The translations under genes were made by a program, and so were the position numbers. Below are positions 1 to 64,000 of a DNA stretch of 64,000 nt, piece by piece. The DNA comes from Gracilaria domingensis (Eukaryota > Rhodophyta > Florideophyceae > Gracilariales > Gracilariaceae), in NCBI GenBank assembly GCA_022539475.1, contig VCMS01000280.1, forward strand, positions 1 to 64,000, written 5' to 3'. The notes under the pieces are model-generated. The model was not told where the DNA came from, did no database searches, and was given only the letters and a program-made list of their open reading frames with translations. The number at the start of each line of letters is the position of its first letter. Within the stretch, counting starts at the first letter, position 1.

Positions 1-1279
1 AGCGACGCGTACCGCGAAGCAATACCAGTTGGTGGGGCGTTCGCCCGTTTGCGCAGTATCGGGAATGATGAAGTTGTTAGGGATATGACCAGGTGGTTCT
101 AAGTCGTGCTCGGGCGACCATCCAACCTCTTACCGTTGCGCCATACCCTTTGAATGGTGGTTCGTGACCTACAATGGTGTCAATAAGCGCACTCCTGAGT
201 GTTCTATGAGGGTGTGACTCTTCCGACCCGTTGTCTTGCAGGCTCGATCTTCCTTTTGCCGCTTGGGTCTTGGGTCAGCGTTACGGCTCTGGTGAGTTGA
301 CCGCTCGCTGATATCATGGAGGGGGTATGGAGACGTTTGTCCCTCTCCGCTTCTGCTGGCGTTGGCGAGGGCTCCAAAAAACCTTTAAATTGGTTGTGCA
401 TTCGCTGCTCTCGCTTGTGCGGCCTTGACAATCCTGATATGGAGACCGTGTTCTCCCAAGAACCTCTCCATTATGACCGTAGCGGTATGCTCGTCGGAGC
501 GAATCACCTTGTATGGTCCCGTGGACTTGGGTAGTAGTTTAGAATTGATATCCTCCTCAAGGCGGATGTCCTCTTCCATCTCCGCTGGGGTTGGTCGCTT
601 ACCTTTTGTGGCACGTCAAGGAAGACCATGTCTCCTGCTACCACTTGGTCACTTTGCTCACCGTTCGGTCATAGTCCGCTTTATACCGTTCTTGGGCTGC
701 TGTCATCTTAACTTTGGCAGCAGCCAAAGCGGCGCGTAACTTCTGGAGTATGTCTCTCTTGACCTTCGCCGGTGTGAGTGTCCCGGCCGCTTCCGAGCGG
801 TCAGGTCCGGGCTGGACGATAATACCATGTGGTGTTCGCGAAAGTACCAGGTCGAATGGGGTGTTTGAGTGACCCTGTGGACCTGGAGGTTGTACGCATT
901 TGTCAATGGTTGGACATACTCCGACCATGTGGTTTGGTGCTCTTCGACATAGTGCCGTAGGCGTGCCACTAGGGTCTTATTGAAGCTTCCACTTGGCCGT
1001 TTGTTGAGGATGATAGGCCCGTGGTAAAGTAGTGCTTGACCCCTAGCATTGTACAAACCGCCTCGAAGAACTTAGAAGCTAGTTCGAACCGTTATCGGTC
1101 AGTAGGTACATGGGAGCACCGTACGGGTAGACCCAATTCTCCAGGAAGGCTGTCGCTAGTGTCGTTGCCGTTTGGTTCTTCAGAGTATGGCTCTGGTGAG
1201 CTTTGTGAACCTGTCGGTTATGACTACTACAAGCGATAACCCTCTGAGGTCTTGGGCAGGGGCCCCAGTATGTCGATTG
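1..1279 (-). pseudogene. Integrase core and C-terminal remnants of the left gypsy element
   Basis: Fragments of the integrase are spread over different minus-strand frames. These include a YLLTDNGSN segment (second catalytic Asp) near 1100 interrupted by a stop, a TNGQVE-like segment carrying the catalytic Glu near 985, and a GPY/F-type C-terminal module (STGPYKVIRSDEH) near 500. Several frame changes and stops separate them, so this integrase is dead. The region runs out of the window at base 1. Confidence 0.75.
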
Positions 1280-2330
1280 CTACGAATTCCAGGGCCCCGC
1301 CGCCGGGAATAGCTTTAGGTACTTCCTGTGCTTCGCCACACCACCTCGGGTCTTGATGCACGAATTGCATTGCGCCACATAGGTATATACATCGTTAGCC
1401 ATATGCGGCCAGTAGAATTGCCTCCGAAGGGTATAGTACAACCGCGTGGCTCCAGGGTGCCCCGAAAGCCGTGGATTGTGTGACAGATATAACACCCTTT
1501 GTCTTAATGACTCAGGTACGACCTTCTGGAGAGCTCCGTCTAAAGGTGAGCGTCTGATGAGGTACCCATTGTGGTCGACGTCGAAATGAGAATCCTTCCT
1601 TCCAAGTACGTCAGCGAGCGTTTTGCACAGCCTATCGGTCGATTGTTCGCGTAAGAATTCCTCACGGGTGATTGGAGCGTGTTCCCCTTCCTCCACAGGA
1701 AGGAGGGTCTCCACTACCACTTGGTGCGTACTGTCATCATGCCAGTATCCCTTCAGAACTTCATTGACCTCGTGGTTAGCTAGTTCTATAGTAAAGCATG
1801 GGATGTCGTCGTCCACTGGGTCAGTGTCCAATCCTTCGGTATTCAACCGGGACAATGCATCCGCCACTCGGTGCTTGACCCAGGGGCGGTACTGCACATC
1901 GTACTCAAACTCCGAGAGTCTCAGACGCCATCGGGCCAGACGACCCGATGCGTCCGCCAAGCCTAATATCCACCTCAAGGAGTCGTGATCCGTTCGGAGC
2001 GTGAAGCGCACACCATATAGATAAGGACGTAGCATGAGCATGCTCCAAACAACCGCTAGGCATTCCTTCTCCGTTACGGTGTAGTTCTGCTCCGCTTGGT
2101 TAAGAGCTCTACTCCAATACCCAATTGGTGCGAGCTTGCCGTCCTCCTGTTCCTGCATTAGGCAGCAACCTATTTGGGCGTCCGACGCATCCGTGTCCAG
2201 TGTATACGGGAGTCCCGTTTTGGGCAATGCCAGTACCGGTGGGGAGAGAAGCGCTGCTTTCAATGTATAGAACGCCTCTACCTCGTCCTCTTCCAGGTGG
2301 TCAAAGTATGTGGGCTGCCCTTCTGCAACC
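1280..2330 (-). pseudogene. RNase H and integrase zinc-binding domain of the left gypsy element
   Basis: The RNase H part shows YTLDTDASDAQIGCCLMQ, ENYTVTEKECLAVVW-like and LRTDHDSLRWI segments with the D-E-D residues expected for Ty3/gypsy RNase H. After a linker comes the integrase HHCC zinc-binding domain (LSHNPRLSGHPGATRLYYT ending in CNSC). The frame stops at 1280, just before the integrase catalytic core. RNase H removes RNA from the RNA:DNA hybrid, and the HHCC domain helps integrase multimerise. Confidence 0.85.
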
Positions 2331-3339
2331 TCCGGTTCAGGGGTGCGGCTATCTTTGCAAAACCCTTGATGAACCGCCGGTAGACGTTGCATAGACCTAT
2401 AAAGGATCGTATGTCCGTCTGCGACGTAGGGAGCTTCGCTTCCTGTACCGCTCGGATATTCCGTTTGGTCACTTCGAGTTTCCCGGGGCTTATTGTATGC
2501 CCTAGGTACTCTACCTCTTGGTTGAAGAACATACACTTTCGTAGTTTGAGGGTCACGCCTGCCTCTTGTAGCAACTGCAGTACCACTTGGACGTGTGAGA
2601 AGTGCTCCTCTATGGACCTCGAGTAGATGACTACGTCATCTATGTATACCAATGCGGTTGTCCACTTCACTTTAGACAGTATAATGTCTAACGCCCTTTG
2701 GAAGGTAGCGGGGGCGTTTCTTAAACCAAACGGCATGCGTAAGAAGCGATACAGGCCTGCGTGGCATGTAAACGCAGTCTTATCACGGTCACCCTCTGGT
2801 ATTTCGATCTGCCAATACCCGCAGTTGGCGTCCAGTGTGGTAAAGATGTTCGCATCTCCTAGGGAGTCGATGCATTCATCCATCCTCGGGATGGGGTACG
2901 AGTCCCTTACCGTTACGGCATTAAGTTTTCTGTAGTCAATACAGAACCTCATACGGGTCTCTCCTCGTTTTTGGACTAGCACTACAGGGCTAGCCCATTC
3001 CGAGTTTGCCGGTTCTATAACCCCCTCGCGGAGCATCCGCTCTACCTCCTCCAGCTCTACCTCACGGGCCTTATGTCCCGCACGGTATGGCTGTTGGTGG
3101 ATGGGACGGGAGTCCGGTTTGAGGTCAATCCTGTGCTGGGTGGCCTTAATGGCTCCCAGCTTACCCGACCACATGGTACTGAATGGCTCCAGGAGTCCAA
3201 GGATCCGAGCTCTGAGCTCTTCCCCTTCAAGTCCTATATTCACCTCCGTCTTCCAATTGGTCACTGGGTCGAGCTCCAGTTTCTGGTCTTCTCGCTCAGC
3301 TAGTCGCTGCACCATATGGTCTGTTCGCGACGAATTCAA
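2300..3339 (-). pseudogene. Reverse transcriptase domain of the left gypsy element
   Basis: This is a typical Ty3/gypsy reverse transcriptase: RFCIDYRKLNAVTVRDSYPIPRMDE, then TTLDANCGYWQIE, LRMPFGLRNAPATFQR and the catalytic box VYIDDVVIYSRS at about 2625-2650. The N-terminal segment aligns with the linker that normally joins protease to RT. There is no ATG at the frame start, so it was presumably made as part of Gag-Pol. The frame is lost near 2310, where the RNase H part continues in another frame. This indicates a frameshift mutation rather than a designed overlap, because both sides of the break carry matching protein. Confidence 0.9.
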
Positions 3340-4270
3340 CGAATTGACACTGCCCCCCCTTCCTTAGCATCCACGAACTCGTGGGACCATTGTGGTATAA
3401 TCGTAAAGATCGTACGGGGAGCCGGTAAGGCAAGACCAATTACGGTGTGTTTTGGCAACTTGACCGGGCGGTTGCTGAAGTTACTCAGGTAGACCTGAAA
3501 CGGTTTTGTCGGTATGTTGTCGACTATACCATTCGCCATTAAGGTCATGTGTCGTTCGGCCAACCGTGAATGGTTCTGAACGGATAACAGGCCAGGTTGT
3601 TGGCATGTGACCTTCACTACCAAGTGGTTCATAGGCGGTATTGTTACCGCCTTTGCCAATCGCACCTTGTTGGAGAGTGTGTTTTCCGGGACCGGTTGGT
3701 GTCGAGTGCGGTTCTCTTTCGGAGAGGCACCCTTGTGGTTACCAATAATGGCGATCCGGGGGCCATTATGGAACAGAACTGTCTTAGAACGTGGAAAAAT
3801 TGCCCTGACATGCTGGTCTATAAAGGTTGTGCCGAGGATACAGTCTGTTGCCAGTTGGTTAACGACTATGAAGCGAACTCGGACCCTCATGGTGTCAATC
3901 AATACCATTATGGTAAGCGCTCCCATGACGGTTAGTGGTCTGTTGTTGGCGTCAACCAGTGGGTTAGTTAATGTACATGGCTGAAGCTTATTAAGTTGTC
4001 TGTTAGTTAATAGTTTGGCATTCACCAGATTAGGTCCTGTCCCGGTGTCCAGGACAGTGACGCATGGTACCAAGTGGTTAGAAGTAAACCCGAGGGTGAC
4101 GTTTACCTTATAGTTACTATGCTTGAGAAAGCATATCGGTTCGGTGCCGTCCATGAGGCTCTCCTCCCCTGTAACCAATGGGTAATTGTCCATACTTGCA
4201 CCACTTGGTTCTGGAAGGCCTTCCGTCTTCGGACAGTTGGGGAAGGCCTCTATCCCAACTGTTCGGCGTT
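3336..4270 (-). pseudogene. Retropepsin-like protease region of the left gypsy element
   Basis: The recognisable part begins near 4270, where the reading frame changes relative to the zinc-knuckle segment. A retropepsin active-site motif is visible as VTVLDTGTGPNLV near 4040 (catalytic DTG). It is followed by an ALTIMVLIDTMRVRVRF strand region and an ILGTTFIDQHV segment that fits the second aspartyl-protease motif. This family cleaves the Gag-Pol polyprotein. The frame ends at 3336, right beside the start of the reverse transcriptase frame. Upstream codons of the same open frame (to 4499) overlap the knuckle segment and are probably not translated as such. Confidence 0.75.
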
Positions 4271-4957
4271 TTCCGCCTGCGGGGCGGGATCCGTTTGGTC
4301 CTGCTCCGTGACGAGGTGTACCTGATGAGGTGTGGCTGCATTGGGTCGCGCATTTGCGTGTCCCGTGCCTGCGCTCCGTGCCGGGGGCCCAAATATATCC
4401 TGGTGGTTCTGCTGGCGAGCAGTCAGGAGAGCGTTCCTGTTCTGCGGAGCCACACTTGGGCACGCTGTTGCCAAGTGGTGGGGCGACAAACAGAACCAAC
4501 AGAGGAGATTGCCGGTTGTGGGGTCCTTCATCGCGAGCGACGACGCGCGCGATGGAGGACGGCCTCCAGTAGGTACTGTACTCCGTTGCTGCGGGTATGG
4601 TCCTTGTTCACCATATTGCTTGAATGGTACCGCTAGGACCGGGCTGACCGGTACGGATACCTGTGATGGTGGAGCTGAGGTTTGTCTCGAGGGTGGCTCG
4701 CTGGATAGCCAGCTGGACCAAGAGGTATTACCGTGCGATCGAGTTGTCGGTTGTGCATGCACCAAGTGGACTGGGTGACCCTGGGAGGCGTATTGTGTGG
4801 ACGCCTCCCCCGTAGTGGTCTCCTCTTCCTCTACGTCAAACACTGACCGCCTGGTCTTTCCTTTCTCCTTCGATGGTTTGCCGAGTGGTGCGGAGTCTTT
4901 CCTGGCCCCTGACCGAACGGTGTCGCCTAGTCCCTGTGCATGGCGGGCTAGTGCGTT
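4250..4957 (-). pseudogene. Nucleocapsid/zinc-knuckle segment after an in-frame stop
   Basis: This segment is in the same frame as Gag, directly after its TAA. It is Pro/Ser-rich and carries one CCHC zinc knuckle (CWFCLSPHHLATAC, spacing C-x2-C-x4-H-x4-C), the RNA-binding motif expected at the Gag C terminus. The frame ends at 4250 and the protease continues in another frame. Either the TAA is a mutation that cut the knuckle from Gag, or it is suppressed by readthrough as in some retroelements. The sequence alone cannot separate these. The first internal ATG is at 4843. Confidence 0.65.
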
Positions 4958-6517
4958 TTAGTCGACCGTGCGGTTGGTAGCTAGGTAGTTACGAACCTGT
5001 GATCGGATAGACTTCGCCACGTTGTCGGCGTACATCGATTTCAACCTTTTGGTAGTAAAGACGCTTCCACAGCGGGAGACTAATGCCCATAAGGAGCGAG
5101 CGAATTCCAATTCGGTTTGTCCCGCGCGCTGGCGGTACGCAAGCACCTCTGCGTACGCCTCCTGGATTACCTCATCGGTCGCGTAGGTTTCCAGTAGGAA
5201 GTTAACCACCTGTGGGTATATTGTCAACATTTCCGTTTGGTCTTCGTCCACCGCCATGGTGTTTCCTTGGAGGCGGCTGTGGAGCAACGCTCCAGCCTGA
5301 CCAGTTAGGTAGAATTGAAACAGCCACATGGCTGCTGCCTCTGAAAACCCATTCTGATCACAAGCGATCTTGAACCTTTGAAGGAAATCAATGATCGCAA
5401 TAGGGTCATCCCCGCTAAAGCGAGTTTCACCTAGTTGGAAACGAAGCTTCCTATGATGCTTCGTTATCTTCTGAGCTACCTCTTTGGTATACTCAGCCTG
5501 TCTGTTCTCTAACCTATAGGTACGATAGTCAACCGCTTTGGTGAATAAATCATTGAGCGGCGTAAGCACCTCTAGGTCAGTCTCCTCGTCGGAAGTTGAG
5601 TCCGAATCGTTATACCTTTTGGTCTTACCCTTGCGGGGATTCTTTCCTTTCTTCTTGCGAGAGTCCTTTCTCTTGCGTCGTGAACCTGTACGGTCGTCGT
5701 CTCCTGACGAATCCGAATCGGTGTCTGAGGACGAAGAGTCCGAGTCCGACCGGCGACTCTTTCTCTTTCCCCTTTTGGTTTTCTTCTTCTTACCATTTGG
5801 TTTACGTCGACGCTCGTCTCCTGAGCTCGACGAATCTCCATCAGGGTCTCCACCACTTGGTCCTGACGGAGCTACACCAGTAGGTTGGGGGAGGTAAACG
5901 TACCTCGGGCCCTCCATCCCTGGAGGCTCTGCCCCTTTCCCCATACGGTCGATATATCCTTCACCAGTCGGTTGTGTAGGAAGGTTAGGGTGGAGAATAC
6001 CAAGCGGTTTGGTGGCGTCTACTGCAGGCGGGGGAGCTTGCTTCATGAGCGCGGCCTGGGCCACCATCTCAGGTTGAAGCTTAGCCCCCTGCTGCTGCAG
6101 AGCCAGCATAACCAATCGGTCGATGTGTCCTCGCACCTCGTTTTCGAGGTACTGTAACACCACCACAGGTACCTTGTCGAGGACCTCCTGGGAGGCTCGA
6201 TCAACTACCACTCGGGTGACCTCGTCCAAGTCCAGTCGCGGTCCGACTGGCACCTCCATTTGGTCTACCACTGGGGTTGTTACAGGAGCGGGCTCCGCCC
6301 TTGCGGAGCCTGCTCCTCCGTCCACTTGGTCAGCCCGGGGAAGGGTCGAGGGGCCCCCAGCCTCTCGGTCTACCTTCTTCCCCCTCGGTGGGCGTTCCTT
6401 CCGAATCAGGTCCTCCGGGTTATCCAACACCGGATAGGACACTGAACCCCGTATGGGGTGACCACTTGGTGGAGCGCTCGGCGCCCTATTTGGGTAGCGC
6501 GCGCCCCGTTTCTCCAT
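4958..6517 (-). CDS. gag: Gag-like protein of the left gypsy element (519 aa)
   Basis: This is an open frame of 519 codons starting at ATG 6517-6515. Residues 1-200 are Pro/Glu-rich. About 220-320 is a Ser/Asp/Lys/Arg-rich low-complexity block with alternating acidic-serine and basic clusters. About 345-519 has the look of a Ty3/gypsy capsid (retrotrans_gag) domain, with FLQRFKIACDQNG followed by a FYLTGQAGALL segment. Such capsids assemble the particle that packages element RNA. The frame ends at TAA (4960-4958) and continues open in the same frame into the zinc-knuckle segment. The basic/acidic middle is unusual for Gag and could be a nuclear-targeting or RNA-binding region (inference). The capsid assignment is family-level. 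Confidence 0.8.
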   Translation of the reverse strand: MEKRGARYPNRAPSAPPSGHPIRGSVSYPVLDNPEDLIRKERPPRGKKVDREAGGPSTLPRADQVDGGAGSARAEPAPVTTPVVDQMEVPVGPRLDLDEVTRVVVDRASQEVLDKVPVVVLQYLENEVRGHIDRLVMLALQQQGAKLQPEMVAQAALMKQAPPPAVDATKPLGILHPNLPTQPTGEGYIDRMGKGAEPPGMEGPRYVYLPQPTGVAPSGPSGGDPDGDSSSSGDERRRKPNGKKKKTKRGKRKSRRSDSDSSSSDTDSDSSGDDDRTGSRRKRKDSRKKKGKNPRKGKTKRYNDSDSTSDEETDLEVLTPLNDLFTKAVDYRTYRLENRQAEYTKEVAQKITKHHRKLRFQLGETRFSGDDPIAIIDFLQRFKIACDQNGFSEAAAMWLFQFYLTGQAGALLHSRLQGNTMAVDEDQTEMLTIYPQVVNFLLETYATDEVIQEAYAEVLAYRQRAGQTELEFARSLWALVSRCGSVFTTKRLKSMYADNVAKSIRSQVRNYLATNRTVD

Positions 6518-6539
6518 TTAGGTAACTGGCGTCGGAGCC

Positions 6540-7287
6540 AATTGCTTCGGCAACGGGAACCAAACCACTCGGGTATCTCGTGACTTCCAAATCCTCCCTT
6601 CCCAAAACCACTTGGTAATCCACAGATTTCTAGGTCGGGAGACCAAAATATGTGGTATAGCCGATCGGTGCGAGCTGCTAGTGGGGAGCCCTGCGTGGGC
6701 TCGACCCGGCGGAGGAGTGAAACACGTGACACCTAATAGGTCGGCAGCACCCACCGTTGCCTATAGTGCACGGTGACCAAGTGGTAAATACGCCTGCACT
6801 GGTGTGCGGCAGGCACGTATAACCCTCGAGGTCAGCAAAACTATTAGAGGACTACTAGACTTACCAATTGGTGACTGTAGAACCGAACTGGTGTCAAATT
6901 AGCCTAGTTGGTGCTTGACTTTACCATTTGGTGTGGGAGGTTGGCGGCTCGGGGGTTTAGTACACCCGAGCGCCCCTCCGGCTCTCACGGGCCTAGTGCC
7001 ACGTGGGCCACCGGGAGGTGCATTTGTGGTGCACCACCCCGGCCACATATCTATACTACCTAGTAATTATTAATTCTAAATCATCGAGAATAGACTAATT
7101 AGTCCTGTCCAAGCCTGCGCTGGCGCGTCCCACGTGGTACAGTAGACACACGTGCCCGGGAGCCCGTGACGTCACCACTTGGTCTTGTAGAGCCCCCGTT
7201 GATCTGGCCGAGCTATACTACAGTCATCATCGTTACTGCTATGTAGCTAAAGCTGCTGATATTCAACTCGACGTCATCTCATCAACA
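6540..7287 (-). repeat. Probable 5' LTR and leader of the left gypsy element
   Basis: This stretch lies upstream of Gag on the minus strand and has no coding capacity. It contains a TATA-like run near 7050 (minus strand TATAGATA) and five exact ACCA-NN-TGGT decamers. The outer edge is set by a minus-strand TGTTGATGAG at about 7287. The inner LTR edge and primer-binding site could not be fixed because the second LTR is outside the window. Confidence 0.5.
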
Positions 7288-8300
7288 GACATACTTCGTC
7301 CAATTATGATTATACCTGACCCGTCGTGGGCATCGAAGACGCTTGGAGTGAAATTGAGATTGAACGCTATTCCAGACGATGTTGCCATGCGGCGAAACAT
7401 CTGCTTCTTTGAGAATGTCGGATTCTGTTACACAACGTTTGCGGAGAGTTTTTGTTGAGAACAATCTGCAGAAGGAGGAAAGATCGTCACTAGCATTGGC
7501 AAGAATTGTTGGAAACTCCTCGTGGTGAGAAAGAGCAGCAGGGGCAGCGCAGTGGTTGACAGCGTTGCACATCCCGGTATCCGACGCGCATGCTTTCCTT
7601 CCTTTCATTCAACAAGCGTCACAGACCATCTGCTTGCGCATTGACGTCATAAAACTGCGCCTTTTCAGCTCAATCGCGGCGTGAAAGTTCTTCTTTCCCT
7701 GCTTAGTGAAGAAAACGCCCCTGAACAACGTTGTCAGAGTGCAGACCAAGAGCTGGTTTGATTCGTGGTGCATGACCAGCCCCGAGTGCGTAATCAGCTT
7801 CAACGTCTGTCTCTTGCAGATGCTAGTTTTTGGCGAGGGTCGTCCAGAAAGTGGCAAGGGTCGTCCAGTAAATTTTTTGAAAAAATATCGAGATCAATTA
7901 TTTCAAAATTTGAAGATAATTGCTTGGGTCGTCCAGATTCGCTGTGCAGTAAATACTGGTGGGTTTTCCACTCGTGCTAGTTCTTTAGTCGAGGGCTACC
8001 TGAACGGTATTTCGCGAAGTCTAGGTTCAGTTTCCATTAAGGTGCACATTACACGATACCTTCTGCGGAATGATACCCTGCAACGCATGGAATACTGTTG
8101 CTAGTACAGATGATGTCCATTATGAAATCATACCGTTTTATTCGTATCTATTCTTCTATCGACCGTTTTTGCTAACCACTACTTCGCTATATTACATATA
8201 CCATTTCCCCATGATGAAGCGGGTGTAGGCGCAATCTGCGGAAGATGCCGCAGAGGGCACCTCCACCATAGTGCGGTATCGGTAGAACAAATACGCACCT
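7288..8300. other. Interelement DNA with one decayed minus-strand frame
   Basis: On the minus strand 7857-7282 reads as about 190 codons with a single internal TGA at about 7609. It contains several Cys and His residues but no motif I recognise, and could be a decayed gene. Plus-strand frames between 7706 and 8104 look random. Nothing else is visible. Confidence 0.3.
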
Positions 8301-8301
8301 C

Positions 8302-8334
8302 GAGAGGATGAGGCGCGAAGCGCCTCATCCTCTC
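8302..8334. repeat. Hairpin: 15-bp perfect arms, 3-nt loop
   Basis: The left arm GAGAGGATGAGGCGC (8302-8316) is the exact reverse complement of 8320-8334, with GAA between. It directly abuts the next hairpin. Confidence 0.9.
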
Positions 8335-8335
8335 C

Positions 8336-8387
8336 GTTCCTCATGTAGGGAACCATGCCTAGATGCATGGTTCCCTACTTGAGGAAC
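8336..8387. repeat. Hairpin: 23-bp arms (one mismatch), 6-nt loop
   Basis: Bases 8336-8358 and 8365-8387 are reverse complements except for one position. The core of the left arm is GTAGGGAACCATGC. It is unrelated in sequence to the neighbouring hairpin, so the pair is not one transposon end. Confidence 0.9.
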
Positions 8388-8426
8388 CTGCACCTGCAAC
8401 TCGTGAGCTACGTCCGCATCAAAATC

Positions 8427-9143
8427 CGTTTACCTCTATACGCAAGCAGAAAGTATTCATAAGTTAGTCAAAGATCCGTTGGATACATTTGAAATGCGAT
8501 GGAACGTACCATTGATAAAACAAAACAGAAACGTTGCGCTAGAAAAGTCGAGGGACCTAGTAACTCGCAAAAGGAAGAAGAAGAAGGATAGGGATCGGTT
8601 AGATTACCAGCCCACCATCATCGTAAAGCGCGAAAGGTGTCGAAGCGAGAACTCACAAGCAAGGACACCAAGAATGCCCATGCAGCAAACATACCGCGAG
8701 ATGCCATAAACGAAAGAGCAGCCTATGTCCCAATCAAGCACCAGAATCGCCTATCCCGAACAGTCAGACATCGATCTTGAGAGACGAAATGAAATTGGTC
8801 GTTTACCTGTATACGCAAGCAGAGAGTATCCATAAGTTAGTCAATGCTCCGTTGGGTACATTTGAAATGCGATAGAACGTACCATTGATGAAACAGAACA
8901 GAAACGTTGCGCTAGAAAAGTCGAAGGACCTAGTAACTCGCAAAAGGAAGAAGAAGAAGGAAAGGGATCGGTTAGATTACCAGCCCACCATCATCGTAAA
9001 GCGCGAAAGGTGTCGAAGCGAGAACTCACAAGCAAGGACACCAAGAATGCCCATGCAGCAAACATACCGCAAGATGCGATAAACGAGAAAGCAGCCTATG
9101 TCCCAACCAAGTACCAGAATCGTCTATCCCGAACAGTCAGAGA
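8427..9143 (+). repeat. Direct repeat: two copies of about 345 bp
   Basis: Copy 1 (about 8427-8771) and copy 2 (about 8800-9143) are roughly 95 percent identical by eye and separated by about 28 bp. Each can encode a short Lys/Arg-rich peptide (RKRKKKK core), but the frame lacks known domains. The copies carry independent point changes, so they are not a very recent duplication. Confidence 0.85.
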
Positions 9144-9173
9144 TCCAAGATCGCCAAGAAACCAACTTGGTTT

Positions 9174-9258
9174 GTTGCGCTATAGGCTCTAGCTTCTCGC
9201 GTCTTGCGCTACTTTTGAAAAGTAGCGCAAGAGGCGAAACTAGAGCCTATGGCGCAAC
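9174..9258. repeat. Long imperfect hairpin, about 40-bp arms
   Basis: The arms begin GTTGCGC at 9174 and end GCGCAAC at 9258. The central part, TCTTGCGCTACTTTT pairing with AAAAGTAGCGCAAGA, is perfect with a 1-nt loop. A few mismatches and a 2-nt gap lie in the outer half. Confidence 0.85.
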
Positions 9259-9511
9259 GAAATGAACCATTGGTCGCGTACTTACAGTCGTCGCTTTGGG
9301 TTACCAGGTTCCCGTTTTCACCCTTCAACTCGTTCTATATCTTGAGCAAATAGAAGAAGTTGAGGGTGATTAGCTTATTTCCTGCCGTTTGCATGTCGCA
9401 GAGCGCGAAGAAACGTGGTGAGGATTGGTTAGTTTAGAGCAAAGATACGTGGAGAGATATGGAAGAACGTACGAATAGACTGCACGGAATACATCCGTGA
9501 GATACGGATGA

Positions 9512-9586
9512 CTCCGTCCTTCTTTTTTCCGCCCTCTACTTTAAGGAGCCTCCATAAAGTAGAGGGAGGAAAAAAGAAGGACGGAG
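9512..9586. repeat. Hairpin: 32-bp arms (one mismatch), 11-nt loop
   Basis: 9512-9543 and 9555-9586 are reverse complements except for one G/T position. The arm begins CTCCGTCCTTC and ends TCTACTTTA. No flanking target duplication was seen. Confidence 0.9.
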
Positions 9587-9955
9587 CGGAGTATAACGCG
9601 AGGATGTGGATGGCACGGATCACGACGGTGACGGAAGGTCGGACGTCGGAGGCGCGGCGGCGGCGGCGGAAGGAAGAGATTTATTTTTCTGTGCGAGATT
9701 GGACAGGTGTACAGCTTACAACGTTGGAAAACCACAGGTTTATAACCAGTGGTAGATATTACGAGAAGTACACCCTTGTGTTGAGGTCGACGTGTACCTA
9801 CGTTCCTTTTTGAACGAAAGCACGTGATTTAAACTCAAAATATATTCTCCGTTCTCAGCATGACGTCGATCTTGACTGTCGCTCGACCTCCTTCTCCCTT
9901 CGGACGACCTTCCCTTGAAGTCTTTGTCGTCGTTTCTCGTTCATTTCTTCTTCCC

Positions 9956-11128
9956 ATGGTCTACTACTGTACACATAAGAAGCGTGGGTGCCCCTTCGTT
10001 ACTCGCCGAGGAGTCTTATCTCTTCAACAGCATGTCAACCATTGCCCGTTTCGTCTGAAAGCAGCGCTGGAAGACGACAATAGGCTGCCCATTCGGAGAA
10101 GCAAGCGTCTCAAGCTTTCCGCGCCCGCGCCCGCATCTTCCGAAACGGTCACTGCCCCTTGTCGCCTTCCCGAGCCTCCGGTGTCCGAGGACATCGTCGA
10201 CCCCACTCCGTGCGCCCCTCCCATTCCGGACACTTTGCATTGTGTTTCTCCTTCCCCGGGTCCCGCGTCATTAGAGCGAGAACACGGAAGCAGTTCCCGC
10301 CCAGTGCCTTCTGAGGAGGCCCTCGGTGATTTGCATATGGATTATCTCACGGTTTGTCTGGCTTCAGTAGCTTCCAACCTTGGTCATCGTGAGGCAGACG
10401 AGCTAATTGGGCTACTTCGGGACCCGCGATTCTCGCAAAAGCGATTCAACGAGACCATAACAAGTTCCAAGCGCTGTACAGAACTGAAGAAGGCCATTTT
10501 CGAACGATACGCTTCAAAGGACGGTTTCAATTGAAGAACTGTCTCGCCAGAAGGATGTAAGTTCAGCGCCACCCTCTACACGAGAGATCCCGTTCAGACA
10601 CTTGTGAAACAGCTCCAGTTGGCTAACAACGAAAAAACATTCTTCCACCCTATACCTCAGACCCACTCCACGAAAATATCTCACCCCATGTCCGGCTCTA
10701 TCGCAAGAGACGCCACCTCAAAACTTAAGGAAATGGTTATGGGCTCGTTGGATAGTAGAATAGTGTGGTACTCCCAAGAAATAAGTTACAGTGAATCTTT
10801 CGTAGGTCTTCTGCAGGTATACACCGATAAGTCTTCAACAACTCTAAAGCAAACATCGGTTACCGCCTATCCTCTTCACCTCATATTTCTCAACTTCTCG
10901 GACGAGCTTCGCCGTGAGTGCATCCGTGATGACCTCACAGTAGTGGCATACTTCCCTACCACACTGATCGAGGTTTCCGCATCTGAAGCAGACGCAATGC
11001 CATTCGTTTCTAGCAAGTCTCTACGCGAGTCCAGGATGCAAATCCTTCAAGAATCTCTTCGTCAAGTCCTGATGCCAATTCTAAATCTCACGCAGAAAGT
11101 TTTCAGTTCATCGGCGAAGACCAACTAA
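9956..11128 (+). pseudogene. Plavaka-like (CACTA-superfamily) transposase, broken
   Basis: The start chosen is ATG 9956, because the protein from there opens with a Cys/His cluster (YYCTHKKRGCPF then HVNHCPF), like the N-terminal zinc finger of Plavaka-type transposases. A Pro/Ser-rich linker follows. After an in-frame TGA at 10532-10534 the same frame continues with LYTRDPVQTLVKQL. Later comes VYTDKSSTTLKQTSVTAYP and LTVVAYFPT, matching the family signature of a dispensable-looking DKT..TAYPVY and VAYLPT order. The TGA sits where Trp would fit, so it is probably a nonsense mutation. The frame ends at 11128, and the catalytic part is missing or decayed. Family assignment is from remembered motif order and needs a profile search. 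Confidence 0.65.
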
Positions 11129-12930
11129 GTCGAGTGTGCCATCCTCTGCAAGTTTTCGTGCGGATACTTTTGAGGCTAAAGACATTCTGTTAACTCTTCA
11201 TGGGACCAAAACGGGGAGCTCCGGTCATAGACTCGAGGCCCCTCCCTCATCTTTATGCAGTAGTATTCTTACTTCATTCACTGGACCCTCTCAAGACCAA
11301 ACCAAAAGCGTTAGAGATACATACTCAGTTATTCTAGAATATGCAAAGAAAGACGAGGCAGGAAGAAGTATATGTCTTGCGAGGGAGAGTATATCTCAGG
11401 CGGTACTCTCAAGCGTTCTGATTACATATCTCTTATTCCGTCGTTCATCGAAACCCCCTTGACGGTAGGATTGATCCAGAGGTTGTTTCCATGCAGTCTG
11501 TTGGGAACAAGGAGAGCTCTCTTCGAACAGTTACGCAACTTGCATCCAGACAAATTGAAGCTGACTAATACTCCAGAAATCGAAAACCTCTAGTCAGAGA
11601 CGCTACTCACTGCAATAGAATCATCCACGTCACGTTTATTTCGAACGATACGTACTCAAATCAGCAACTTTACAAACGCAAATCTATCCCCAATGCAATG
11701 CAACTTTTTTGCCAAAGGTTTACATATAGATTTGTTCACGTCGAAGAAAGGCAGGTCACTGAATGGAACCTTCACAAAGGCCGATCTCCTTTGAATGATG
11801 GAGGCCAAAGCATACAAAAACCTTGACATGGTTTTCCTTTCGTAAAGGAATTCTTTGAAATCTGATAGGGATCGCAGGACAGGGCTTCAATCAAAACAGT
11901 TTTCTCTCAGTACTCGGGCGTCGCTTGGACGTGTTATAGGTGCAATCGTGGCGCATGATGTAATGAAAACTCTATTTCGTCCCTTCGGTGGCAGATTGAA
12001 GCCTTTAACGCTCCTCGACAAAGTCGTGGAAAGGAATTCATAGCTCTAGAACTGGGAGTCTGAGGTTCTATCTCGACTCTCAACAGAAGAAAAACTAACA
12101 CCATTGGCAGCCTTTTACGGCATCTCCGCAACACGTCGATTAATGTCTTCTCTTGTATTGTTGGTGACAGGCCTTGTTAACGGAAGGTGAAGCGATACGA
12201 TTTCAAAATCGGAACGATAATCATGTGCTACCAGCTCAAGCACACAGGGCTGAACGGTTTTCATGCCTACCATCTGTTTTGCTTTCCGCGACGACTCTCG
12301 TCGCCATTCTGTTTCATAGAGTTTTATACTGAATGAATTTAGCATATAAGAGCTGCTACAAACCCCGTTCTCTAAACCTCTGAAAATAATGTAGTAGTTA
12401 GCCTATCAGGACTCCATTTAGTTATTTATGGTGTTTCGCAGAGAGCTCGCTCTATTACCCCTATAAATCCGGTATTATATGGTCCTTGGAGGCCTTCATC
12501 GCTGTTTGTCAGACCGTCACAACGAACAAATTAGATTCAGATATATAAATTGAACGCTAGAGCGGAAGCGCTCATGCTATTATATAATACCTTATCTTCA
12601 TCATCGGTAGAATTTGTATCTTCACCGGAAAAAGTGGTGGCGAGTATTTAAGTAGCTACATACTGTCGTCACTCTGTTTTTTTATGCATCTCATCCCGGC
12701 GCATTACCACTTTTGTGCGTGAGGGTGTTGGCGCGCTTCGGTGGTACGTCTCTTCGCCACTTTGATCAGTTTAAATAGTGTAGTGTGTCAGAAACTACAC
12801 AAATTGTAACAAGGTCGCGTATTGTGTTACTGGTTGAGCATCAATTGGATGAAAAAACTAGTTGATTTATCTCTAAAAGATCTGTACTGAGCTCGCAACA
12901 AAATCGTTGCAAGGAATGCAACCGATTGGG
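11129..12930. other. Decayed transposon tail and unassigned DNA
   Basis: Short plus-strand frames up to about 11600 may be remnants of the same transposase, but no motif is recognisable across the stops. From 11600 to 12930 I see no gene, only AT-rich DNA with scattered short frames. Confidence 0.3.
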
Positions 12931-13224
12931 TTTTGGGAGGTATCAAAACGCTACAGAATGGCCTCAAAATGTTCCTTCTAGCAAAGGGTTTTGGTGGACG
13001 TAGATTTATGCGAACAATGGCAGCGCTCTCCATTCATACGTTTTGAAGCGCTCCTAATACTCAAGATATACTCTAATTAATGTACAGCTTTTTGCCATCC
13101 CGCCAATCTACGTAGACAGCGGTGCCAACGTGTTCGCGGGCGGGTGCATGGTAATGAGTGCAAAAAGTGTTGAGGAAGGGGTTTTGGGAGGTCTCGGCAT
13201 GGTGCGAAAATGTGACCAGAACGT

Positions 13225-13302
13225 GCCCGCCGGCGTGGGGGGGATCGGTTGTGTTAGGGTGGCTACCCTAACACAACCGCACCCCCCCGTCCGCGGGCAC
13301 GT
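13225..13302. repeat. Palindrome 1 of the TTAGGG-centred array
   Basis: An imperfect palindrome of about 78 bp with centre GTGTTAGGGTGGCTACCC and outer arms CGTGCCCGC / GCGGGCACG. It shares architecture with the copies at 13336, 13446 and 13594. Confidence 0.8.
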
Positions 13303-13335
13303 TTTGGCCGGTTTTTTAAAAAATGTGCTTTTTTA

Positions 13336-13409
13336 TGCCCGCGGGCGGGGGGGTCCGTTCGTGTTAGGGTAGCTACCCTAACACGAACGGACCCCCCCGC
13401 CCGCGGGCA
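13336..13409. repeat. Perfect 74-bp palindrome (37-bp arms, no loop)
   Basis: Each half reads TGCCCGCGGGC, seven G, TCCGTTCGTGTTAGGGTAG, and the second half is its exact reverse complement, with the dyad between 13372 and 13373. The outer CCCGCGGG is itself palindromic. Confidence 0.95.
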
Positions 13410-13445
13410 CGTTTTGGCCGATTTTTTCAAAAATGTGCGATTTCA

Positions 13446-13519
13446 TGCCCGCGGGCGGGGGGGTCCGGTCGTGTTAGGGTACCTACCCTAACACGACCGA
13501 CCCCCCCCGCCCGCGGGCT
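13446..13519. repeat. Palindrome 3 of the TTAGGG-centred array
   Basis: A near-perfect palindrome placed 110 bp after the previous one, with centre TTAGGGTACCTACCCTAA and the same CCCGCGGGC outer arms. The spacer between copies 2 and 3 is nearly the same as between 1 and 2 (TTTTGGCCG, a T run, AAAATGTGC), so the unit is a tandem repeat of about 110 bp. Confidence 0.9.
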
Positions 13520-13593
13520 CGTTTTCGCCTCATTCTGGTAGCGTCCACAGACCTCCCAAAACACACCGCACGCATATCCAGCCAAAACGTAAC

Positions 13594-13655
13594 GTGCCCG
13601 CGGGCAGGGCGGTCGAGTTGTGTTAGGGTAGCGACCCTAACACAACTTGATCTCG
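13594..13655. repeat. Degenerate fourth TTAGGG-centred palindrome
   Basis: CGTGCCCGCGGGC is followed by GTTGTGTTAGGGTAGCGACCC and an inner inverted arm CTAACACAACTT. The right outer arm has diverged. It lies outside the inverted-repeat boundary at 13562. Confidence 0.75.
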
Positions 13656-13872
13656 CGCGCTGCCAATACGACAGAATGACATTACGACATATCTGATGAC
13701 ACCCGCCTGCAACAACCCATCGCCAGCAAACCTCCGCGCCGCCCATGGAGCGTGCGGCGCCATTCCTGCAGGCGGTGCGTCGTTGCGCCGTAGAACTCGC
13801 GTCGCTCTCCTCTCGCGATGCTGGTCTCTGCGGCGTTCTTTATGAGTTTAGTTTTGCTACCGCTCCCCAATA

Positions 13873-13956
13873 GCGCTGCCGTAGCTACCGCACTTTGATC
13901 GCGCCGCCGTAGGTACCGCATCTTGATCACGCTGCCGCAGCTACCGCACCTTGGTG
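13873..13956 (+). repeat. Short tandem repeat, three copies of about 28 bp
   Basis: The unit is GCTGCCGTAGCTACCGCACT followed by TTGATCGC, with about 85 percent identity between copies. A looser relative continues to about 14070. Confidence 0.75.
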
Positions 13957-16900
13957 GATCCACCTCCGCCGCCATTGCCGTGTTCTCTGTTCTTAGTCGT
14001 ATACACCACGGCCGCCGTCGCTGCATGCTTCGCTTACGATTGCGCTCATACCGCCGCCGTACCCGTGCGATTTGCATATGATCATGGTTTCACCGCCACT
14101 GTCGGCATATTCTTCGCCTTTATCGTCCCTCCTTGACCGCCGTAGCCAGCCGCCTTCGTCACCGCGCTCTTTCTCGTCGCTGCGCTGCATGACGAGCCTC
14201 TCTGCCATCTCTCGGCTCTGCTACCGTCGCCGGGCTGCATGGATCAGCGCATCGACACCGTAAGATCCAGGCTTGTGCTAGAAGTGCAATCCGCGGCTTT
14301 GTGGATTTCGAGGGCTGCCACCCCTCCTTTTCTCGGCGCCGCAGCGCTGCCAACTTGCGCACTACTGGCTTGTCGCGCACCGCGCGCCGCTCGCGAGCTC
14401 AAGACCACCAGACACAAAGAGCCACGCGACGCGGCTGGGCGCGCGCGCCGGGGCAGACATCATCGCTGTCGCGCTGTTCGCCGGCCATTCGAACCACGCG
14501 CACTCATGGCCGCGCGCGGTGTGTCAACGCGACGACAGAGGCGGTGTGCTGGTGACTAATCTTGCCAAGACCACGGCCGGCGGGCTGCGTGCCGCCTGCT
14601 ATGACGCCGCTGTGCCACATCGAACCAGCTGCTGCCGTCTTCATGGTCTCAGTTCCCGATCTCGCCTCCGCCGCTGCACTCGCTATGGTCCCCGCGGTGA
14701 TGCCCGCGTCCAAACTATTGCGCGTATGTCGCGCCGTCATGTCAGACGGCACGGAGCTATATCGCAAGCAACTGATGCGTCTGTCGCGCCGGCCGCCGCT
14801 GAATCTGTCGCGAACACCGCTGCTCTCCACAGTTGCTGACGTGTGGCAACCGGACTGTGGATGTTGCATCTTGGGCGCTTGGCGCGATGGGCGGAACGCA
14901 GGGCACCACCCTCAGAAATACCCTCTTGTTGCGCTTTGATTACATGTGTCAGGAACCTGCAGCCGCTCTCTCGCTGTTCAATGTGAAGTCCGTCGCCATC
15001 ACAATTTTCGTCTCCAGGGCCGCCGCTGCAGGCTTAAACAATCGCGTGCTCTGCGTACTAGACTGAGGGTGCTGATAGCAGCGATGAGAATGACGCTGGA
15101 GACGTGCGGCAGGAGCAAATGAAAGGCGAGCGAGTGGTGCACCTGAAGGAACAAGTGGAGATGAAGACTGAGGCGGGGAGTGAGTTTGGCGCGGGGGAGG
15201 AGTACAACATGGGGGCTGGGTGGAACATTGTACGTCAGTGGCAGCTGCGCCGCTACAAGAACCTCGCTCGTGCATAATGTATCTGAAAGCATGTACATGG
15301 CCGCGCGCGGGGGCAGTCAAACGCTAACGTAGTGTCTGTGAATAACACAGCAACAATACAAACTGTTTAAGGGAGAGCAACGTCTGTAGACATGATGTAA
15401 ATAGCCGCACACGCGTTTTTGTACACAGTTGGTTGGTACTGGTGCAATACCTTTGTATACCAATGAGGGCAGCAAGGCGCGACTGAAAGCAAGTGGAATT
15501 TCTCCCACTGAAATGCTGCGCACTAACGTGTTGAGCTTGCGCTGCGTAGCGCGCCGCCACTCTCGCCTGTCCGCAGCTTTCCGACGCCGCCCCCCCAGCC
15601 CCCACACGCACCCGCCCACTTGGCGCTCCATGCTAACGCGCCAACGCTGCCCGCGCGTGCCGCTGTTTCGCCTTGCGTCGCGGGCCACATCCTCCGCAAC
15701 ATGCACTGCGTGCCCCCGTCGCCGTCAATAAACGCGCCCTCCTCTCCCTCCCTCAGCTTCTCTTCCTCGCCCGTCATCATTCTTTCAATCTCCTTCTCCT
15801 CCTCCTTCTCTGCAAGCGCCTCGCACTCACCGTCTCGCCCTCCCGCGCAAGCTCGAGCGCGCTCGCGCGCACAGCTTGACTCGCCGTACTCCGTGTCGCC
15901 CGTGCGCACGCCGTCCAGCCGCTCGCTGTCGCCATCTTCGTCGCCGCCATGCAGCGCGTCTTCATCGGACGCGTCGGACAAGCCGCTGCTGCTGCGCAGC
16001 GTGTTTCTCACCACGGACAGCTTGCCTTTGCAGACCATGCCGCTCACGCCGTCGCCGCTGGCGCGTTCGCGGCGTGGCGATCAACACCTGCTTGGTGCAG
16101 CTGTCGGGCATTGCTAGCCCGCTAAACAAGGCGAGAAACGAACTTAATGCGCTGCCGTTCACAACGGCGCCGATGGGGGCCGACGCCGACGCCAGGCTGG
16201 CTCGGGGCGCCTCCAAGAAGGACGTAGCCTTGTTGTGTCGCCTGCGAATCACGCTGGATCACGGTTCGAGGCTCTGTCTGAGGAGAGCATAGGCCGTGCG
16301 CGACGAATCGATCGCACATGCGCAACAGGCTCACGGCAACCGGTCGTAGTGCTGTCGCTCGTGCGACGACAAGCCAGACCCTACAAGCACAGAGGAGAAC
16401 AGCAGCGGCAAGCAGGCAGCACACAGATGCGCGTGGGTGATCGCGCTATACAGTGGTCAAAATGCAAGGAAATCTGGCCCACAACTGATGTGGATAATCT
16501 TCCTTCGTCGTGCGCGAGGAAACCAGCTCAGGCGCTGTTACCCGTTGCCAGACGCCCAGCGACAGCCTGACGGTGCCGAAAATCGCCAACGTGAGCTGCG
16601 CGTCGCGCAACGCGTCGGTGAGCGCCGGCAGCATTAGCGGTCGCGGCGCTCTACAGGCAGGCACGGCGTGCGGGGCTGGGGGGAATGAGCGCGATGCGAC
16701 GGAGAGCGTGCATGGTGGCGTGAGAACGCCCGGTCCGAAGCGACGGAAGCGGCGGGAGGAAGTACGTCGCCTTCATTGCGAGCGGCCGCACGCACACCTT
16801 GAGGGTGCGACGCGTCGCGTGACAGCGGCGCGGCATCGGCAGATGATGGCGGACTGCGAAGGTCAGCACGTAAATGGGCAGTTGCGATCATCACCAATAG

Positions 16901-17100
16901 TCGGCTGGAGGAGGTGTCGCGAGACGCCTCCGCGGCAAGTGAGCCACAGGCTGGGGCCGCTACGGCTGTGAATGCCTGCTCGAATACACGCGTCACTTGC
17001 CATGTGCACGGCGTCGTCGTCGTTGAGTCTTCCATACTGCGTCTGCTTCTGCGCCGTCCTCTTCGCCGGGTTCGGCGGCGCGCGGTGCAGTCGGATGGCG
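13957..17100. other. GC-rich DNA without a recognisable gene
   Basis: Many overlapping open frames exist on both strands, but they follow GC-rich composition and show no known domain. Candidates such as 14562-14939 (+) and 15523-16047 (-) are Ala/Arg/Ser/Pro-rich and unconvincing. Decayed genes cannot be excluded. Confidence 0.4.
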
Positions 17101-17103
17101 CCG

Positions 17104-18535
17104 ACGACGCGCCGCGCGCGCATTCAAGCCCACTCGTGCAGCTTTTCTCGCAAGAGGTCGACCCCCTACGCGCTGTCTTTGACGTAAGACCTGGTTCCGC
17201 GCCCAAGCAGCTCGCGGGATTCCTCAACCACCTTCTGAACAATGACACGCCGTTGCCGTATGAATTCTTTCTGCGATCTTCGCGCAAGCCAGTGACCGAA
17301 GCTTGGAAGCCACTTTGAAGGCTGCTTCGCATGTGAGAGAGAGCGTGGCGCAGCTGGAATTTGTGCCGCTGTTGTTGTTTCGCATGTAGTCTGTTTTGAG
17401 GTGTAGTTCAAGCTTACCGGGACACAAGGAGGCGGTTTTGGTGACGTGTTTTCTCGCCGGATTGTCGTTTGATAGCGACGGGGTCTGGCGATACTAGCGT
17501 CAGATTGTGAAGTGCGAAGGCGTAGTTGCCGAAGCTTTCTTTTATCGATCATCGCGATTGGGTGCTGGCGTTGGGGTTATCCCCAGAGGGGAGTCGATGG
17601 GCTTCTGCTTCGAAGGAAGGTCGGGTGTGGATCTGGGACGTTGAGAAGGGAACGGGTAAGAGCTTGGCTTCCTATCGCAAATGGGTGGCAGATTTGTGTT
17701 GGAAGCCGTATCATTTGGATGAACGATGTTGTTTGGTTGTGTCTGCTTCGAAAGATGCTACGTCGAAGTTTGGAACGGGGCTAGCATGAGCGCGGTCAAG
17801 ATGATCGCGGGACATAATACCGCCGTCACGACTGCTGGGTAGAGTGGAGACGGTTCTATTTATTCTGCTTCTCAAGATCGTAGTATAAAGATCTGGAGTG
17901 CTGATCATCAGTAGACACAGGATGGCCGGTATGATACGGCCATCCTGTGTCTACTATAAATGCACATGCTCACTCGGTGAATTCCATCACGGTTTCTACC
18001 ACCTACGTGCTCATATGCGATGCGTTTGCATCTCTGGACGAGCAGAACGGATACACGCCGGTCAAGTTGTCGCAAGAAGAAGCGTTGGAGCGCTTTGAAA
18101 AGATGAAGACGCACAGTACGGGCAAGAAGGAACTTAGGGTAAGTGGTTCTGATGATTTTACTCTGAGGGCATACAGCCCATTTCGCACATGACCGGCCAT
18201 CAGCAGCCGGTCAACTGCGTGGCGTTAAGTCCGTATGGACATTATATCGCGTCGGCCAGTTTGATAAGAGTGTGAGACTTTGGAATGCCAAGACTGGCAA
18301 TTTTTGCTTCACGTTCCGCGGGCATGTTGCGGCCGTGAATGGAGTGGTTTGGTCGGCGGATAGACGGTTGTTGATGAGTGGTTCGAAGGATAGTACCTGC
18401 AAGGTTTGGGATATGGGGACGAAGAAATTGAAGATGGATCTGCCTGGACATAGTGATGAGGTGTTCACGGTGAATTGGAGTACGGATGGGAAGAGAGCTG
18501 TTCCTGCGCGCAAGGATAAGCTGTTGAAGATCTAG
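17104..18535 (+). pseudogene. Notchless (NLE1/Rsa4) homologue, multiply broken
   Basis: Notchless is a WD40 protein needed for 60S ribosome maturation. The N-terminal NLE domain is visible at 17140-17320 (VFDVRPGSAPKQLAGFLNHL then LLNNDTPLPYEFFL). It is followed in other frames by VLRCSSSLPGHKEAV, FSPDCRLIATGSGDTSVRL, HRDWVLALGLSPEG, SRSIKIW-like and SGSDDFTLRAYSP segments. The final WD repeats are LLMSGSKDSTCKVWDMGTKK and LPGHSDEVFTVNWSTDGKR, ending at TAG 18533-18535. All seem collinear with the family, so this is a full-length copy. At least five lesions are seen: a frame change near 17320, TAG near 17380, stops near 17490, TAG for Trp at 17840, and a 26-nt palindromic insertion at 17911-17936. 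No intron or poly-A tail is visible. Confidence 0.9.
17910..17955. repeat. Hairpin insertion within the Notchless pseudogene
   Basis: Perfect 19-bp arms (AGTAGACACAGGATGGCCG at 17910-17928 and its complement at 17937-17955) with an 8-nt loop. The right arm is original coding DNA (it reads GHPVSTINAHAHSVNSITV onward). The left arm and loop are an extra 26 nt that add a TAG and a frameshift. Confidence 0.9.
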
Positions 18536-20990
18536 CACCAATGATTGTGGTTTTTGTTTTTTCAAGAGCTTCGCGGGGATTCGCAGAGGGGAAGCGGCGG
18601 GGGATGGTGTGGTCAAAGATGATGTGTACAAGATGACAAAAACGTTGATGAAGCACTTTGGTCTTGATCTACCGTTGAATCTTTGGTACGGAACTACTGA
18701 ATTGCTTCATGCGGTGGGGGCATGAACTGTGGGTAAGCTAACAAAACAGTGACACAGAATCGAACGCAAGCGAGTTAGCAGCAGCACGCAATGAGGACGG
18801 CAGCGGCGCGCAGTCAAAAGGCAAAACATACCTCCGGAGGCGGCGGCACATTTTGTTGATAGCTAGAAGAGCCCGGCTTATAGATCGGAATGTAAGGATC
18901 CGGATGTCTCATACTAAAAAGCTCCTCCATACCATTCTCCGCAAGCGTTGGCTGGAAAGCGCTGCTGAATCTGCCCGCACTCCTTGACTCACATGCAGTA
19001 GTCAATGGTTCAGTCGCGCGACGTGCGCAGCGCGGCGCGGTACAGGCCGGTGACTCTCTGCAGTTGCAAAATGTTAGGCTCCTACGCGGCGGCGTGGGGC
19101 GTGCATTGAGGAGGCGGCGCCCATGGCGTTCGGCTGGCAGCGATGAGCAGCTCGCGAGCGCGCGGCGAGCGAGACCGCCGATGCGAATGGGCGCTGTTTG
19201 ATAGATTGTTTCCGAGCGCACAGCGGCGCTGTGCGGGTGGCGCGCACGTGGCGTAGCTGTGCTGCCTCTCTTTCGGCCCCTTTTCAGTACAAGATGTGTA
19301 CAGGTGCGCGTCGGTGCGTGCACGTACATTTCGCTCTTGCCCGCATTTGGCAAGTGAAGAGCACCAACGTTGGTCGTGCGCAGTGGTGACTCTACGCTCT
19401 TGCGAGTTCTTCTCTGTGCTTTTGAAAAAGACTCCAGTGCTCGAAATCTTCGCTCTTATAAGCGTCGTTGAGTTTCATTTCAAAATTCAAGCCAGAAGTA
19501 AAACTATAACACTCCACTTTTAACTGCCATACAGCATCCGAGCTATTGTGCTTGCCGTGCTTTTCACGAGAGCAAGCGCACAGGAGCTCGTCCCTGTCGC
19601 ACTACTTATATCCCGCAATTCATCACATGTAAACCATGTCTCTGCTACACAAAACAAAAACAATCTGCAGCTACTTGCATCGTCCTGCTCAATTGAATTC
19701 CAATCTCTGCGTGTATACGTCTTCTAAAAACACAACAACCAACTCTATCATAAACCTTTCATAACGGCACGAATGATTGAAGTCTTCATTCAACTGTAGA
19801 ACAGACATATATAATAAATCGCCTGAAACAGTTCACAGCTGCTTTAGGGCACAGCCAAACATTTCTGCTTTACAATCCTCCCCATTCCGCCGTTACCACT
19901 CATCCTTCACGCTTGACCAGCAATCAACATTCGCCAACCATGTTTCTAACGATCCTATAGCTGATGCATATGTCATAACAACAATTAACAACTATTGCAT
20001 GGCGCTCTCGGAAACAACGACCAGTGAGAAGAAACAAAGCTGTCTTGCAAAACTTGAAAGAGAATTGTGAATCACTGAAGGCAGCTTTAAAGTGTTCTCA
20101 TCGTTCGATGAGAGAGTAATCTAGGTCAAGGCAAGGTGGTTAAAAAACTATTTAATGATATTGTAGAAAGATAATTAGTGGGCACTAACTAGTGAAAGAT
20201 GGAGAATTGTACAGGAGAGCATCCGATAAGAACTCCGATAAGAAAAAGGGGACAAATTCAGGTGACGAGAAAGCATGAAACAAGATCAGAAGGTCGAATA
20301 GCTCAAAAGGTTTTGCTTGCAGCTTATGGCATGGACCTTATCGATTTGGTGGGTGCTCTCTGTTTTAAATACGTGCAACGAATACGCTAGGAATGGTAAG
20401 CTCCCTACGCCATTGGGCGGCAGAAAGGCGCATATAAAGCCATTGCGAAGGCGGTTCAGATGTCATACGACAAGCAAGTGGTAGATGAAGAACGTATATT
20501 TGCAAAGAAGAGAACAAATGGTGATGGAGTAAAGACAGAGGTAAAACCGAAGGTAGAGGTTGTCATAATAGAAGGTACGAGAGCGATACAGCTAAGGGAT
20601 TTGTACAGCGTGTCGATGTTGCATCTTTTCTTGTCGATATAGGCCATCACTTGGACATCGATATTTGTTTATTTTAGAAGATTTTTCCCGAGCTGCAGCA
20701 CTACTTAGCGTCGCTGACCGTTCTATCTACTGCCAACGTCTACTGGTGGAACATCTATCCGCATCAGTAAACTACTGTCACAGCGCACGACCCGCGTCGT
20801 TGCTCGCACCGGTCTCTCTTGCTCGAAGTCCTGTGGAAATTCTGGGATCCTGTGTTTCCTTTCCAGAGCTACAAAAACTTTTATGTTGTTTGCCGACAAG
20901 TTAAAGATTGAAGACTATTTGGAGATTGAAGCAAAAATACAGAGAGATTCTTTTTGGCAACAAAAATAAAGGCAAGTGTAGGGCTGTTCG
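18536..20990. other. No supported gene
   Basis: Just after the Notchless stop, 18616-18723 reads in one frame as a plausible protein tail (DDVYKMTKTLMKHFGLDLPL onward), but no family is recognised. Frames at 18814-19353 (-) and 20199-20642 (+) are short and featureless. The rest is AT-rich. Confidence 0.35.
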
Positions 20991-20993
20991 GGC

Positions 20994-21485
20994 TTGTTAT
21001 TATACTATTGCATCGTCGGGAGTGTGAGTGAAATGGGCGGCGTGCTGCTGAATGGGACTAGTAGTGAGTTTTTTGTTGAAGGGATATTGATCCTGCGCTG
21101 TTCTTTGCCGGTAAAACGGATGGAGATGAAATGTAATGTGTATTGCATATTATATTGTGCGGGAAGCGACCATGAACAGTTGCACGAGGAGAATATGGTC
21201 CTTAAGAACCTGATCGACGTGGTGGAGAAGATGGCGGAAGAGTTCGGCAGGAGGCAAGGGTTGGTGGAAGAGGGGAGGTTGAAATTTGATATGGAAGGAG
21301 AGGCAGAGATGGGACGTGCGAGAAGTGTTGCGGCACAGAAGCGGTCATTTGTGACACCGAAGACAAAGGGTGGTAGGTTCGAGGACAAGAAGAGTTTTCT
21401 GAAAAAGACGCGTAAGGAAAAGAGGAAGGTGGTGGAAGAGGTACCGCAGGAGGCCATCGGGGCTCCAGTTTTGAATGAATTTTAG
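20994..21485 (+). CDS. Hypothetical protein with a Lys/Glu-rich coiled-coil-like tail
   Basis: An open frame of up to 163 codons. The first 60 residues look non-coding, but from about residue 58 (GSDHEQLHEENMVLKNLIDV onward) the protein has a leucine/valine heptad-like pattern followed by a strongly basic tail (KKSFLKKTRKEKRKVVEE). No known domain was recognised. It could be the last exon of a nuclear or nucleolar protein, or a chance frame. The start is not settled. Confidence 0.3.
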   Translation: MLLYYCIVGSVSEMGGVLLNGTSSEFFVEGILILRCSLPVKRMEMKCNVYCILYCAGSDHEQLHEENMVLKNLIDVVEKMAEEFGRRQGLVEEGRLKFDMEGEAEMGRARSVAAQKRSFVTPKTKGGRFEDKKSFLKKTRKEKRKVVEEVPQEAIGAPVLNEF

Positions 21486-21978
21486 AGTAGGGCATGGCGC
21501 TGCAGATCATGGACTGGATTCTGAGGTTGCAGGAGGAGAGAAGGATGAGAAAGAATGGGAGGCCGTTTTTGGGCGACGGAGGTGTACGGGGTTGGGGAGC
21601 GTTGCCACCCGTGCTTTTACAAAATAACTGTTGGGGAGACGGGGAGGGAGGATCCGAAAGCGTGACTGGCAAACATTGAGTAAAAAATGAGGCCGATTTG
21701 GATGGGAAGGAACGGTGGGATCATTGAGCTGGGATGAGATGCGATTTGCATCCCAACACAACGAAAATTGAAAACGCAAACTAGCACAAGCGCAGATTTG
21801 GGAGAGGGTCGCGGGAAAGAGTGGATGGGGTGGTGTGGCGAAGTAGAACCTCTACAAAAACTAGGAGACCCCAACATTAACCTGCAAGGGATGGAATTTA
21901 ATATTCCAAAATTTCTTAATTTTTTGAGTGCCAGCCTCTGCCACCCTCTCGCGCGCTCCAGATAGCCCAGAAACTAGC

Positions 21979-22420
21979 TTAATTTCCAAAGCGAACAGAC
22001 AATATTCCACTTTGCAGAACACAGACGAAGGGCGCCGCCTCTACGATGGGCAACAGCACCGTAGACGGCGGCGGCGGCGGCGACGGCTTAACCCCAGCGT
22101 GCTCCGGCGGGGTATCAGACTGTTGCTCCGCGCCGTGTGGAGCGGGGTGCGCCTCATCATCGCTCGGGCGCACGTGCAGCTCGACAACGAAGGCGTTTTC
22201 GGAAGGAAGGCGCAGCGACAGGTGCAACAAACAGTGCGCAAACCGCGAAATCTTGACGTGCAGCGACTGCGCGGCGCCGCAAGGCGTGTACTGCGACGCC
22301 GTCTCCCCGTGGCGTAGCAGCCGCAAATCGGCCAGCAGGTCTAACTGCGTGAAGGTAAGCGCTGCGTCGTGCTTGCCTATCGCAATCGTGGGGCGCAGCT
22401 CACTTGCTGCAGTGAGCTTC
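21979..22420 (-). CDS. Unrecognised minus-strand open frame
   Basis: An open frame on the minus strand reads ELRPTIAIGKHDAALTFTQL and continues through LLRHGETASQYTP, a hydrophobic stretch HCLLHLSLRLPSENAFVVEL and a Pro-rich end. The first ATG is at 22326. The mix of residues looks more protein-like than the GC-driven frames nearby, but I recognise no family, and the frame lacks an ATG upstream of the conserved-looking part. It may be a gene fragment. Confidence 0.25.
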
Positions 22421-22491
22421 TTTTTTTGAGGTGAAACAAGCTTGAGGTCACTGGGGCGTGGTAATCTTTGATTTCAAAGGCGTGAGTCGGT

Positions 22492-22528
22492 ATTTGGGTC
22501 CTGCCGCGCAGCGCGGCAGGACCCAAAT
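22492..22528. repeat. Perfect hairpin: 18-bp arms, 1-nt loop
   Basis: ATTTGGGTCCTGCCGCGC (22492-22509), a single A, then its exact reverse complement (22511-22528). Confidence 0.95.
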
Positions 22529-22688
22529 TGAAAGCGCGAGACAGTTGGCTGGAGTTTGACAAACGGGTTGCAATGCTGATATACCTCTCGGTTTGTTAGT
22601 CACTTTGTACTAATTGTCTCAAGATTATCTTTTTCAGTGTTGAGCCAAACTTCTCAAGTTTGAATATTTTCAGAGTTGTGCAATCGTT

Positions 22689-23090
22689 CTAGGAACTTTT
22701 GTCCTTTTGGCATTTCACGCACGCACCATTGGAGCATGACATTGGAGCGTGGCACGCACCTTGTGCCGTTGGCAGGGAAAGGTTGTGCCTAGGGCAAAAG
22801 CAGCCACTGCTGATGATGTTCTGCTTGGTGCCGAACGACCAGTTGCACACGGCGCAGCCGAACGGGCGCACCAGCTTGTGCACCAGCTGGTCGTGTCTTC
22901 GCAGGTGCTCGCGCTTGTTGAACGACTTTCCGCACCAGCAGTGGTGGCTCCGCTCGCGCTTCGCGCCGCCGTGGCGCGTGTTGCGCGACGCCCGCGAGCT
23001 TGCGCTGGCTGGCGGGGCGCGCGATTGCGCGCGGCGGGCTGGCGTTGGCGCTTGAGCTGGATTCGAAGGCTTACGCTCTAAGGGAAAAAC
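22689..23090 (-). pseudogene. C2H2 zinc-finger protein fragment
   Basis: The minus strand reads HHCWCGKSFNKREHLRRHDQ then LVHKLVRPFGCAVCNWSFGT. This is one C2H2-like finger, a linker related to the usual TGEKPF type (KLVRPFG), and the first half of a second finger (CAVC). The second finger lacks its two His: after GTKQN the frame runs into unrelated sequence. The first finger has one residue between its cysteines instead of two. There is no ATG upstream of the finger before a stop at about 23096. This is a fragment or an exon of a DNA-binding regulator. The missing His pair favours a broken gene. Confidence 0.6.
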
Positions 23091-23180
23091 GCTTAATTAA
23101 AAACCCCTTTTAAGGAAGTTTCGCGGACTGTATCAAAGTGCTTTGAATGAAAGCATTTTTGAAAGCGATGTTATATCGTG

Positions 23181-23340
23181 CAAACTTTCAACTGACAGCG
23201 GTGGCAGTCAATCGCCATCTCCTTGAACAGCAGCGCTGTGGCGAAAACGACGCCATCATTCACGCGACGACATGAGAAGAACGTAAATAGAGCCGCCGGT
23301 TTGTTCGTTCCTTCGTTCGTTCGCTCAACATCATCGTGAG
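23181..23340 (+). promoter_or_regulatory. Putative core promoter shared with the kinase gene
   Basis: Blocks run in the order GACAGCGGTGGCAGTCAATC, GAACAGCAGCG, CGTAAATAGAGCC (TATA-like) and a TTCGTTCGTTCG run. The same order with similar spacing occurs upstream of the kinase at about 24900-25035. Confidence 0.5.
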
Positions 23341-23382
23341 CCTCCCCTTGTCTTGGTTTTCTCTAAGCCTCTCCAGACCACA

Positions 23383-23844
23383 ATGTGCCTTTTCAGATCT
23401 GTTCGAAGACCTGACCCCATCACGCGCATCATTGCGAAGAAGCCGATGAAAGTATTCGACTGCGGAGACCCGAAGTGTAAGTATTCCGAAGCAGCTAATC
23501 GTTCCGCGTCGAAGGCTAAAGGGACTAGAAGAAGCTCTAAGCTTAACTATTCCCGACTGAACGAATTGTCTAAGTCAGATGCGCCACCTGTCATCACGAA
23601 GGATAAGGAAGAGAAGGGAGGACAAGCGTTGGGAATGTTCACAGACCCGTTCTTTGGACCTAGCATGGATGGAAGCAGCAGCATGGATGGAAGCAGCAGC
23701 AAGGGTGCGAGCAGCAGCAAGGGTGCGAGCAGCAGCAAGGGTGCGAGCAGCAGCAAGGGTGCGAGCAGCAGCAAGGGTGCGAGCAGCAGCAAGGGTGCGA
23801 GCAGCAGCAAGGGTGCGAGCAGCAGCAAGAGTGACAAGAACTAG
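23383..23844 (+). CDS. Small basic protein with a (SSSKGA)n C terminus
   Basis: The start chosen is ATG 23383 (context ACCACAATGTG), just downstream of the promoter-like block. This gives 153 residues. Residues 1-90 are basic with two Cys near 28 and 33 (FDCGDPKCKYSEA), Ser/Lys/Arg-rich and without a known domain. The C terminus is a perfect hexapeptide repeat, KGASSS, about seven copies, preceded by two MDGSSS units. A frame starting 10 codons upstream is possible. The function is unknown. The repeat length is a multiple of three, so copy number can change without breaking the frame. Confidence 0.6.
   Translation: MCLFRSVRRPDPITRIIAKKPMKVFDCGDPKCKYSEAANRSASKAKGTRRSSKLNYSRLNELSKSDAPPVITKDKEEKGGQALGMFTDPFFGPSMDGSSSMDGSSSKGASSSKGASSSKGASSSKGASSSKGASSSKGASSSKGASSSKSDKN
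23665..23832 (+). repeat. 18-bp coding minisatellite
   Basis: Tandem AGCAGCAGCAAGGGTGCG units, about seven exact copies, after two AGCAGCAGCATGGATGGA units. The exactness suggests recent expansion or assembly-sensitive sequence. Confidence 0.9.
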
Positions 23845-23926
23845 GATCCTTAATCTCGGACGCGAAAGAGGGATGATGGTTAGAGGGTTTGCAATTTGAT
23901 TGATTTCGTTCCCCGGCAGCCCCAAT

Positions 23927-24624
23927 CTAGACTCGAGGGCGAAACCATCCTTCCTCCACACGCCGGTTCTTGTTCACAAACAAGGCCCCCAGTCTCGTAG
24001 CTCGTCCAATCATTTCCAAATGCTCCTTTCGTAAACTCGACTGCGGAGCATCATCGCTGCATACTTCTTTCCCATGACCCACGTCCTCTTCCACATCAAG
24101 GATTCCACTTTCCACAAATCGCTTCACAATCCACTGCGGTTGTGATAGTAGCCAAAGCACCTCCTCTCCATATCCTGCGTTTCGTAGTAATCTGCAAAGG
24201 TTGATGTGTATGTACCCATCATCTTTCTCATTCCACCACTCGTGACAATACTCTTGTCTCATAGAATCGTTCTTGTTAGCATTCATTATACCATTCCAAA
24301 AGCCTCGGCAAGAGAGCTTATAGTGCGGCAAGACACGTCGTCAATGATCGAAAGAAGACCACCAATGTGGCGATCGATGATATTACCGTTGTACACGACA
24401 ACGTTTGTGCGGTGTCGATCTGGAAGCCTGCTTGTAACTACAGGCAACACGCGGACTTCCGCAGATTCCTGGGACACGGCCGTCCAGAGAGAGACGTCCT
24501 CTTTGTCGCAGCAACTGGAAATGAGGTTTTGAACCGATTCCTGTATTTGTCCCGCCGATCGCGAGAAACATCGAGCAAACGTTGTCGCGTAGGGCTGAAG
24601 AATGTGGCCCATGTGGACGGACAT
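23927..24624 (-). pseudogene. Possible STAND (NB-ARC/APAF1-like) ATPase linker fragment
   Basis: The minus frame 24331-23927 reads MRQEYCHEWWNEKDDGYIHI, then NLCRLLRNAGYGEEVLWLL and PQWIVKRFVESGILDVEED. This resembles the helical linker that follows the NB-ARC domain in WD40-type STAND ATPases (HL..AGR..EL..LL..P.WL..K). An overlapping upstream frame (24624-24286), two bases out of phase, may hold another part of the same gene. No P-loop or WD repeats are visible, so it is a fragment. Family assignment is tentative. Confidence 0.4.
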
Positions 24625-24738
24625 CGCAGATAATTAGAATCGGGCCACAATCCCGGAGTGAGCCGAACGACTGGGGTCAATCAACGATATGATATCGTCG
24701 AAAACGGAGCGGAAAGCATATAAGGTTATCGTCCGCAC

Positions 24739-24772
24739 GATCACGCGCGTATGATGCGGCGCACGCGTGATC
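24739..24772. repeat. Short inverted repeat, 9-bp arms
   Basis: GATCACGCG (24739-24747) and CGCGTGATC (24764-24772) flank a 16-nt loop. It lies in the gap before the kinase promoter block. Confidence 0.6.
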
Positions 24773-24894
24773 ATCATCATGAACAAATGAAATCAGAGAA
24801 CTTTTCTTCGTTTTAATCTTCGTGTTTATCCATACACGTCTCTCACCCATCCTTCAGAGTACCAGAATCTCGTCCAAGCTAGAACGAACGATTT

Positions 24895-25040
24895 TGCAGC
24901 AGACAGCAGTGGCTGTCAACCGCCGCTGCTTAGGAACAGCAGCGGCCAACGCGGCGCTTGCACTGTAGGTACAAAGGTAGCCGACTTCCCAAAATGCGTA
25001 AATAATGCCACTCGTTCGTTCGTTCGACCATTTCCACTCG
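24895..25040 (+). promoter_or_regulatory. Putative kinase promoter
   Basis: GACAGCAGTGGCTGTCAACC, GGAACAGCAGCGG, GCGTAAATAATGCC and TCGTTCGTTCGTTCG occur in the same order as in the block at 23181-23340. The coding start of the kinase is about 140 bp further on. Confidence 0.5.
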
Positions 25041-25181
25041 TGTATGCACATCGTTGACGGCGACCTCCTCCCACGTCAAACAAACTTGTCGAGCTCTCTT
25101 CACGCCTTCATTGATAACCCAGTTCACGTTCAGCTTCAGGTGCGCCGTTTGTTTCCGTTCAGTACTAAACTTCAAGTTGTG

Positions 25182-25931
25182 ATGGAGATACTGGAAAGGG
25201 GTGAAGTGTTGACTGATGATGAGAATCCAGTATTTTCGCATTCAATCGTTGTGTATCGAGACTCTGGGACTTTGATGATTGGGAAAACAAAATCTCATGT
25301 ACTTGGAAACGTTCAGATTGATTTCTCCGCGATGCAGAGTAGTAGAATATGTCTGCAAGATATATATCCGTCACACACTGAAAAGTTCACAGAATTCATA
25401 GGACATGAAGACAAAGAGATATTTACCAAACAACCATCACTTCTGGATTACACCCCTGATATTGGAGATTACTATAATAAATCATTAATATTGCGTGAAG
25501 CTGAGGTTGGGGAACTTCTAAAGAGAAACCCACATCCGAACGTTGCCAGATACATGGGTTGCAAGGTTGACGATGATAGAATTATAGGGCTGTGTTGGCA
25601 GAACTATAGGTTCTCTTTGCGAGATAAGCTCGAGCAACTCAGTTCTTTTTCGGAAGTCAAACTATGGATGACTGGGATTGTTAAAGGGATCGGCCATATT
25701 CATTCCCTTGGATACTGCCACAACGACATTAATCCGAGCAATATACGTTTCGCAGATGACGGTACACCAGTAATTATTGACTTTGACTCCTGCCAACGTA
25801 CTGGAAAACCTTTGGAACTCAAAGGGGGTACAATTGGTTGGTATGATGAGAATGCTAGCTTGTCCTTGCCGGAGAATGATTATTTTGGTATACAGGCATT
25901 GGAGGAATTCCTTGTGTCGCACATAGACTAA
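25182..25931 (+). CDS. Protein kinase-like protein (249 aa)
   Basis: The frame is open from 25005, but ATG 25182 is preferred because the upstream part overlaps the promoter-like block. Kinase features: an N-lobe region with AEVGELLKRNPHPNVARYMG (alpha-C Glu and strand 4), the catalytic loop HNDINPSN at residues 180-187 (Asp and Asn both present), the metal-binding DFDS at 200-203 (DFD instead of DFG), a short activation segment ending GGTIGWYDE, and an F-helix-like NDYFGIQALEEFL. The N-lobe glycine loop is weak, and the C-lobe ends soon after the F helix, so the protein is shorter than a canonical kinase. HNDINPSN-type small kinases are common as expanded families in some fungi and protists. 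The substrate is unknown. Confidence 0.8.
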   Translation: MEILERGEVLTDDENPVFSHSIVVYRDSGTLMIGKTKSHVLGNVQIDFSAMQSSRICLQDIYPSHTEKFTEFIGHEDKEIFTKQPSLLDYTPDIGDYYNKSLILREAEVGELLKRNPHPNVARYMGCKVDDDRIIGLCWQNYRFSLRDKLEQLSSFSEVKLWMTGIVKGIGHIHSLGYCHNDINPSNIRFADDGTPVIIDFDSCQRTGKPLELKGGTIGWYDENASLSLPENDYFGIQALEEFLVSHID

Positions 25932-26019
25932 CGAACGAACACAGTTTGTCGGAAGGTTCTCTGGTGGTTTTAGGGTTGTAAGTGTCTTATTGGCGTTATT
26001 TAGTCACAAATACATGTAT

Positions 26020-26163
26020 CTAAGGTGTGAACTCAAAGAATGGCTTTTCATCAGCATAAACAACCTGGAACTGTTCTCCATGGCCATCAAGAGTTCGCAC
26101 TGCCGTTCTTCCTGCGAACCCCTCGCCAACACCCAGTACAATTGGTTTCATCGGCGTCGGCAT
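26020..26163 (-). pseudogene. N-terminal fragment of an FAD-dependent NADH/AIF-type oxidoreductase
   Basis: From ATG 26163-26161 the minus strand reads MPTPMKPIVLGVGEGFAGRT then AVRTLDGHGEQFQVVYADEK and FFEFTP before TAG at 26020-26022. This matches the first beta-alpha-beta dinucleotide fold of type II NADH dehydrogenases and AIFM2-like proteins (VVGGGFAGL..A..L...V.L.D....FEYTP). The second Gly of the GxGxxG motif is altered by an inserted Val-Gly-Glu order. Only 47 residues remain, so it is a truncated copy or a first exon. It converges on the kinase gene. Confidence 0.55.
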
Positions 26164-26646
26164 GCGGGCAAGGAGTCGTCCGGAAACCAAACTGTGGCAA
26201 CACGCGACATGCAGTCTTCGATAGCAAGCAGATTCACTCTCACATTTGTACAGAAGTCTCGCTGGAGAAACTGTTCCACAACCTCCAGTAGGGGCCTTTG
26301 ATTATAGTTGACACCCGTGGAAGGGATTGTAGCATCTCGTCAGGTGACAGATACTCATCGTGATTTCTGAATAACGTGTTTGCAGCCTTCTCGCTGCTCG
26401 TACTACCCACATACCGCGGCCCACAGACAACAGCTTTGAACCGAAAAGAACGCTCAACATTTTCTTCCAGTACCATTGACCAACGAAAACATGAATGAAG
26501 CTAGTAAATCTGTTCAGTAGTCGTCGATTTTCTTCGGTAAAACGTTCTTACGTATCAGAGGACAGAAAGTTAACCTCATACTCCTAGTGACTCTTGTCTC
26601 TTCATCTTTTTTTCGTTTCTACGCAGTCTTCATGGTTTCCAGTAAT

Positions 26647-27390
26647 CTATTGGCTTCCACCGTCATCGGCTGGGATCAACCCTCTGATCGGTTGATCGGT
26701 TTCACATAGCTCATGGATCTCTATCGCTTCTTTATCCAGTACTCTACACACATGCCGAAGCTTAGATTCCAGAACAGTGCATCGCCTCGTCAGCGCGCGT
26801 ACTTGATCAGAAGACCTCCGCAGTTGAGACCGTAAAGTCGAGATTTCCGCCACATGAGAATCGTACCCTTTCTGTATAGATACCTCCAGTGTGCGCAGCA
26901 TGTTGAGCATGTGACGCTTGCTTTGCGCGGGCTGGCTTTCAATGTGCTTCTCTGGGCTCTCAGACGCTAGCTTTTGTTGGGGAGAAGCTACATCATCAGT
27001 TGGCACACTTAACTTCCCATTCCTCTCAAAGACCGCAAAACCTTCAGGCGTCGTTAATTGGAGAACGGGTGTATTGAAGAGCAATGGAGAGTTTGGAATT
27101 TGCAATGAAGCATTCCTGCACACCTCCGGTGAACCACTCTGCAACAGAGAAAGCAAGGGTTTGTTCAAGTCCTTCTTTCCATTTGTCATCTCGAATCCTG
27201 TGATCCCATACTCGTCGGAGCCTGTGAAGTAACGAAAGGACGCCCTCGTCCCGGACTTGTAGATCTTGAGAGTCCTGTGCATGTAAAGTATTTCACAGTT
27301 CTCGCATAACAATTCATTGACGGGCTTGATCCTGTTTAACTTCTTCTCAACTCCAAGAGAGCCGCAAATCGTGCATTTATCTTGATCCAT
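26647..27390 (-). CDS. Cys4 zinc-finger and coiled-coil protein (247 aa)
   Basis: ATG 27390-27388 opens a complete frame. Residues 6-32 contain C-x2-C-x19-C-x2-C (CTIC to CENC), close to the GATA-type Cys4 finger (C-x2-C-x17-18-C-x2-C) but longer and without the usual NACGL signature. Residues 33-60 are basic and aromatic. The middle (about 65-150) is Pro/Ser-rich. Residues about 160-225 form a predicted coiled coil (MLRTLEVSIQKGYDSHVAEI, LRSQLRRSSDQVRALTRR). A nuclear DNA- or RNA-binding dimer is a fair guess, but no family is proven. The frame looks intact, with composition unlike the flanking non-coding DNA. Confidence 0.65.
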   Translation of the reverse strand: MDQDKCTICGSLGVEKKLNRIKPVNELLCENCEILYMHRTLKIYKSGTRASFRYFTGSDEYGITGFEMTNGKKDLNKPLLSLLQSGSPEVCRNASLQIPNSPLLFNTPVLQLTTPEGFAVFERNGKLSVPTDDVASPQQKLASESPEKHIESQPAQSKRHMLNMLRTLEVSIQKGYDSHVAEISTLRSQLRRSSDQVRALTRRCTVLESKLRHVCRVLDKEAIEIHELCETDQPIRGLIPADDGGSQ

Positions 27391-28599
27391 TTAGCTCCTC
27401 CACAAATCGGCGAACTCCTTGACAAGAACGTGTTGAATCGCCTGCTGAAGGTCTGTTGTACTTTGTAAGATCAGCACCAACCTATAAGCAACACAAGTTA
27501 CTGATTTGCGTGCAGGCTTGCAGAAATTTATAAGGTTAAGATTCGATAGCTATGTAAACGAAACGCAAAGGTCTCTGATCAAAGCGCTACCCTTGGGATC
27601 TTCGCATCTGCTCACATATACGCTTCTCCTGACCAACTACGAACTTGTCATCAGACGAACCCTTGAGTGTTTCATGCGACTGCTCCAACGATCTCAATAT
27701 AACTCAATTTCCTACAGCTTTTCGTTTTGTTACCGTTCTGAAAGCCAAGCTGTTCACATGCGTCGGCAAAACTTAATGGATGAGCCGGCTCTGAGAACTA
27801 TCCGTTAAGGGTGCGACCTTGAAGTTTGGGAGACGTCTTTTGCAGTTCCGGTTCGTCGTCGTATGCAACAGGCTCGTGATCATCTCGAGGTCAGTTCTTG
27901 TGGCGAAAAAAGAACGATGAAAGGAACAACAAGTAACTCCACCAGACTAAGCATATGGACCCTATTGTCGCGCTGTTGGGTCTTCAAAAGAGAGCAATAT
28001 CTTTAGGGATACCTCTCCTTGCACGTCGGAATCAGGCGTGTCAGGTTATGATAAAGAAGAAGAATGAGATAATATCTCTGTCGCGCCTTTTGGAAGTAGC
28101 TCTATTTATTGGTAGACCAATGCTCGTGAAGGCGACATGCTACCTTGACATTTGTTCAGTGTAGGCTGCTACTGTACATCAGGTACCGTTGGTACTCCAG
28201 GCCGACCAAAATCCATCTTTATTGTGATGACCAACGTAACTAGTACCAAAAGTACTACGAGCCCCGGTTCATCCCAGGCCACTTGAGTTCATTGCTGACA
28301 CAGCGTGTGGATTCCCAACTGCTTTCGCCCTGTCCCCCAACATCATGTTGATGGAGAAGCCGGTGAAAGCACACAGCAGTAGAAGTAACTTGACAGCACA
28401 GGGACAAGCAGACTATTGGTCAATTGGAAGACAAGTGTCTCCACCGAGCGAGGAAGTCTTTCCCGCCAGTTCTCAATTGTGATCATGTAATGCTAGATTA
28501 GAAACTGATGCGGATCAACTTGGATCACATAAATTTATAGTAACGAAAGACGGACACACACAATCTGAGAAGATACAAAGCACGCTGTCTCCGAGTATC
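27391..28599. other. No recognised gene
   Basis: Two plus-strand frames (27506-27808 and 27958-28164) contain ordinary-looking hydrophobic stretches but no motif. They may be parts of a decayed gene. Confidence 0.3.
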
Positions 28600-29763
28600 T
28601 CATCGGGAGGAGAGTGTTCCAAGGCAGAAGTCTAGACCGTGTCGTTCTAGCACAGAATTCCCCGCGTTCGAATGGACATGGACATCAGCTTGTGATGTCA
28701 GTTGCCTTGCAGGGAGTGAAAAGATTTTGTGACGGGTGAGCAGCGCTTCCGGTGGGGTTTTCTCCTGAACGGCGATTATTTCCTTGAGAGTTAAGGAAGT
28801 GGCGGGGGCAGCAGATGAAGACTTCGGCTGCGATGGTTGCGCAAGCTTGGATGGAGGCGGACTCGAGGTCTTCCGAGAAGCTGCAATGGGTTCAGGGTCT
28901 GAAGAGACAAGATTAATAACCGTCAGCGCAGGAAGCTTGGGGGAGGTCGACGCACGACTGGTAGCTGGGGAAGAACGTTTGGGAGGGGAAAGAGTGATAT
29001 TGGAAGGCTCTGAAGCACGAGACTTGTCAACAAACGGGGCGGATTTAGTTGCGGCCGGAGGGGTTCCAGAAGGTTTTCGTTTCAAAGACGAGGCACGATT
29101 TGTAGCGAACGATGACGAGTCCGGCCTTTTGGTGGGAGCGGTGGTGCGTGGCGGAGCGCTGTGTGAGGAAGCCGAGGGGTCAAACGATAGAGGTGGGCCT
29201 TCGGTGACCTCGGAAATATGTAGGATGACAGAGCCGGAGGAGGGGGGCTCGGAACCAGCTTCGAAGAGTTGAGAGGTTGCGGAAGATTGGACGGCTTCTG
29301 CTTTGCGCACCTTGAAGAAGGCAGCTGGAGAGCTATCCTTGGGAGAGATGGGCGAGCGACCCGAGAGAAAAGCTGTCGCACGCGGGGCGGCTGTGGTAGG
29401 AGAGTTTGAAATTTGCAGGTGAGGGACGGTTGGCGTTGCTGAAGCTTTTGTTACTAGTGATGGCGGAGACCGTGAGACTTGGGGATTGGTACGGCTCGTC
29501 TTCGGGGGCGGATGGTCTTCGTCTTCTTCAGCCTCGCTCTCGAAAGAAAGCGCCGAGCTGGAACGACGAATAGGTGAGCGAGGCCGCTTCTGGGCGGGGG
29601 TGACAGCGGGCTCGTTTTCGTCGGCGTCGGAGTCAGATTCCGGATCGGCGGGCAACGGCTGCTCTATAAAATCGTCGACGGTGATGGAACGGTCTCGAGC
29701 GGGAGCAGCTAGCGATGCGTGTTGGTCGGCGGAGATTTGCTTGGTGCCGAAGGCCGTAGACAT
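28600..29763 (-). CDS. Ser/Pro-rich low-complexity protein (387 aa)
   Basis: The first true ATG in the frame is 29763-29761, although the frame is open further upstream. The product is Ser/Pro/Ala-rich with many SP and TP sites. It has an acidic stretch near residue 45-55 (ADPESDSDADENE), a second near 85 (FESEAEEDEDH), and a basic KRPRSPIRRSSS segment that could serve as a nuclear localisation signal. A more ordered short block near the C terminus reads TLKEIIAVQEKTPPEALLTR. No catalytic domain was recognised. It is most consistent with a disordered nuclear protein. The length of the frame with sensible codon use supports a real gene. Function unknown. Confidence 0.6.
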   Translation of the reverse strand: MSTAFGTKQISADQHASLAAPARDRSITVDDFIEQPLPADPESDSDADENEPAVTPAQKRPRSPIRRSSSALSFESEAEEDEDHPPPKTSRTNPQVSRSPPSLVTKASATPTVPHLQISNSPTTAAPRATAFLSGRSPISPKDSSPAAFFKVRKAEAVQSSATSQLFEAGSEPPSSGSVILHISEVTEGPPLSFDPSASSHSAPPRTTAPTKRPDSSSFATNRASSLKRKPSGTPPAATKSAPFVDKSRASEPSNITLSPPKRSSPATSRASTSPKLPALTVINLVSSDPEPIAASRKTSSPPPSKLAQPSQPKSSSAAPATSLTLKEIIAVQEKTPPEALLTRHKIFSLPARQLTSQADVHVHSNAGNSVLERHGLDFCLGTLSSR

Positions 29764-30249
29764 GGGGGCGACGTAGGAGGTGCGATGAGCGAACTTGCAG
29801 AACGCCGACCGCAACCAGCTTGTCGCCTTATCGAGTGGGCGCTTTATGGTCCGGCGTGGACGTAAACGAGGTGGATTTTGGGGGGCGGTGGAGAGGCGCG
29901 AGGCGATGAAGGCGGGCGTCAAGCAGGGGAGGGCGCGATAGCGGAGGCGGTAGTCTCAAAGGGGGCGTGAGCTGGGACGTTGGGAAGCGATGCGTGTCGG
30001 GAAGACGCGAAGCCACGCGTTGTTGACGGCTGCATCACCGCTTCCCAATTTGCTGGACAAATCTGCGACGGCTCTGTAAGCCGGGTTCGTGTAAGCGCGC
30101 GCGCGTGATGCAGATTATCGCGTCGGTTCGATTGTGCAATGCGCGGCTACGGATGTCTGAGCACTGCTCAGTGAGCAGCTTCAAACGCGGCGAGACGGCG
30201 AGTCCGACGAAGAAGTCCTTCGACGCGGCGTCAAGTGCGCGGTTTCCAA

Positions 30250-30465
30250 ATGCTTCCTGTGAGCAGCTTTGTGCGGTCGGCGCGCGTCTTGAGGCCGGGC
30301 GTTCGCTCGGTCTTCTCGATCACGCCGCGGCTGAACGAGGGCGAGAGGAAGCCCACCGAGCCTTCTACTGCTGAGACTCCGCTCAAAACCAATACTGAGC
30401 ACCGTACGTTTCTCTGCCGAATTGCTCTTGCCATGGCGCGATGTACATCAATTCTATTGTGCTAA
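30250..30465 (+). CDS. Short open frame with a mitochondrial-presequence-like start
   Basis: ATG 30250 gives 71 codons beginning [20 protein letters not shown], an amphipathic Arg-rich and acid-free start typical of mitochondrial presequences. It ends without a recognisable mature domain. It could be an unspliced first exon, or the 5' end of a broken gene lying just upstream of the NDUFS8 copy. Weak evidence. Confidence 0.25.
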
Positions 30466-30474
30466 CCTCTCACC

Positions 30475-31004
30475 ATGCTTCGCGCTGCAATTCGTCTCCC
30501 TGCTTGATTCGACGTGCCACATTCGTCACTCGTACGGCGGAGGCTTTGTTCCTCACGGAAATGTTCCGGGGGCTTGCTTTAACGTTGCAGTACTTCTTCC
30601 AACCAAAGGTTACGTTGAACTACCCCATGGAGAAAGGTCCTCTCTCACCACGCTTTCGCGGCGAACATGCATTGCGACGCTATCCGTCTGGCGAAGAACG
30701 CTGCATTGCCTGCAAACTGTGTGAGGCTGTATGCCCAGCGCAGGCTATCACCATTGAAGCTGAGCCACGCCCTGACGGATCGAGGCGTACAACGAGATAT
30801 GACATCGACATGACCAAGTGCATTTTCTGAGGCGCTTGTCAGGAAGCTTGTCCTGTTGATGCCATTGTGGAGGGCCCCAATTACGAGTATGCAACAGAGA
30901 CACATGAGGAGCTACTGTATAACAAGGAAAAGTTGTTGGCCAATGGCGATAGATGGGAGTCTGAAATTGCAAAGAACCTTGCCAACGAGAGTATGTACCG
31001 CTAA
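30475..31004 (+). pseudogene. NDUFS8: NDUFS8 (complex I 23-kDa TYKY subunit) copy with a frameshift and TGA
   Basis: TYKY carries two [4Fe-4S] clusters in the peripheral arm of mitochondrial complex I. The copy opens [10 protein letters not shown] (presequence-like, ATG 30475). One base is missing near 30505, and then it reads through [20 protein letters not shown] and [20 protein letters not shown] (first cluster, CxxCxxCxxxCP). The second cluster motif reads CIF[12 protein letters not shown]: TGA at 30828-30830 replaces its second cysteine. The tail [20 protein letters not shown] to ANESMYR and TAA 31002-31004 is fully conserved. An alternative ATG at 30441 avoids the frameshift, but its leader is poor. 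No SECIS-like element is obvious downstream, so a nonsense mutation is favoured over selenocysteine. Confidence 0.9.
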
Positions 31005-31756
31005 CACCGCTGCGCCTTAGCTTTTGCATGTTCGTGTAGTTCTAGTGTGCGGCGTCTACATAAGCTTTTCTGCGCCATTGCATGGCTTTTTGTCAGATAG
31101 AAGGTTTCAGCCACATTGACTTGATTGCGACGTAAAGCAGCTCCCAAGCCCACGGAAAGATGCTACTGCATTCATCTGTTTGTTGCAGCCTTGGGAACGA
31201 ATACAAGGCGAGTTCAAAGCGCAGCTTGATGATCTTGTTTCTCTTGCGTAAACCGAGAATGGGTATGGTTTTGTATTTGCGACATAAATGTCTTGCTTTC
31301 ACGGGTACATACCATGGTAGACTAGTTCTTTTACATGGTACGGGCTCTACTCTGTGGAACGTTTCAGCGGAATAAACACTCTCTCACGAGGAAGACCATC
31401 TCTCATGACGGCTACTTTCGGGTCATCTTGGTAAGCTCGAAAGAAGCTGGTCCCATACCGAGGCGCAATCACGTATCCGACTCGTCTCCCGAACGGAAGT
31501 GATGCACACCACGTGAACGGAGATTGTAGGTGTCATCGTTAGAAAAAGATCCAAGGACATTTACGGCGCGAAACGACATAGCTTGCGACCTACGAACTCA
31601 AAGAGCATACTTTTCTGCAGAAAGAGAATTTCTGTTCACATTCAAATTTATAAGGGTCGATTGTGCTTCGCATTGTCGTCGACATGGGGGAACGTATCTT
31701 GAGGGCCCTCCTACTCTTCGCAAGTTGCTGATCTGCAGAGATGTTTCAGAACTGCC
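31005..31756. other. No recognised gene
   Basis: Short frames only. 31160-31375 (+) and 31530-31916 (+) have no motif. The region serves as the leader of the next gene. Confidence 0.35.
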
Positions 31757-32693
31757 ATGTCCGACGATAATGACACGATCCCTACAACCTTGCTATTTTG
31801 CCCACTCGTTCTGCTCAACGGAGACGATGATGGTGAACATAATGAACAGGAAATCAGACTCAACGAACAGGATGCCGGCAATGCTTCGGACTTATTTGTT
31901 TACAAAGGACGCCTAACTACTCTTCCCAGAGAACAAGATCCCGTCAGTCCAGCCTCTCTCTCCTCCAAATCAGCCAAGCATTTCTTCTGTCCAGTGTGCG
32001 ACCACCGCGTGAAGGTAACAGCCGAGAAAATATTTTGCACTTCTTGCAATTGGAATGCAATGGAAGCAGGCATCCACTCTGTGTCAGAGCTGTTGCAAAG
32101 CGAGGCAGATCCATACTCTTTGCTGTCACAACGGTTTGAAGAACTTGTGAAAATCGTCCGCGGAGAGCTACGAGAGGAAGATTTACACGAGGTCAACAGC
32201 ATACCAACGACAGAAAACGAAGCATTGTTCGGCCCTTTCCGAATGGAAGACCTTATAGAGCGCCGCATGCAGAAAGACCGGTTGTTCAGAAAGAAGGAGC
32301 CAGCTCGCCGTCGTCTCGCGAGCTCCGGTGTGGAAATCCTACATGGAAAAGCTGAGAACGCGGAAACAGTTCTACCAAAACTGCAAGTAGATTTGTGTGG
32401 TGCTGAAGCGGTGGTACAGCTACAAAACGCTAGAGTGGAAGATGTTACGGTGTTGGTATGCGCTGCCGGTGAAGACGATGGACAGGCGCTGACACTAGGC
32501 GCCGATGTGATTGGTGAAGCACGAATATGTATTGCAGACGGGGCGATTCGCCGTGAACGTGATGGGGGGTGTGGTTGAACTAGACCTGTGGTTTTGTTTC
32601 GAAAGTGGCGAGTACGCCAGTAATCAGTTTGGAGTGAGGGTGTTTGCAAGGTTCTCGAGACAAGTTCTGGGCGGGGTGACCGTTATAGACTAG
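31757..32693 (+). pseudogene. Dynactin subunit 4 (p62)-like gene with a late frameshift
   Basis: ATG 31757 opens 273 codons. An acidic start is followed by HFFCPVCDHRVKVTA and IFCTSCNW, a pair of CxxC motifs in the order CPVC...CTSCNW, resembling the p62 finger FDCPGC...CGFCRW. A helical segment (LLSQRFEELVKIVRGELREE) and a beta-rich tail with ARVEDVTVLVCAAGEDDGQA follow, as in the p62 C terminus. Near 32530 the frame shifts: the next frame continues with FAVNVMGGVVELDLWFCFES and stops at 32693, completing the expected fold. p62 binds the pointed end of the dynactin Arp1 filament. The match is by motif order only. The frameshift suggests a pseudogene or a sequence error. Confidence 0.4.
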
Positions 32694-32960
32694 AGACGAG
32701 CAGGGCCTAACTTTCCTTGGAGAACGCAGCTTGGGGCAAAGTTTCGGAATACGACAAGGCGATGTGGTGGACAGACGCGGCAACGCAGCGTACTGCCACA
32801 ATGAGCTCGCGCTCCGACGTGAGTCTACAGAGCAGTCGACTTATCTGCGCGCGCGCGCGAGCGCCGCTGCGCAGCCGCCCACGTCCGCACTGCTGTCCGA
32901 CGTGAGCACACGCACTGCTGTCACGTATATTATCTCAGCGCTCCACTCCGTTCGCGCCGC
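32694..32960. other. Intergenic DNA
   Basis: A short stretch with no coding signal between the p62-like gene and the TATA element. Confidence 0.4.
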
Positions 32961-32967
32961 CGCATCT

Positions 32968-33092
32968 TAGGTTATATAGACGACACGCCCCCCCTGTTCC
33001 ACGCTGCTCCTCCGCTGCTGCGCGCCTACCTTCCCATCCATCACCGGTCCATCATGTCGTCTAAGCACTCCAAGTCTTATTCTTCTTCCTAG
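32968..33092 (+). promoter_or_regulatory. TATA-type promoter with a truncated 12-codon ORF
   Basis: GGTTATATAGACGAC at about 32970 is a TATA box. A C/T-rich leader and ATG 33054 follow. The frame reads MSSKHSKSYSSS and stops at TAG 33090-33092. Leader and start look genuine but the gene behind them is missing or decayed. Confidence 0.4.
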
Positions 33093-33937
33093 GCGTATGC
33101 ATGGCACCGTAAGTGGCAGAGAGATGTGAGAGCAAGACAGCCAGTAGCACGAAATCGGCCACAGAGACACCGAACTGATGGCGATTCCAATATAAACTGA
33201 GATGAATGGATGAGCGCGTAATTGGAGCAGCGCTTGATGGGAGGGATATGGTGCAGAGGTTCGTATCTCAACTTGTGGAGTGTGCAGTGTCAATGAGGTT
33301 GCACACTTTACAAGTTGAGATACGAACCTCACGAGAGCTCTTTGCCGGAATGTTCAGTGTTGCCTGAAGTATATCGTCAACTATATTTCGTCCTGTAGCC
33401 AAGAGAACATGTCGCAACTTGCATCGCGAGGAATAGGCCAAAGCCGCTAATCTTGTCAGATTTTTATTGAGATCAGAAGGACCGACTGGTGTAGTGAACA
33501 ATTTGTACGTAAAAGCTGTGCTTTGTTGCGCACACAACATCAGTATCTCGCGCTCCCATGGAATAGGTTTTTGTAGCACACGAATGTCGAAATATGGGAG
33601 CAAAGGATGAGGGCAAAGCCTGAAGAGGACGAGCGGGCCCACTCGTGATTCACGTGCAGTATCTCCATGTACAAGTTCAATGCTCTGTAACTAACAGGTT
33701 GCACGCTGCTATATAGATACGTGCTTCTCCCCCCAGTGTGCAAAGTTTACCTACAGCAGATATACCACTTCGCCGCTCGGTGCTGTTAGCCATGGAGAAT
33801 GATGTGCATGGCGTTGGCGGACAGTGACGCCGTTCAGAGGCAGCGTAATCATCTTGATGATCATGATCATAATCTCACCACAATTTCGATTCGATGCATC
33901 TTTTGAAACAATTCGTCACCAGAGAACAATGACATGA
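33093..33937. other. No recognised gene; contains one hairpin
   Basis: Minus-strand frames at 33268-33642 and 33540-33743 lack motifs. The only structure seen is the hairpin at 33256-33330. Confidence 0.35.
33256..33330. repeat. Hairpin: 30-bp arms (two mismatches), 15-nt loop
   Basis: GAGGTTCGTATCTCAACTTG starts the left arm (33256-33285). 33301-33330 is its reverse complement apart from two positions. Confidence 0.9.
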
Positions 33938-33994
33938 TGCGTAATGGTCGTCAGACATGATGTCATTGACATCATGTCTGACGACCATTACGCA
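33938..33994. repeat. Perfect hairpin: 28-bp arms, 1-nt loop
   Basis: TGCGTAATGGTCGTCAGACA begins the left arm (33938-33965). 33967-33994 is its exact reverse complement, with a single T at the centre. It lies 120 bp from the young retrotransposon. Confidence 0.95.
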
Positions 33995-34113
33995 CAAACA
34001 CCTGTGTCTTGCTCGAACCTCCCCGGCGCTTGCACGTGTCATCTGAACAGCACGAAGTACGCTTGCGTCACCTTTGATTACAGTATGTAACTTTACTGTT
34101 TGTGTCATGAATG

Positions 34114-34118
34114 GAACT
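34114..34118 (+). other. Target-site duplication, left copy (GAACT)
   Basis: GAACT precedes the TG of the 5' LTR and is repeated exactly after the 3' LTR (44925-44929). Five bases is typical for Ty3/gypsy integration. Confidence 0.95.
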
Positions 34119-34274
34119 TGTGGGGAAGAAAAGAGGGGTGAAGGAAAAGTGAGCGGTGCATGCGCTGCGCCGCTCATTTTTTTTTTTGAAGAATACGCCG
34201 ACACGCGCAGGGCGCACAACTTCTGTAAGCGGGCCAGTAAAATTTCGAGGAGCGGCGCAATAATGTGCGACGCA

Positions 34275-34609
34275 TCATTGCGGCGCCCCTGGCATACGAA
34301 TATTATACCGCGAATTACGCCGCGCGTATACAGCGTCGGCGCCTGGCTGATAAGGTCCATAAGGCGGCGCCGGTGCGCGTAGACGTCGAAATTCCCGGTA
34401 GAAACCTCTCGGAGAAACTGCTCCAATTCTCCGAGAAGCGCTTCCGAAAACCCAAACCCCACGACTTCCTGGGGCAGGGTGTGTTCGGCATCCTGGACAG
34501 TGGGGGCGGCGGCCGGTGCCGGAACCGCCTCCACGTCCACGACAGGGCCGAGCCCAGATAAGGACTCGTTGGCTGGCGATGGGACCGGGCTGGTAACGTG
34601 ATCCTTCAT
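34275..34609 (-). CDS. Antisense ORF in U3 of the 5' LTR
   Basis: ATG 34609-34607 opens a frame that runs through U3 and, in this copy, out of the LTR to 33875 (244 codons). The 130 residues shared with the other LTR comprise a Pro/Ala-rich first third and a helix-forming part (FGFSEALLGELEQFLREVST, LMDLISQAPTLYTRGVIRGI, IIAPLLEILLARLQK). No family is recognised. A gene on the antisense strand of U3 would need its own promoter. Overlapping frames on the other strand are also open here, so GC-rich composition could explain it. Confidence 0.35.
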
Positions 34610-34711
34610 GACGAAATGTAGTTGATAGGTTGACGAACGATAGAGATAGGAGCATAAGACGCACGAGACTCCTTCTTATAGTCTAGATCATAGGTTAGTG
34701 TGCATCTGAAT

Positions 34712-34736
34712 TTGCCATGACCGCAGGTCATGGCAA
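34712..34736. promoter_or_regulatory. Perfect palindrome in U3
   Basis: TTGCCATGACC, GCA, GGTCATGGCAA. Further half-sites (TTGCCATGATGGCAGGTCAT, TTGCCAGCATGGCGGTATGA) follow within 70 bp. It sits about 260 bp upstream of the TATA box, so it is a plausible regulator-binding cluster. Confidence 0.6.
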
Positions 34737-34981
34737 GTGTAATTGCCATGATGGCAGGTCATGGCAGTGTCATTTGCCAGCATGGCGGTATGACACCTTG
34801 TCATAGGTACACGTGCATTCCACGACGAAGGCTGCGTGGCGTAGGCGCCCCCTGCGGTGGCAAATGCGCCAAACATATCTACCGTCTACACCTCTCATTG
34901 GGTAGGGCGGTAGATACAACGCCGCCATTGGCCAAGCCCACCGTACCGCCGATTCTCGCCTGGAATCGACGGTGCGGTTGT

Positions 34982-34990
34982 GCATAAAAG
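34982..34990 (+). promoter_or_regulatory. LTR TATA box
   Basis: GCATAAAAG is followed by a GC-rich start region and a long pyrimidine-rich leader. It is present in both LTRs (43491-43499 in the right copy). Confidence 0.65.
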
Positions 34991-35617
34991 TGCCGGAGCA
35001 GTCGCCTCCGACTCAACTCCGGCCAGACCACTTCCCTTCGACGACCTTCCCCCCTACCCCACCACAACCTTCCAATCTCTCTCCTTTTCCCTTTGTCGTC
35101 CTCAACCTTTCCTCATCCCCTACTTCTCTCTCTACTTCTCCCCTTGGCGGCCTGGTCTCACCGCCCTCCCTCGCTCACTGCCACTCACACTGACCCTCTG
35201 TCTGGGCTCGCCCTGTGTGAGTAGGCAAAGCGTCTGCACCACCCTTCCATTGGGTTAGCCTTGTGCAGGCGTGACTCTGCCTTTCATTATCCGCTTTGTT
35301 TGGCCTTTCTTGTCTCTTTTGTTCCCTTCGTTGGTTTCTTTCGCTGTTGTTGTTCCATCTGCCACTCTGTCTTGCCCGAACTACCGTTGTTGTTGTCATC
35401 TTCGTTTGTTCCCCGTTTCTTGCTGTTTGGCGGCCTTCTGCTGCCTGCATCCGTTCTATTGCTTCCCGTTTCGGCCTTGGCCCCTGGTTTTGCTGGTTCT
35501 TTCGCGTTGCGATTCTGTTCCTCACATAGTGTTGCTTTGCACCTGTTGTTGCTAGACGCACTGTGTGATACAGCGTAAGGTTGTCCTTAACCTACGGCCC
35601 TGAGGCAATCGTTCAAG

Positions 35618-36118
35618 AGTAAGTTGCCTACAGCTACTCTTTTGGCATTTTGTGTGACTACTAACGTTTCGTTTGTTTCACATCAAGTGCCAAGGTCTAT
35701 TGTTTCATCCAGCGAGTATTCGTCCGTGGTCGATCCGGACGAGCGTATAGAAGAAGTCCCCGATCCCGTTCCTCAGATAAAGAAGTCGGCTGTTCAGCCT
35801 CTTGACGGGCCACGCGAGCGCCACATCTTTCGTGTAGCCCATCAGAAGGAGAAGCGCCGTCGTAACCCTCCGCCGCGTAAGCGAATCTTCAAACGCTGTC
35901 GTGTCTGTGACATCAAGGTCCAGAGCCAGCGTCAGCTTGAAGTCCATCAAGCCGGCCGTCGCCATCGCAGAGCTTTGCGCCGTGCAAACTACACCGAGCT
36001 GGACATTCACTGCAGGGCTTGCGACATCCGGTTCTCTGAAGCCCACGATCTGCGCGTCCACTACAGGAGCCGCCGTCATCGTGCGACACTTAGAAAGAAG
36101 AACAATACTATCTTTTAG
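35618..36118 (+). CDS. LTR-encoded two-finger C2H2 (jaz/U1-like) protein; AUG made by splicing
   Basis: Open coding sequence from 35591 to TAG 36116-36118 has no ATG in frame. A strong intron is visible: donor GTAAGT at 35619, branch site TACTAAC at 35659-35665, and the first AG after it at 35686-35687 (69 nt). Joining A35618 to TG35688 creates ATG with A at -3. The predicted protein is 143 residues. Residues 1-68 are acidic then basic, with a KRRRNPPPRKR stretch. Finger 1 has C71, C74, H87, H93 and finger 2 has C109, C112, H125, H131. Both are C-x2-C-x12-H-x5-H, the spacing of jaz/U1C-like fingers that often bind double-stranded RNA. It lies upstream of gag in the element RNA. An RNA-binding role is inference. 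Confidence 0.7.
   Translation, partial: SKLPTATLLAFCVTTNVSFVSHQVPRSIVSSSEYSSVVDPDERIEEVPDPVPQIKKSAVQPLDGPRERHIFRVAHQKEKRRRNPPPRKRIFKRCRVCDIKVQSQRQLEVHQAGRRHRRALRRANYTELDIHCRACDIRFSEAHDLRVHYRSRRHRATLRKKNNTIF
35619..35687 (+). other. Predicted 69-nt intron
   Basis: The GTAAGT donor, consensus TACTAAC branch, pyrimidine-rich stretch and first downstream AG are all present. It is identical in the 3' LTR at 44128-44196. Confidence 0.7.
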
Positions 36119-36403
36119 AGCACAGGTCTCTCCTTTCATTGTCCAGTTGCGACACATTTCTATTCATATCTCATTACATATATTATCCTTGTTTGTTCTT
36201 CTTTATCTTCTTGTCTATCGTTTGGTATCCCTCTTCTGTTCTTGTGTTCGTGCCTTGTTGTTTGGCTTCTGCCGCACTCTATCTACGTAAGCTTATATTT
36301 GGCTAGTGCTTCTTCGTCCGATTGGACTGGTACTCTACGAGAGCAAACTTTATTTTTATCGTTTTTGCCCCCTTTGGCTGCAACCGCCGACGCCATCACC
36401 AAA

Positions 36404-39400
36404 ATGGCGTTTTCATGGTACTCTCGCCGAGGTGCCCTTGGCCCCGATACTATGGACACCTCGACGCCTCTCTTCGACGGATACAATTCCGATGTCCGTC
36501 GATTTCTCTTTTTCTTCGAGAACGTTGCCACCAGTGGAAAGCCTGATGAGGAGCGTTCCTCCGAAATCTTGGGCTTCCTAAGTGGTGACGCCTTCGATCA
36601 TTATTATAATAATTTCTCTGTAGATGGCGTGCTCACCCCGAACGCGGCCAACTACATATCAGTTAAGAAGTCCCTGCTCGATCGCTTTGGCGCTGCTGAG
36701 GAACCCGAGGAGTATATCCGAGAAGCGGTGACTGCCCGTTTGGACTACGGTGATCTCCTTGGTTCCCTCCAGCGCATGGACGCTTGCTTCGACAAGGCCG
36801 AGTTCAACGCGAAGGCCAAGTTCGGCCTTCTCCGTAAAGCGGTTATGGAGTACGCAGACCTAGCTCAGTTTGTGATATTCCGCGGAGCAAGCGACTATAA
36901 GTCGTTGAAAGACCTCATCAAATCCTTTGTGGCCGGCAAGAAGGCCCTCGGAGCAGGCGGTTCACTGGCGTTTATGCCTCCTCCGAAGAAAGTGTTACAA
37001 AGGAGGCCCGTCGACCCTTCTGATAGGGATCCCACTGCAGACAAGGTGGATCAGCTAGCTAGTCAGCTGGCAGAACTCACTCTCTTGATGAAGAAGAAGT
37101 CAGGACCACCTCCGAAGGCTGATGGAGAGCAAGTTTGTGGCTACTGTCAGAAGCCTGGTCATTTTTCTACTCGCTGTCCACAGAATCCGCATCGCGATAC
37201 GCGTTGTGGGGGCTGTGGAAAGATGGGGCATTCCATCGCAACGTGTTGGAAGCGCCATTCGGAAAAGAAGGTCCGTTTCGATGCCGACAATCAGAAAGAA
37301 ATCCCGGAAGTTCCCAGACCCAACCAAGTTTCTGTAGTCACCGAGGATAACCTTCAGGATCGCGAAACTGTAGCGATGGCCAAACGAGCCGCTGATGGCG
37401 CCCCATTGCCAAACCAGGCCCGCCTGGAACATCGGGTTGGTGTCAAGGAGCTTCTGAACCCAGCAAGCGACACCCTATTTCGCTTGATACGCTCAGCCAC
37501 GCGTAATCGATCCAGAAAGCCTAAGAAGGTCTCCACAAAGAAGCTCTCTGGTAAGTCAATGCTCCAGGTGCACGCCGGAAAGTATAACGTAATGGAGGAG
37601 CTCGCGAATGCCCCGACCGGGCTCACATTCGGTCAACTCATTCGCGGGGACGCCGATGCGGCCAAGAAAGATCTGCGTCGAATCATCTCTGGCCGTTCAA
37701 CGACCAGAAAGGTCAATGCGACCCAGGTCGAGCGTGAAAACTCTCGTCTTAAGGTTGTGCCTATTACAGTCTATGGGACCATGACCCAAGCCCTTTTGGA
37801 CTGTGGCGCTGTCCCGAATCTAATGTCAGCAGAACTAGCGGACCATCTGCTACTGACACCGAACCCCACTGAAAGGACGATTAAAGTAGCTGATGGCAAT
37901 GTTGCCCGCATTCGTGGTACTCTAGAGGGCGTTCCTGTAAGGTTCGATGACCTCCGAGTATCCCTCGAGTTTCTTGTTATCGAGAAGCCCCCCTTCGATG
38001 TAATCATCGGGAACCCCACGCTAGAAAAGCTGCATGCCTGTATCGATCTTGGTACACAAGAAGTCACCATGAGTTACAACAAGAAGCACGTCGTTATAGG
38101 ACTCGACTCCGATCGTTCCGGATTAGAAGCATTTGTCCCGTTTTCTGAGACAGATAGCGAAGATTTCACGTCAGACTCTGATGCTATCCCGTCTGACTCT
38201 GAAGATGAGTCGGAGGACTTTGCTAACCTCCCCCTTCCAAAGCAGCGAACCCCTGGTGGCGCCGAAGTGACCTTAGTGGCAGTAATGGAAAGGGATGGGG
38301 ACGCAGGATCCCAGGATGGCGAAGAGGAGAACGATGGTGAGGAAGAACCCGCCAATGTGACAGCGCAGCCCACCCGAGCCGGGCCGTCCGAAGGACCTCA
38401 AGTATCTGACCAAGCCCGTCGACCGATTCAGGCTGAAGATTCCCACGGCCCTAACTTCACCTGGCGTACCATCGGGACTCAGATCCATCTGGATAGTTTG
38501 ACCGCGGAGCGTGGGGAGAACCCCCATGCAAATAATGTGCATATTGCCGGACCCGATGGCCCACAAATTCCTCCAGAGGGAGAAAGGGTGGCAGTCGGAC
38601 CAGCACCGCGTCAGCAATCCCAGCTGATCTCCCAGTATGATGATGACGAGGATCGACGATTCGAAGACGCGGAGGAAGAAGTGCAGGCAGATCCCCCTGT
38701 CGAAGAAAGGTCCGGACCCAATCCCTCCTCCTTCCAGAGCGAGTCTACGGATACCAGCGTACAGCCAGAAGATGTGAATGTCGTGATTCCTACAAGTATT
38801 GCACCCAGAGCTAATAACGCCAGCGAGGACAGTAAAGTCCGGCCTCCTGACGATGGGCCCGTAGGTGAAAGCCCGGCGGAGTTCCCAGACGGTGGTGACG
38901 ATGAGGACGACTCCTCACCGGAGGAAGTAGACCTCATTGGCTCACCACTTTACCGCGACCCTGTCCTTACTATCCCGATCAGAGACGAAGTAGTTCTGCT
39001 TCCTTTAGCCGAAGGCCAGTCAGTTACTGACTTCTTGGACGTACGGGTTCAATTGCGACATCCAGTACCGTCACCCGCGCATACCCCTCATCTAGAAGCA
39101 CAGAACCTACCGCTCAACCGCGTAGGAATGCTAGAGGACGACGACTCCGGCGGTTATGTCATAGCATTTGAAGAAGAACTACCTCCGGACGAAATCGACG
39201 CCCAGACCCCGGGAGAAGATGAACATTCACAAGACCCAAGCCGCGACGAGGAAGTTGTGGCCGAGCCTACGTGCCCAGCGCAAGACATTGAGTATTCTCT
39301 GCAAGACCCAATTGCGCAAGATTCACTCGGTCGCACGCTCGACCGACGCGATTACCCCCCCGACACCAACAAGGAGGAGGTGATTCTAGAACGGATCTCT

Positions 39401-42400
39401 CATCTCCCAAGGGATAGACGGGTGGACCTCCTCGCTGTTCTGGATAACTTGAATGTCACAGCATGGTCCTTGTATGATCTTAGGCCCTCTGACGTGCCGG
39501 TAACGCACAGGTTTGACCTCAGTGTCCGGACCCCAATTCATTCGAAGGTCCGAAGGCTACCCCCAAAGCATGACGACGTTGTTCGGAAAGAGGTTGACAA
39601 AATGTTGTCCGCCGGGATCATCAAGCCGTCCACCTCTCCTTGGTCCTTCCCAGTTGTCATCGCACATAAGAAGGATGGAAAGCCCCGGTTCTGTGTCGAC
39701 TATCGCGGTCTGAACCAGGTCATGACGCCCGATAGGTGGCCCCTACCAAACATGGAACAGATCTTTGACGATTTGGGCGGTTGTTCGTTGTTCACGACCC
39801 TAGACCTTTTCTCCGGATACTGGCAGGTGCGTATGGCCCCTGACTGCAAAGAAATGACGACTTTTGTTTGTCGTCAGGGAACCTTCCAGTTTGAAGTCAT
39901 GCCTTTTGGTCTCATGAATGCCCCAGCCACGTTTCAAAGAATGATGGACGCGGTCCTTCATGGGGTGGAGTTTGCTCGCGTCTATATAGACGACGTTGTC
40001 ATCTTCTCGAGAAGCCTGGAAGAACATTTGTACCACCTAACCAGGGTTCTCGAGATCCTTGCAAGTCATGGTCTGAAGATAAAAATATCCAAATGTGATT
40101 TTGCACAGCCCCGTATCAAACTGCTTGGTCACGTCATCGACAAGGAAGGCACTTCGGTTGATCAAGACAAGATCGACGTCATCCAAAAGGCCCCCGAACC
40201 CTCGACGGTAACCGAGCTCCGAAGTTTTCTCGGTCTAGCCAGTTATTATCGAAGGTTCATAAAGGATTTCGCAGATACGTCAGCAGTATTGCATGCTGCC
40301 ACTACAGGGAAGGGAAAGCTGAATTTCACCAATGAGATGAAGACAGCGTTTAATGATCTAAAGGGAAAGTTAGTATCCCCGCCGGTCTTAGCATTTCCCG
40401 ACTTTGAGAAGCCTTTTAGAGTTGAAACCGATGCTTCTTCAGTCGCGCTTGGTGCCGTTCTGTCACAAAAGAAAGAGGACGGAATGTATCACCCAATTCA
40501 ATTTGCCAGTCGCACGCTTAATGCCGCCGAGCGAAAGTATTCTACTTGCGAAAAGGAGGCCCTAGCCGTGGTCTTTGCCTTGAAGAAGTTTCGCATGTAT
40601 CTACTCGGAGGTCTCCCCTTTGAGCTTGTTACGGACCACCAAGCTCTGAAGTATGCATTCCAAAAGAAGGACATTCACGGGCGCCTAGCCCGATGGATGG
40701 ACCTGCTAGCGGAATACGAGTTCGTTATAGTCTATAGATCTGGCGACAAGAATCGGGCTGCCGACTATCTCTCTCGCTTTGCCGTTGGGGATCCGCCGGA
40801 GCCGGATGATGACGTGTCTGTTGTACTGAATGCGACGGACGAAGTCTATGACTTGGAGCCCTTCTGCGCGCACATCAAGTTGTACCTTGCCGCTTTTTCT
40901 TTTCCTGAAGGAGACCCTAAGATTCGCGCTTTGATTAAGAGGAATGCGAAGAAGTTCTTCCTATGGGAAGGTCTCCTCTATCGCCGTACCAAGAAAGGAT
41001 TAAGAGTGGTACCCTCTGTAAGCAAGCGCCGTGGCATCCTCTCATCCTTTCATGATGACATAGGACATTGGGACTTGGAGGCTACTAAGGATCTGGTCCA
41101 GTTCCGATTCTGGTGGCCTGGAATGTACCCCGACATCGTTTCATATGTTCGCAGTTGTGATGGGTGTCAGTTCACAACACCCCTGCTTAAGTACCGGCCA
41201 GGACAACGAGCCCCATTGACTGGTCTATTTCATACATTCTCTGTGGACTTCGCCGGTTCTCTTCCGTCTACCAGGAATGGCAACCGTTTTGCCCTGATTG
41301 GTGTAGAACACATAACAGGATGGCCTATTGCCGCGGCCTACGGTAATCAGACCTCTACCACCGTCATTCACTTTGTTCGATCTCAGATCGTTTCCCCGTT
41401 TGGTCCCCCGCTGACAATCGTGTCCGACAACTTCAGTTCCTTCAAAGCCAAGGCAGTCGAAGCATACATGGAAAGTAAGAAGATATCCCTCAAGCCCACC
41501 ATGGACTATGCCCCTATGTCTAATGGCCGTGCTGAAAGAATGGTTGGAACCATCAAGAAATCAATTGCCAAGACAATCTTCAATAAGGGACAAGAATGGG
41601 ATGAAGCCCTCGAGCAAATACTTCACGGATACAGGAGGCGCCGGCTGGGTGGCGGGTTCTCTCCTTTTGAGCTCATGTATGGCACAGTCCCACGGATGAG
41701 CTCAGACGACCTACCCCCGCTCATCGTAGATCCAACCCCCACTAATCGTCATCATGAACTACTTGCAAATTCCGCAGGCAGAGCTTCCAGAGTTCTATCT
41801 CAACCCAATCGACAAGACGACCCCAAGTCCGGGCACCGGTTCAACGTCGGTGATGAGGTCTTGGTGATACATGGGAAGGCTCTGAATCCCAACGTGAAAT
41901 GGCCTGCCTTTCAGTCAAAATTCTACGGACCCTGTAAGGTGGTTAAGGCCAGGCACCCCCGATATGTCCTAGTGTCCTCTCATAATCGCTGCACTAGAGA
42001 AGGGGTCCACGCCCGCCGGCTCAAGCGGTATCATCGCCGACCAGTTCATCTGCAGGACGAGGTGGTAGCCACTATTACGGAAGGCGAAGACACCCCTGTG
42101 CCATATCCCACTCAGATCACTGTAATGCCACTCCGCGTTGACTACAATATCCTCACTGCACCCCACCTCTCGTGTCACTTTATCATTGGAGGGAAGAGCA
42201 TACATTCATGGCTTAGCCCTTTAAACGTCTCTATCCCAGAGGTGGAAAGGGTTACCTGGACGCTGACGCATGCCTCACTCGCCCTGTTCTCAATCTCGGG
42301 CCCGTTCTTGAGTCGTAGAGGAGGATCTATCTTAAGAGCATTATTTCGAAGTGTGCACCAGAACTACGGAAGTAATATCGCGCCAGAATTCGTGGTATAT

Positions 42401-42580
42401 CTTTACCACCATGCAGTCTCCTTGCATGGGCATCTCCCAGAGTCGCAACTCTACATACAAGAGACTCAGGACCATATGTCGCACTATGCTCGCACAGGAA
42501 TCGCTCGGATACTCAGCTACACCCCCGACCCAGAGAAGCTAGCAGTACCCTTTCTCTTCCACTATACCACCGAGAATTAG
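36404..42580 (+). CDS. gag-pol: Gag-Pol polyprotein (2058 aa) of the young gypsy element
   Basis: ATG 36404 lies in the LTR end. Residues 1-225 are the capsid-like Gag. Zinc knuckles follow at 245-258 (CGYCQKPGHFSTRC) and 268-281 (CGGCGKMGHSIATC). The protease spans about 440-545, with ALLDCGAVPNLMS at 463-475: the catalytic triplet is D466-C-G rather than DTG or DSG. About 565-1010 is acidic and disordered. The RT spans about 1075-1250 (YIDD from 1194) and RNase H starts around 1340 (ETDASS, CEKEALAV, VTDHQAL). Integrase has an HHCC domain near 1550 and D1615, D1675, E1711, an exact D,D35E arrangement, then a GPC/F-type module (FYGPCKV). About 170 C-terminal residues match nothing I know. 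There is no internal stop or frameshift, so gag and pol are made as one product. Confidence 0.95.
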   Translation: MAFSWYSRRGALGPDTMDTSTPLFDGYNSDVRRFLFFFENVATSGKPDEERSSEILGFLSGDAFDHYYNNFSVDGVLTPNAANYISVKKSLLDRFGAAEEPEEYIREAVTARLDYGDLLGSLQRMDACFDKAEFNAKAKFGLLRKAVMEYADLAQFVIFRGASDYKSLKDLIKSFVAGKKALGAGGSLAFMPPPKKVLQRRPVDPSDRDPTADKVDQLASQLAELTLLMKKKSGPPPKADGEQVCGYCQKPGHFSTRCPQNPHRDTRCGGCGKMGHSIATCWKRHSEKKVRFDADNQKEIPEVPRPNQVSVVTEDNLQDRETVAMAKRAADGAPLPNQARLEHRVGVKELLNPASDTLFRLIRSATRNRSRKPKKVSTKKLSGKSMLQVHAGKYNVMEELANAPTGLTFGQLIRGDADAAKKDLRRIISGRSTTRKVNATQVERENSRLKVVPITVYGTMTQALLDCGAVPNLMSAELADHLLLTPNPTERTIKVADGNVARIRGTLEGVPVRFDDLRVSLEFLVIEKPPFDVIIGNPTLEKLHACIDLGTQEVTMSYNKKHVVIGLDSDRSGLEAFVPFSETDSEDFTSDSDAIPSDSEDESEDFANLPLPKQRTPGGAEVTLVAVMERDGDAGSQDGEEENDGEEEPANVTAQPTRAGPSEGPQVSDQARRPIQAEDSHGPNFTWRTIGTQIHLDSLTAERGENPHANNVHIAGPDGPQIPPEGERVAVGPAPRQQSQLISQYDDDEDRRFEDAEEEVQADPPVEERSGPNPSSFQSESTDTSVQPEDVNVVIPTSIAPRANNASEDSKVRPPDDGPVGESPAEFPDGGDDEDDSSPEEVDLIGSPLYRDPVLTIPIRDEVVLLPLAEGQSVTDFLDVRVQLRHPVPSPAHTPHLEAQNLPLNRVGMLEDDDSGGYVIAFEEELPPDEIDAQTPGEDEHSQDPSRDEEVVAEPTCPAQDIEYSLQDPIAQDSLGRTLDRRDYPPDTNKEEVILERISHLPRDRRVDLLAVLDNLNVTAWSLYDLRPSDVPVTHRFDLSVRTPIHSKVRRLPPKHDDVVRKEVDKMLSAGIIKPSTSPWSFPVVIAHKKDGKPRFCVDYRGLNQVMTPDRWPLPNMEQIFDDLGGCSLFTTLDLFSGYWQVRMAPDCKEMTTFVCRQGTFQFEVMPFGLMNAPATFQRMMDAVLHGVEFARVYIDDVVIFSRSLEEHLYHLTRVLEILASHGLKIKISKCDFAQPRIKLLGHVIDKEGTSVDQDKIDVIQKAPEPSTVTELRSFLGLASYYRRFIKDFADTSAVLHAATTGKGKLNFTNEMKTAFNDLKGKLVSPPVLAFPDFEKPFRVETDASSVALGAVLSQKKEDGMYHPIQFASRTLNAAERKYSTCEKEALAVVFALKKFRMYLLGGLPFELVTDHQALKYAFQKKDIHGRLARWMDLLAEYEFVIVYRSGDKNRAADYLSRFAVGDPPEPDDDVSVVLNATDEVYDLEPFCAHIKLYLAAFSFPEGDPKIRALIKRNAKKFFLWEGLLYRRTKKGLRVVPSVSKRRGILSSFHDDIGHWDLEATKDLVQFRFWWPGMYPDIVSYVRSCDGCQFTTPLLKYRPGQRAPLTGLFHTFSVDFAGSLPSTRNGNRFALIGVEHITGWPIAAAYGNQTSTTVIHFVRSQIVSPFGPPLTIVSDNFSSFKAKAVEAYMESKKISLKPTMDYAPMSNGRAERMVGTIKKSIAKTIFNKGQEWDEALEQILHGYRRRRLGGGFSPFELMYGTVPRMSSDDLPPLIVDPTPTNRHHELLANSAGRASRVLSQPNRQDDPKSGHRFNVGDEVLVIHGKALNPNVKWPAFQSKFYGPCKVVKARHPRYVLVSSHNRCTREGVHARRLKRYHRRPVHLQDEVVATITEGEDTPVPYPTQITVMPLRVDYNILTAPHLSCHFIIGGKSIHSWLSPLNVSIPEVERVTWTLTHASLALFSISGPFLSRRGGSILRALFRSVHQNYGSNIAPEFVVYLYHHAVSLHGHLPESQLYIQETQDHMSHYARTGIARILSYTPDPEKLAVPFLFHYTTEN
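36416..36432 (+). other. Candidate primer-binding site
   Basis: TGGTACTCTCGCCGAGG follows the LTR CA with no gap. It would pair with a tRNA ending CCTCGGCGAGAGTACCA, which fits a T-stem plus a 7-bp acceptor stem. I cannot name the tRNA. Confidence 0.5.
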
Positions 42581-42725
42581 CTCAGTACTTTCGACGCCCG
42601 GTGTAGCGTCGTTTGAGCTTGCGGGTGTGTGGGGAAGAAAAGAGGGGTGAAGGAAAAGTGAGCGGTGCATGCGCTGCGCCGCTCATTCTTTTTTTTGAAG
42701 AGTACGCCGACACGCGCAGGGCGCA

Positions 42726-43118
42726 CTACTTCTGTAAGCGGGCCAGTAAAATTTCGAGGAGCGGCGCAATAATGTGCGACGCATCATTGCGGCGCCCCTG
42801 GCATACGAATATTATACCGCGAATTACGCCGCGCGTATACAGCGTCGGCGCCTGGCTGATAAGGTCCATAAGGCGGCGCCGGTGCGCGTAGACGTCGAAA
42901 TTCCCGGTAGAAACCTCTCGGAGAAACTGCTCCAATTCTCCGAGAAGCGCTTCCGAAAACCCAAACCCCACGACTTCCTGGGGCAGGGTGTGTTCGGCAT
43001 CCTGGACAGTGGGGGCGGCGGCCGGTGCCGGAACCGCCTCCACGTCCACGACAGGGCCGAGCCCAGATAAGGACTCGTTGGCTGGCGATGGGACCGGGCT
43101 GGTAACGTGATCCTTCAT
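42726..43118 (-). CDS. Antisense ORF in U3 of the 3' LTR (130 aa)
   Basis: Identical in protein sequence to the shared part of the 5' LTR antisense frame, but stops at 42726 within the LTR. Its function and even its expression are unproven. Confidence 0.35.
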   Translation of the reverse strand: MKDHVTSPVPSPANESLSGLGPVVDVEAVPAPAAAPTVQDAEHTLPQEVVGFGFSEALLGELEQFLREVSTGNFDVYAHRRRLMDLISQAPTLYTRGVIRGIIFVCQGRRNDASHIIAPLLEILLARLQK

Positions 43119-44126
43119 GACGAAATGTAGTTGATAGGTTGACGAACGATAGAGATAGGAGCATAAGACGCACGAGACTCCTTCTTATAGTCTAGATCAT
43201 AGGTTAGTGTGCATCTGAATTTGCCATGACCGCAGGTCATGGCAAGTGTAATTGCCATGATGGCAGGTCATGGCAGTGTCATTTGCCAGCATGGCGGTAT
43301 GACACCTTGTCATAGGTACACGTGCATTCCACGACGAAGGCTGCGTGGCGTAGGCGCCCCCTGCGGTGGCAAATGCGCCAAACATATCTACCGTCTACAC
43401 CTCTCATTGGGTAGGGCGGTAGATACAACGCCGCCATTGGCCAAGCCAACCGTACCGTCGATTCTCGCCTGGAATCGACGGTGCGGTTGTGCATAAAAGG
43501 GCCGGAGCAGTCGCCTCCGACTCAACTCCGGCCAGACCACTTCCCTTCGACGACCTTCCCCCCTACCCCACCACAACCTTCCAACCTCTCTCCTTTTCCC
43601 TTTGTCGTCCTCAACCTTTCCTCATCCCCTACTTCTCTCTCTACTTCTCCCCTTGGCGGCCTGGTCTCACCGCCCTCCCTCGCTCACTGCCACTCACACT
43701 GACCCTCTGTCTGGGCTCGTCCTGTGTGAGTAGGCAAAGCGTCTGCACCACCCTTCCATTGGGTTAGCCTTGTGCAGGCGTGACTCTGCCTTTCATTATC
43801 CGCTTTGTTTGGCCTTTCTTGTCTCTTTTGTTCCCTTCGTTGGTTTCTTTCGCTGTTGTTGTTCCATCTGCCACTCTGTCTTGCCCGAACTACCGTTGTT
43901 GTTGTCATCTTCGTTTGTTCCCCGTTTCTTGCTGTTTGGCGGCCTTCTGCTGCCTGCATCCGTTCTATTGCTTCCCGTTTCGGCCTTGGCCCCTGGTTTT
44001 GCTGGTTCTTTCGCGTTGCGATTCTGTTCCTCACATAATGTTGCTTTGCACCTGTTGTTGCTAGACGCACTGTGTGATACAGCGTAAGGTTGTCCTTAAC
44101 CTACGGCCCTGAGGCAATCGTTCAAG

Positions 44127-44627
44127 AGTAAGTTGCCTACAGCTACTCTTTTGGCATTTTGTGTGACTACTAACGTTTCGTTTGTTTCACATCAAGTGCC
44201 AAGGTCTATTGTTTCATCCAGCGAGTATTCGTCCGTGGTCGATCCGGACGAGCGTATAGAAGAAGTCCCCGATCCCGTTCCTCAGATAAAGAAGTCGGCT
44301 GTTCAGCCTCTTGACGGGCCACGCGAGCGCCACATCTTTCGTGTAGCCCATCAGAAGGAGAAGCGCCGTCGTAACCCTCCGCCGCGTAAGCGAATCTTCA
44401 AACGCTGTCGTGTCTGTGACATCAAGGTCCAGAGCCAGCGTCAGCTTGAAGTCCATCAAGCCGGCCGTCGCCATCGCAGAGCTTTGCGCCGTGCAAACTA
44501 CACCGAGCTGGACATTCACTGCAGGGCTTGCGACATCCGGTTCTCTGAAGCCCACGATCTGCGCGTCCACTACAGGAGCCGCCGTCATCGTGCGACACTT
44601 AGAAAGAAGAACAATACTATCTTTTAG
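44127..44627 (+). CDS. Second copy of the LTR-encoded zinc-finger gene
   Basis: Identical in protein sequence to the 35618-36118 copy, with the same donor, TACTAAC branch and acceptor (A44127 joined to TG44197). Being in the 3' LTR, it could be expressed into flanking DNA and would survive in solo LTRs. Confidence 0.7.
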   Translation, partial: SKLPTATLLAFCVTTNVSFVSHQVPRSIVSSSEYSSVVDPDERIEEVPDPVPQIKKSAVQPLDGPRERHIFRVAHQKEKRRRNPPPRKRIFKRCRVCDIKVQSQRQLEVHQAGRRHRRALRRANYTELDIHCRACDIRFSEAHDLRVHYRSRRHRATLRKKNNTIF

Positions 44628-44924
44628 AGCACAGGTCTCTCCTTTCATTGTCCAGTTGCGACACATTTCTATTCATATCTCATTACATATATTATCCTTG
44701 TTTGTTCTTCTTTATCTTCTTGTCTATCGTTTGGTATCCCTCTTCTGTTCTTGTGTTCGTGCCTTGTTGTTTGGCTTCTGCCGCACTCTATCTACGTAAG
44801 CTTATATTTGGCTAGTGCTTCTTCGTCCGATTGGACTGGTACTCTACGAGAGCAAACTTTATTTTTATCGTTTTTGCCCCCTTTGGCTGTAACCGCCGAC
44901 GCCATCACCAAAATGGCGTTTTCA

Positions 44925-44929
44925 GAACT
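44925..44929 (+). other. Target-site duplication, right copy (GAACT)
   Basis: Exact match to 34114-34118. Confidence 0.95.
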
Positions 44930-45856
44930 GTGTCCTTATTCTATCTGCACTGAGCAGATCTTCTATGATGGACTACGTTTCTCACGTAACATTCAAACCT
45001 GGTCATATACGCGTTACGAGAACGACTTTCATAATCCTTACCGCCTCCATCGTGCTATTCTTTCCGCAGCACCTTTGCTCAACATGGCCCATGTGTAGCA
45101 CATATTTCTTGTGCCTTTACAGTGTAAAGGCACAAGAAATATGTGCTAAGTTTACACCAATATATTTGAATGGTTGGTTCTCTTCTACAAATGATTGTAA
45201 TACAAATACAAGGACTGCACGCTCTTCACCCACAACCTTCGAGGGAAACAGTGCATGTAGTGCATCTGCCAACCAGTGAAAATCTGCTGAGCCGACTGTC
45301 AGGGTCGCAGGTCCGAGGCTCAGGTGACCAGATTATTGTTCGTCAATTTTCTGCGTCTCCCCTTGTTTTGATCTTCTCAAGACATGCAGAACGGGGGTGG
45401 TTGTCCGAAACTTGTGGTCCATGTCCCGTGAACAAAACGAGAATTCTCTTAGTACATCACGACTGCAGTGCCGGGTTAATCCCGGCACTTTTCTCACTAT
45501 GCTTTCGAGAATAGCACTTTTCTCGTACCCAAATTATAGTTCGTGAACAAAAAACTAGTTCTAACTTAATCACTCTGTTTTACATACAAAACGAAGTTAT
45601 GAAAACCCACTGTTTCGAGAAACATCATCGATTTACATTCTTATGTACACGTAGCAAAGTATTCGCATTTTACAATCTGGACGAGACTGGAGCCGTTTTG
45701 CAGTGTTTCGTTGACTACCGACCTCAGCGGCAGTCAGAACTCCCTGCCTTCACGTAACACCCGCTTTCCTAATCACAAAAAGAGCCTCGGACTCGATCGA
45801 ACTATGCGCAACTGGTGCTAATAATATGCGTTCTGTGGAGTTCTGAAATCGTTTGA
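44930..45856. other. Right flank of the retrotransposon; no recognised gene
   Basis: A plus frame (ELCPYSICTEQIFYDGLRFS onward) could be a gene fragment interrupted by the hairpin at 45096. No family is recognised. A small inverted repeat AGTGCCGGG/CCCGGCACT lies at 45467-45489. Confidence 0.3.
45096..45148. repeat. Perfect hairpin: 26-bp arms, 1-nt loop
   Basis: TAGCACATATTTCTTGTGCC begins the left arm (45096-45121). 45123-45148 is its exact reverse complement, with a central G. Confidence 0.95.
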
Positions 45857-46132
45857 ATGGAATCCAGCATCCCGCAAAAACGGCCGCAGCCGCAACGCGC
45901 ACGTGCGTATGCGCGCGTGCTCGGCGCGTGCTGCATGCGCCGCCGCAAGCGCGCGTCGCCGACGGTTACAGTGCTGTCAGCGGCGCTAAACTCATCAGTA
46001 AGTTTACAGTGCGTGCAGAGGTGGGTCGGCAAAAACGCCGCCGCCACGCCTAAACGCGGGCACACGCGAAGCGAAAACGCGCCGCTCGTCGTCGTGCGCT
46101 CGGCGCACGGGCTCACCGCGCGCGTCGCGCGC

Positions 46133-46159
46133 GCCACGCACGTGTAACACGTGCGTGGC
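46133..46159. repeat. Perfect hairpin: 13-bp arms, 1-nt loop
   Basis: GCCACGCACGTGT, A, ACACGTGCGTGGC. It interrupts a plus-strand frame (45857-46147) that may be the upstream part of the lipid-kinase pseudogene. Confidence 0.9.
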
Positions 46160-46249
46160 CATGCGCGCGCGTGCTCAACTCGCTGGAGCTGTTTGCGCCG
46201 CCGCTGCCGCCGCGCGCCGACGCGTAGCGCGGCCCCCCCGCGCGCCGCC

Positions 46250-47036
46250 ATGGCCCGCGCGCCGCACCGCCCCCGCCACCGCCACCCCCGCCGCAGCACG
46301 CCGTTCTCCGCCTCTCAGCCGCGCGTCGACGTCGTGTTCAACGCCGTGAGCGGCACGCGCGACCCCGCGCTGGCGCAGCGCGCCGTCGCCGCGCGCGCCA
46401 TCGCCGACGGCATGCGCGTGCTGGTGGCGTGCGGCGGCGACCGCACCGTGTCGACCGTCGCGGCCACCATCCACGCTGCGCCGCCGCCGCGCTCCGTGCT
46501 GGCCGTGGTGCCGCGCGGCACCGCCAACGCGCTCGCCGCCGCGCTGCACATTCCGCTGCGCCCGCACCGCGCCGCCGGCGTCCAGCCCCCTGCGCCGCGT
46601 GGATCTGCACCTGGTGGCGGTGGGCGGCCGCGCCCAGCGCATGCTGCTGCTGGCCGGCGTCGGACTGGAAGCGCGAGCCGTGTCGGCCGCGGCGCGCCGC
46701 CTCAAGCACGCGTTCGGCGCGCTGGCGTACGCTGCGAGCGGGCTGGCGGCCGTGTGGCGCCAGCGCTCGTTTTCATGGCGTGCGCGACGCCGTGCCGGGA
46801 GCGCTCGCCGTCACGCTGGCCGTCGACCACGTCGAGCTGGCCGCGTTGCCGCTGCTGGGCGTCACCGTCGCCAACGCCGCGCCGCCCTCCTCCGTGCTGG
46901 CGCTGGCATCGGCGCGCCCGCGCCCGACGACGGGCTCGTCGAGCTGGTGTGCGTGCTCGCGCAGCCGCCGCGCGCCGTCTTGCGCACGCTGCTGCAGCTG
47001 CTGCGCGCCGCGCTGCCCCAATGGATGAAATCGTGA
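46250..47036 (+). pseudogene. Diacylglycerol/sphingosine-type lipid kinase, frameshifted
   Basis: The DAGK catalytic fold is visible in pieces: RVDVVFNAVSG, AARAIADGMRVLVACGGDRT then VSTVAATIH, and VLAVVPRGTANALAAALHIP. These fit the nucleotide-binding GGDGT and PRGTANALA motifs, but the last Gly-Thr region reads GGDRT. After a frameshift near 46600 comes DLHLVAVGGRAQRMLLLAGV with GLEARAVSAAARRLKHAFGA. Another shift gives GALAVTLAVDHVELAALPLL, and a third gives PDDGLVELVCVLAQPPRAVL to the stop near 47036. The order matches lipid kinases of the YegS/SphK group, which phosphorylate diacylglycerol or sphingoid bases. Three frame changes and the altered GGDGT mark it as dead. Confidence 0.8.
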
Positions 47037-47595
47037 AGCGAGAGGCGAATTCCAATCAGCTGCACTGCATACGTGTATGCAGCTCTGTTTAAAGAGAGGG
47101 GGAGGGAGCAAAGAAAAGAGCCGAACTGTGAAATGAGCAGCGGCCGTCGGGGCGCACGAGGCAGAAGGCGGCGAGCTGTACGTGCGAGTGACCTACGACG
47201 CAGAGCAAGACCTTTATCGGGTGGACGTGGTGCTGATCGAGCGACTATCGACGGAGCGGGGTGAGTGGTGGTTGGGTCGATGGGTGTTGTGGCGGCGAAG
47301 CATTGGGCGGCATTGGTGTGGGCGGAGAAGAGGTTGTCAAAGGGTTGTATATGCTAGAAGCTGCATTAAGCTGGGCGGTGGAAGCACCCCACAAACACCG
47401 TCGGTATTGTGCAGCGGCAATGTCGTTTGATCAAATGCAGTAGAATCGGGAGGAACGGAAGAGAAAAGGGAGGAGAAGGGGCTATACGGCGCGAACGTCG
47501 CATGGCTTGGCGGTCTAACTTAAAAAGGTAACACAAAGAGAGATGCCAACGATAATACTACATCGATCGATCCCTCATATCACTAGATCTAGCAC
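47037..47595. other. No recognised gene
   Basis: An 18-bp palindrome CTGCATAC-GT-GTATGCAG lies at about 47066. A plus frame at 47182 (VTYDAEQDLYRVDVVLIERL) looks protein-like but is short. Confidence 0.3.
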
Positions 47596-48537
47596 TCAGA
47601 CTCTGTGCGGGTTCTGCACCAAATTTTCAATTCTTGACACCATATCCTCCATACTCTGAGCGTTCTTCAGTTTTTCCCCAGCCTGACGCAAGTCCTCTTT
47701 AATGCGTTCAATAATCACGTCCTGGTTTGAGACCCGTGTGGCTTGATCTTTCAATTCCTTCGCTTGCTTTTTAATGGTTTGCTTCGCAATCGAAAGCTGG
47801 ACCTTGAAAGAGTCTCTTTCCTCTACAAGGGACATCAGTACACATTTTTCATTTCTTTGCACGCCTAATTCCGGCAGCAAACTCTCAACAGCGGAAACTG
47901 CCTCATCTTTATCCCTCGTTACACGAGCGAGCTTCTTCTCCAATTTAGTAACTTCTAGCCAAGCTTCCTTGTCTTCTTTCTCGATCTCATCCTGCTCATC
48001 CCACTCCGCGGCATCAATCGGAGCATCAATCGGATGAGAATCAGGCGCGGCATCACCCGGAGCATCAATTGAAGCACCATGCAGAGCATCAGGCGGCGCA
48101 TCAGGCGGCGTGGCAGGTTGCGCGGCAGGTTGCGCGGCAGGCGGCGTGGCAGGCGGAGCATCAGGCGGCGTATTAGGCGGCGTGGCAGGTTGCGCGGCAG
48201 GCGGCGTGGCAGGCGGAGCACCAGGCGGAGCACCAGGCGGAGCACCAGGCGGAGCACCAGTCGGAGCACCAGGCGGCGCATCAGGTGGCGTGGCAGGTTG
48301 CGCATCAGGTTGCGCGGCAGGCGGCGTGGCAGGCGGAGCAACAGGCGGCGCGGCAGGCGCGGCACCAGCTGACGCGTCAACCGCAGCTGAGGCAGGAGGA
48401 GCAAGAGCAGTGACAAGAACGTCCCGGTAGTTAGAGGAAGCCATGACGTTGCGAAGGTGGAAGGTGGTTGCAATACGAGTCAGAGAAAGAAAACTAAGCA
48501 ACAAGCCGGCACCCAGACTTAAGTACCGTGTGCGCAT
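47596..48537 (-). CDS. Ala/Pro-repeat protein with a C-terminal coiled coil (313 aa)
   Basis: ATG 48537-48535 opens a frame with a hydrophobic N-terminal segment (LSLGAGLLLSFLSL) that could be a signal anchor. A second ATG at residue 32 (MASSNYRDV) would lack it. Residues about 65-165 are degenerate pentapeptide repeats of the type PPxAP/PPGAP/PATPP. An acidic segment follows (AAEWDEQDEIEKEDKE), then about 125 residues of coiled coil (VTKLEKKLARVTRDKDEAVS and IKKQAKELKDQATRVSN). No enzymatic domain was recognised. The overall plan suggests a structural or scaffold protein. The repeat region is also a GC-rich minisatellite and may vary in length. Confidence 0.6.
   Translation of the reverse strand: MRTRYLSLGAGLLLSFLSLTRIATTFHLRNVMASSNYRDVLVTALAPPASAAVDASAGAAPAAPPVAPPATPPAAQPDAQPATPPDAPPGAPTGAPPGAPPGAPPGAPPATPPAAQPATPPNTPPDAPPATPPAAQPAAQPATPPDAPPDALHGASIDAPGDAAPDSHPIDAPIDAAEWDEQDEIEKEDKEAWLEVTKLEKKLARVTRDKDEAVSAVESLLPELGVQRNEKCVLMSLVEERDSFKVQLSIAKQTIKKQAKELKDQATRVSNQDVIIERIKEDLRQAGEKLKNAQSMEDMVSRIENLVQNPHRV
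48085..48365. repeat. Coding minisatellite of 15-bp units
   Basis: Units such as GGCGGAGCACCAGGC and GCAGGTTGCGCGGCA alternate. They encode the Pro/Ala repeats of the minus-strand gene. Confidence 0.8.
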
Positions 48538-48639
48538 CGATTAGGACTGCGCTGAGAAAGGAAAGTCTCGTCCTACTCGGAACGAAACATTCGTTTCGCA
48601 CTCGTTACGAAAAGGGACAACAGCGATTCAAAACAATGA

Positions 48640-49190
48640 TGCTGCCCTTCTCGGCGACGCCGCGTACCGCGCACTCGCAACGCACCGCGCGCCCACAGAG
48701 GACACCGCGTCCCGCGCGCTGCGCAACACGTCTCGAGCGCAACGCGGCGCGCACCGCGCGCCAGTCAGCGGCATCCCAGACCGCACCAGCACTCCGCACC
48801 GCAACACCGCGTGCCGAGCGCCCGCACACCGCACACCCTCACCGCGCGCCCGCCCCGCGCATCCACTCGACCCGTCTTACACTCGCTCTACACACCTTTC
48901 GCCGGCGTCGCGCGACGCGCACTGAACGCCCGCACCGCGAGCCCAGACCCTGCAACGCACACCAGCACCGCGCGCCTCGCGCAATCGCTGTGCGCTCGCA
49001 CGGCGCGCTCACTCTGCGAGTCTCGCGCACGCTCCGCGCGCTTTACACTCGCTCCGCGCACTCGCTCGACGCATCTCACACTCTCGTCGCGTGCCTCTAA
49101 CCCGCGTCGCGTGCCTCCCAACCGAGTCGCGCTTGGCGCACACCTGCACGCTTCGCGTGTACGCCATTCGTCCTTCGCCAACTGGTAGCC
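48640..49190. repeat. GC-rich low-complexity tract
   Basis: A C/G/A-biased tract with recurring CGCACCGCGCGCC and ACTCGCTC words. The open frames here arise from composition. Confidence 0.6.
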
Positions 49191-49499
49191 CGATTGCTGA
49201 AAACCTTCGAAGGCAGATGTAGAAGCGCTGCCGGTGAGGTGAACACGGGGGCGGTGGAGTTGTGGACCAGTGCAGGAGCTACTTTTATGATGGTCGCGAC
49301 GCTGGATCTTGCCGTTTGGCCATCCGTTGAGGTTTAAAATTTTAAACCCTAGCCTTTTTTGAACCGTTCAATTGCCACAATTTCAAATTTAAATGGAGCT
49401 TGAGCGTTGGTGCTACGGTAAGCGCCAAAATCCGTAACGGTAACAGCACCGAGCACGCGAGGTTGCGCCTGCGCGGCTTTGCGAGCGTAGAACGGCGTG

Positions 49500-50340
49500 T
49501 GTGCGGCGGCGTGCGAGAGGCGACGTGCGTGGCTGTGCCGCTGTGCGGTGGCTGCGATGGCGATGGTGGCGATGCGCGTGTGGCGGCTGCGACAGCGACC
49601 GGGTCGGTGGCGAGAGCGATCGCCACGGGAGCGGTAGCAGCGCGGCGAAGAGCGGCGCGGACGCGGCGGTGGTGGCACTGCGGCGGTGACGCTGCGGCGG
49701 TGGCCGGTGCGACGCGACGGAGGTGGCGAGGCAGCAAGAAGCGGTGGTAACGACACAGCGGTGGCGGCGCTGCGGCGGTGGCCGACGGGGACGCGGTGGT
49801 GCTAGCGCTGTGGCGGTCGCCGACGGGGACGCGGTGGTGCTAGCGCTGTGGCGGTCGGCTGTAGGGTCGCGGCAGTGGTGATGCTGCGGCGGTCACCAAC
49901 GAGGACGCGGTGGTAGTGGAGCTGCGGTGGTGGGCAGCGGGGTTGCGGCGGTGGTGGCAAAACGGCGGTGGGCGGCCGGGTCGCCGGCGGGGTCGCGTTG
50001 GTGGTGGTGCTGCGGCGGTGGGCGGCGGGGACGGCGGTGAACAGCACTTGCAGCAGTGATGACGAGCGCGGTCGAAAAGCGATGGAGACGCGGTCGGAGG
50101 CACAAAGCGGTGGAAACGCGGTGGCGGATGGTATACGGCGATGACGCGGCGATGGACGGTAGCAACGACGATGCGGCGGTGGACGACAAAGCGGCGGTAG
50201 GGCGAGAGCGATGGTGATAGAGCGGTGGCGGTGCGGCGGTGGGCGGGAGCGGTGGCGATGCGGCGGTGGCGGTGGGAACGCGGTGGTGCTCGCCCACTGC
50301 GGGGCGAGCGGCGGCGGTGATCGGGTGATCGGGGTCACTG
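49500..50340. repeat. GCGGTGG-rich minisatellite
   Basis: Degenerate repeats of GCGGTGGTGG/GCGGTGCGGCGG. One 35-38 bp unit (GACGCGGTGGTGCTAGCGCT onward) is tandemly duplicated almost exactly at 49784-49859. Confidence 0.75.
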
Positions 50341-50424
50341 CGCTGGTTCGGAGATGCGCGCGCGCTTTTTTGTATTGCGAAAGTCACGGTCACGACGGCG
50401 CATCTTGAAGTGCGCCGTGTGAAA

Positions 50425-50535
50425 CTGGCCCACGCGCACACGCGCGCACGTGGACACGCATGCGCACGCGCTGGCACGCGCACGCACAGGTGCGTGCGCG
50501 GGCACGGGCGCGGGCACGGGCGCGTACACGTGCGC
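50425..50535. repeat. CACGCG/GGGCACG low-complexity tract
   Basis: Alternating purine-pyrimidine DNA (CACGCGCACACGCGCGCACG type) with Z-DNA-forming potential. It marks the sharp change to AT-rich DNA at about 50560. Confidence 0.7.
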
Positions 50536-50972
50536 GAAATAGTGGGGAGCTGACAATACTAGATGTCACTTCCATCCTGCTTTATTGTTAAAGAGAAAAC
50601 AAGAATATATGTTTTTGTCCAACAACTTTACACATTGGTGGGGAGTTATAAGGTCTAGTGGCAAATTCCCGGATAAAAGTTCAAAAAGATTCATAGTTAT
50701 AAAACAAAAACGAGTTCCAGTTTTGCAGGCTTCTGAAATGCTTTCTAGAGTTAATTGATTTCATAAAACTTCTATTCTGTTTGAAACAGAAAGAACTTTC
50801 TAGAGCTTTTTGAATTAAAATTTCGCAATTGCGTCTCATATATTTTTGCTTTGAACCTATTTTGCATGTTCAAGCAACAAACTAGTATCGCTTAGACTAT
50901 ATAAATATACCATGTTGTTGTAGACAGAATAATTTCAAATGTCAGGCAATCGAAGCTAACTTCTACAACCAA

Positions 50973-51512
50973 ATGGAAGAAAGACGAAGTGTACATTATC
51001 AAGAAAACTCAGGCATTTGGAAGCAATTTCCTTTTCAAGTCGCAAATCCAGAAAGTTTTGAAAGAAATCTGTCGTGGGATAAAAATGCTTTTGAGTCTCT
51101 CAATGCTTTCAGAAGAGCTAGGGTTATTTCTGAACTACCTTGGAGTGCTCGAATGAATGGAATTGCAATCGATAGAACGTTGGACCAAGTCAATTCAGGT
51201 CGGTTTGGAGCAGATATTGATGGTGTTTATATTTCCACATCAATTATAGACTTTCAAGAACCGACCCACATTGAAAGCACAGGGATCGAAAACCACCCAA
51301 AAAGTGTGGTTCTGGATGCCATGTCTATAGTTCTTAAAAATGCCGCAAAACGTCGCCAAGAACTTGAAGTCCATTTTACGAAAGACGTTATTCCAGAGTT
51401 AAGTTTCACTGCAACAGATGACATTATTGGGGGCACCGCCGTTCTGGTTTATCACAATGCAGTGATAATCACAGTAGCTGTAGGGGCAAGGCATAGAGGG
51501 CTACCGGACTAA
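50973..51512 (+). CDS. Intact unknown protein in the AT-rich island (179 aa)
   Basis: ATG 50973 follows a TATA box (CTATATAAATAT at about 50898). The protein has no transmembrane segment or recognisable motif. It is rich in Ile, Asn and Glu, with blocks PWSARMNGIAIDRTLDQVNS, GADIDGVYISTSIIDFQEPT and ATDDIIGGTAVLVYHNAVII. Codon composition is AT-rich, like the neighbouring transposase remnant and unlike the rest of the window. It may be an accessory ORF of a transposon or an acquired gene. The frame is complete and ends with TAA-like AT-rich 3' sequence. Confidence 0.55.
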   Translation: MEERRSVHYQENSGIWKQFPFQVANPESFERNLSWDKNAFESLNAFRRARVISELPWSARMNGIAIDRTLDQVNSGRFGADIDGVYISTSIIDFQEPTHIESTGIENHPKSVVLDAMSIVLKNAAKRRQELEVHFTKDVIPELSFTATDDIIGGTAVLVYHNAVIITVAVGARHRGLPD

Positions 51513-52031
51513 AAAATAATTAGAATAGACAGTAGACCTCTGTAGCATATATGCCTCTTTAGCTCTGATGCCCTATTTCTCTCAGTAACCTATTATTTTC
51601 TCGTAATTAAATGAGTATCTGCGCATATAACACAACAACAGCAAGGCCATAGACATTTAATCTAAATCCAGTCCCTCAAAAGCGACATTGTGTAAACTAT
51701 TTTATTCATACTATATGCGTAGAAAAAAGTGCTCAACATAAAAGACAAAGTCATTCACGATATAACACAGTATATAAAATAAACATTGATCTCCCACACA
51801 ACTCGCTTTTTTCCAAATGCTTTGTGTCCACCATCCAAGCCACTATGCAGCACATAACCCCAAGCATGCCGCCAAGTCAGTCAACCTACTTTCCGTCGCA
51901 GTCTTAGAAGGACATTGTAACCTCAACCAATTTTCTCAAGAGCGCAAACCGGATAATAAAAATGAACAACGTGACAGTGACTGCCCAATTTTGATTCTTT
52001 TTATTCCCAAAATGGCAGTGCAACAATTCTA
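51513..52031. other. AT-rich intergenic DNA
   Basis: A weak frame at 51817-52032 has no motif. No other structure seen. Confidence 0.4.
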
Positions 52032-52960
52032 ATGATGACAAATTTTACGGCGCAAGAATTTGACGCTATTTGGCAGATTGACAAAAAACCTACCGAAAAG
52101 GATTAAAACACTGGTCTTTGGCAAAAGTATGTGTTTAGACACAAGGATATTTTATTCATAACCCTTACATCTTTAAAGCACTGTGGTAAATGGGATTTTT
52201 TGAAAAAAATGTTCAACATCCATCCTTCTACATTTCAAAAGTTAATTTTGAAATTTATGTCTACCGCTTCGGCGGATGTCTTTTATCACTATGTGTCCCG
52301 AACGACGGCCGCTTTACTATGAACAATATTCTGCAATAAAATTTAGGCTTTCATCATTTTTCTTTTTGCCGCTATGCGACTGGTGTAGTTTTTCAGCAGT
52401 CCTATCGACCGTCCGGAAACTTAGAAGGAAGGAAAAAATATTTTAGTGGAAAATATATTCTGTATAGTTTCAAATGCGAAATTTCAGTTCTGCCTTATGG
52501 CCTTGGTATTCATGCATTTTTGCATTATCCAGGCTTGAAAGCAGATATCGATATTTTAATGGAAACTATAACGGCACGTCAATCTGCGCTGAAGAACCGA
52601 GAAACAGAATTAATTAATTTTATTATTGACGCTGGCGATTTACTTTCAGAATATAAATATTATTGGCATACTTTAATGGACAAAGGGTACAAAACAGCTG
52701 CAGAACATATGAGGGCTATGAAACCGAAGAAAAAACCAAAACGTGGGTTTCTATCGTTTGATGAAGAGACCAAAGAATTTGAAGATATCTTCAGACCAGA
52801 TAATTGTGGAAATTATTTTTGGACGCTTGATGCAATTATGGAACGTTAAAGAATCCAAACATCGTTGGAGAGAGAAGTTTTATAACGATAAATTTTTTTA
52901 TTATGTGTGGTTTTGACAAACGCTCATATTTAACAGCATCCGCTCCGTGCCACAGATGAG
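52032..52960 (+). pseudogene. DDE_4 / Harbinger-like transposase remnant
   Basis: From ATG 52032 the translation reads FTAQEFDAIW, then ILFITLTSLKHCGKWDFLKK with MFNIHPSTFQKLI (the N-terminal helix-turn-helix region). After stops and a frame change it gives RPSGNLEGRKKYFSGKYILY, then FKCEISVLPYGLGIHAF and HYPGLKADIDIL. These are the DDE_Tnp_4 landmarks (KYFSGKH.LYG.K.E.SV.PNG and H.PGS..DI). The C-terminal NYFW..LD, KHRWREKFYN segment follows in another frame near 52820-52900. Several stops and a probable internal deletion show it is inactive. Confidence 0.8.
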
Positions 52961-53982
52961 GAATATTATAACCAAGTTTTGAGCCGTTTATCGTTTATTG
53001 GGAAACGAGTTGTGAGCAAAAGGAAACTGGCTCAAAGCAAATATAGAGCCAAAAGAAAAAGATGTATTGACTCTAACTAGCTTTTTCTACAATCAGATAA
53101 CGATTCTATAGAGTCAAATATTTACCATTGACTTGATCTTTTAATTTATCTTTGCAAAAAAAGTCGCTTGCAGTGAAGAGACTAGATATATCTGCTTTTA
53201 GAAAATGATTATTTCTCTATGATCTAAATAGACTTTGTTTCCTTTTATTTATATGTAGTTGTTGCAAACATTTTATATTTTTATGAGAATCTATGAGATG
53301 TATGCGGCGAAGATCTAGTGGAATAATAAAAAAAGACATGTTCTGTTAAGACTAATTTTCTATGTTATCGCGACATTCTAGCTATCATTCAGCAGTTATC
53401 TTTAGGATAAAAAAAATGGAAGGCGGCCTTTGGCCGCTACATCAAGTGTCGCGGCAACCTTCGTAAACTAATTGCTTTCATTGTGGTCTTCTGGACTTTC
53501 TAAACGTTGGATTATTTTGGTGTAACTTTTTGGACCTCCAACATGGGCCTTTTTTCTAGATTCTTCATCGATTTGATGTGCTACGTGGTCGCCTGAAAAT
53601 TATGCGACCCCTGGTTTGCGCATAAATTTTAAGGGGATTCGTATAATACCCTGGGAGATGCGGGGAGATGCGGGAAATGTTATTTTTAAAGTACATTTTA
53701 TATAAATTCTGGTCTGTATCATACAAAGGACATGAGAAAAAAGCATATGTACTTTAAAGTAATAGCAAATCTCTACTGGTATATACGTAAATCTAATCGG
53801 GAGCTGATTAGAAGAACCAAACTATTTCAAAAGTCTGTCTACTTAACTTTTGGAAGCAATATGCCAAAATTTATAACATTTCCGTAGGCGACCGCTTATT
53901 TTTAAAATGGGCTTCATTTCTTCATACAAGATACAGAAAACAAATAAAATGATTAGAAGAAATGGGCCATGTCACGGGTACC
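52961..53982. other. AT-rich DNA without a gene
   Basis: Stop-rich in all frames. A short inverted repeat GCGGCC/GGCCGC lies near 53425. The stretch ends where the satellite begins. Confidence 0.4.
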
Positions 53983-56510
53983 GCTTGTGAGAGCATTAGA
54001 CCTTCCTTTGGGGCGGTATGCATGGGGTTGATGAATTCTCCGAGCAACCAACTGCTCACAGAAAATAGAATACTTTAGTGATGGAGCCACGAATTTCATA
54101 TCAGTAATGGAGCGGGTAAGCTTCCGATGAGCTTCCGACGTGCCTGGATATCGGTGGTAGTCGAATCCATCACATTGTGAGTGCTCAGACTGCCCCCGAG
54201 GGTTGTGCACTGCGTGCATAAACTCCGGCGGACAAGAAACTGCTGACATAAAATAGTATAAAATATTTATAAATCCAGGAGACTTTTGGAGAACAGCTCA
54301 ATGGCAGAAGGCTTCAATGTGCTTCCAGAGCGCTTGCATATCGGCCGTTGCGCTCCGAATCAGTGTGAGAGGGCTCACATCGCTTCTGAGCTTTATGCAC
54401 GCCGTGCACAAACACATTGAGACATCAAACGGCTCAAATAGAATACTCTTACGTAATTGTCAACCCATGACGCTCCGAAATAACCATTGGGGCGGGAGAG
54501 GTTCCAAAGATCTTTGGAGGGGCTTGGATATCGGTCATTGTTGCGATGAACGTTTTGTGAGTACCTCACTTCACTTCCGAGCATAGTGCACGGCGTGCAC
54601 AAGCTATCTGGGACACTACACGGCTCGAAACGAGGAATTCAAAATATTTGTGTAGCCAAGAGGCTTTCTAATCACTAACGCGGCAGAAGGGGCTCCAAAG
54701 ACGTCTGGAAAGAATTGGATATCGCTCAGGCTGGAGGTTAACGCTTGTGAGCATTAGACCTTCCTTTGGGGCGGTATGCATGGGGTTGATGAATTCTCCG
54801 AGCAACCAACTGCTCACAGAAAATAGAATACTTTAGTGATGGAGCCACGAATTTCATATCAGTAATGGAGCGGGTAAGCTTCCGATGAGCTTCCGACGTG
54901 CCTGGATATCGGTGGTAGTCGAATCCATCACATTGTGAGTGCTCAGACTGCCCCCGAGGGTTGTGCACTGCGTGCATAAACTCCGGCGGACAAGAAACTG
55001 CTGACATAAAATAGTATAAAATATTTATAAATCCAGGAGACTTTTGGAGAACAGCTCAATGGCAGAAGGCTTCAATGTGCTTCCAGAGCGCTTGCATATC
55101 GGCCGTTGCGCTCCGAATCAGTGTGAGAGGGCTCACATCGCTTCTGAGCTTTATGCACGCCGTGCACAAACACATTGAGACATCAAACGGCTCAAATAGA
55201 ATACTCTTACGTAATTGTCAACCCATGACGCTCCGAAATAACCATTGGGGCGGGAGAGGTTCCAAAGATCTTTGGAGGGGCTTGGATATCGGTCATTGTT
55301 GCGAAGAACGTTTTGTGAGTACCTCACTTCACTTCCGAGCATAGTGCACGGCGTGCACAAGCTATCTGGGACACTACACGGCTCGAAACGAGGAATTCAA
55401 AATATTTGTGTAGCCAAGAGGCTTTCTAATCACTAACGCGGCAGAAGGGGCTCCAAAGACGTCTGGAAAGAATTGGATATCGCTCAGGCTGGAGGTTAAC
55501 GCTTGTGAGAGCATTAGACCTTCCTTTGGGGCGGTATGCATGGGGTTGATGAATTCTCCGAGCAACCAACTGCTCACAGAAAATAGAATACTTTAGTGAT
55601 GGAGCCACGAATTTCATATCAGTAATGGAGCGGGTAAGCTTCCGATGAGCTTCCGACGTGCCTGGATATCGGTGGTAGTCGAATCCATCACATTGTGAGT
55701 GCTCAGACTGCCCCCGAGGGTTGTGCACTGCGTGCATAAACTCCGGCGGACAAGAAACTGCTGACATAAAATAGTATAAAATATTTATAAATCCAGGAGA
55801 CTTTTGGAGAACAGCTCAATGGCAGAAGGCTTCAATGTGCTTCCAGAGCGCTTGCATATCGGCCGTTGCGCTCCGAATCAGTGTGAGAGGGCTCACATCG
55901 CTTCTGAGCTTTATGCACGCCGTGCACAAACACATTGAGACATCAAACGGCTCAAATAGAATACTCTTACGTAATTGTCAACCCATGACGCTCCGAAATA
56001 ACCATTGGGGCGGGAGAGGTTCCAAAGATCTTTGGAGGGGCTTGGATATCGGTCATTGTTGCGAAGAACGTTTTGTGAGTACCTCACTTCACTTCCGAGC
56101 ATAGTGCACGGCGTGCACAAGCTATCTGGGACACTACACGGCTCGAAACGAGGAATTCAAAATATTTGTGTAGCCAAGAGGCTTTCTAATCACTAACGCG
56201 GCAGAAGGGGCTCCAAAGACGTCTGGAAAGAATTGGATATCGCTCAGGCTGGAGGTTAACGCTTGTGAGAGCATTAGACCTTCCTTTGGGGCGGTATGCA
56301 TGGGGTTGATGAATTCTCCGAGCAACCAACTGCTCACAGAAAATAGAATACTTTAGTGATGGAGCCACGAATTTCATATCAGTAATGGAGCGGGTAAGCT
56401 TCCGATGAGCTTCCGACGTGCCTGGATATCGGTGGTAGTCGAATCCATCACATTGTGAGTGCTCAGACTGCCCCGAGGGTTGTGCAATGCGGTGGACAAT
56501 TAAACTTCCT
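53983..56510. repeat. Satellite with 760-bp higher-order units of four about 190-bp monomers
   Basis: Units start at 53983, 54743, 55501 and 56261 (partial), with lengths 760, 758 and 760. They are almost identical. Inside a unit a GATATC or CATATC landmark recurs at 55476, 55665, 55855, 56045 and 56236, a spacing of 189-191 bp. Each landmark is followed by GTGAG and mostly by a TGCAC..GTGCA dyad. The four monomers differ strongly from each other while the 760-bp units do not. This is the signature of a higher-order repeat. Repeated open frames here are by-products. Confidence 0.93.
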
Positions 56511-59500
56511 CGTCGTGTATTCATAGATAAAGCACTGGGCGACATAATTTATAGTATTTAATCACAATATAGTAAGACATTCCATGTGAGATGGCGTCTT
56601 ATTGTGGAAAGAAGAAAAGTCTCTCTTGATAGGACTGGAGGCATTCTTAGTGTGCTTTGCCAGAGCGTGAACTTGGTTATTCTTGTGCTGCGTCTCGGTG
56701 TTTTTGATCGGCGCGTCACCGGACAATGCGCGCGCTCAGGGGTATGAGAGGACTCTGACATTTCGGCTTCTGAGCTTTATGACGCGTCGCGACAAACACA
56801 TTGGACATCGGTACGCGCTCAAAAAGAGTTAAACTGCTTACGTTAGAAGTATCTCGTCAATATGACCTCCCTAGTGCACGCCTCCGAGTTTTATGTCTTC
56901 ATTGCCGGGCTGCTGCGAAGGAGAGGTTGAAACCTGATCTTGGATAGGTCCTTGTCCGCATCCTCCGCGCTCTAGTTGTTTCGCGCACGGAAACGCCCTT
57001 CTGTAGAAGATACGACTTGTCGTTCGCTGTCACGTTCTCTAGCTTGCGAGTCTATAGATGACAGCCCGGCGGGTCGAACAAGAGACCTAATTCTTGTGGT
57101 ATTCACCTCTACGGCTCTCTCGAACGAGGAGGCTATATTTGAATACTCATGTTGAATGTAGCAGAGGCTTTCGTGAAATCTAATCGCGTGTTCTGCTTCA
57201 GAAGCTGGGGCTGCAAAGCGTCTAGAGATCAGGATTTCTTTTTCCTCCGCGGTCTCAGCGCGTGAGAGGGTTTAACGTGGCTGTAGTGTAGAAGCATAAG
57301 ACGATTACCTCTTGGCAGGGCGCTCGCGGTCATTGCGTGCGTGTGGTGCATGTGATTTTCTGCCAGGAATTGCAACTCATAAACCTCTGTCCAGAATAGA
57401 CTGCCGATCTATCTTTGATGAGTGGTATGGCCAGCGCACGAACCATATTGTGCATATCTTAACCTGGACGGAGGCCGCTAAGCAGCTCTCGGATGAGGCG
57501 TTTCTCTCTGCTGATATGTTTCGTGTATTACAGATCCGTGAGTGTTCTCTCGGCCCGTGCCTATTGCACGACTTGTGAGTAGTGCAGACTGTCCCGCAGA
57601 AGGCGTGAATTGATAGCATAGATTGGAATGCAATAAACTCGGCTCTGCATCTCGAGAAAAAACGTGCTCGCATCAAAAACTCGTGTATAGAAAAATATTT
57701 TATAATAGTTATGAGAGACTTTTTGCGCCTTGGGAGAACAGTATTCACCGTTCTGCAAGTTATTGCAACCGGAAAAGGCTTTAGATCGCACGTAAGATGA
57801 TCTCAAGTCCGGATCGCGCCCTGAATAGCATAATCTGGGGTAGGTCTCGCGAGATGTACGGAATGAAAGTTTTTTGGAGGGGTGTGAAGAGGAGGTGCGT
57901 CAACCCTTCTCGCGGGATATCCTGACAGACTTTATTTGCCGCTTCGTGCACAAACACATTGAGAACTCCAAACGGGCTCAAAATGATACATCTTACGTAT
58001 TGTCAACCTGAGCGCTCCTCGGATTGAGGGACGTCCTCCAGGCAATTGGAAAGGGCAGAGGAGGTTCCAAAGGCGATGTGATGGATGTGCGCGCGAATAA
58101 TGCAAGACACTCAAAATATCGGGGTCCGTGGTAACCGTGAACAGTCTTAAGTCGCAGTACAGACTGTGTCTCAGATAAGCTGGGCCTACTTCTGAGGCAC
58201 TCGTATATCGCTTTGTTGCCACGAAGACGATGAAGTGTAGCATACTGCAAGGGGAAGGTAGGGCAACAAGTTGCCGGTACTCACATAGGGAAGATCTCGT
58301 CATACGCAGCAATCGAAAGACAGAGGAGGAATTCAATGAGAACACAAGAGTAATGTTATGTGTAGGGCCTATGAGAACGACTGCTTTCTGAATTCGGCGA
58401 GAAGAACGCAAGACGGAGGTGACAGGGAGTTGATGAAGGTAGACGATGAAGAGACGGGAAAGAGCGCTCCGATAAGATGTCTGTGATACGAGGAATTGAG
58501 ACTAAATACGTCTCTGAGGAGTCGTAGAGAGTGTAATTTGTTTCTTGGTATACCAACGCTTGTAAAAACGAGAGAGCATTGAGGTGGATCCGTCTCCATA
58601 TATTGGTGCGGGGGTTCGAATGGCCAGTTGCGGCTTGGCTTTCCTTCTTTCTGCGTGCTCGAGGCTAGCAGCGAGACGAAGGTACCCGCATAGGCTCACT
58701 CGAGAAATAGCAACCAAATAGCGTTTTGTAGTATGAAGTAGTGGAGCGAACGATGTCTTGATTTTTCGATTGAATGCGGCGGGCGGGTAAAAGACTGTCG
58801 GCCTCCGATGATGGTGATGCCGACCGAAATGAGTGTTCGCGTGCCTTGAACATGGGTTTCCTCTTCTGGAGCGTAGTGTCGAAATCATTCACATTGTGAT
58901 GTGTTGCCAGAGCTATGCCCCGCAGAAGGGGATTCATAGATGCAATGCGTTCTGTGAGCCCGTAACCGACTCCGAGCGGAACCGCAGATTGCTAGTCGTG
59001 AGAGCATTGATATCACTGAATGGAAGTTTAAAATATTTCTTTAAATACTGAGCAGGGACTTTTAGAGGAAACTTGCCAGAGCAAGTGCAGTAGAGGCGAC
59101 GCGCAAAATGGGCAGTTCAGGCTTCAATGTGCTTCCAGAAGCGCTTGCATAGTTAACTCGCGGTATGCGCTCCGATAGTCAAGTGTGAGAGGGCTCCACA
59201 TCGCTTCTGAGCTTTACTGCACCGCCGTGCTCGCTCACCAAACACAGAATGTAGACTACTACAAGAAAAGTATGCTCACGATGTGCAGAAGATTGAAAGC
59301 TTGCATTTTCCTGTAGTGCGTATGACGGTGCGTAGAGGTTCTCGCAATCTCACCGTGAGAACCGCTCCCCGAAGCCAACTTTTGCCTCATTTTGGGGCGT
59401 GGTGCATGCCATGGTTCAAAGTTTTGGAGGGGCTTGTGGTAGGCTCGGTCATTTGCTCTAGCGCAGAGAACGGCTTGTGAATGCGTAGTGGTAGTACTCG

Positions 59501-62500
59501 TCAGCATCTCACTATCGCGCCCGCTAGGTGTGCAACCTGGCAGTATGGCTCGCTGCGCATATGGCTTCTATATCGCGAGGACACAAAATTTGACACAGGG
59601 CTGCTCGTGAGAATCGCCGGAAGCTCGATATAAGTTATTTGTTGGGATTACCAAGAGGAGCATTTCTAGAATCGCTTACGTTGCCGCCGGCACAGCAAGA
59701 TAGTGCCGCTCCTCTCCACCAATGGCCACGTCTGCGGAAGAAGGGTACATTGTATAACGTGCTCAGACTTCTGAAGTGTTTTAAACGATACGTGTGGTAG
59801 GCAGATCGCAGAGACATAGACTCGCCTTCCTTTTGGGTGGTCTGGAAGCCAAGGTCAGATAGTGGCATGGGGGCTCTAGGGAAATGTGAATTTCCCGAGC
59901 AACCTGTGAATGTCGATGCTTCACAGAAAATATGATACTTTTGAGGTGTGTGTGAGCTCACGCTACAATATTCCATTTACATACGGCTCAATGAGGGGCC
60001 TCAGGTTGCAATCCGCTAGACGCTTACTCGAAGTCGCTGTGTCAGTTCGCTCTGACGGTCTGCCTGGATATCGGTGGCTACCGCTCGGAAGTCAATTCAC
60101 ATACGAAGTGCCGGCGGAACTCGCGTTGGAAACGATGTTTTTTTTGGTATTTGTCGTGTGTGTACCCGGTGTAATGACGTGACTGCCCCTGGCCGGAGAT
60201 TGATGCATGCGTGCATCCAACTCCTGCGCGTGGACGCTACAGAAATGCCTGATTAGTGACATTTGAAGAATATATAGTATAAATATTTTAAATCAGGAGA
60301 CTTTTGCTAGCTTCACACCGGCCCGCAGGGTCTCCAGAGTTGCAGAAGTGGTCTTCTCAAATGTGCTGTGCCACGGGCAGACGCTGCGAGGGTGAGTGCG
60401 GGCTCGGCGTGCTCGTAACCGATGCAATTATGCTGTGAGCGGGAGACTCTTCACATCGCTTCTGAGTTTATGCCCCGCCTCTCTTCGCACCCACAATCAT
60501 ATCGCAATCAAACTCGCGGGCTCAAATAGAATACCTTACGTAATTGTCAACCCATGACGCTCCGAAATAACATGGGGCGGAGAGGGTTCCAAAGATCTTT
60601 GGAGGGGCTTGGATATTCGCGTCGATTAGTGCGAAGAACGTTTTGTGAGTACCTCATTCACTTCCGAGCATATGTGCACGGCTGTGCACCAAGCTATCTG
60701 GTTGACGGCCGTTACGCAAACGGGGCTCTCCGGAATACTCAGGAGAGATGAATCAAGAATTATTCTGCTAAGTCAGCCAAGAGTGGACATTTCTAGTTAA
60801 TTCACGGCCAAAACGCAACTTAGTAGAGCCAGAAGGGGCTCCAAAGACGTGTCTTAAGCAAAAGAATTGGGTTATACGAAATAATCGTCTACCGGCTGGG
60901 GTTAGCACGGACCTTAGTAAGGACCGCGATGTCGAGACCTATCTCGTCTTCTCCGTACTCCCTTTGCCTCGGTTCCTTGTCTGGGTGTTGGTTTTGGAAC
61001 GATGGCCATTCTACCGAGTCATTAACCATAGACTTGCTTTCATCAGAAAAATAGAAATACTTTAGGATGGAGCCCACGAATTTCATAGTCAGTAATGGAG
61101 TCGCACGTAGCGGCTTTGGCGCGACGTGACGCTCTCTCGTCAACACTCGTAGCCTTGCTGACTTGTGCTCAGGCGCTAAGTCGCCATAAAGTCATAGGGA
61201 TTCTCCATACAGTTTGATTTAGCTCATCTGTTGTTTCAGGACTGCTCCCGCGTGAGGACCTTGTGCACTGCGTGCATAACTCTGGGCGGACAATGGCCGA
61301 AACTGCTGACATAAGGAATTCCAATCATGTATCGTAATAGTATTGTATCCTCAAATCCAGGGATGGCTGCTTAGAATTGGTGAAACTTGATGACAGCCCG
61401 CTCGTAATGGCGCCAGGAAGTCCATTGTCTCTTAAGTGTGCTATATCTGAAGAGACGCTCTTGCTTATCAATCAGACCAGCGCTTGCGAAGCCTCCCGAA
61501 TCCAGTGTTCGAGAGAGGCTCACATCGCTTCTTGCAGTGTTAGCGGTTATTGGCACCTGACACAGGCCGTGTTCAGTCGGAGACGATCCACCAATTTGAT
61601 GACAATCCAGACGAGGGGTGGCAAGTTATAAGGAAGTATCTCCTTCGTAGGGAGTGTGTGTGGCAACCCAAACTTAGACGTCCGCCATATCTAACACTTG
61701 GCCGCGCCCGGGACCGAGGTTTCCAAAGATCTGTGGAGGGTTGGATAGATGCTCGCGGGTTGTCTCCTAGTTGTTGCCGATAGAGCAGTTTTGTGTGCGT
61801 CTCTCACCGTTAACTTTCATCTTTCTGGCAAGCTGATCGCTCGCCACGGCTGCTGCGCCAAGGCTATCTGGGTACACTAACAGCATTCGGCTCTCGGAAG
61901 ACACGTCGTTGCTTAAAGCTTAGTTTGTGCTGTGCCTAAGGGGTGTGTTCGTGTGAGTCTCACTAAAGCGTGTCTTCTCTCGGAGGTTGGTGCATACAAT
62001 CCATTGTGTGCGGCCATTCGCTCATATTACTTCTGGATTATATGGGGATGATGTCTCTCGAGGTCGGGCTGCGCAAGATGAAACTCGCGTTATTTGGAGA
62101 GAATGGTCAAGCTTTACGTATTCTTCTCGTTTGACTGGAACGCTCGTGTGTAGCTATGGGTGGCTGTGCTGTGCACTGTATTCTCGGGTGCGCGATGTGC
62201 AACCAAAGACTCGCTCATATCGAATTGTGCACAATGTAGCATCATCAATCAATTCACCAGTCTGGAGATGGAGCCACAGAAATCATTCTCCATGACTTCT
62301 AGTAAGTGGAGGGCGCTTGAAGCTTTGTCCGGACTGAGGTGCTTCTCGAGTGCGTGTCCTGGAATATTGAGTGGGGGTGGTTCCATACAACTACCGCTCG
62401 GGAGATCCGAATCACAGCTAGTGTTTCTCAGACTGTGCACGCGCAAGGTAGGTCCTTTGGGTATGCCGCACTAGGCGTGCATATAAGCTCCGGCCGTGAC

Positions 62501-64000
62501 ATATAGATATAATCTGTCGCACGTAAACACTAGTGTTCGTTATGAACACCGTGATTCTATATTAAATGTGTACCGCGAGTGCGAGGGCACCTTTATGTGA
62601 GAGGAAGACATGCTGATAGTGCAGAGAAGACGGTTCCGAACTAGTGCTCTCTCCTACGGTGCGCCTAGACTCAGGTGCTAGGCACGTTAGCCGACTTGTG
62701 TGCAATGGTAAGGAGGCCTATACGGCACTCGCTTACCTCGTGCGCACTGCCCGAAATCAGTGTGGAGGGCTCACATCGCCTTCTGAGCTTTATGGCACGG
62801 CCGGCCAAACACATTGAGACATCCCAGTATCAGCGCGGTGTACGAGGGCTTGGCCTCAACATAGAAGTGCTCTTTACGTGAGTTGTCAGAACCCAGTCCG
62901 ACGGCTCCGAAAATAACCCATGGGGCGGGCGGCGAGAGGTTGCATAACAGATCTGTTTGGGAGTTGGGGACAATGGATTTAGCTCATTGGTGTTGAGTCT
63001 CGCAGTAGAGGAGCTGATCGTGTTGGTGACGCCGACCTCACACTCTTCACTTACAATTCCATCCGACGGCAATTAGTGCCCACAAGGCCGCTGCACCAAG
63101 CGCGTAGCTGGACAGTACACCTGAGGGCGGTCTCGGTCCCCGATGACCGGCGCCAGCCCCCAGGCTGCAGAAGACTCCGATCCGCTAGAATAGATATATC
63201 TATACAATAGGTCTTGTGTGCTGTGCCAAGCAGTGCTTCTATTCTGACGTAATGCTAAAGCGTCACGGCCCGGGCTCTCGTGAGACGACGTAGTTGGGGC
63301 TCTCTCGAAGGGATTCGCTCTGCCAGAGAATGCAACTGCCGCGTGAATCGCTGATGTGCTGGTAGGGGTCCTGTCCGCTCGACCGGCGGAACCCGGTAGA
63401 GATGCATTAGACCTTTCCGTTTGGGGCGGTATGCATGGGGGTGAGCGTTGGATGAATTCTCCCAGGAGCACCGACCACCGGAGACAGCAGGGAAATAGGG
63501 GTAGAGTGCTCGTAGTGACTGTGCCAGCCGCTGACTGGAAATTTCATATGCACCGGTACACGAGTCGATGAGCTGCGCTAGGAGCGATTCTCGCGAAATG
63601 AGCGTTGCGCCGAAGCTTTGTGTAGCCATGAGGTAGTGCGGCGCGCTTGCGTGTCCGGAGTCGATCGCCCAGTACACGTCTCTTGTGGCAGTGGCGTGGC
63701 AGCGTTTCCCCCCAGGAATTAGGGCTCGCACGTGCGTGCACGAGTATAGCCTCGCCGGCGCCGGACAAGAAACTGCTAGACATAAAATAGTATACCGAAA
63801 CAAATTAATATGGTGTAAATCCCAGCGTGACCGCAGGTGTAGCGGGCAGCTTTCGCGCCACCGGCGCCTCTGCACATAGCGTCACCCGGTAAGGCGCCCC
63901 GCTTGTCAATGTGGCTTCCAGAGCGCTTGCATATCGGCCGCTTCTGGCTCGGCTCCACGCCCGGGCCGAATCACGTGTGAGAGGCGTGCACCAGTCGCTC
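56511..64000. repeat. Same satellite with dense indels (probable uncorrected sequence)
   Basis: Stretches of the clean unit recur in order but are broken every few bases by insertions, for example around 59126, 60300-60720, 61040-61540, 62700-62960, 63410-63570 and 63904. The copies of one landmark (TGTGCTTCCAGAGCGCTTGC) are about 1.05-1.3 kb apart instead of 760 bp. No gene is supported in these 7.5 kb. Confidence 0.8.

Follow-up and report, generated by a model that had tools for sequence, protein, structure and literature searches.

A zinc-finger gene in the LTRs of a Gracilaria domingensis retrotransposon with a start codon predicted to be made by splicing

Results

A split start codon within the LTR

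A Ty3/Gypsy-type retrotransposon in the 64,000-nucleotide stretch of DNA that was analysed (hereafter, the window) appears to carry, within each LTR, a real gene for a two-finger protein. Its AUG would exist only in spliced RNA, and splicing would act as the switch between this protein and Gag-Pol; judged from the sequence, this reading is given a probability of about 0.8. The features concerned are listed below.

34119-44924, + strand: Ty3/Gypsy-type element, delimited by both LTRs and a flanking 5-bp duplication, GAACT
34119..36415, + strand: 5' LTR (TGTGGGG...GTTTTCA), with its copy at an offset of 8509 and GAACT at the flanks
34984..34990, + strand: TATA-like box ATAAAAG, followed by the promoter core GCCGGAGCAGTCGCCTCCGACTCAACTCCGGCC
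35015..36403, + strand: ATG-free leader of the predicted genomic RNA, from the putative transcription start site to the Gag AUG (1389 nt, 0 ATG)
35618 and 35688-35689, + strand: split start codon A/TG; of the 69 LTRs aligned, 65 retain it along with GT and AG
35619..35687, + strand: predicted 69-nt intron with GTAAGT (35619-35624), TACTAAC (35659-35665) and AG (35686-35687)
35688..36118, + strand: zinc-finger ORF, second exon, stop TAG at 36116-36118; assessed by dN/dS and intactness among LTR copies
35897..35965, + strand: finger 1 (CRVC...HQAGRRH), zf-met
36011..36079, + strand: finger 2 (CRAC...HYRSRRH), zf-C2H2_jaz
36404..42580, + strand: Gag-Pol in one frame, with two CCHC knuckles, protease, reverse transcriptase (RT), RNase H and integrase (Pfam; CCHC pattern)
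36416..36433, + strand: putative primer binding site (PBS) TGGTACTCTCGCC..., with TGG directly after the LTR, within the Gag frame
42628..44924, + strand: 3' LTR, the entire arrangement a second time (comparison with the 5' LTR)
44127..44627, + strand: 3' LTR copy of the split start, intron (44128-44196) and zinc-finger ORF (identity; signals re-read)

An earlier note on this DNA had described a zinc-finger frame devoid of ATG; this was borne out, and moreover no ATG occurs in any frame from 35015 to 36403. The intron it proposed, joining A35618 to TG35688 to give an AUG and 143 residues with two fingers, was right to the base in its coordinates, and the AG at 35686-35687 is the first AG past the branch site. 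The signature GTRRGT-TACTAAC-AG was found twice in the window, once in each LTR on the + strand, with no occurrence on the - strand, while 60 first-order Markov sequences of 64 kb gave a mean of 0.08 hits and none of the A/TG form. When the window's own assembly (78 Mb in 680 contigs, a single species) was searched, the signature plus exon edges occurred at 98 places as against 0 for a reversed control. The signature in the LTRs is not a product of chance. As anticipated from the LTR location, the element holds two copies: the stretch 35591-36118 recurs at 44100-44627 in the 3' LTR with 100% identity over 528 bases.

The element and its surroundings

By its sequence, the element is a young Ty3/Gypsy-type LTR retrotransposon. 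The LTRs end in TG...CA and differ at 10 of 2297 positions. The Gag-Pol frame spans 2058 codons with the domain order of Ty3/Gypsy; the CCHC knuckles of Gag start at residues 245 and 268, and Pfam scores exceeded the cut-off for protease (452-538), RT (1088-1245), RNase H (1333-1438) and the integrase zinc-binding domain (1540-1590). The integrase core (1621-1701) was matched at E 1.1e-5, yet under the curated Pfam cut-off. The AUG of Gag at 36404 sits within the final 12 nt of the LTR in the context ACCAAAATGG, an arrangement like that of Ty1 of budding yeast, in which the Gag AUG also lies inside the LTR, 5' of the PBS; we know of no LTR zinc-finger ORF or intron in Ty1. A PBS-like stretch comes after 31 of 70 copied LTRs, and inspection by eye just upstream of 42628 gave no clear purine run. 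The promoter core is exact or near-exact across the U3-leader alignment of 68 copies, and it had 124 matches in the genome at up to 2 mismatches as against 0 for a reversed control pattern.

Several other features of the window were recorded. Another Gypsy-type element, a broken one, lies at 1280-6517 on the - strand, where Gag-like, RT, RNase H and integrase frames were recognised by eye in the translations. A Plavaka transposase fragment, of a group typical of basidiomycetes, scored exactly at the Pfam cut-off at 10604-11128. A palindrome at 13337-13518, with 90-nt arms that are 87% complementary and lie 2 nt apart, overlaps 110-nt direct repeats. A 12-nt minisatellite (48000-48419) lies inside a 313-codon ORF on the - strand (47596-48537), and at 53988-56565 a unit of 758-760 nt is repeated head to tail in four copies, of which three proved near identical across the 300 nt compared. 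Searches of the 64-kb window for tRNAs and with Rfam gave no hit.

The ORF is under purifying selection

At least 150 matches to the finger protein were scored in the genome; the best 75 were without an internal stop, and 70 of the scored copies were aligned over the leader. Since the copies studied were taken from the top of a score-ranked list, they are biased to intact ones. Selection on the ORF across LTRs had been set beforehand as a test, and it proved to be purifying, with dN/dS of 0.06 to 0.09 in the comparisons with many changes. Between the ORFs of the window and L024 types, 35.5 synonymous changes at 98 sites and 9.5 non-synonymous changes at 328 sites were counted (dN/dS 0.06), and the changes fell 4, 6 and 35 by codon position; the ratio was 0.09 for L024 vs L069 and 0.07 for L024 vs L023. 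Comparison of the window with nine C-type ORFs gave less extreme values (0.17-0.49 on 18-30 changes), some of these changes presumably being decay that followed insertion. In a group of 31 near-identical copies, polymorphic ORF sites numbered 5, 6 and 3 by codon position, the pattern that drift after insertion would give. Selection thus seems to fall on lineages that continue to transpose, as would be the case for a gene of the element.

The ORF was gap-free in 16 tabulated copies and intact in 65 of the 69 aligned LTRs. It was also retained in LTRs without a following PBS, which are 3' or solo LTRs, in agreement with the earlier suggestion that solo LTRs would keep it. A complete ORF within the LTR, apparently kept by selection, is what characterises an LTR-borne accessory gene.

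Splice signals are nearly constant among copies

The donor, the TACTAAC branch site and the AG each showed one variable column among 70 copies. The interior of the intron occurs in two main types that differ at 5 in-frame codons, every change altering the amino acid, and the polymorphisms (6, 3, 3 and 2, 2, 1 by codon position) show no third-position excess, unlike those of the ORF. Four aligned LTRs depart from the A/TG arrangement. Three of them (L058-L060) carry G for A together with a changed branch site and are probably one old LTR that was duplicated, because their downstream flank is common to them; the fourth, L085, has lost the AG. In a set of seven older copies, all of which hold 1-10 ATGs, four lack GT, AG or TG at the junction. 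The other three (L090, L091 and L093) keep GT, AG and TG despite their ATGs, with altered donor and branch site in L091.

Intron-less LTR copies were sought by the exon junction, and no exact match was present in the genome (searched with 17 bases allowing 2 mismatches and with 16 bases allowing 1). Eleven near matches in the 17-base search were discarded, eight (L039-L046) being without a hit to the leader and three (C267, C183 and C367) without a finger ORF; the near matches of the 16-base search (C58, C100 and C530) were likewise without a finger ORF. That no intron-less copy was found within these mismatch limits fits non-packaging of spliced RNA and fits equally an RNA that is not spliced.

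The leader is free of ATG in most copies

The leader contains 0 ATG as against 12.1 expected from a first-order Markov model, while CAT, the reverse complement of ATG, is not depleted (24 vs 19.4 expected) and U3 holds 13 ATG in 896 nt. In 50-nt bins over 68 copies and the window, the ATG values were 13 (34900), 2 (34950), 0 (35000) and 0 (35050), the drop falling around the TATA box. The leader was ATG-free in 50 of 69 copies, namely in 27 of 30 LTRs with a following PBS, 23 of 38 without one, and not in the single unclassified LTR (Fisher P 0.011 for the association with the PBS, computed ignoring age and shared descent). An ATG at 44038 in the 3' LTR of the window is missing from the 5' LTR.

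Divergence between leaders was also used as a measure. The leaders of L056 and L069 are separated by 296 substitutions; when these were placed randomly, a mean of 7.4 ATGs resulted and 0.04% of runs gave none; none was observed. Over whole leaders in four comparisons, 4.4-7.4 ATGs were predicted and 0 were seen (P of none 0.0004 to 0.011), and for single segments only, P of none was 0.03-0.33. In the old mosaic L086, exon 1 contains 7 ATGs vs 6.8 by chance. The absence of out-of-frame ATGs from the ORF was not significant, as 13% of synonymous permutations and 5.6% of recodings with pol usage also had none. An ATG-free leader is the footprint expected of scanning, since any AUG met before that of Gag would be at the expense of Gag.

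Related families have ATG-poor leaders without the gene

The genome held 131 Gag matches: 47 at 94-100% identity, one at 66% and 83 at 51-59%. The last were taken as sister families, and upstream regions were compared for four of them (L100-L103), whose Gag is 56-59% alike to that of the window element. The match at 66% (L104) is an old copy of the finger-gene family with finger remnants. L100-L103 share the Gag start context AAAAATGRCGTCCACATGGTAC, and the promoter core aligns in L100 and L101, not in L102 and L103. The L101 leader (670 nt) has 0 ATG vs 5.6 expected and that of L100 (662 nt) has 1 vs 4.9 expected; in L102 and L103, 544 nt (5.2 expected) and 470 nt (1.7 expected) before Gag are ATG-free, stretches which start by definition after the last ATG. 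All four upstream regions were without TACTAAC and without a finger ORF. Since the sister leaders are ATG-poor without the gene, an ATG-free leader alone is therefore not evidence for the gene. The sequences are most simply read as an older, ATG-poor scanned leader to which this family added the intron and finger gene, so that its length roughly doubled; loss of both in the sister families is the less simple alternative.

Within the family, the LTR leaders are mosaic, with separate histories of exon 1, the finger ORF and the 3' part. Between the window and L024 types the difference amounts to 1.5% in exon 1 and 10% in the ORF, and between the window and L069 types to 26% in exon 1 and 4% in the ORF. 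In L056 the ORF is L024-like and the 3' part differs by 29%. These patterns suggest that the leader evolves via exchange of segments, probably by template switching. For three copies (L052, L086 and L088), most of the alignment to the window leader starts only at about 35430-35510. By sequence, L086 and L088 at least carry another, strongly diverged exon-1 type.

The predicted protein belongs to a class that includes dsRNA binders

The predicted spliced product begins MPRS and comprises 143 residues (17 kDa, calculated pI 11.1), with fingers of the form C-x2-C-x12-H-x5-H at residues 71-93 and 109-131. Two Pfam families scored above cut-off as totals over the protein, zf-met (39.1 bits, cut-off 21.2) and zf-C2H2_jaz (35.6 bits, cut-off 22.6). 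An NCBIfam search of the protein returned one finger family alone, below cut-off, and a search of IMG/VR for relatives returned two pattern matches, neither of them confirmed. The best PDB match by profile was the dsRNA-binding Xenopus ZFa (1ZU1; E 0.0014, and 0.012 with a single sequence). ZFa (1ZU1) was also the first-ranked fold match of an AlphaFold model (E 0.099, not significant); because this model is weak (mean pLDDT 64), the fold match is taken as a hint only. The likeness to ZFa-like dsRNA-binding proteins is weak in both profile and fold, and the sequence supports the protein class only, that is, a basic protein with two fingers of a type that includes dsRNA binders.

Discussion

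The earlier note had suggested that the protein is restricted to spliced RNA while unspliced RNA serves Gag-Pol. Selection on the ORF, conservation of the splice signals and of A/TG, and the ATG-free leaders speak in favour of this suggestion. From these data we infer that splicing occurs, that initiation is by scanning, and that the intron and gene were gained in this family. Ribosomes would scan the long ATG-free leader from the putative transcription start. On unspliced RNA, the first AUG encountered would be that of Gag at 36404, giving Gag-Pol; on spliced RNA it would be the junction AUG, with A at -3, giving the finger protein. The 143-codon ORF of the spliced RNA would then largely keep ribosomes off Gag, which begins 285 nt past the ORF stop. 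Such a leader would scarcely tolerate an upstream gene that has an ordinary AUG, and it can accommodate one with a splice-made AUG; the gene would have been gained in a scanned leader with its AUG hidden until splicing. In a spliced full-length RNA the 3' UTR would be very long, and such an RNA may be unstable.

A splice-made AUG does not by itself imply a switch. The protein could come from separate transcripts of 5', 3' or solo LTRs, with the unspliced RNA for Gag-Pol forming another pool, and we regard this as possible though rather doubtful. It would suit the intact ORFs in most LTRs without a following PBS, and BARE of barley is described in PMC3735527 as having distinct pools of spliced translated and packaged RNA. 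Against it stands the freedom of the leader, including the ORF, from ATG, which is relevant only if the same RNA is scanned to Gag; this argument is weakened by the sister leaders, which are ATG-poor without the ORF, and part of the ATG-free leader is probably older than the gene. It is unlikely that the ORF is instead expressed without splicing from a near-cognate start (e.g. CUG, UUG or GUG in 35591-35687), with a longer N-terminus and incidental intron signals. In 70 of 71 aligned rows the frame is indeed open from 35591 through the intron, whose length of 69 nt is divisible by 3, and the lone closed row (L025) has a 1-nt deletion. However, the intron types differ by residue-changing codons with no third-position excess while the signals are near constant, and if a near-cognate codon initiated efficiently, Gag would face its competition on all RNAs.

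Two further explanations concern the stretch as RNA and the stop codon. The leader is the usual place of packaging and dimerisation signals in retroelements, and the conserved stretch might be such a cis-acting element with the ORF as its by-product. The excess of third-position changes between the window and L024 (4, 6 and 35 by codon position), which leaves no conservation of synonymous sites, the gap-free ORF in 16 copies and the two Pfam finger families above cut-off make this very improbable. Read-through of the stop at 36116 into a finger-Gag-Pol fusion would be conceivable in the window, where 36119-36403 is open and both ORFs share a frame; since the L054 and L056 types have spacers of 286 or 274 nt, their frames differ, and on the spacer lengths of these other subtypes the fusion was rejected as having next to no likelihood. 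A splice-controlled choice between the finger protein and Gag-Pol thus remains our preferred reading.

As for function, it is a guess from the sequence that the finger protein binds structured RNA. By analogy with known systems, it might act on the element's own unspliced RNA, the guess that we favour although we would not yet call it probable, and the candidate actions (export, stability, splicing or protection from silencing) are likewise guesses. Alternatively, the protein might suppress RNA silencing or act on host genes. A role as a nucleocapsid substitute was ruled out, since Gag has two CCHC knuckles. On a wider and speculative view, to which we give rather little weight, the element family captured an RNA-binding gene in its own scanned leader with an intron concealing the start codon, the efficiency of splicing sets the ratio of regulator to Gag-Pol, and the regulator feeds back on unspliced RNA; with the whole unit inside the LTR, every solo LTR would on this view remain a source of the regulator and allow the family to sense its copy number.

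The superantigen gene (sag) of MMTV is an accessory ORF inside the LTR and hence present twice per provirus. It resembles the finger gene in its location and differs in protein and function and in belonging to a mouse virus; a splice-made AUG is not, to our knowledge, a feature of sag. The best functional precedent by analogy appears to be CERV of the Caenorhabditis elegans LTR retrotransposon Cer1, an accessory protein from spliced RNA, with Gag-Pol made from unspliced RNA; it is nuclear and required for export of the unspliced genomic RNA, and its mRNA has five exons, joining gag-frame exons to an ORF in the env position (PMC10309623, excerpted text). Both proteins are accessory to Gag-Pol, CERV being spliced and the finger product predicted to be so; unlike for the finger gene, the same text describes neither LTR placement nor a splice-made AUG for CERV (PMC10309623). 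In BARE1 of barley, alternative splicing sorts the coding capacity of LTR-retrotransposon RNA, whereas there, according to the excerpted text, splicing creates a stop after Gag, favouring Gag, with no accessory gene and no start made (PMC3735527). Spliced and unspliced RNAs of yeast GCR1 start at different codons; in contrast to the finger gene, GCR1 is a host gene, and the excerpted account places the unspliced AUG in the intron and the spliced AUG in exon 1, none being created (PMC7826247). A search of the open-licence PMC literature, limited to the wording used, found no LTR zinc-finger gene and no splice-made start codon of a retroelement.

If the preferred reading is true, one RNA leader serves either a small protein or the main proteins of the element. 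If confirmed, it would be a compact way to reconcile an upstream gene with scanning to Gag, two things otherwise in conflict, by means of a start codon that is absent from the genomic RNA and made by splicing. This genome contains related families that have the gene and others that lack it, and they offer a natural experiment on how retroelements divide one RNA between regulation, translation and packaging. Confirmation would also mean that protein genes can reside in LTR fragments, which are commonly regarded as non-coding.
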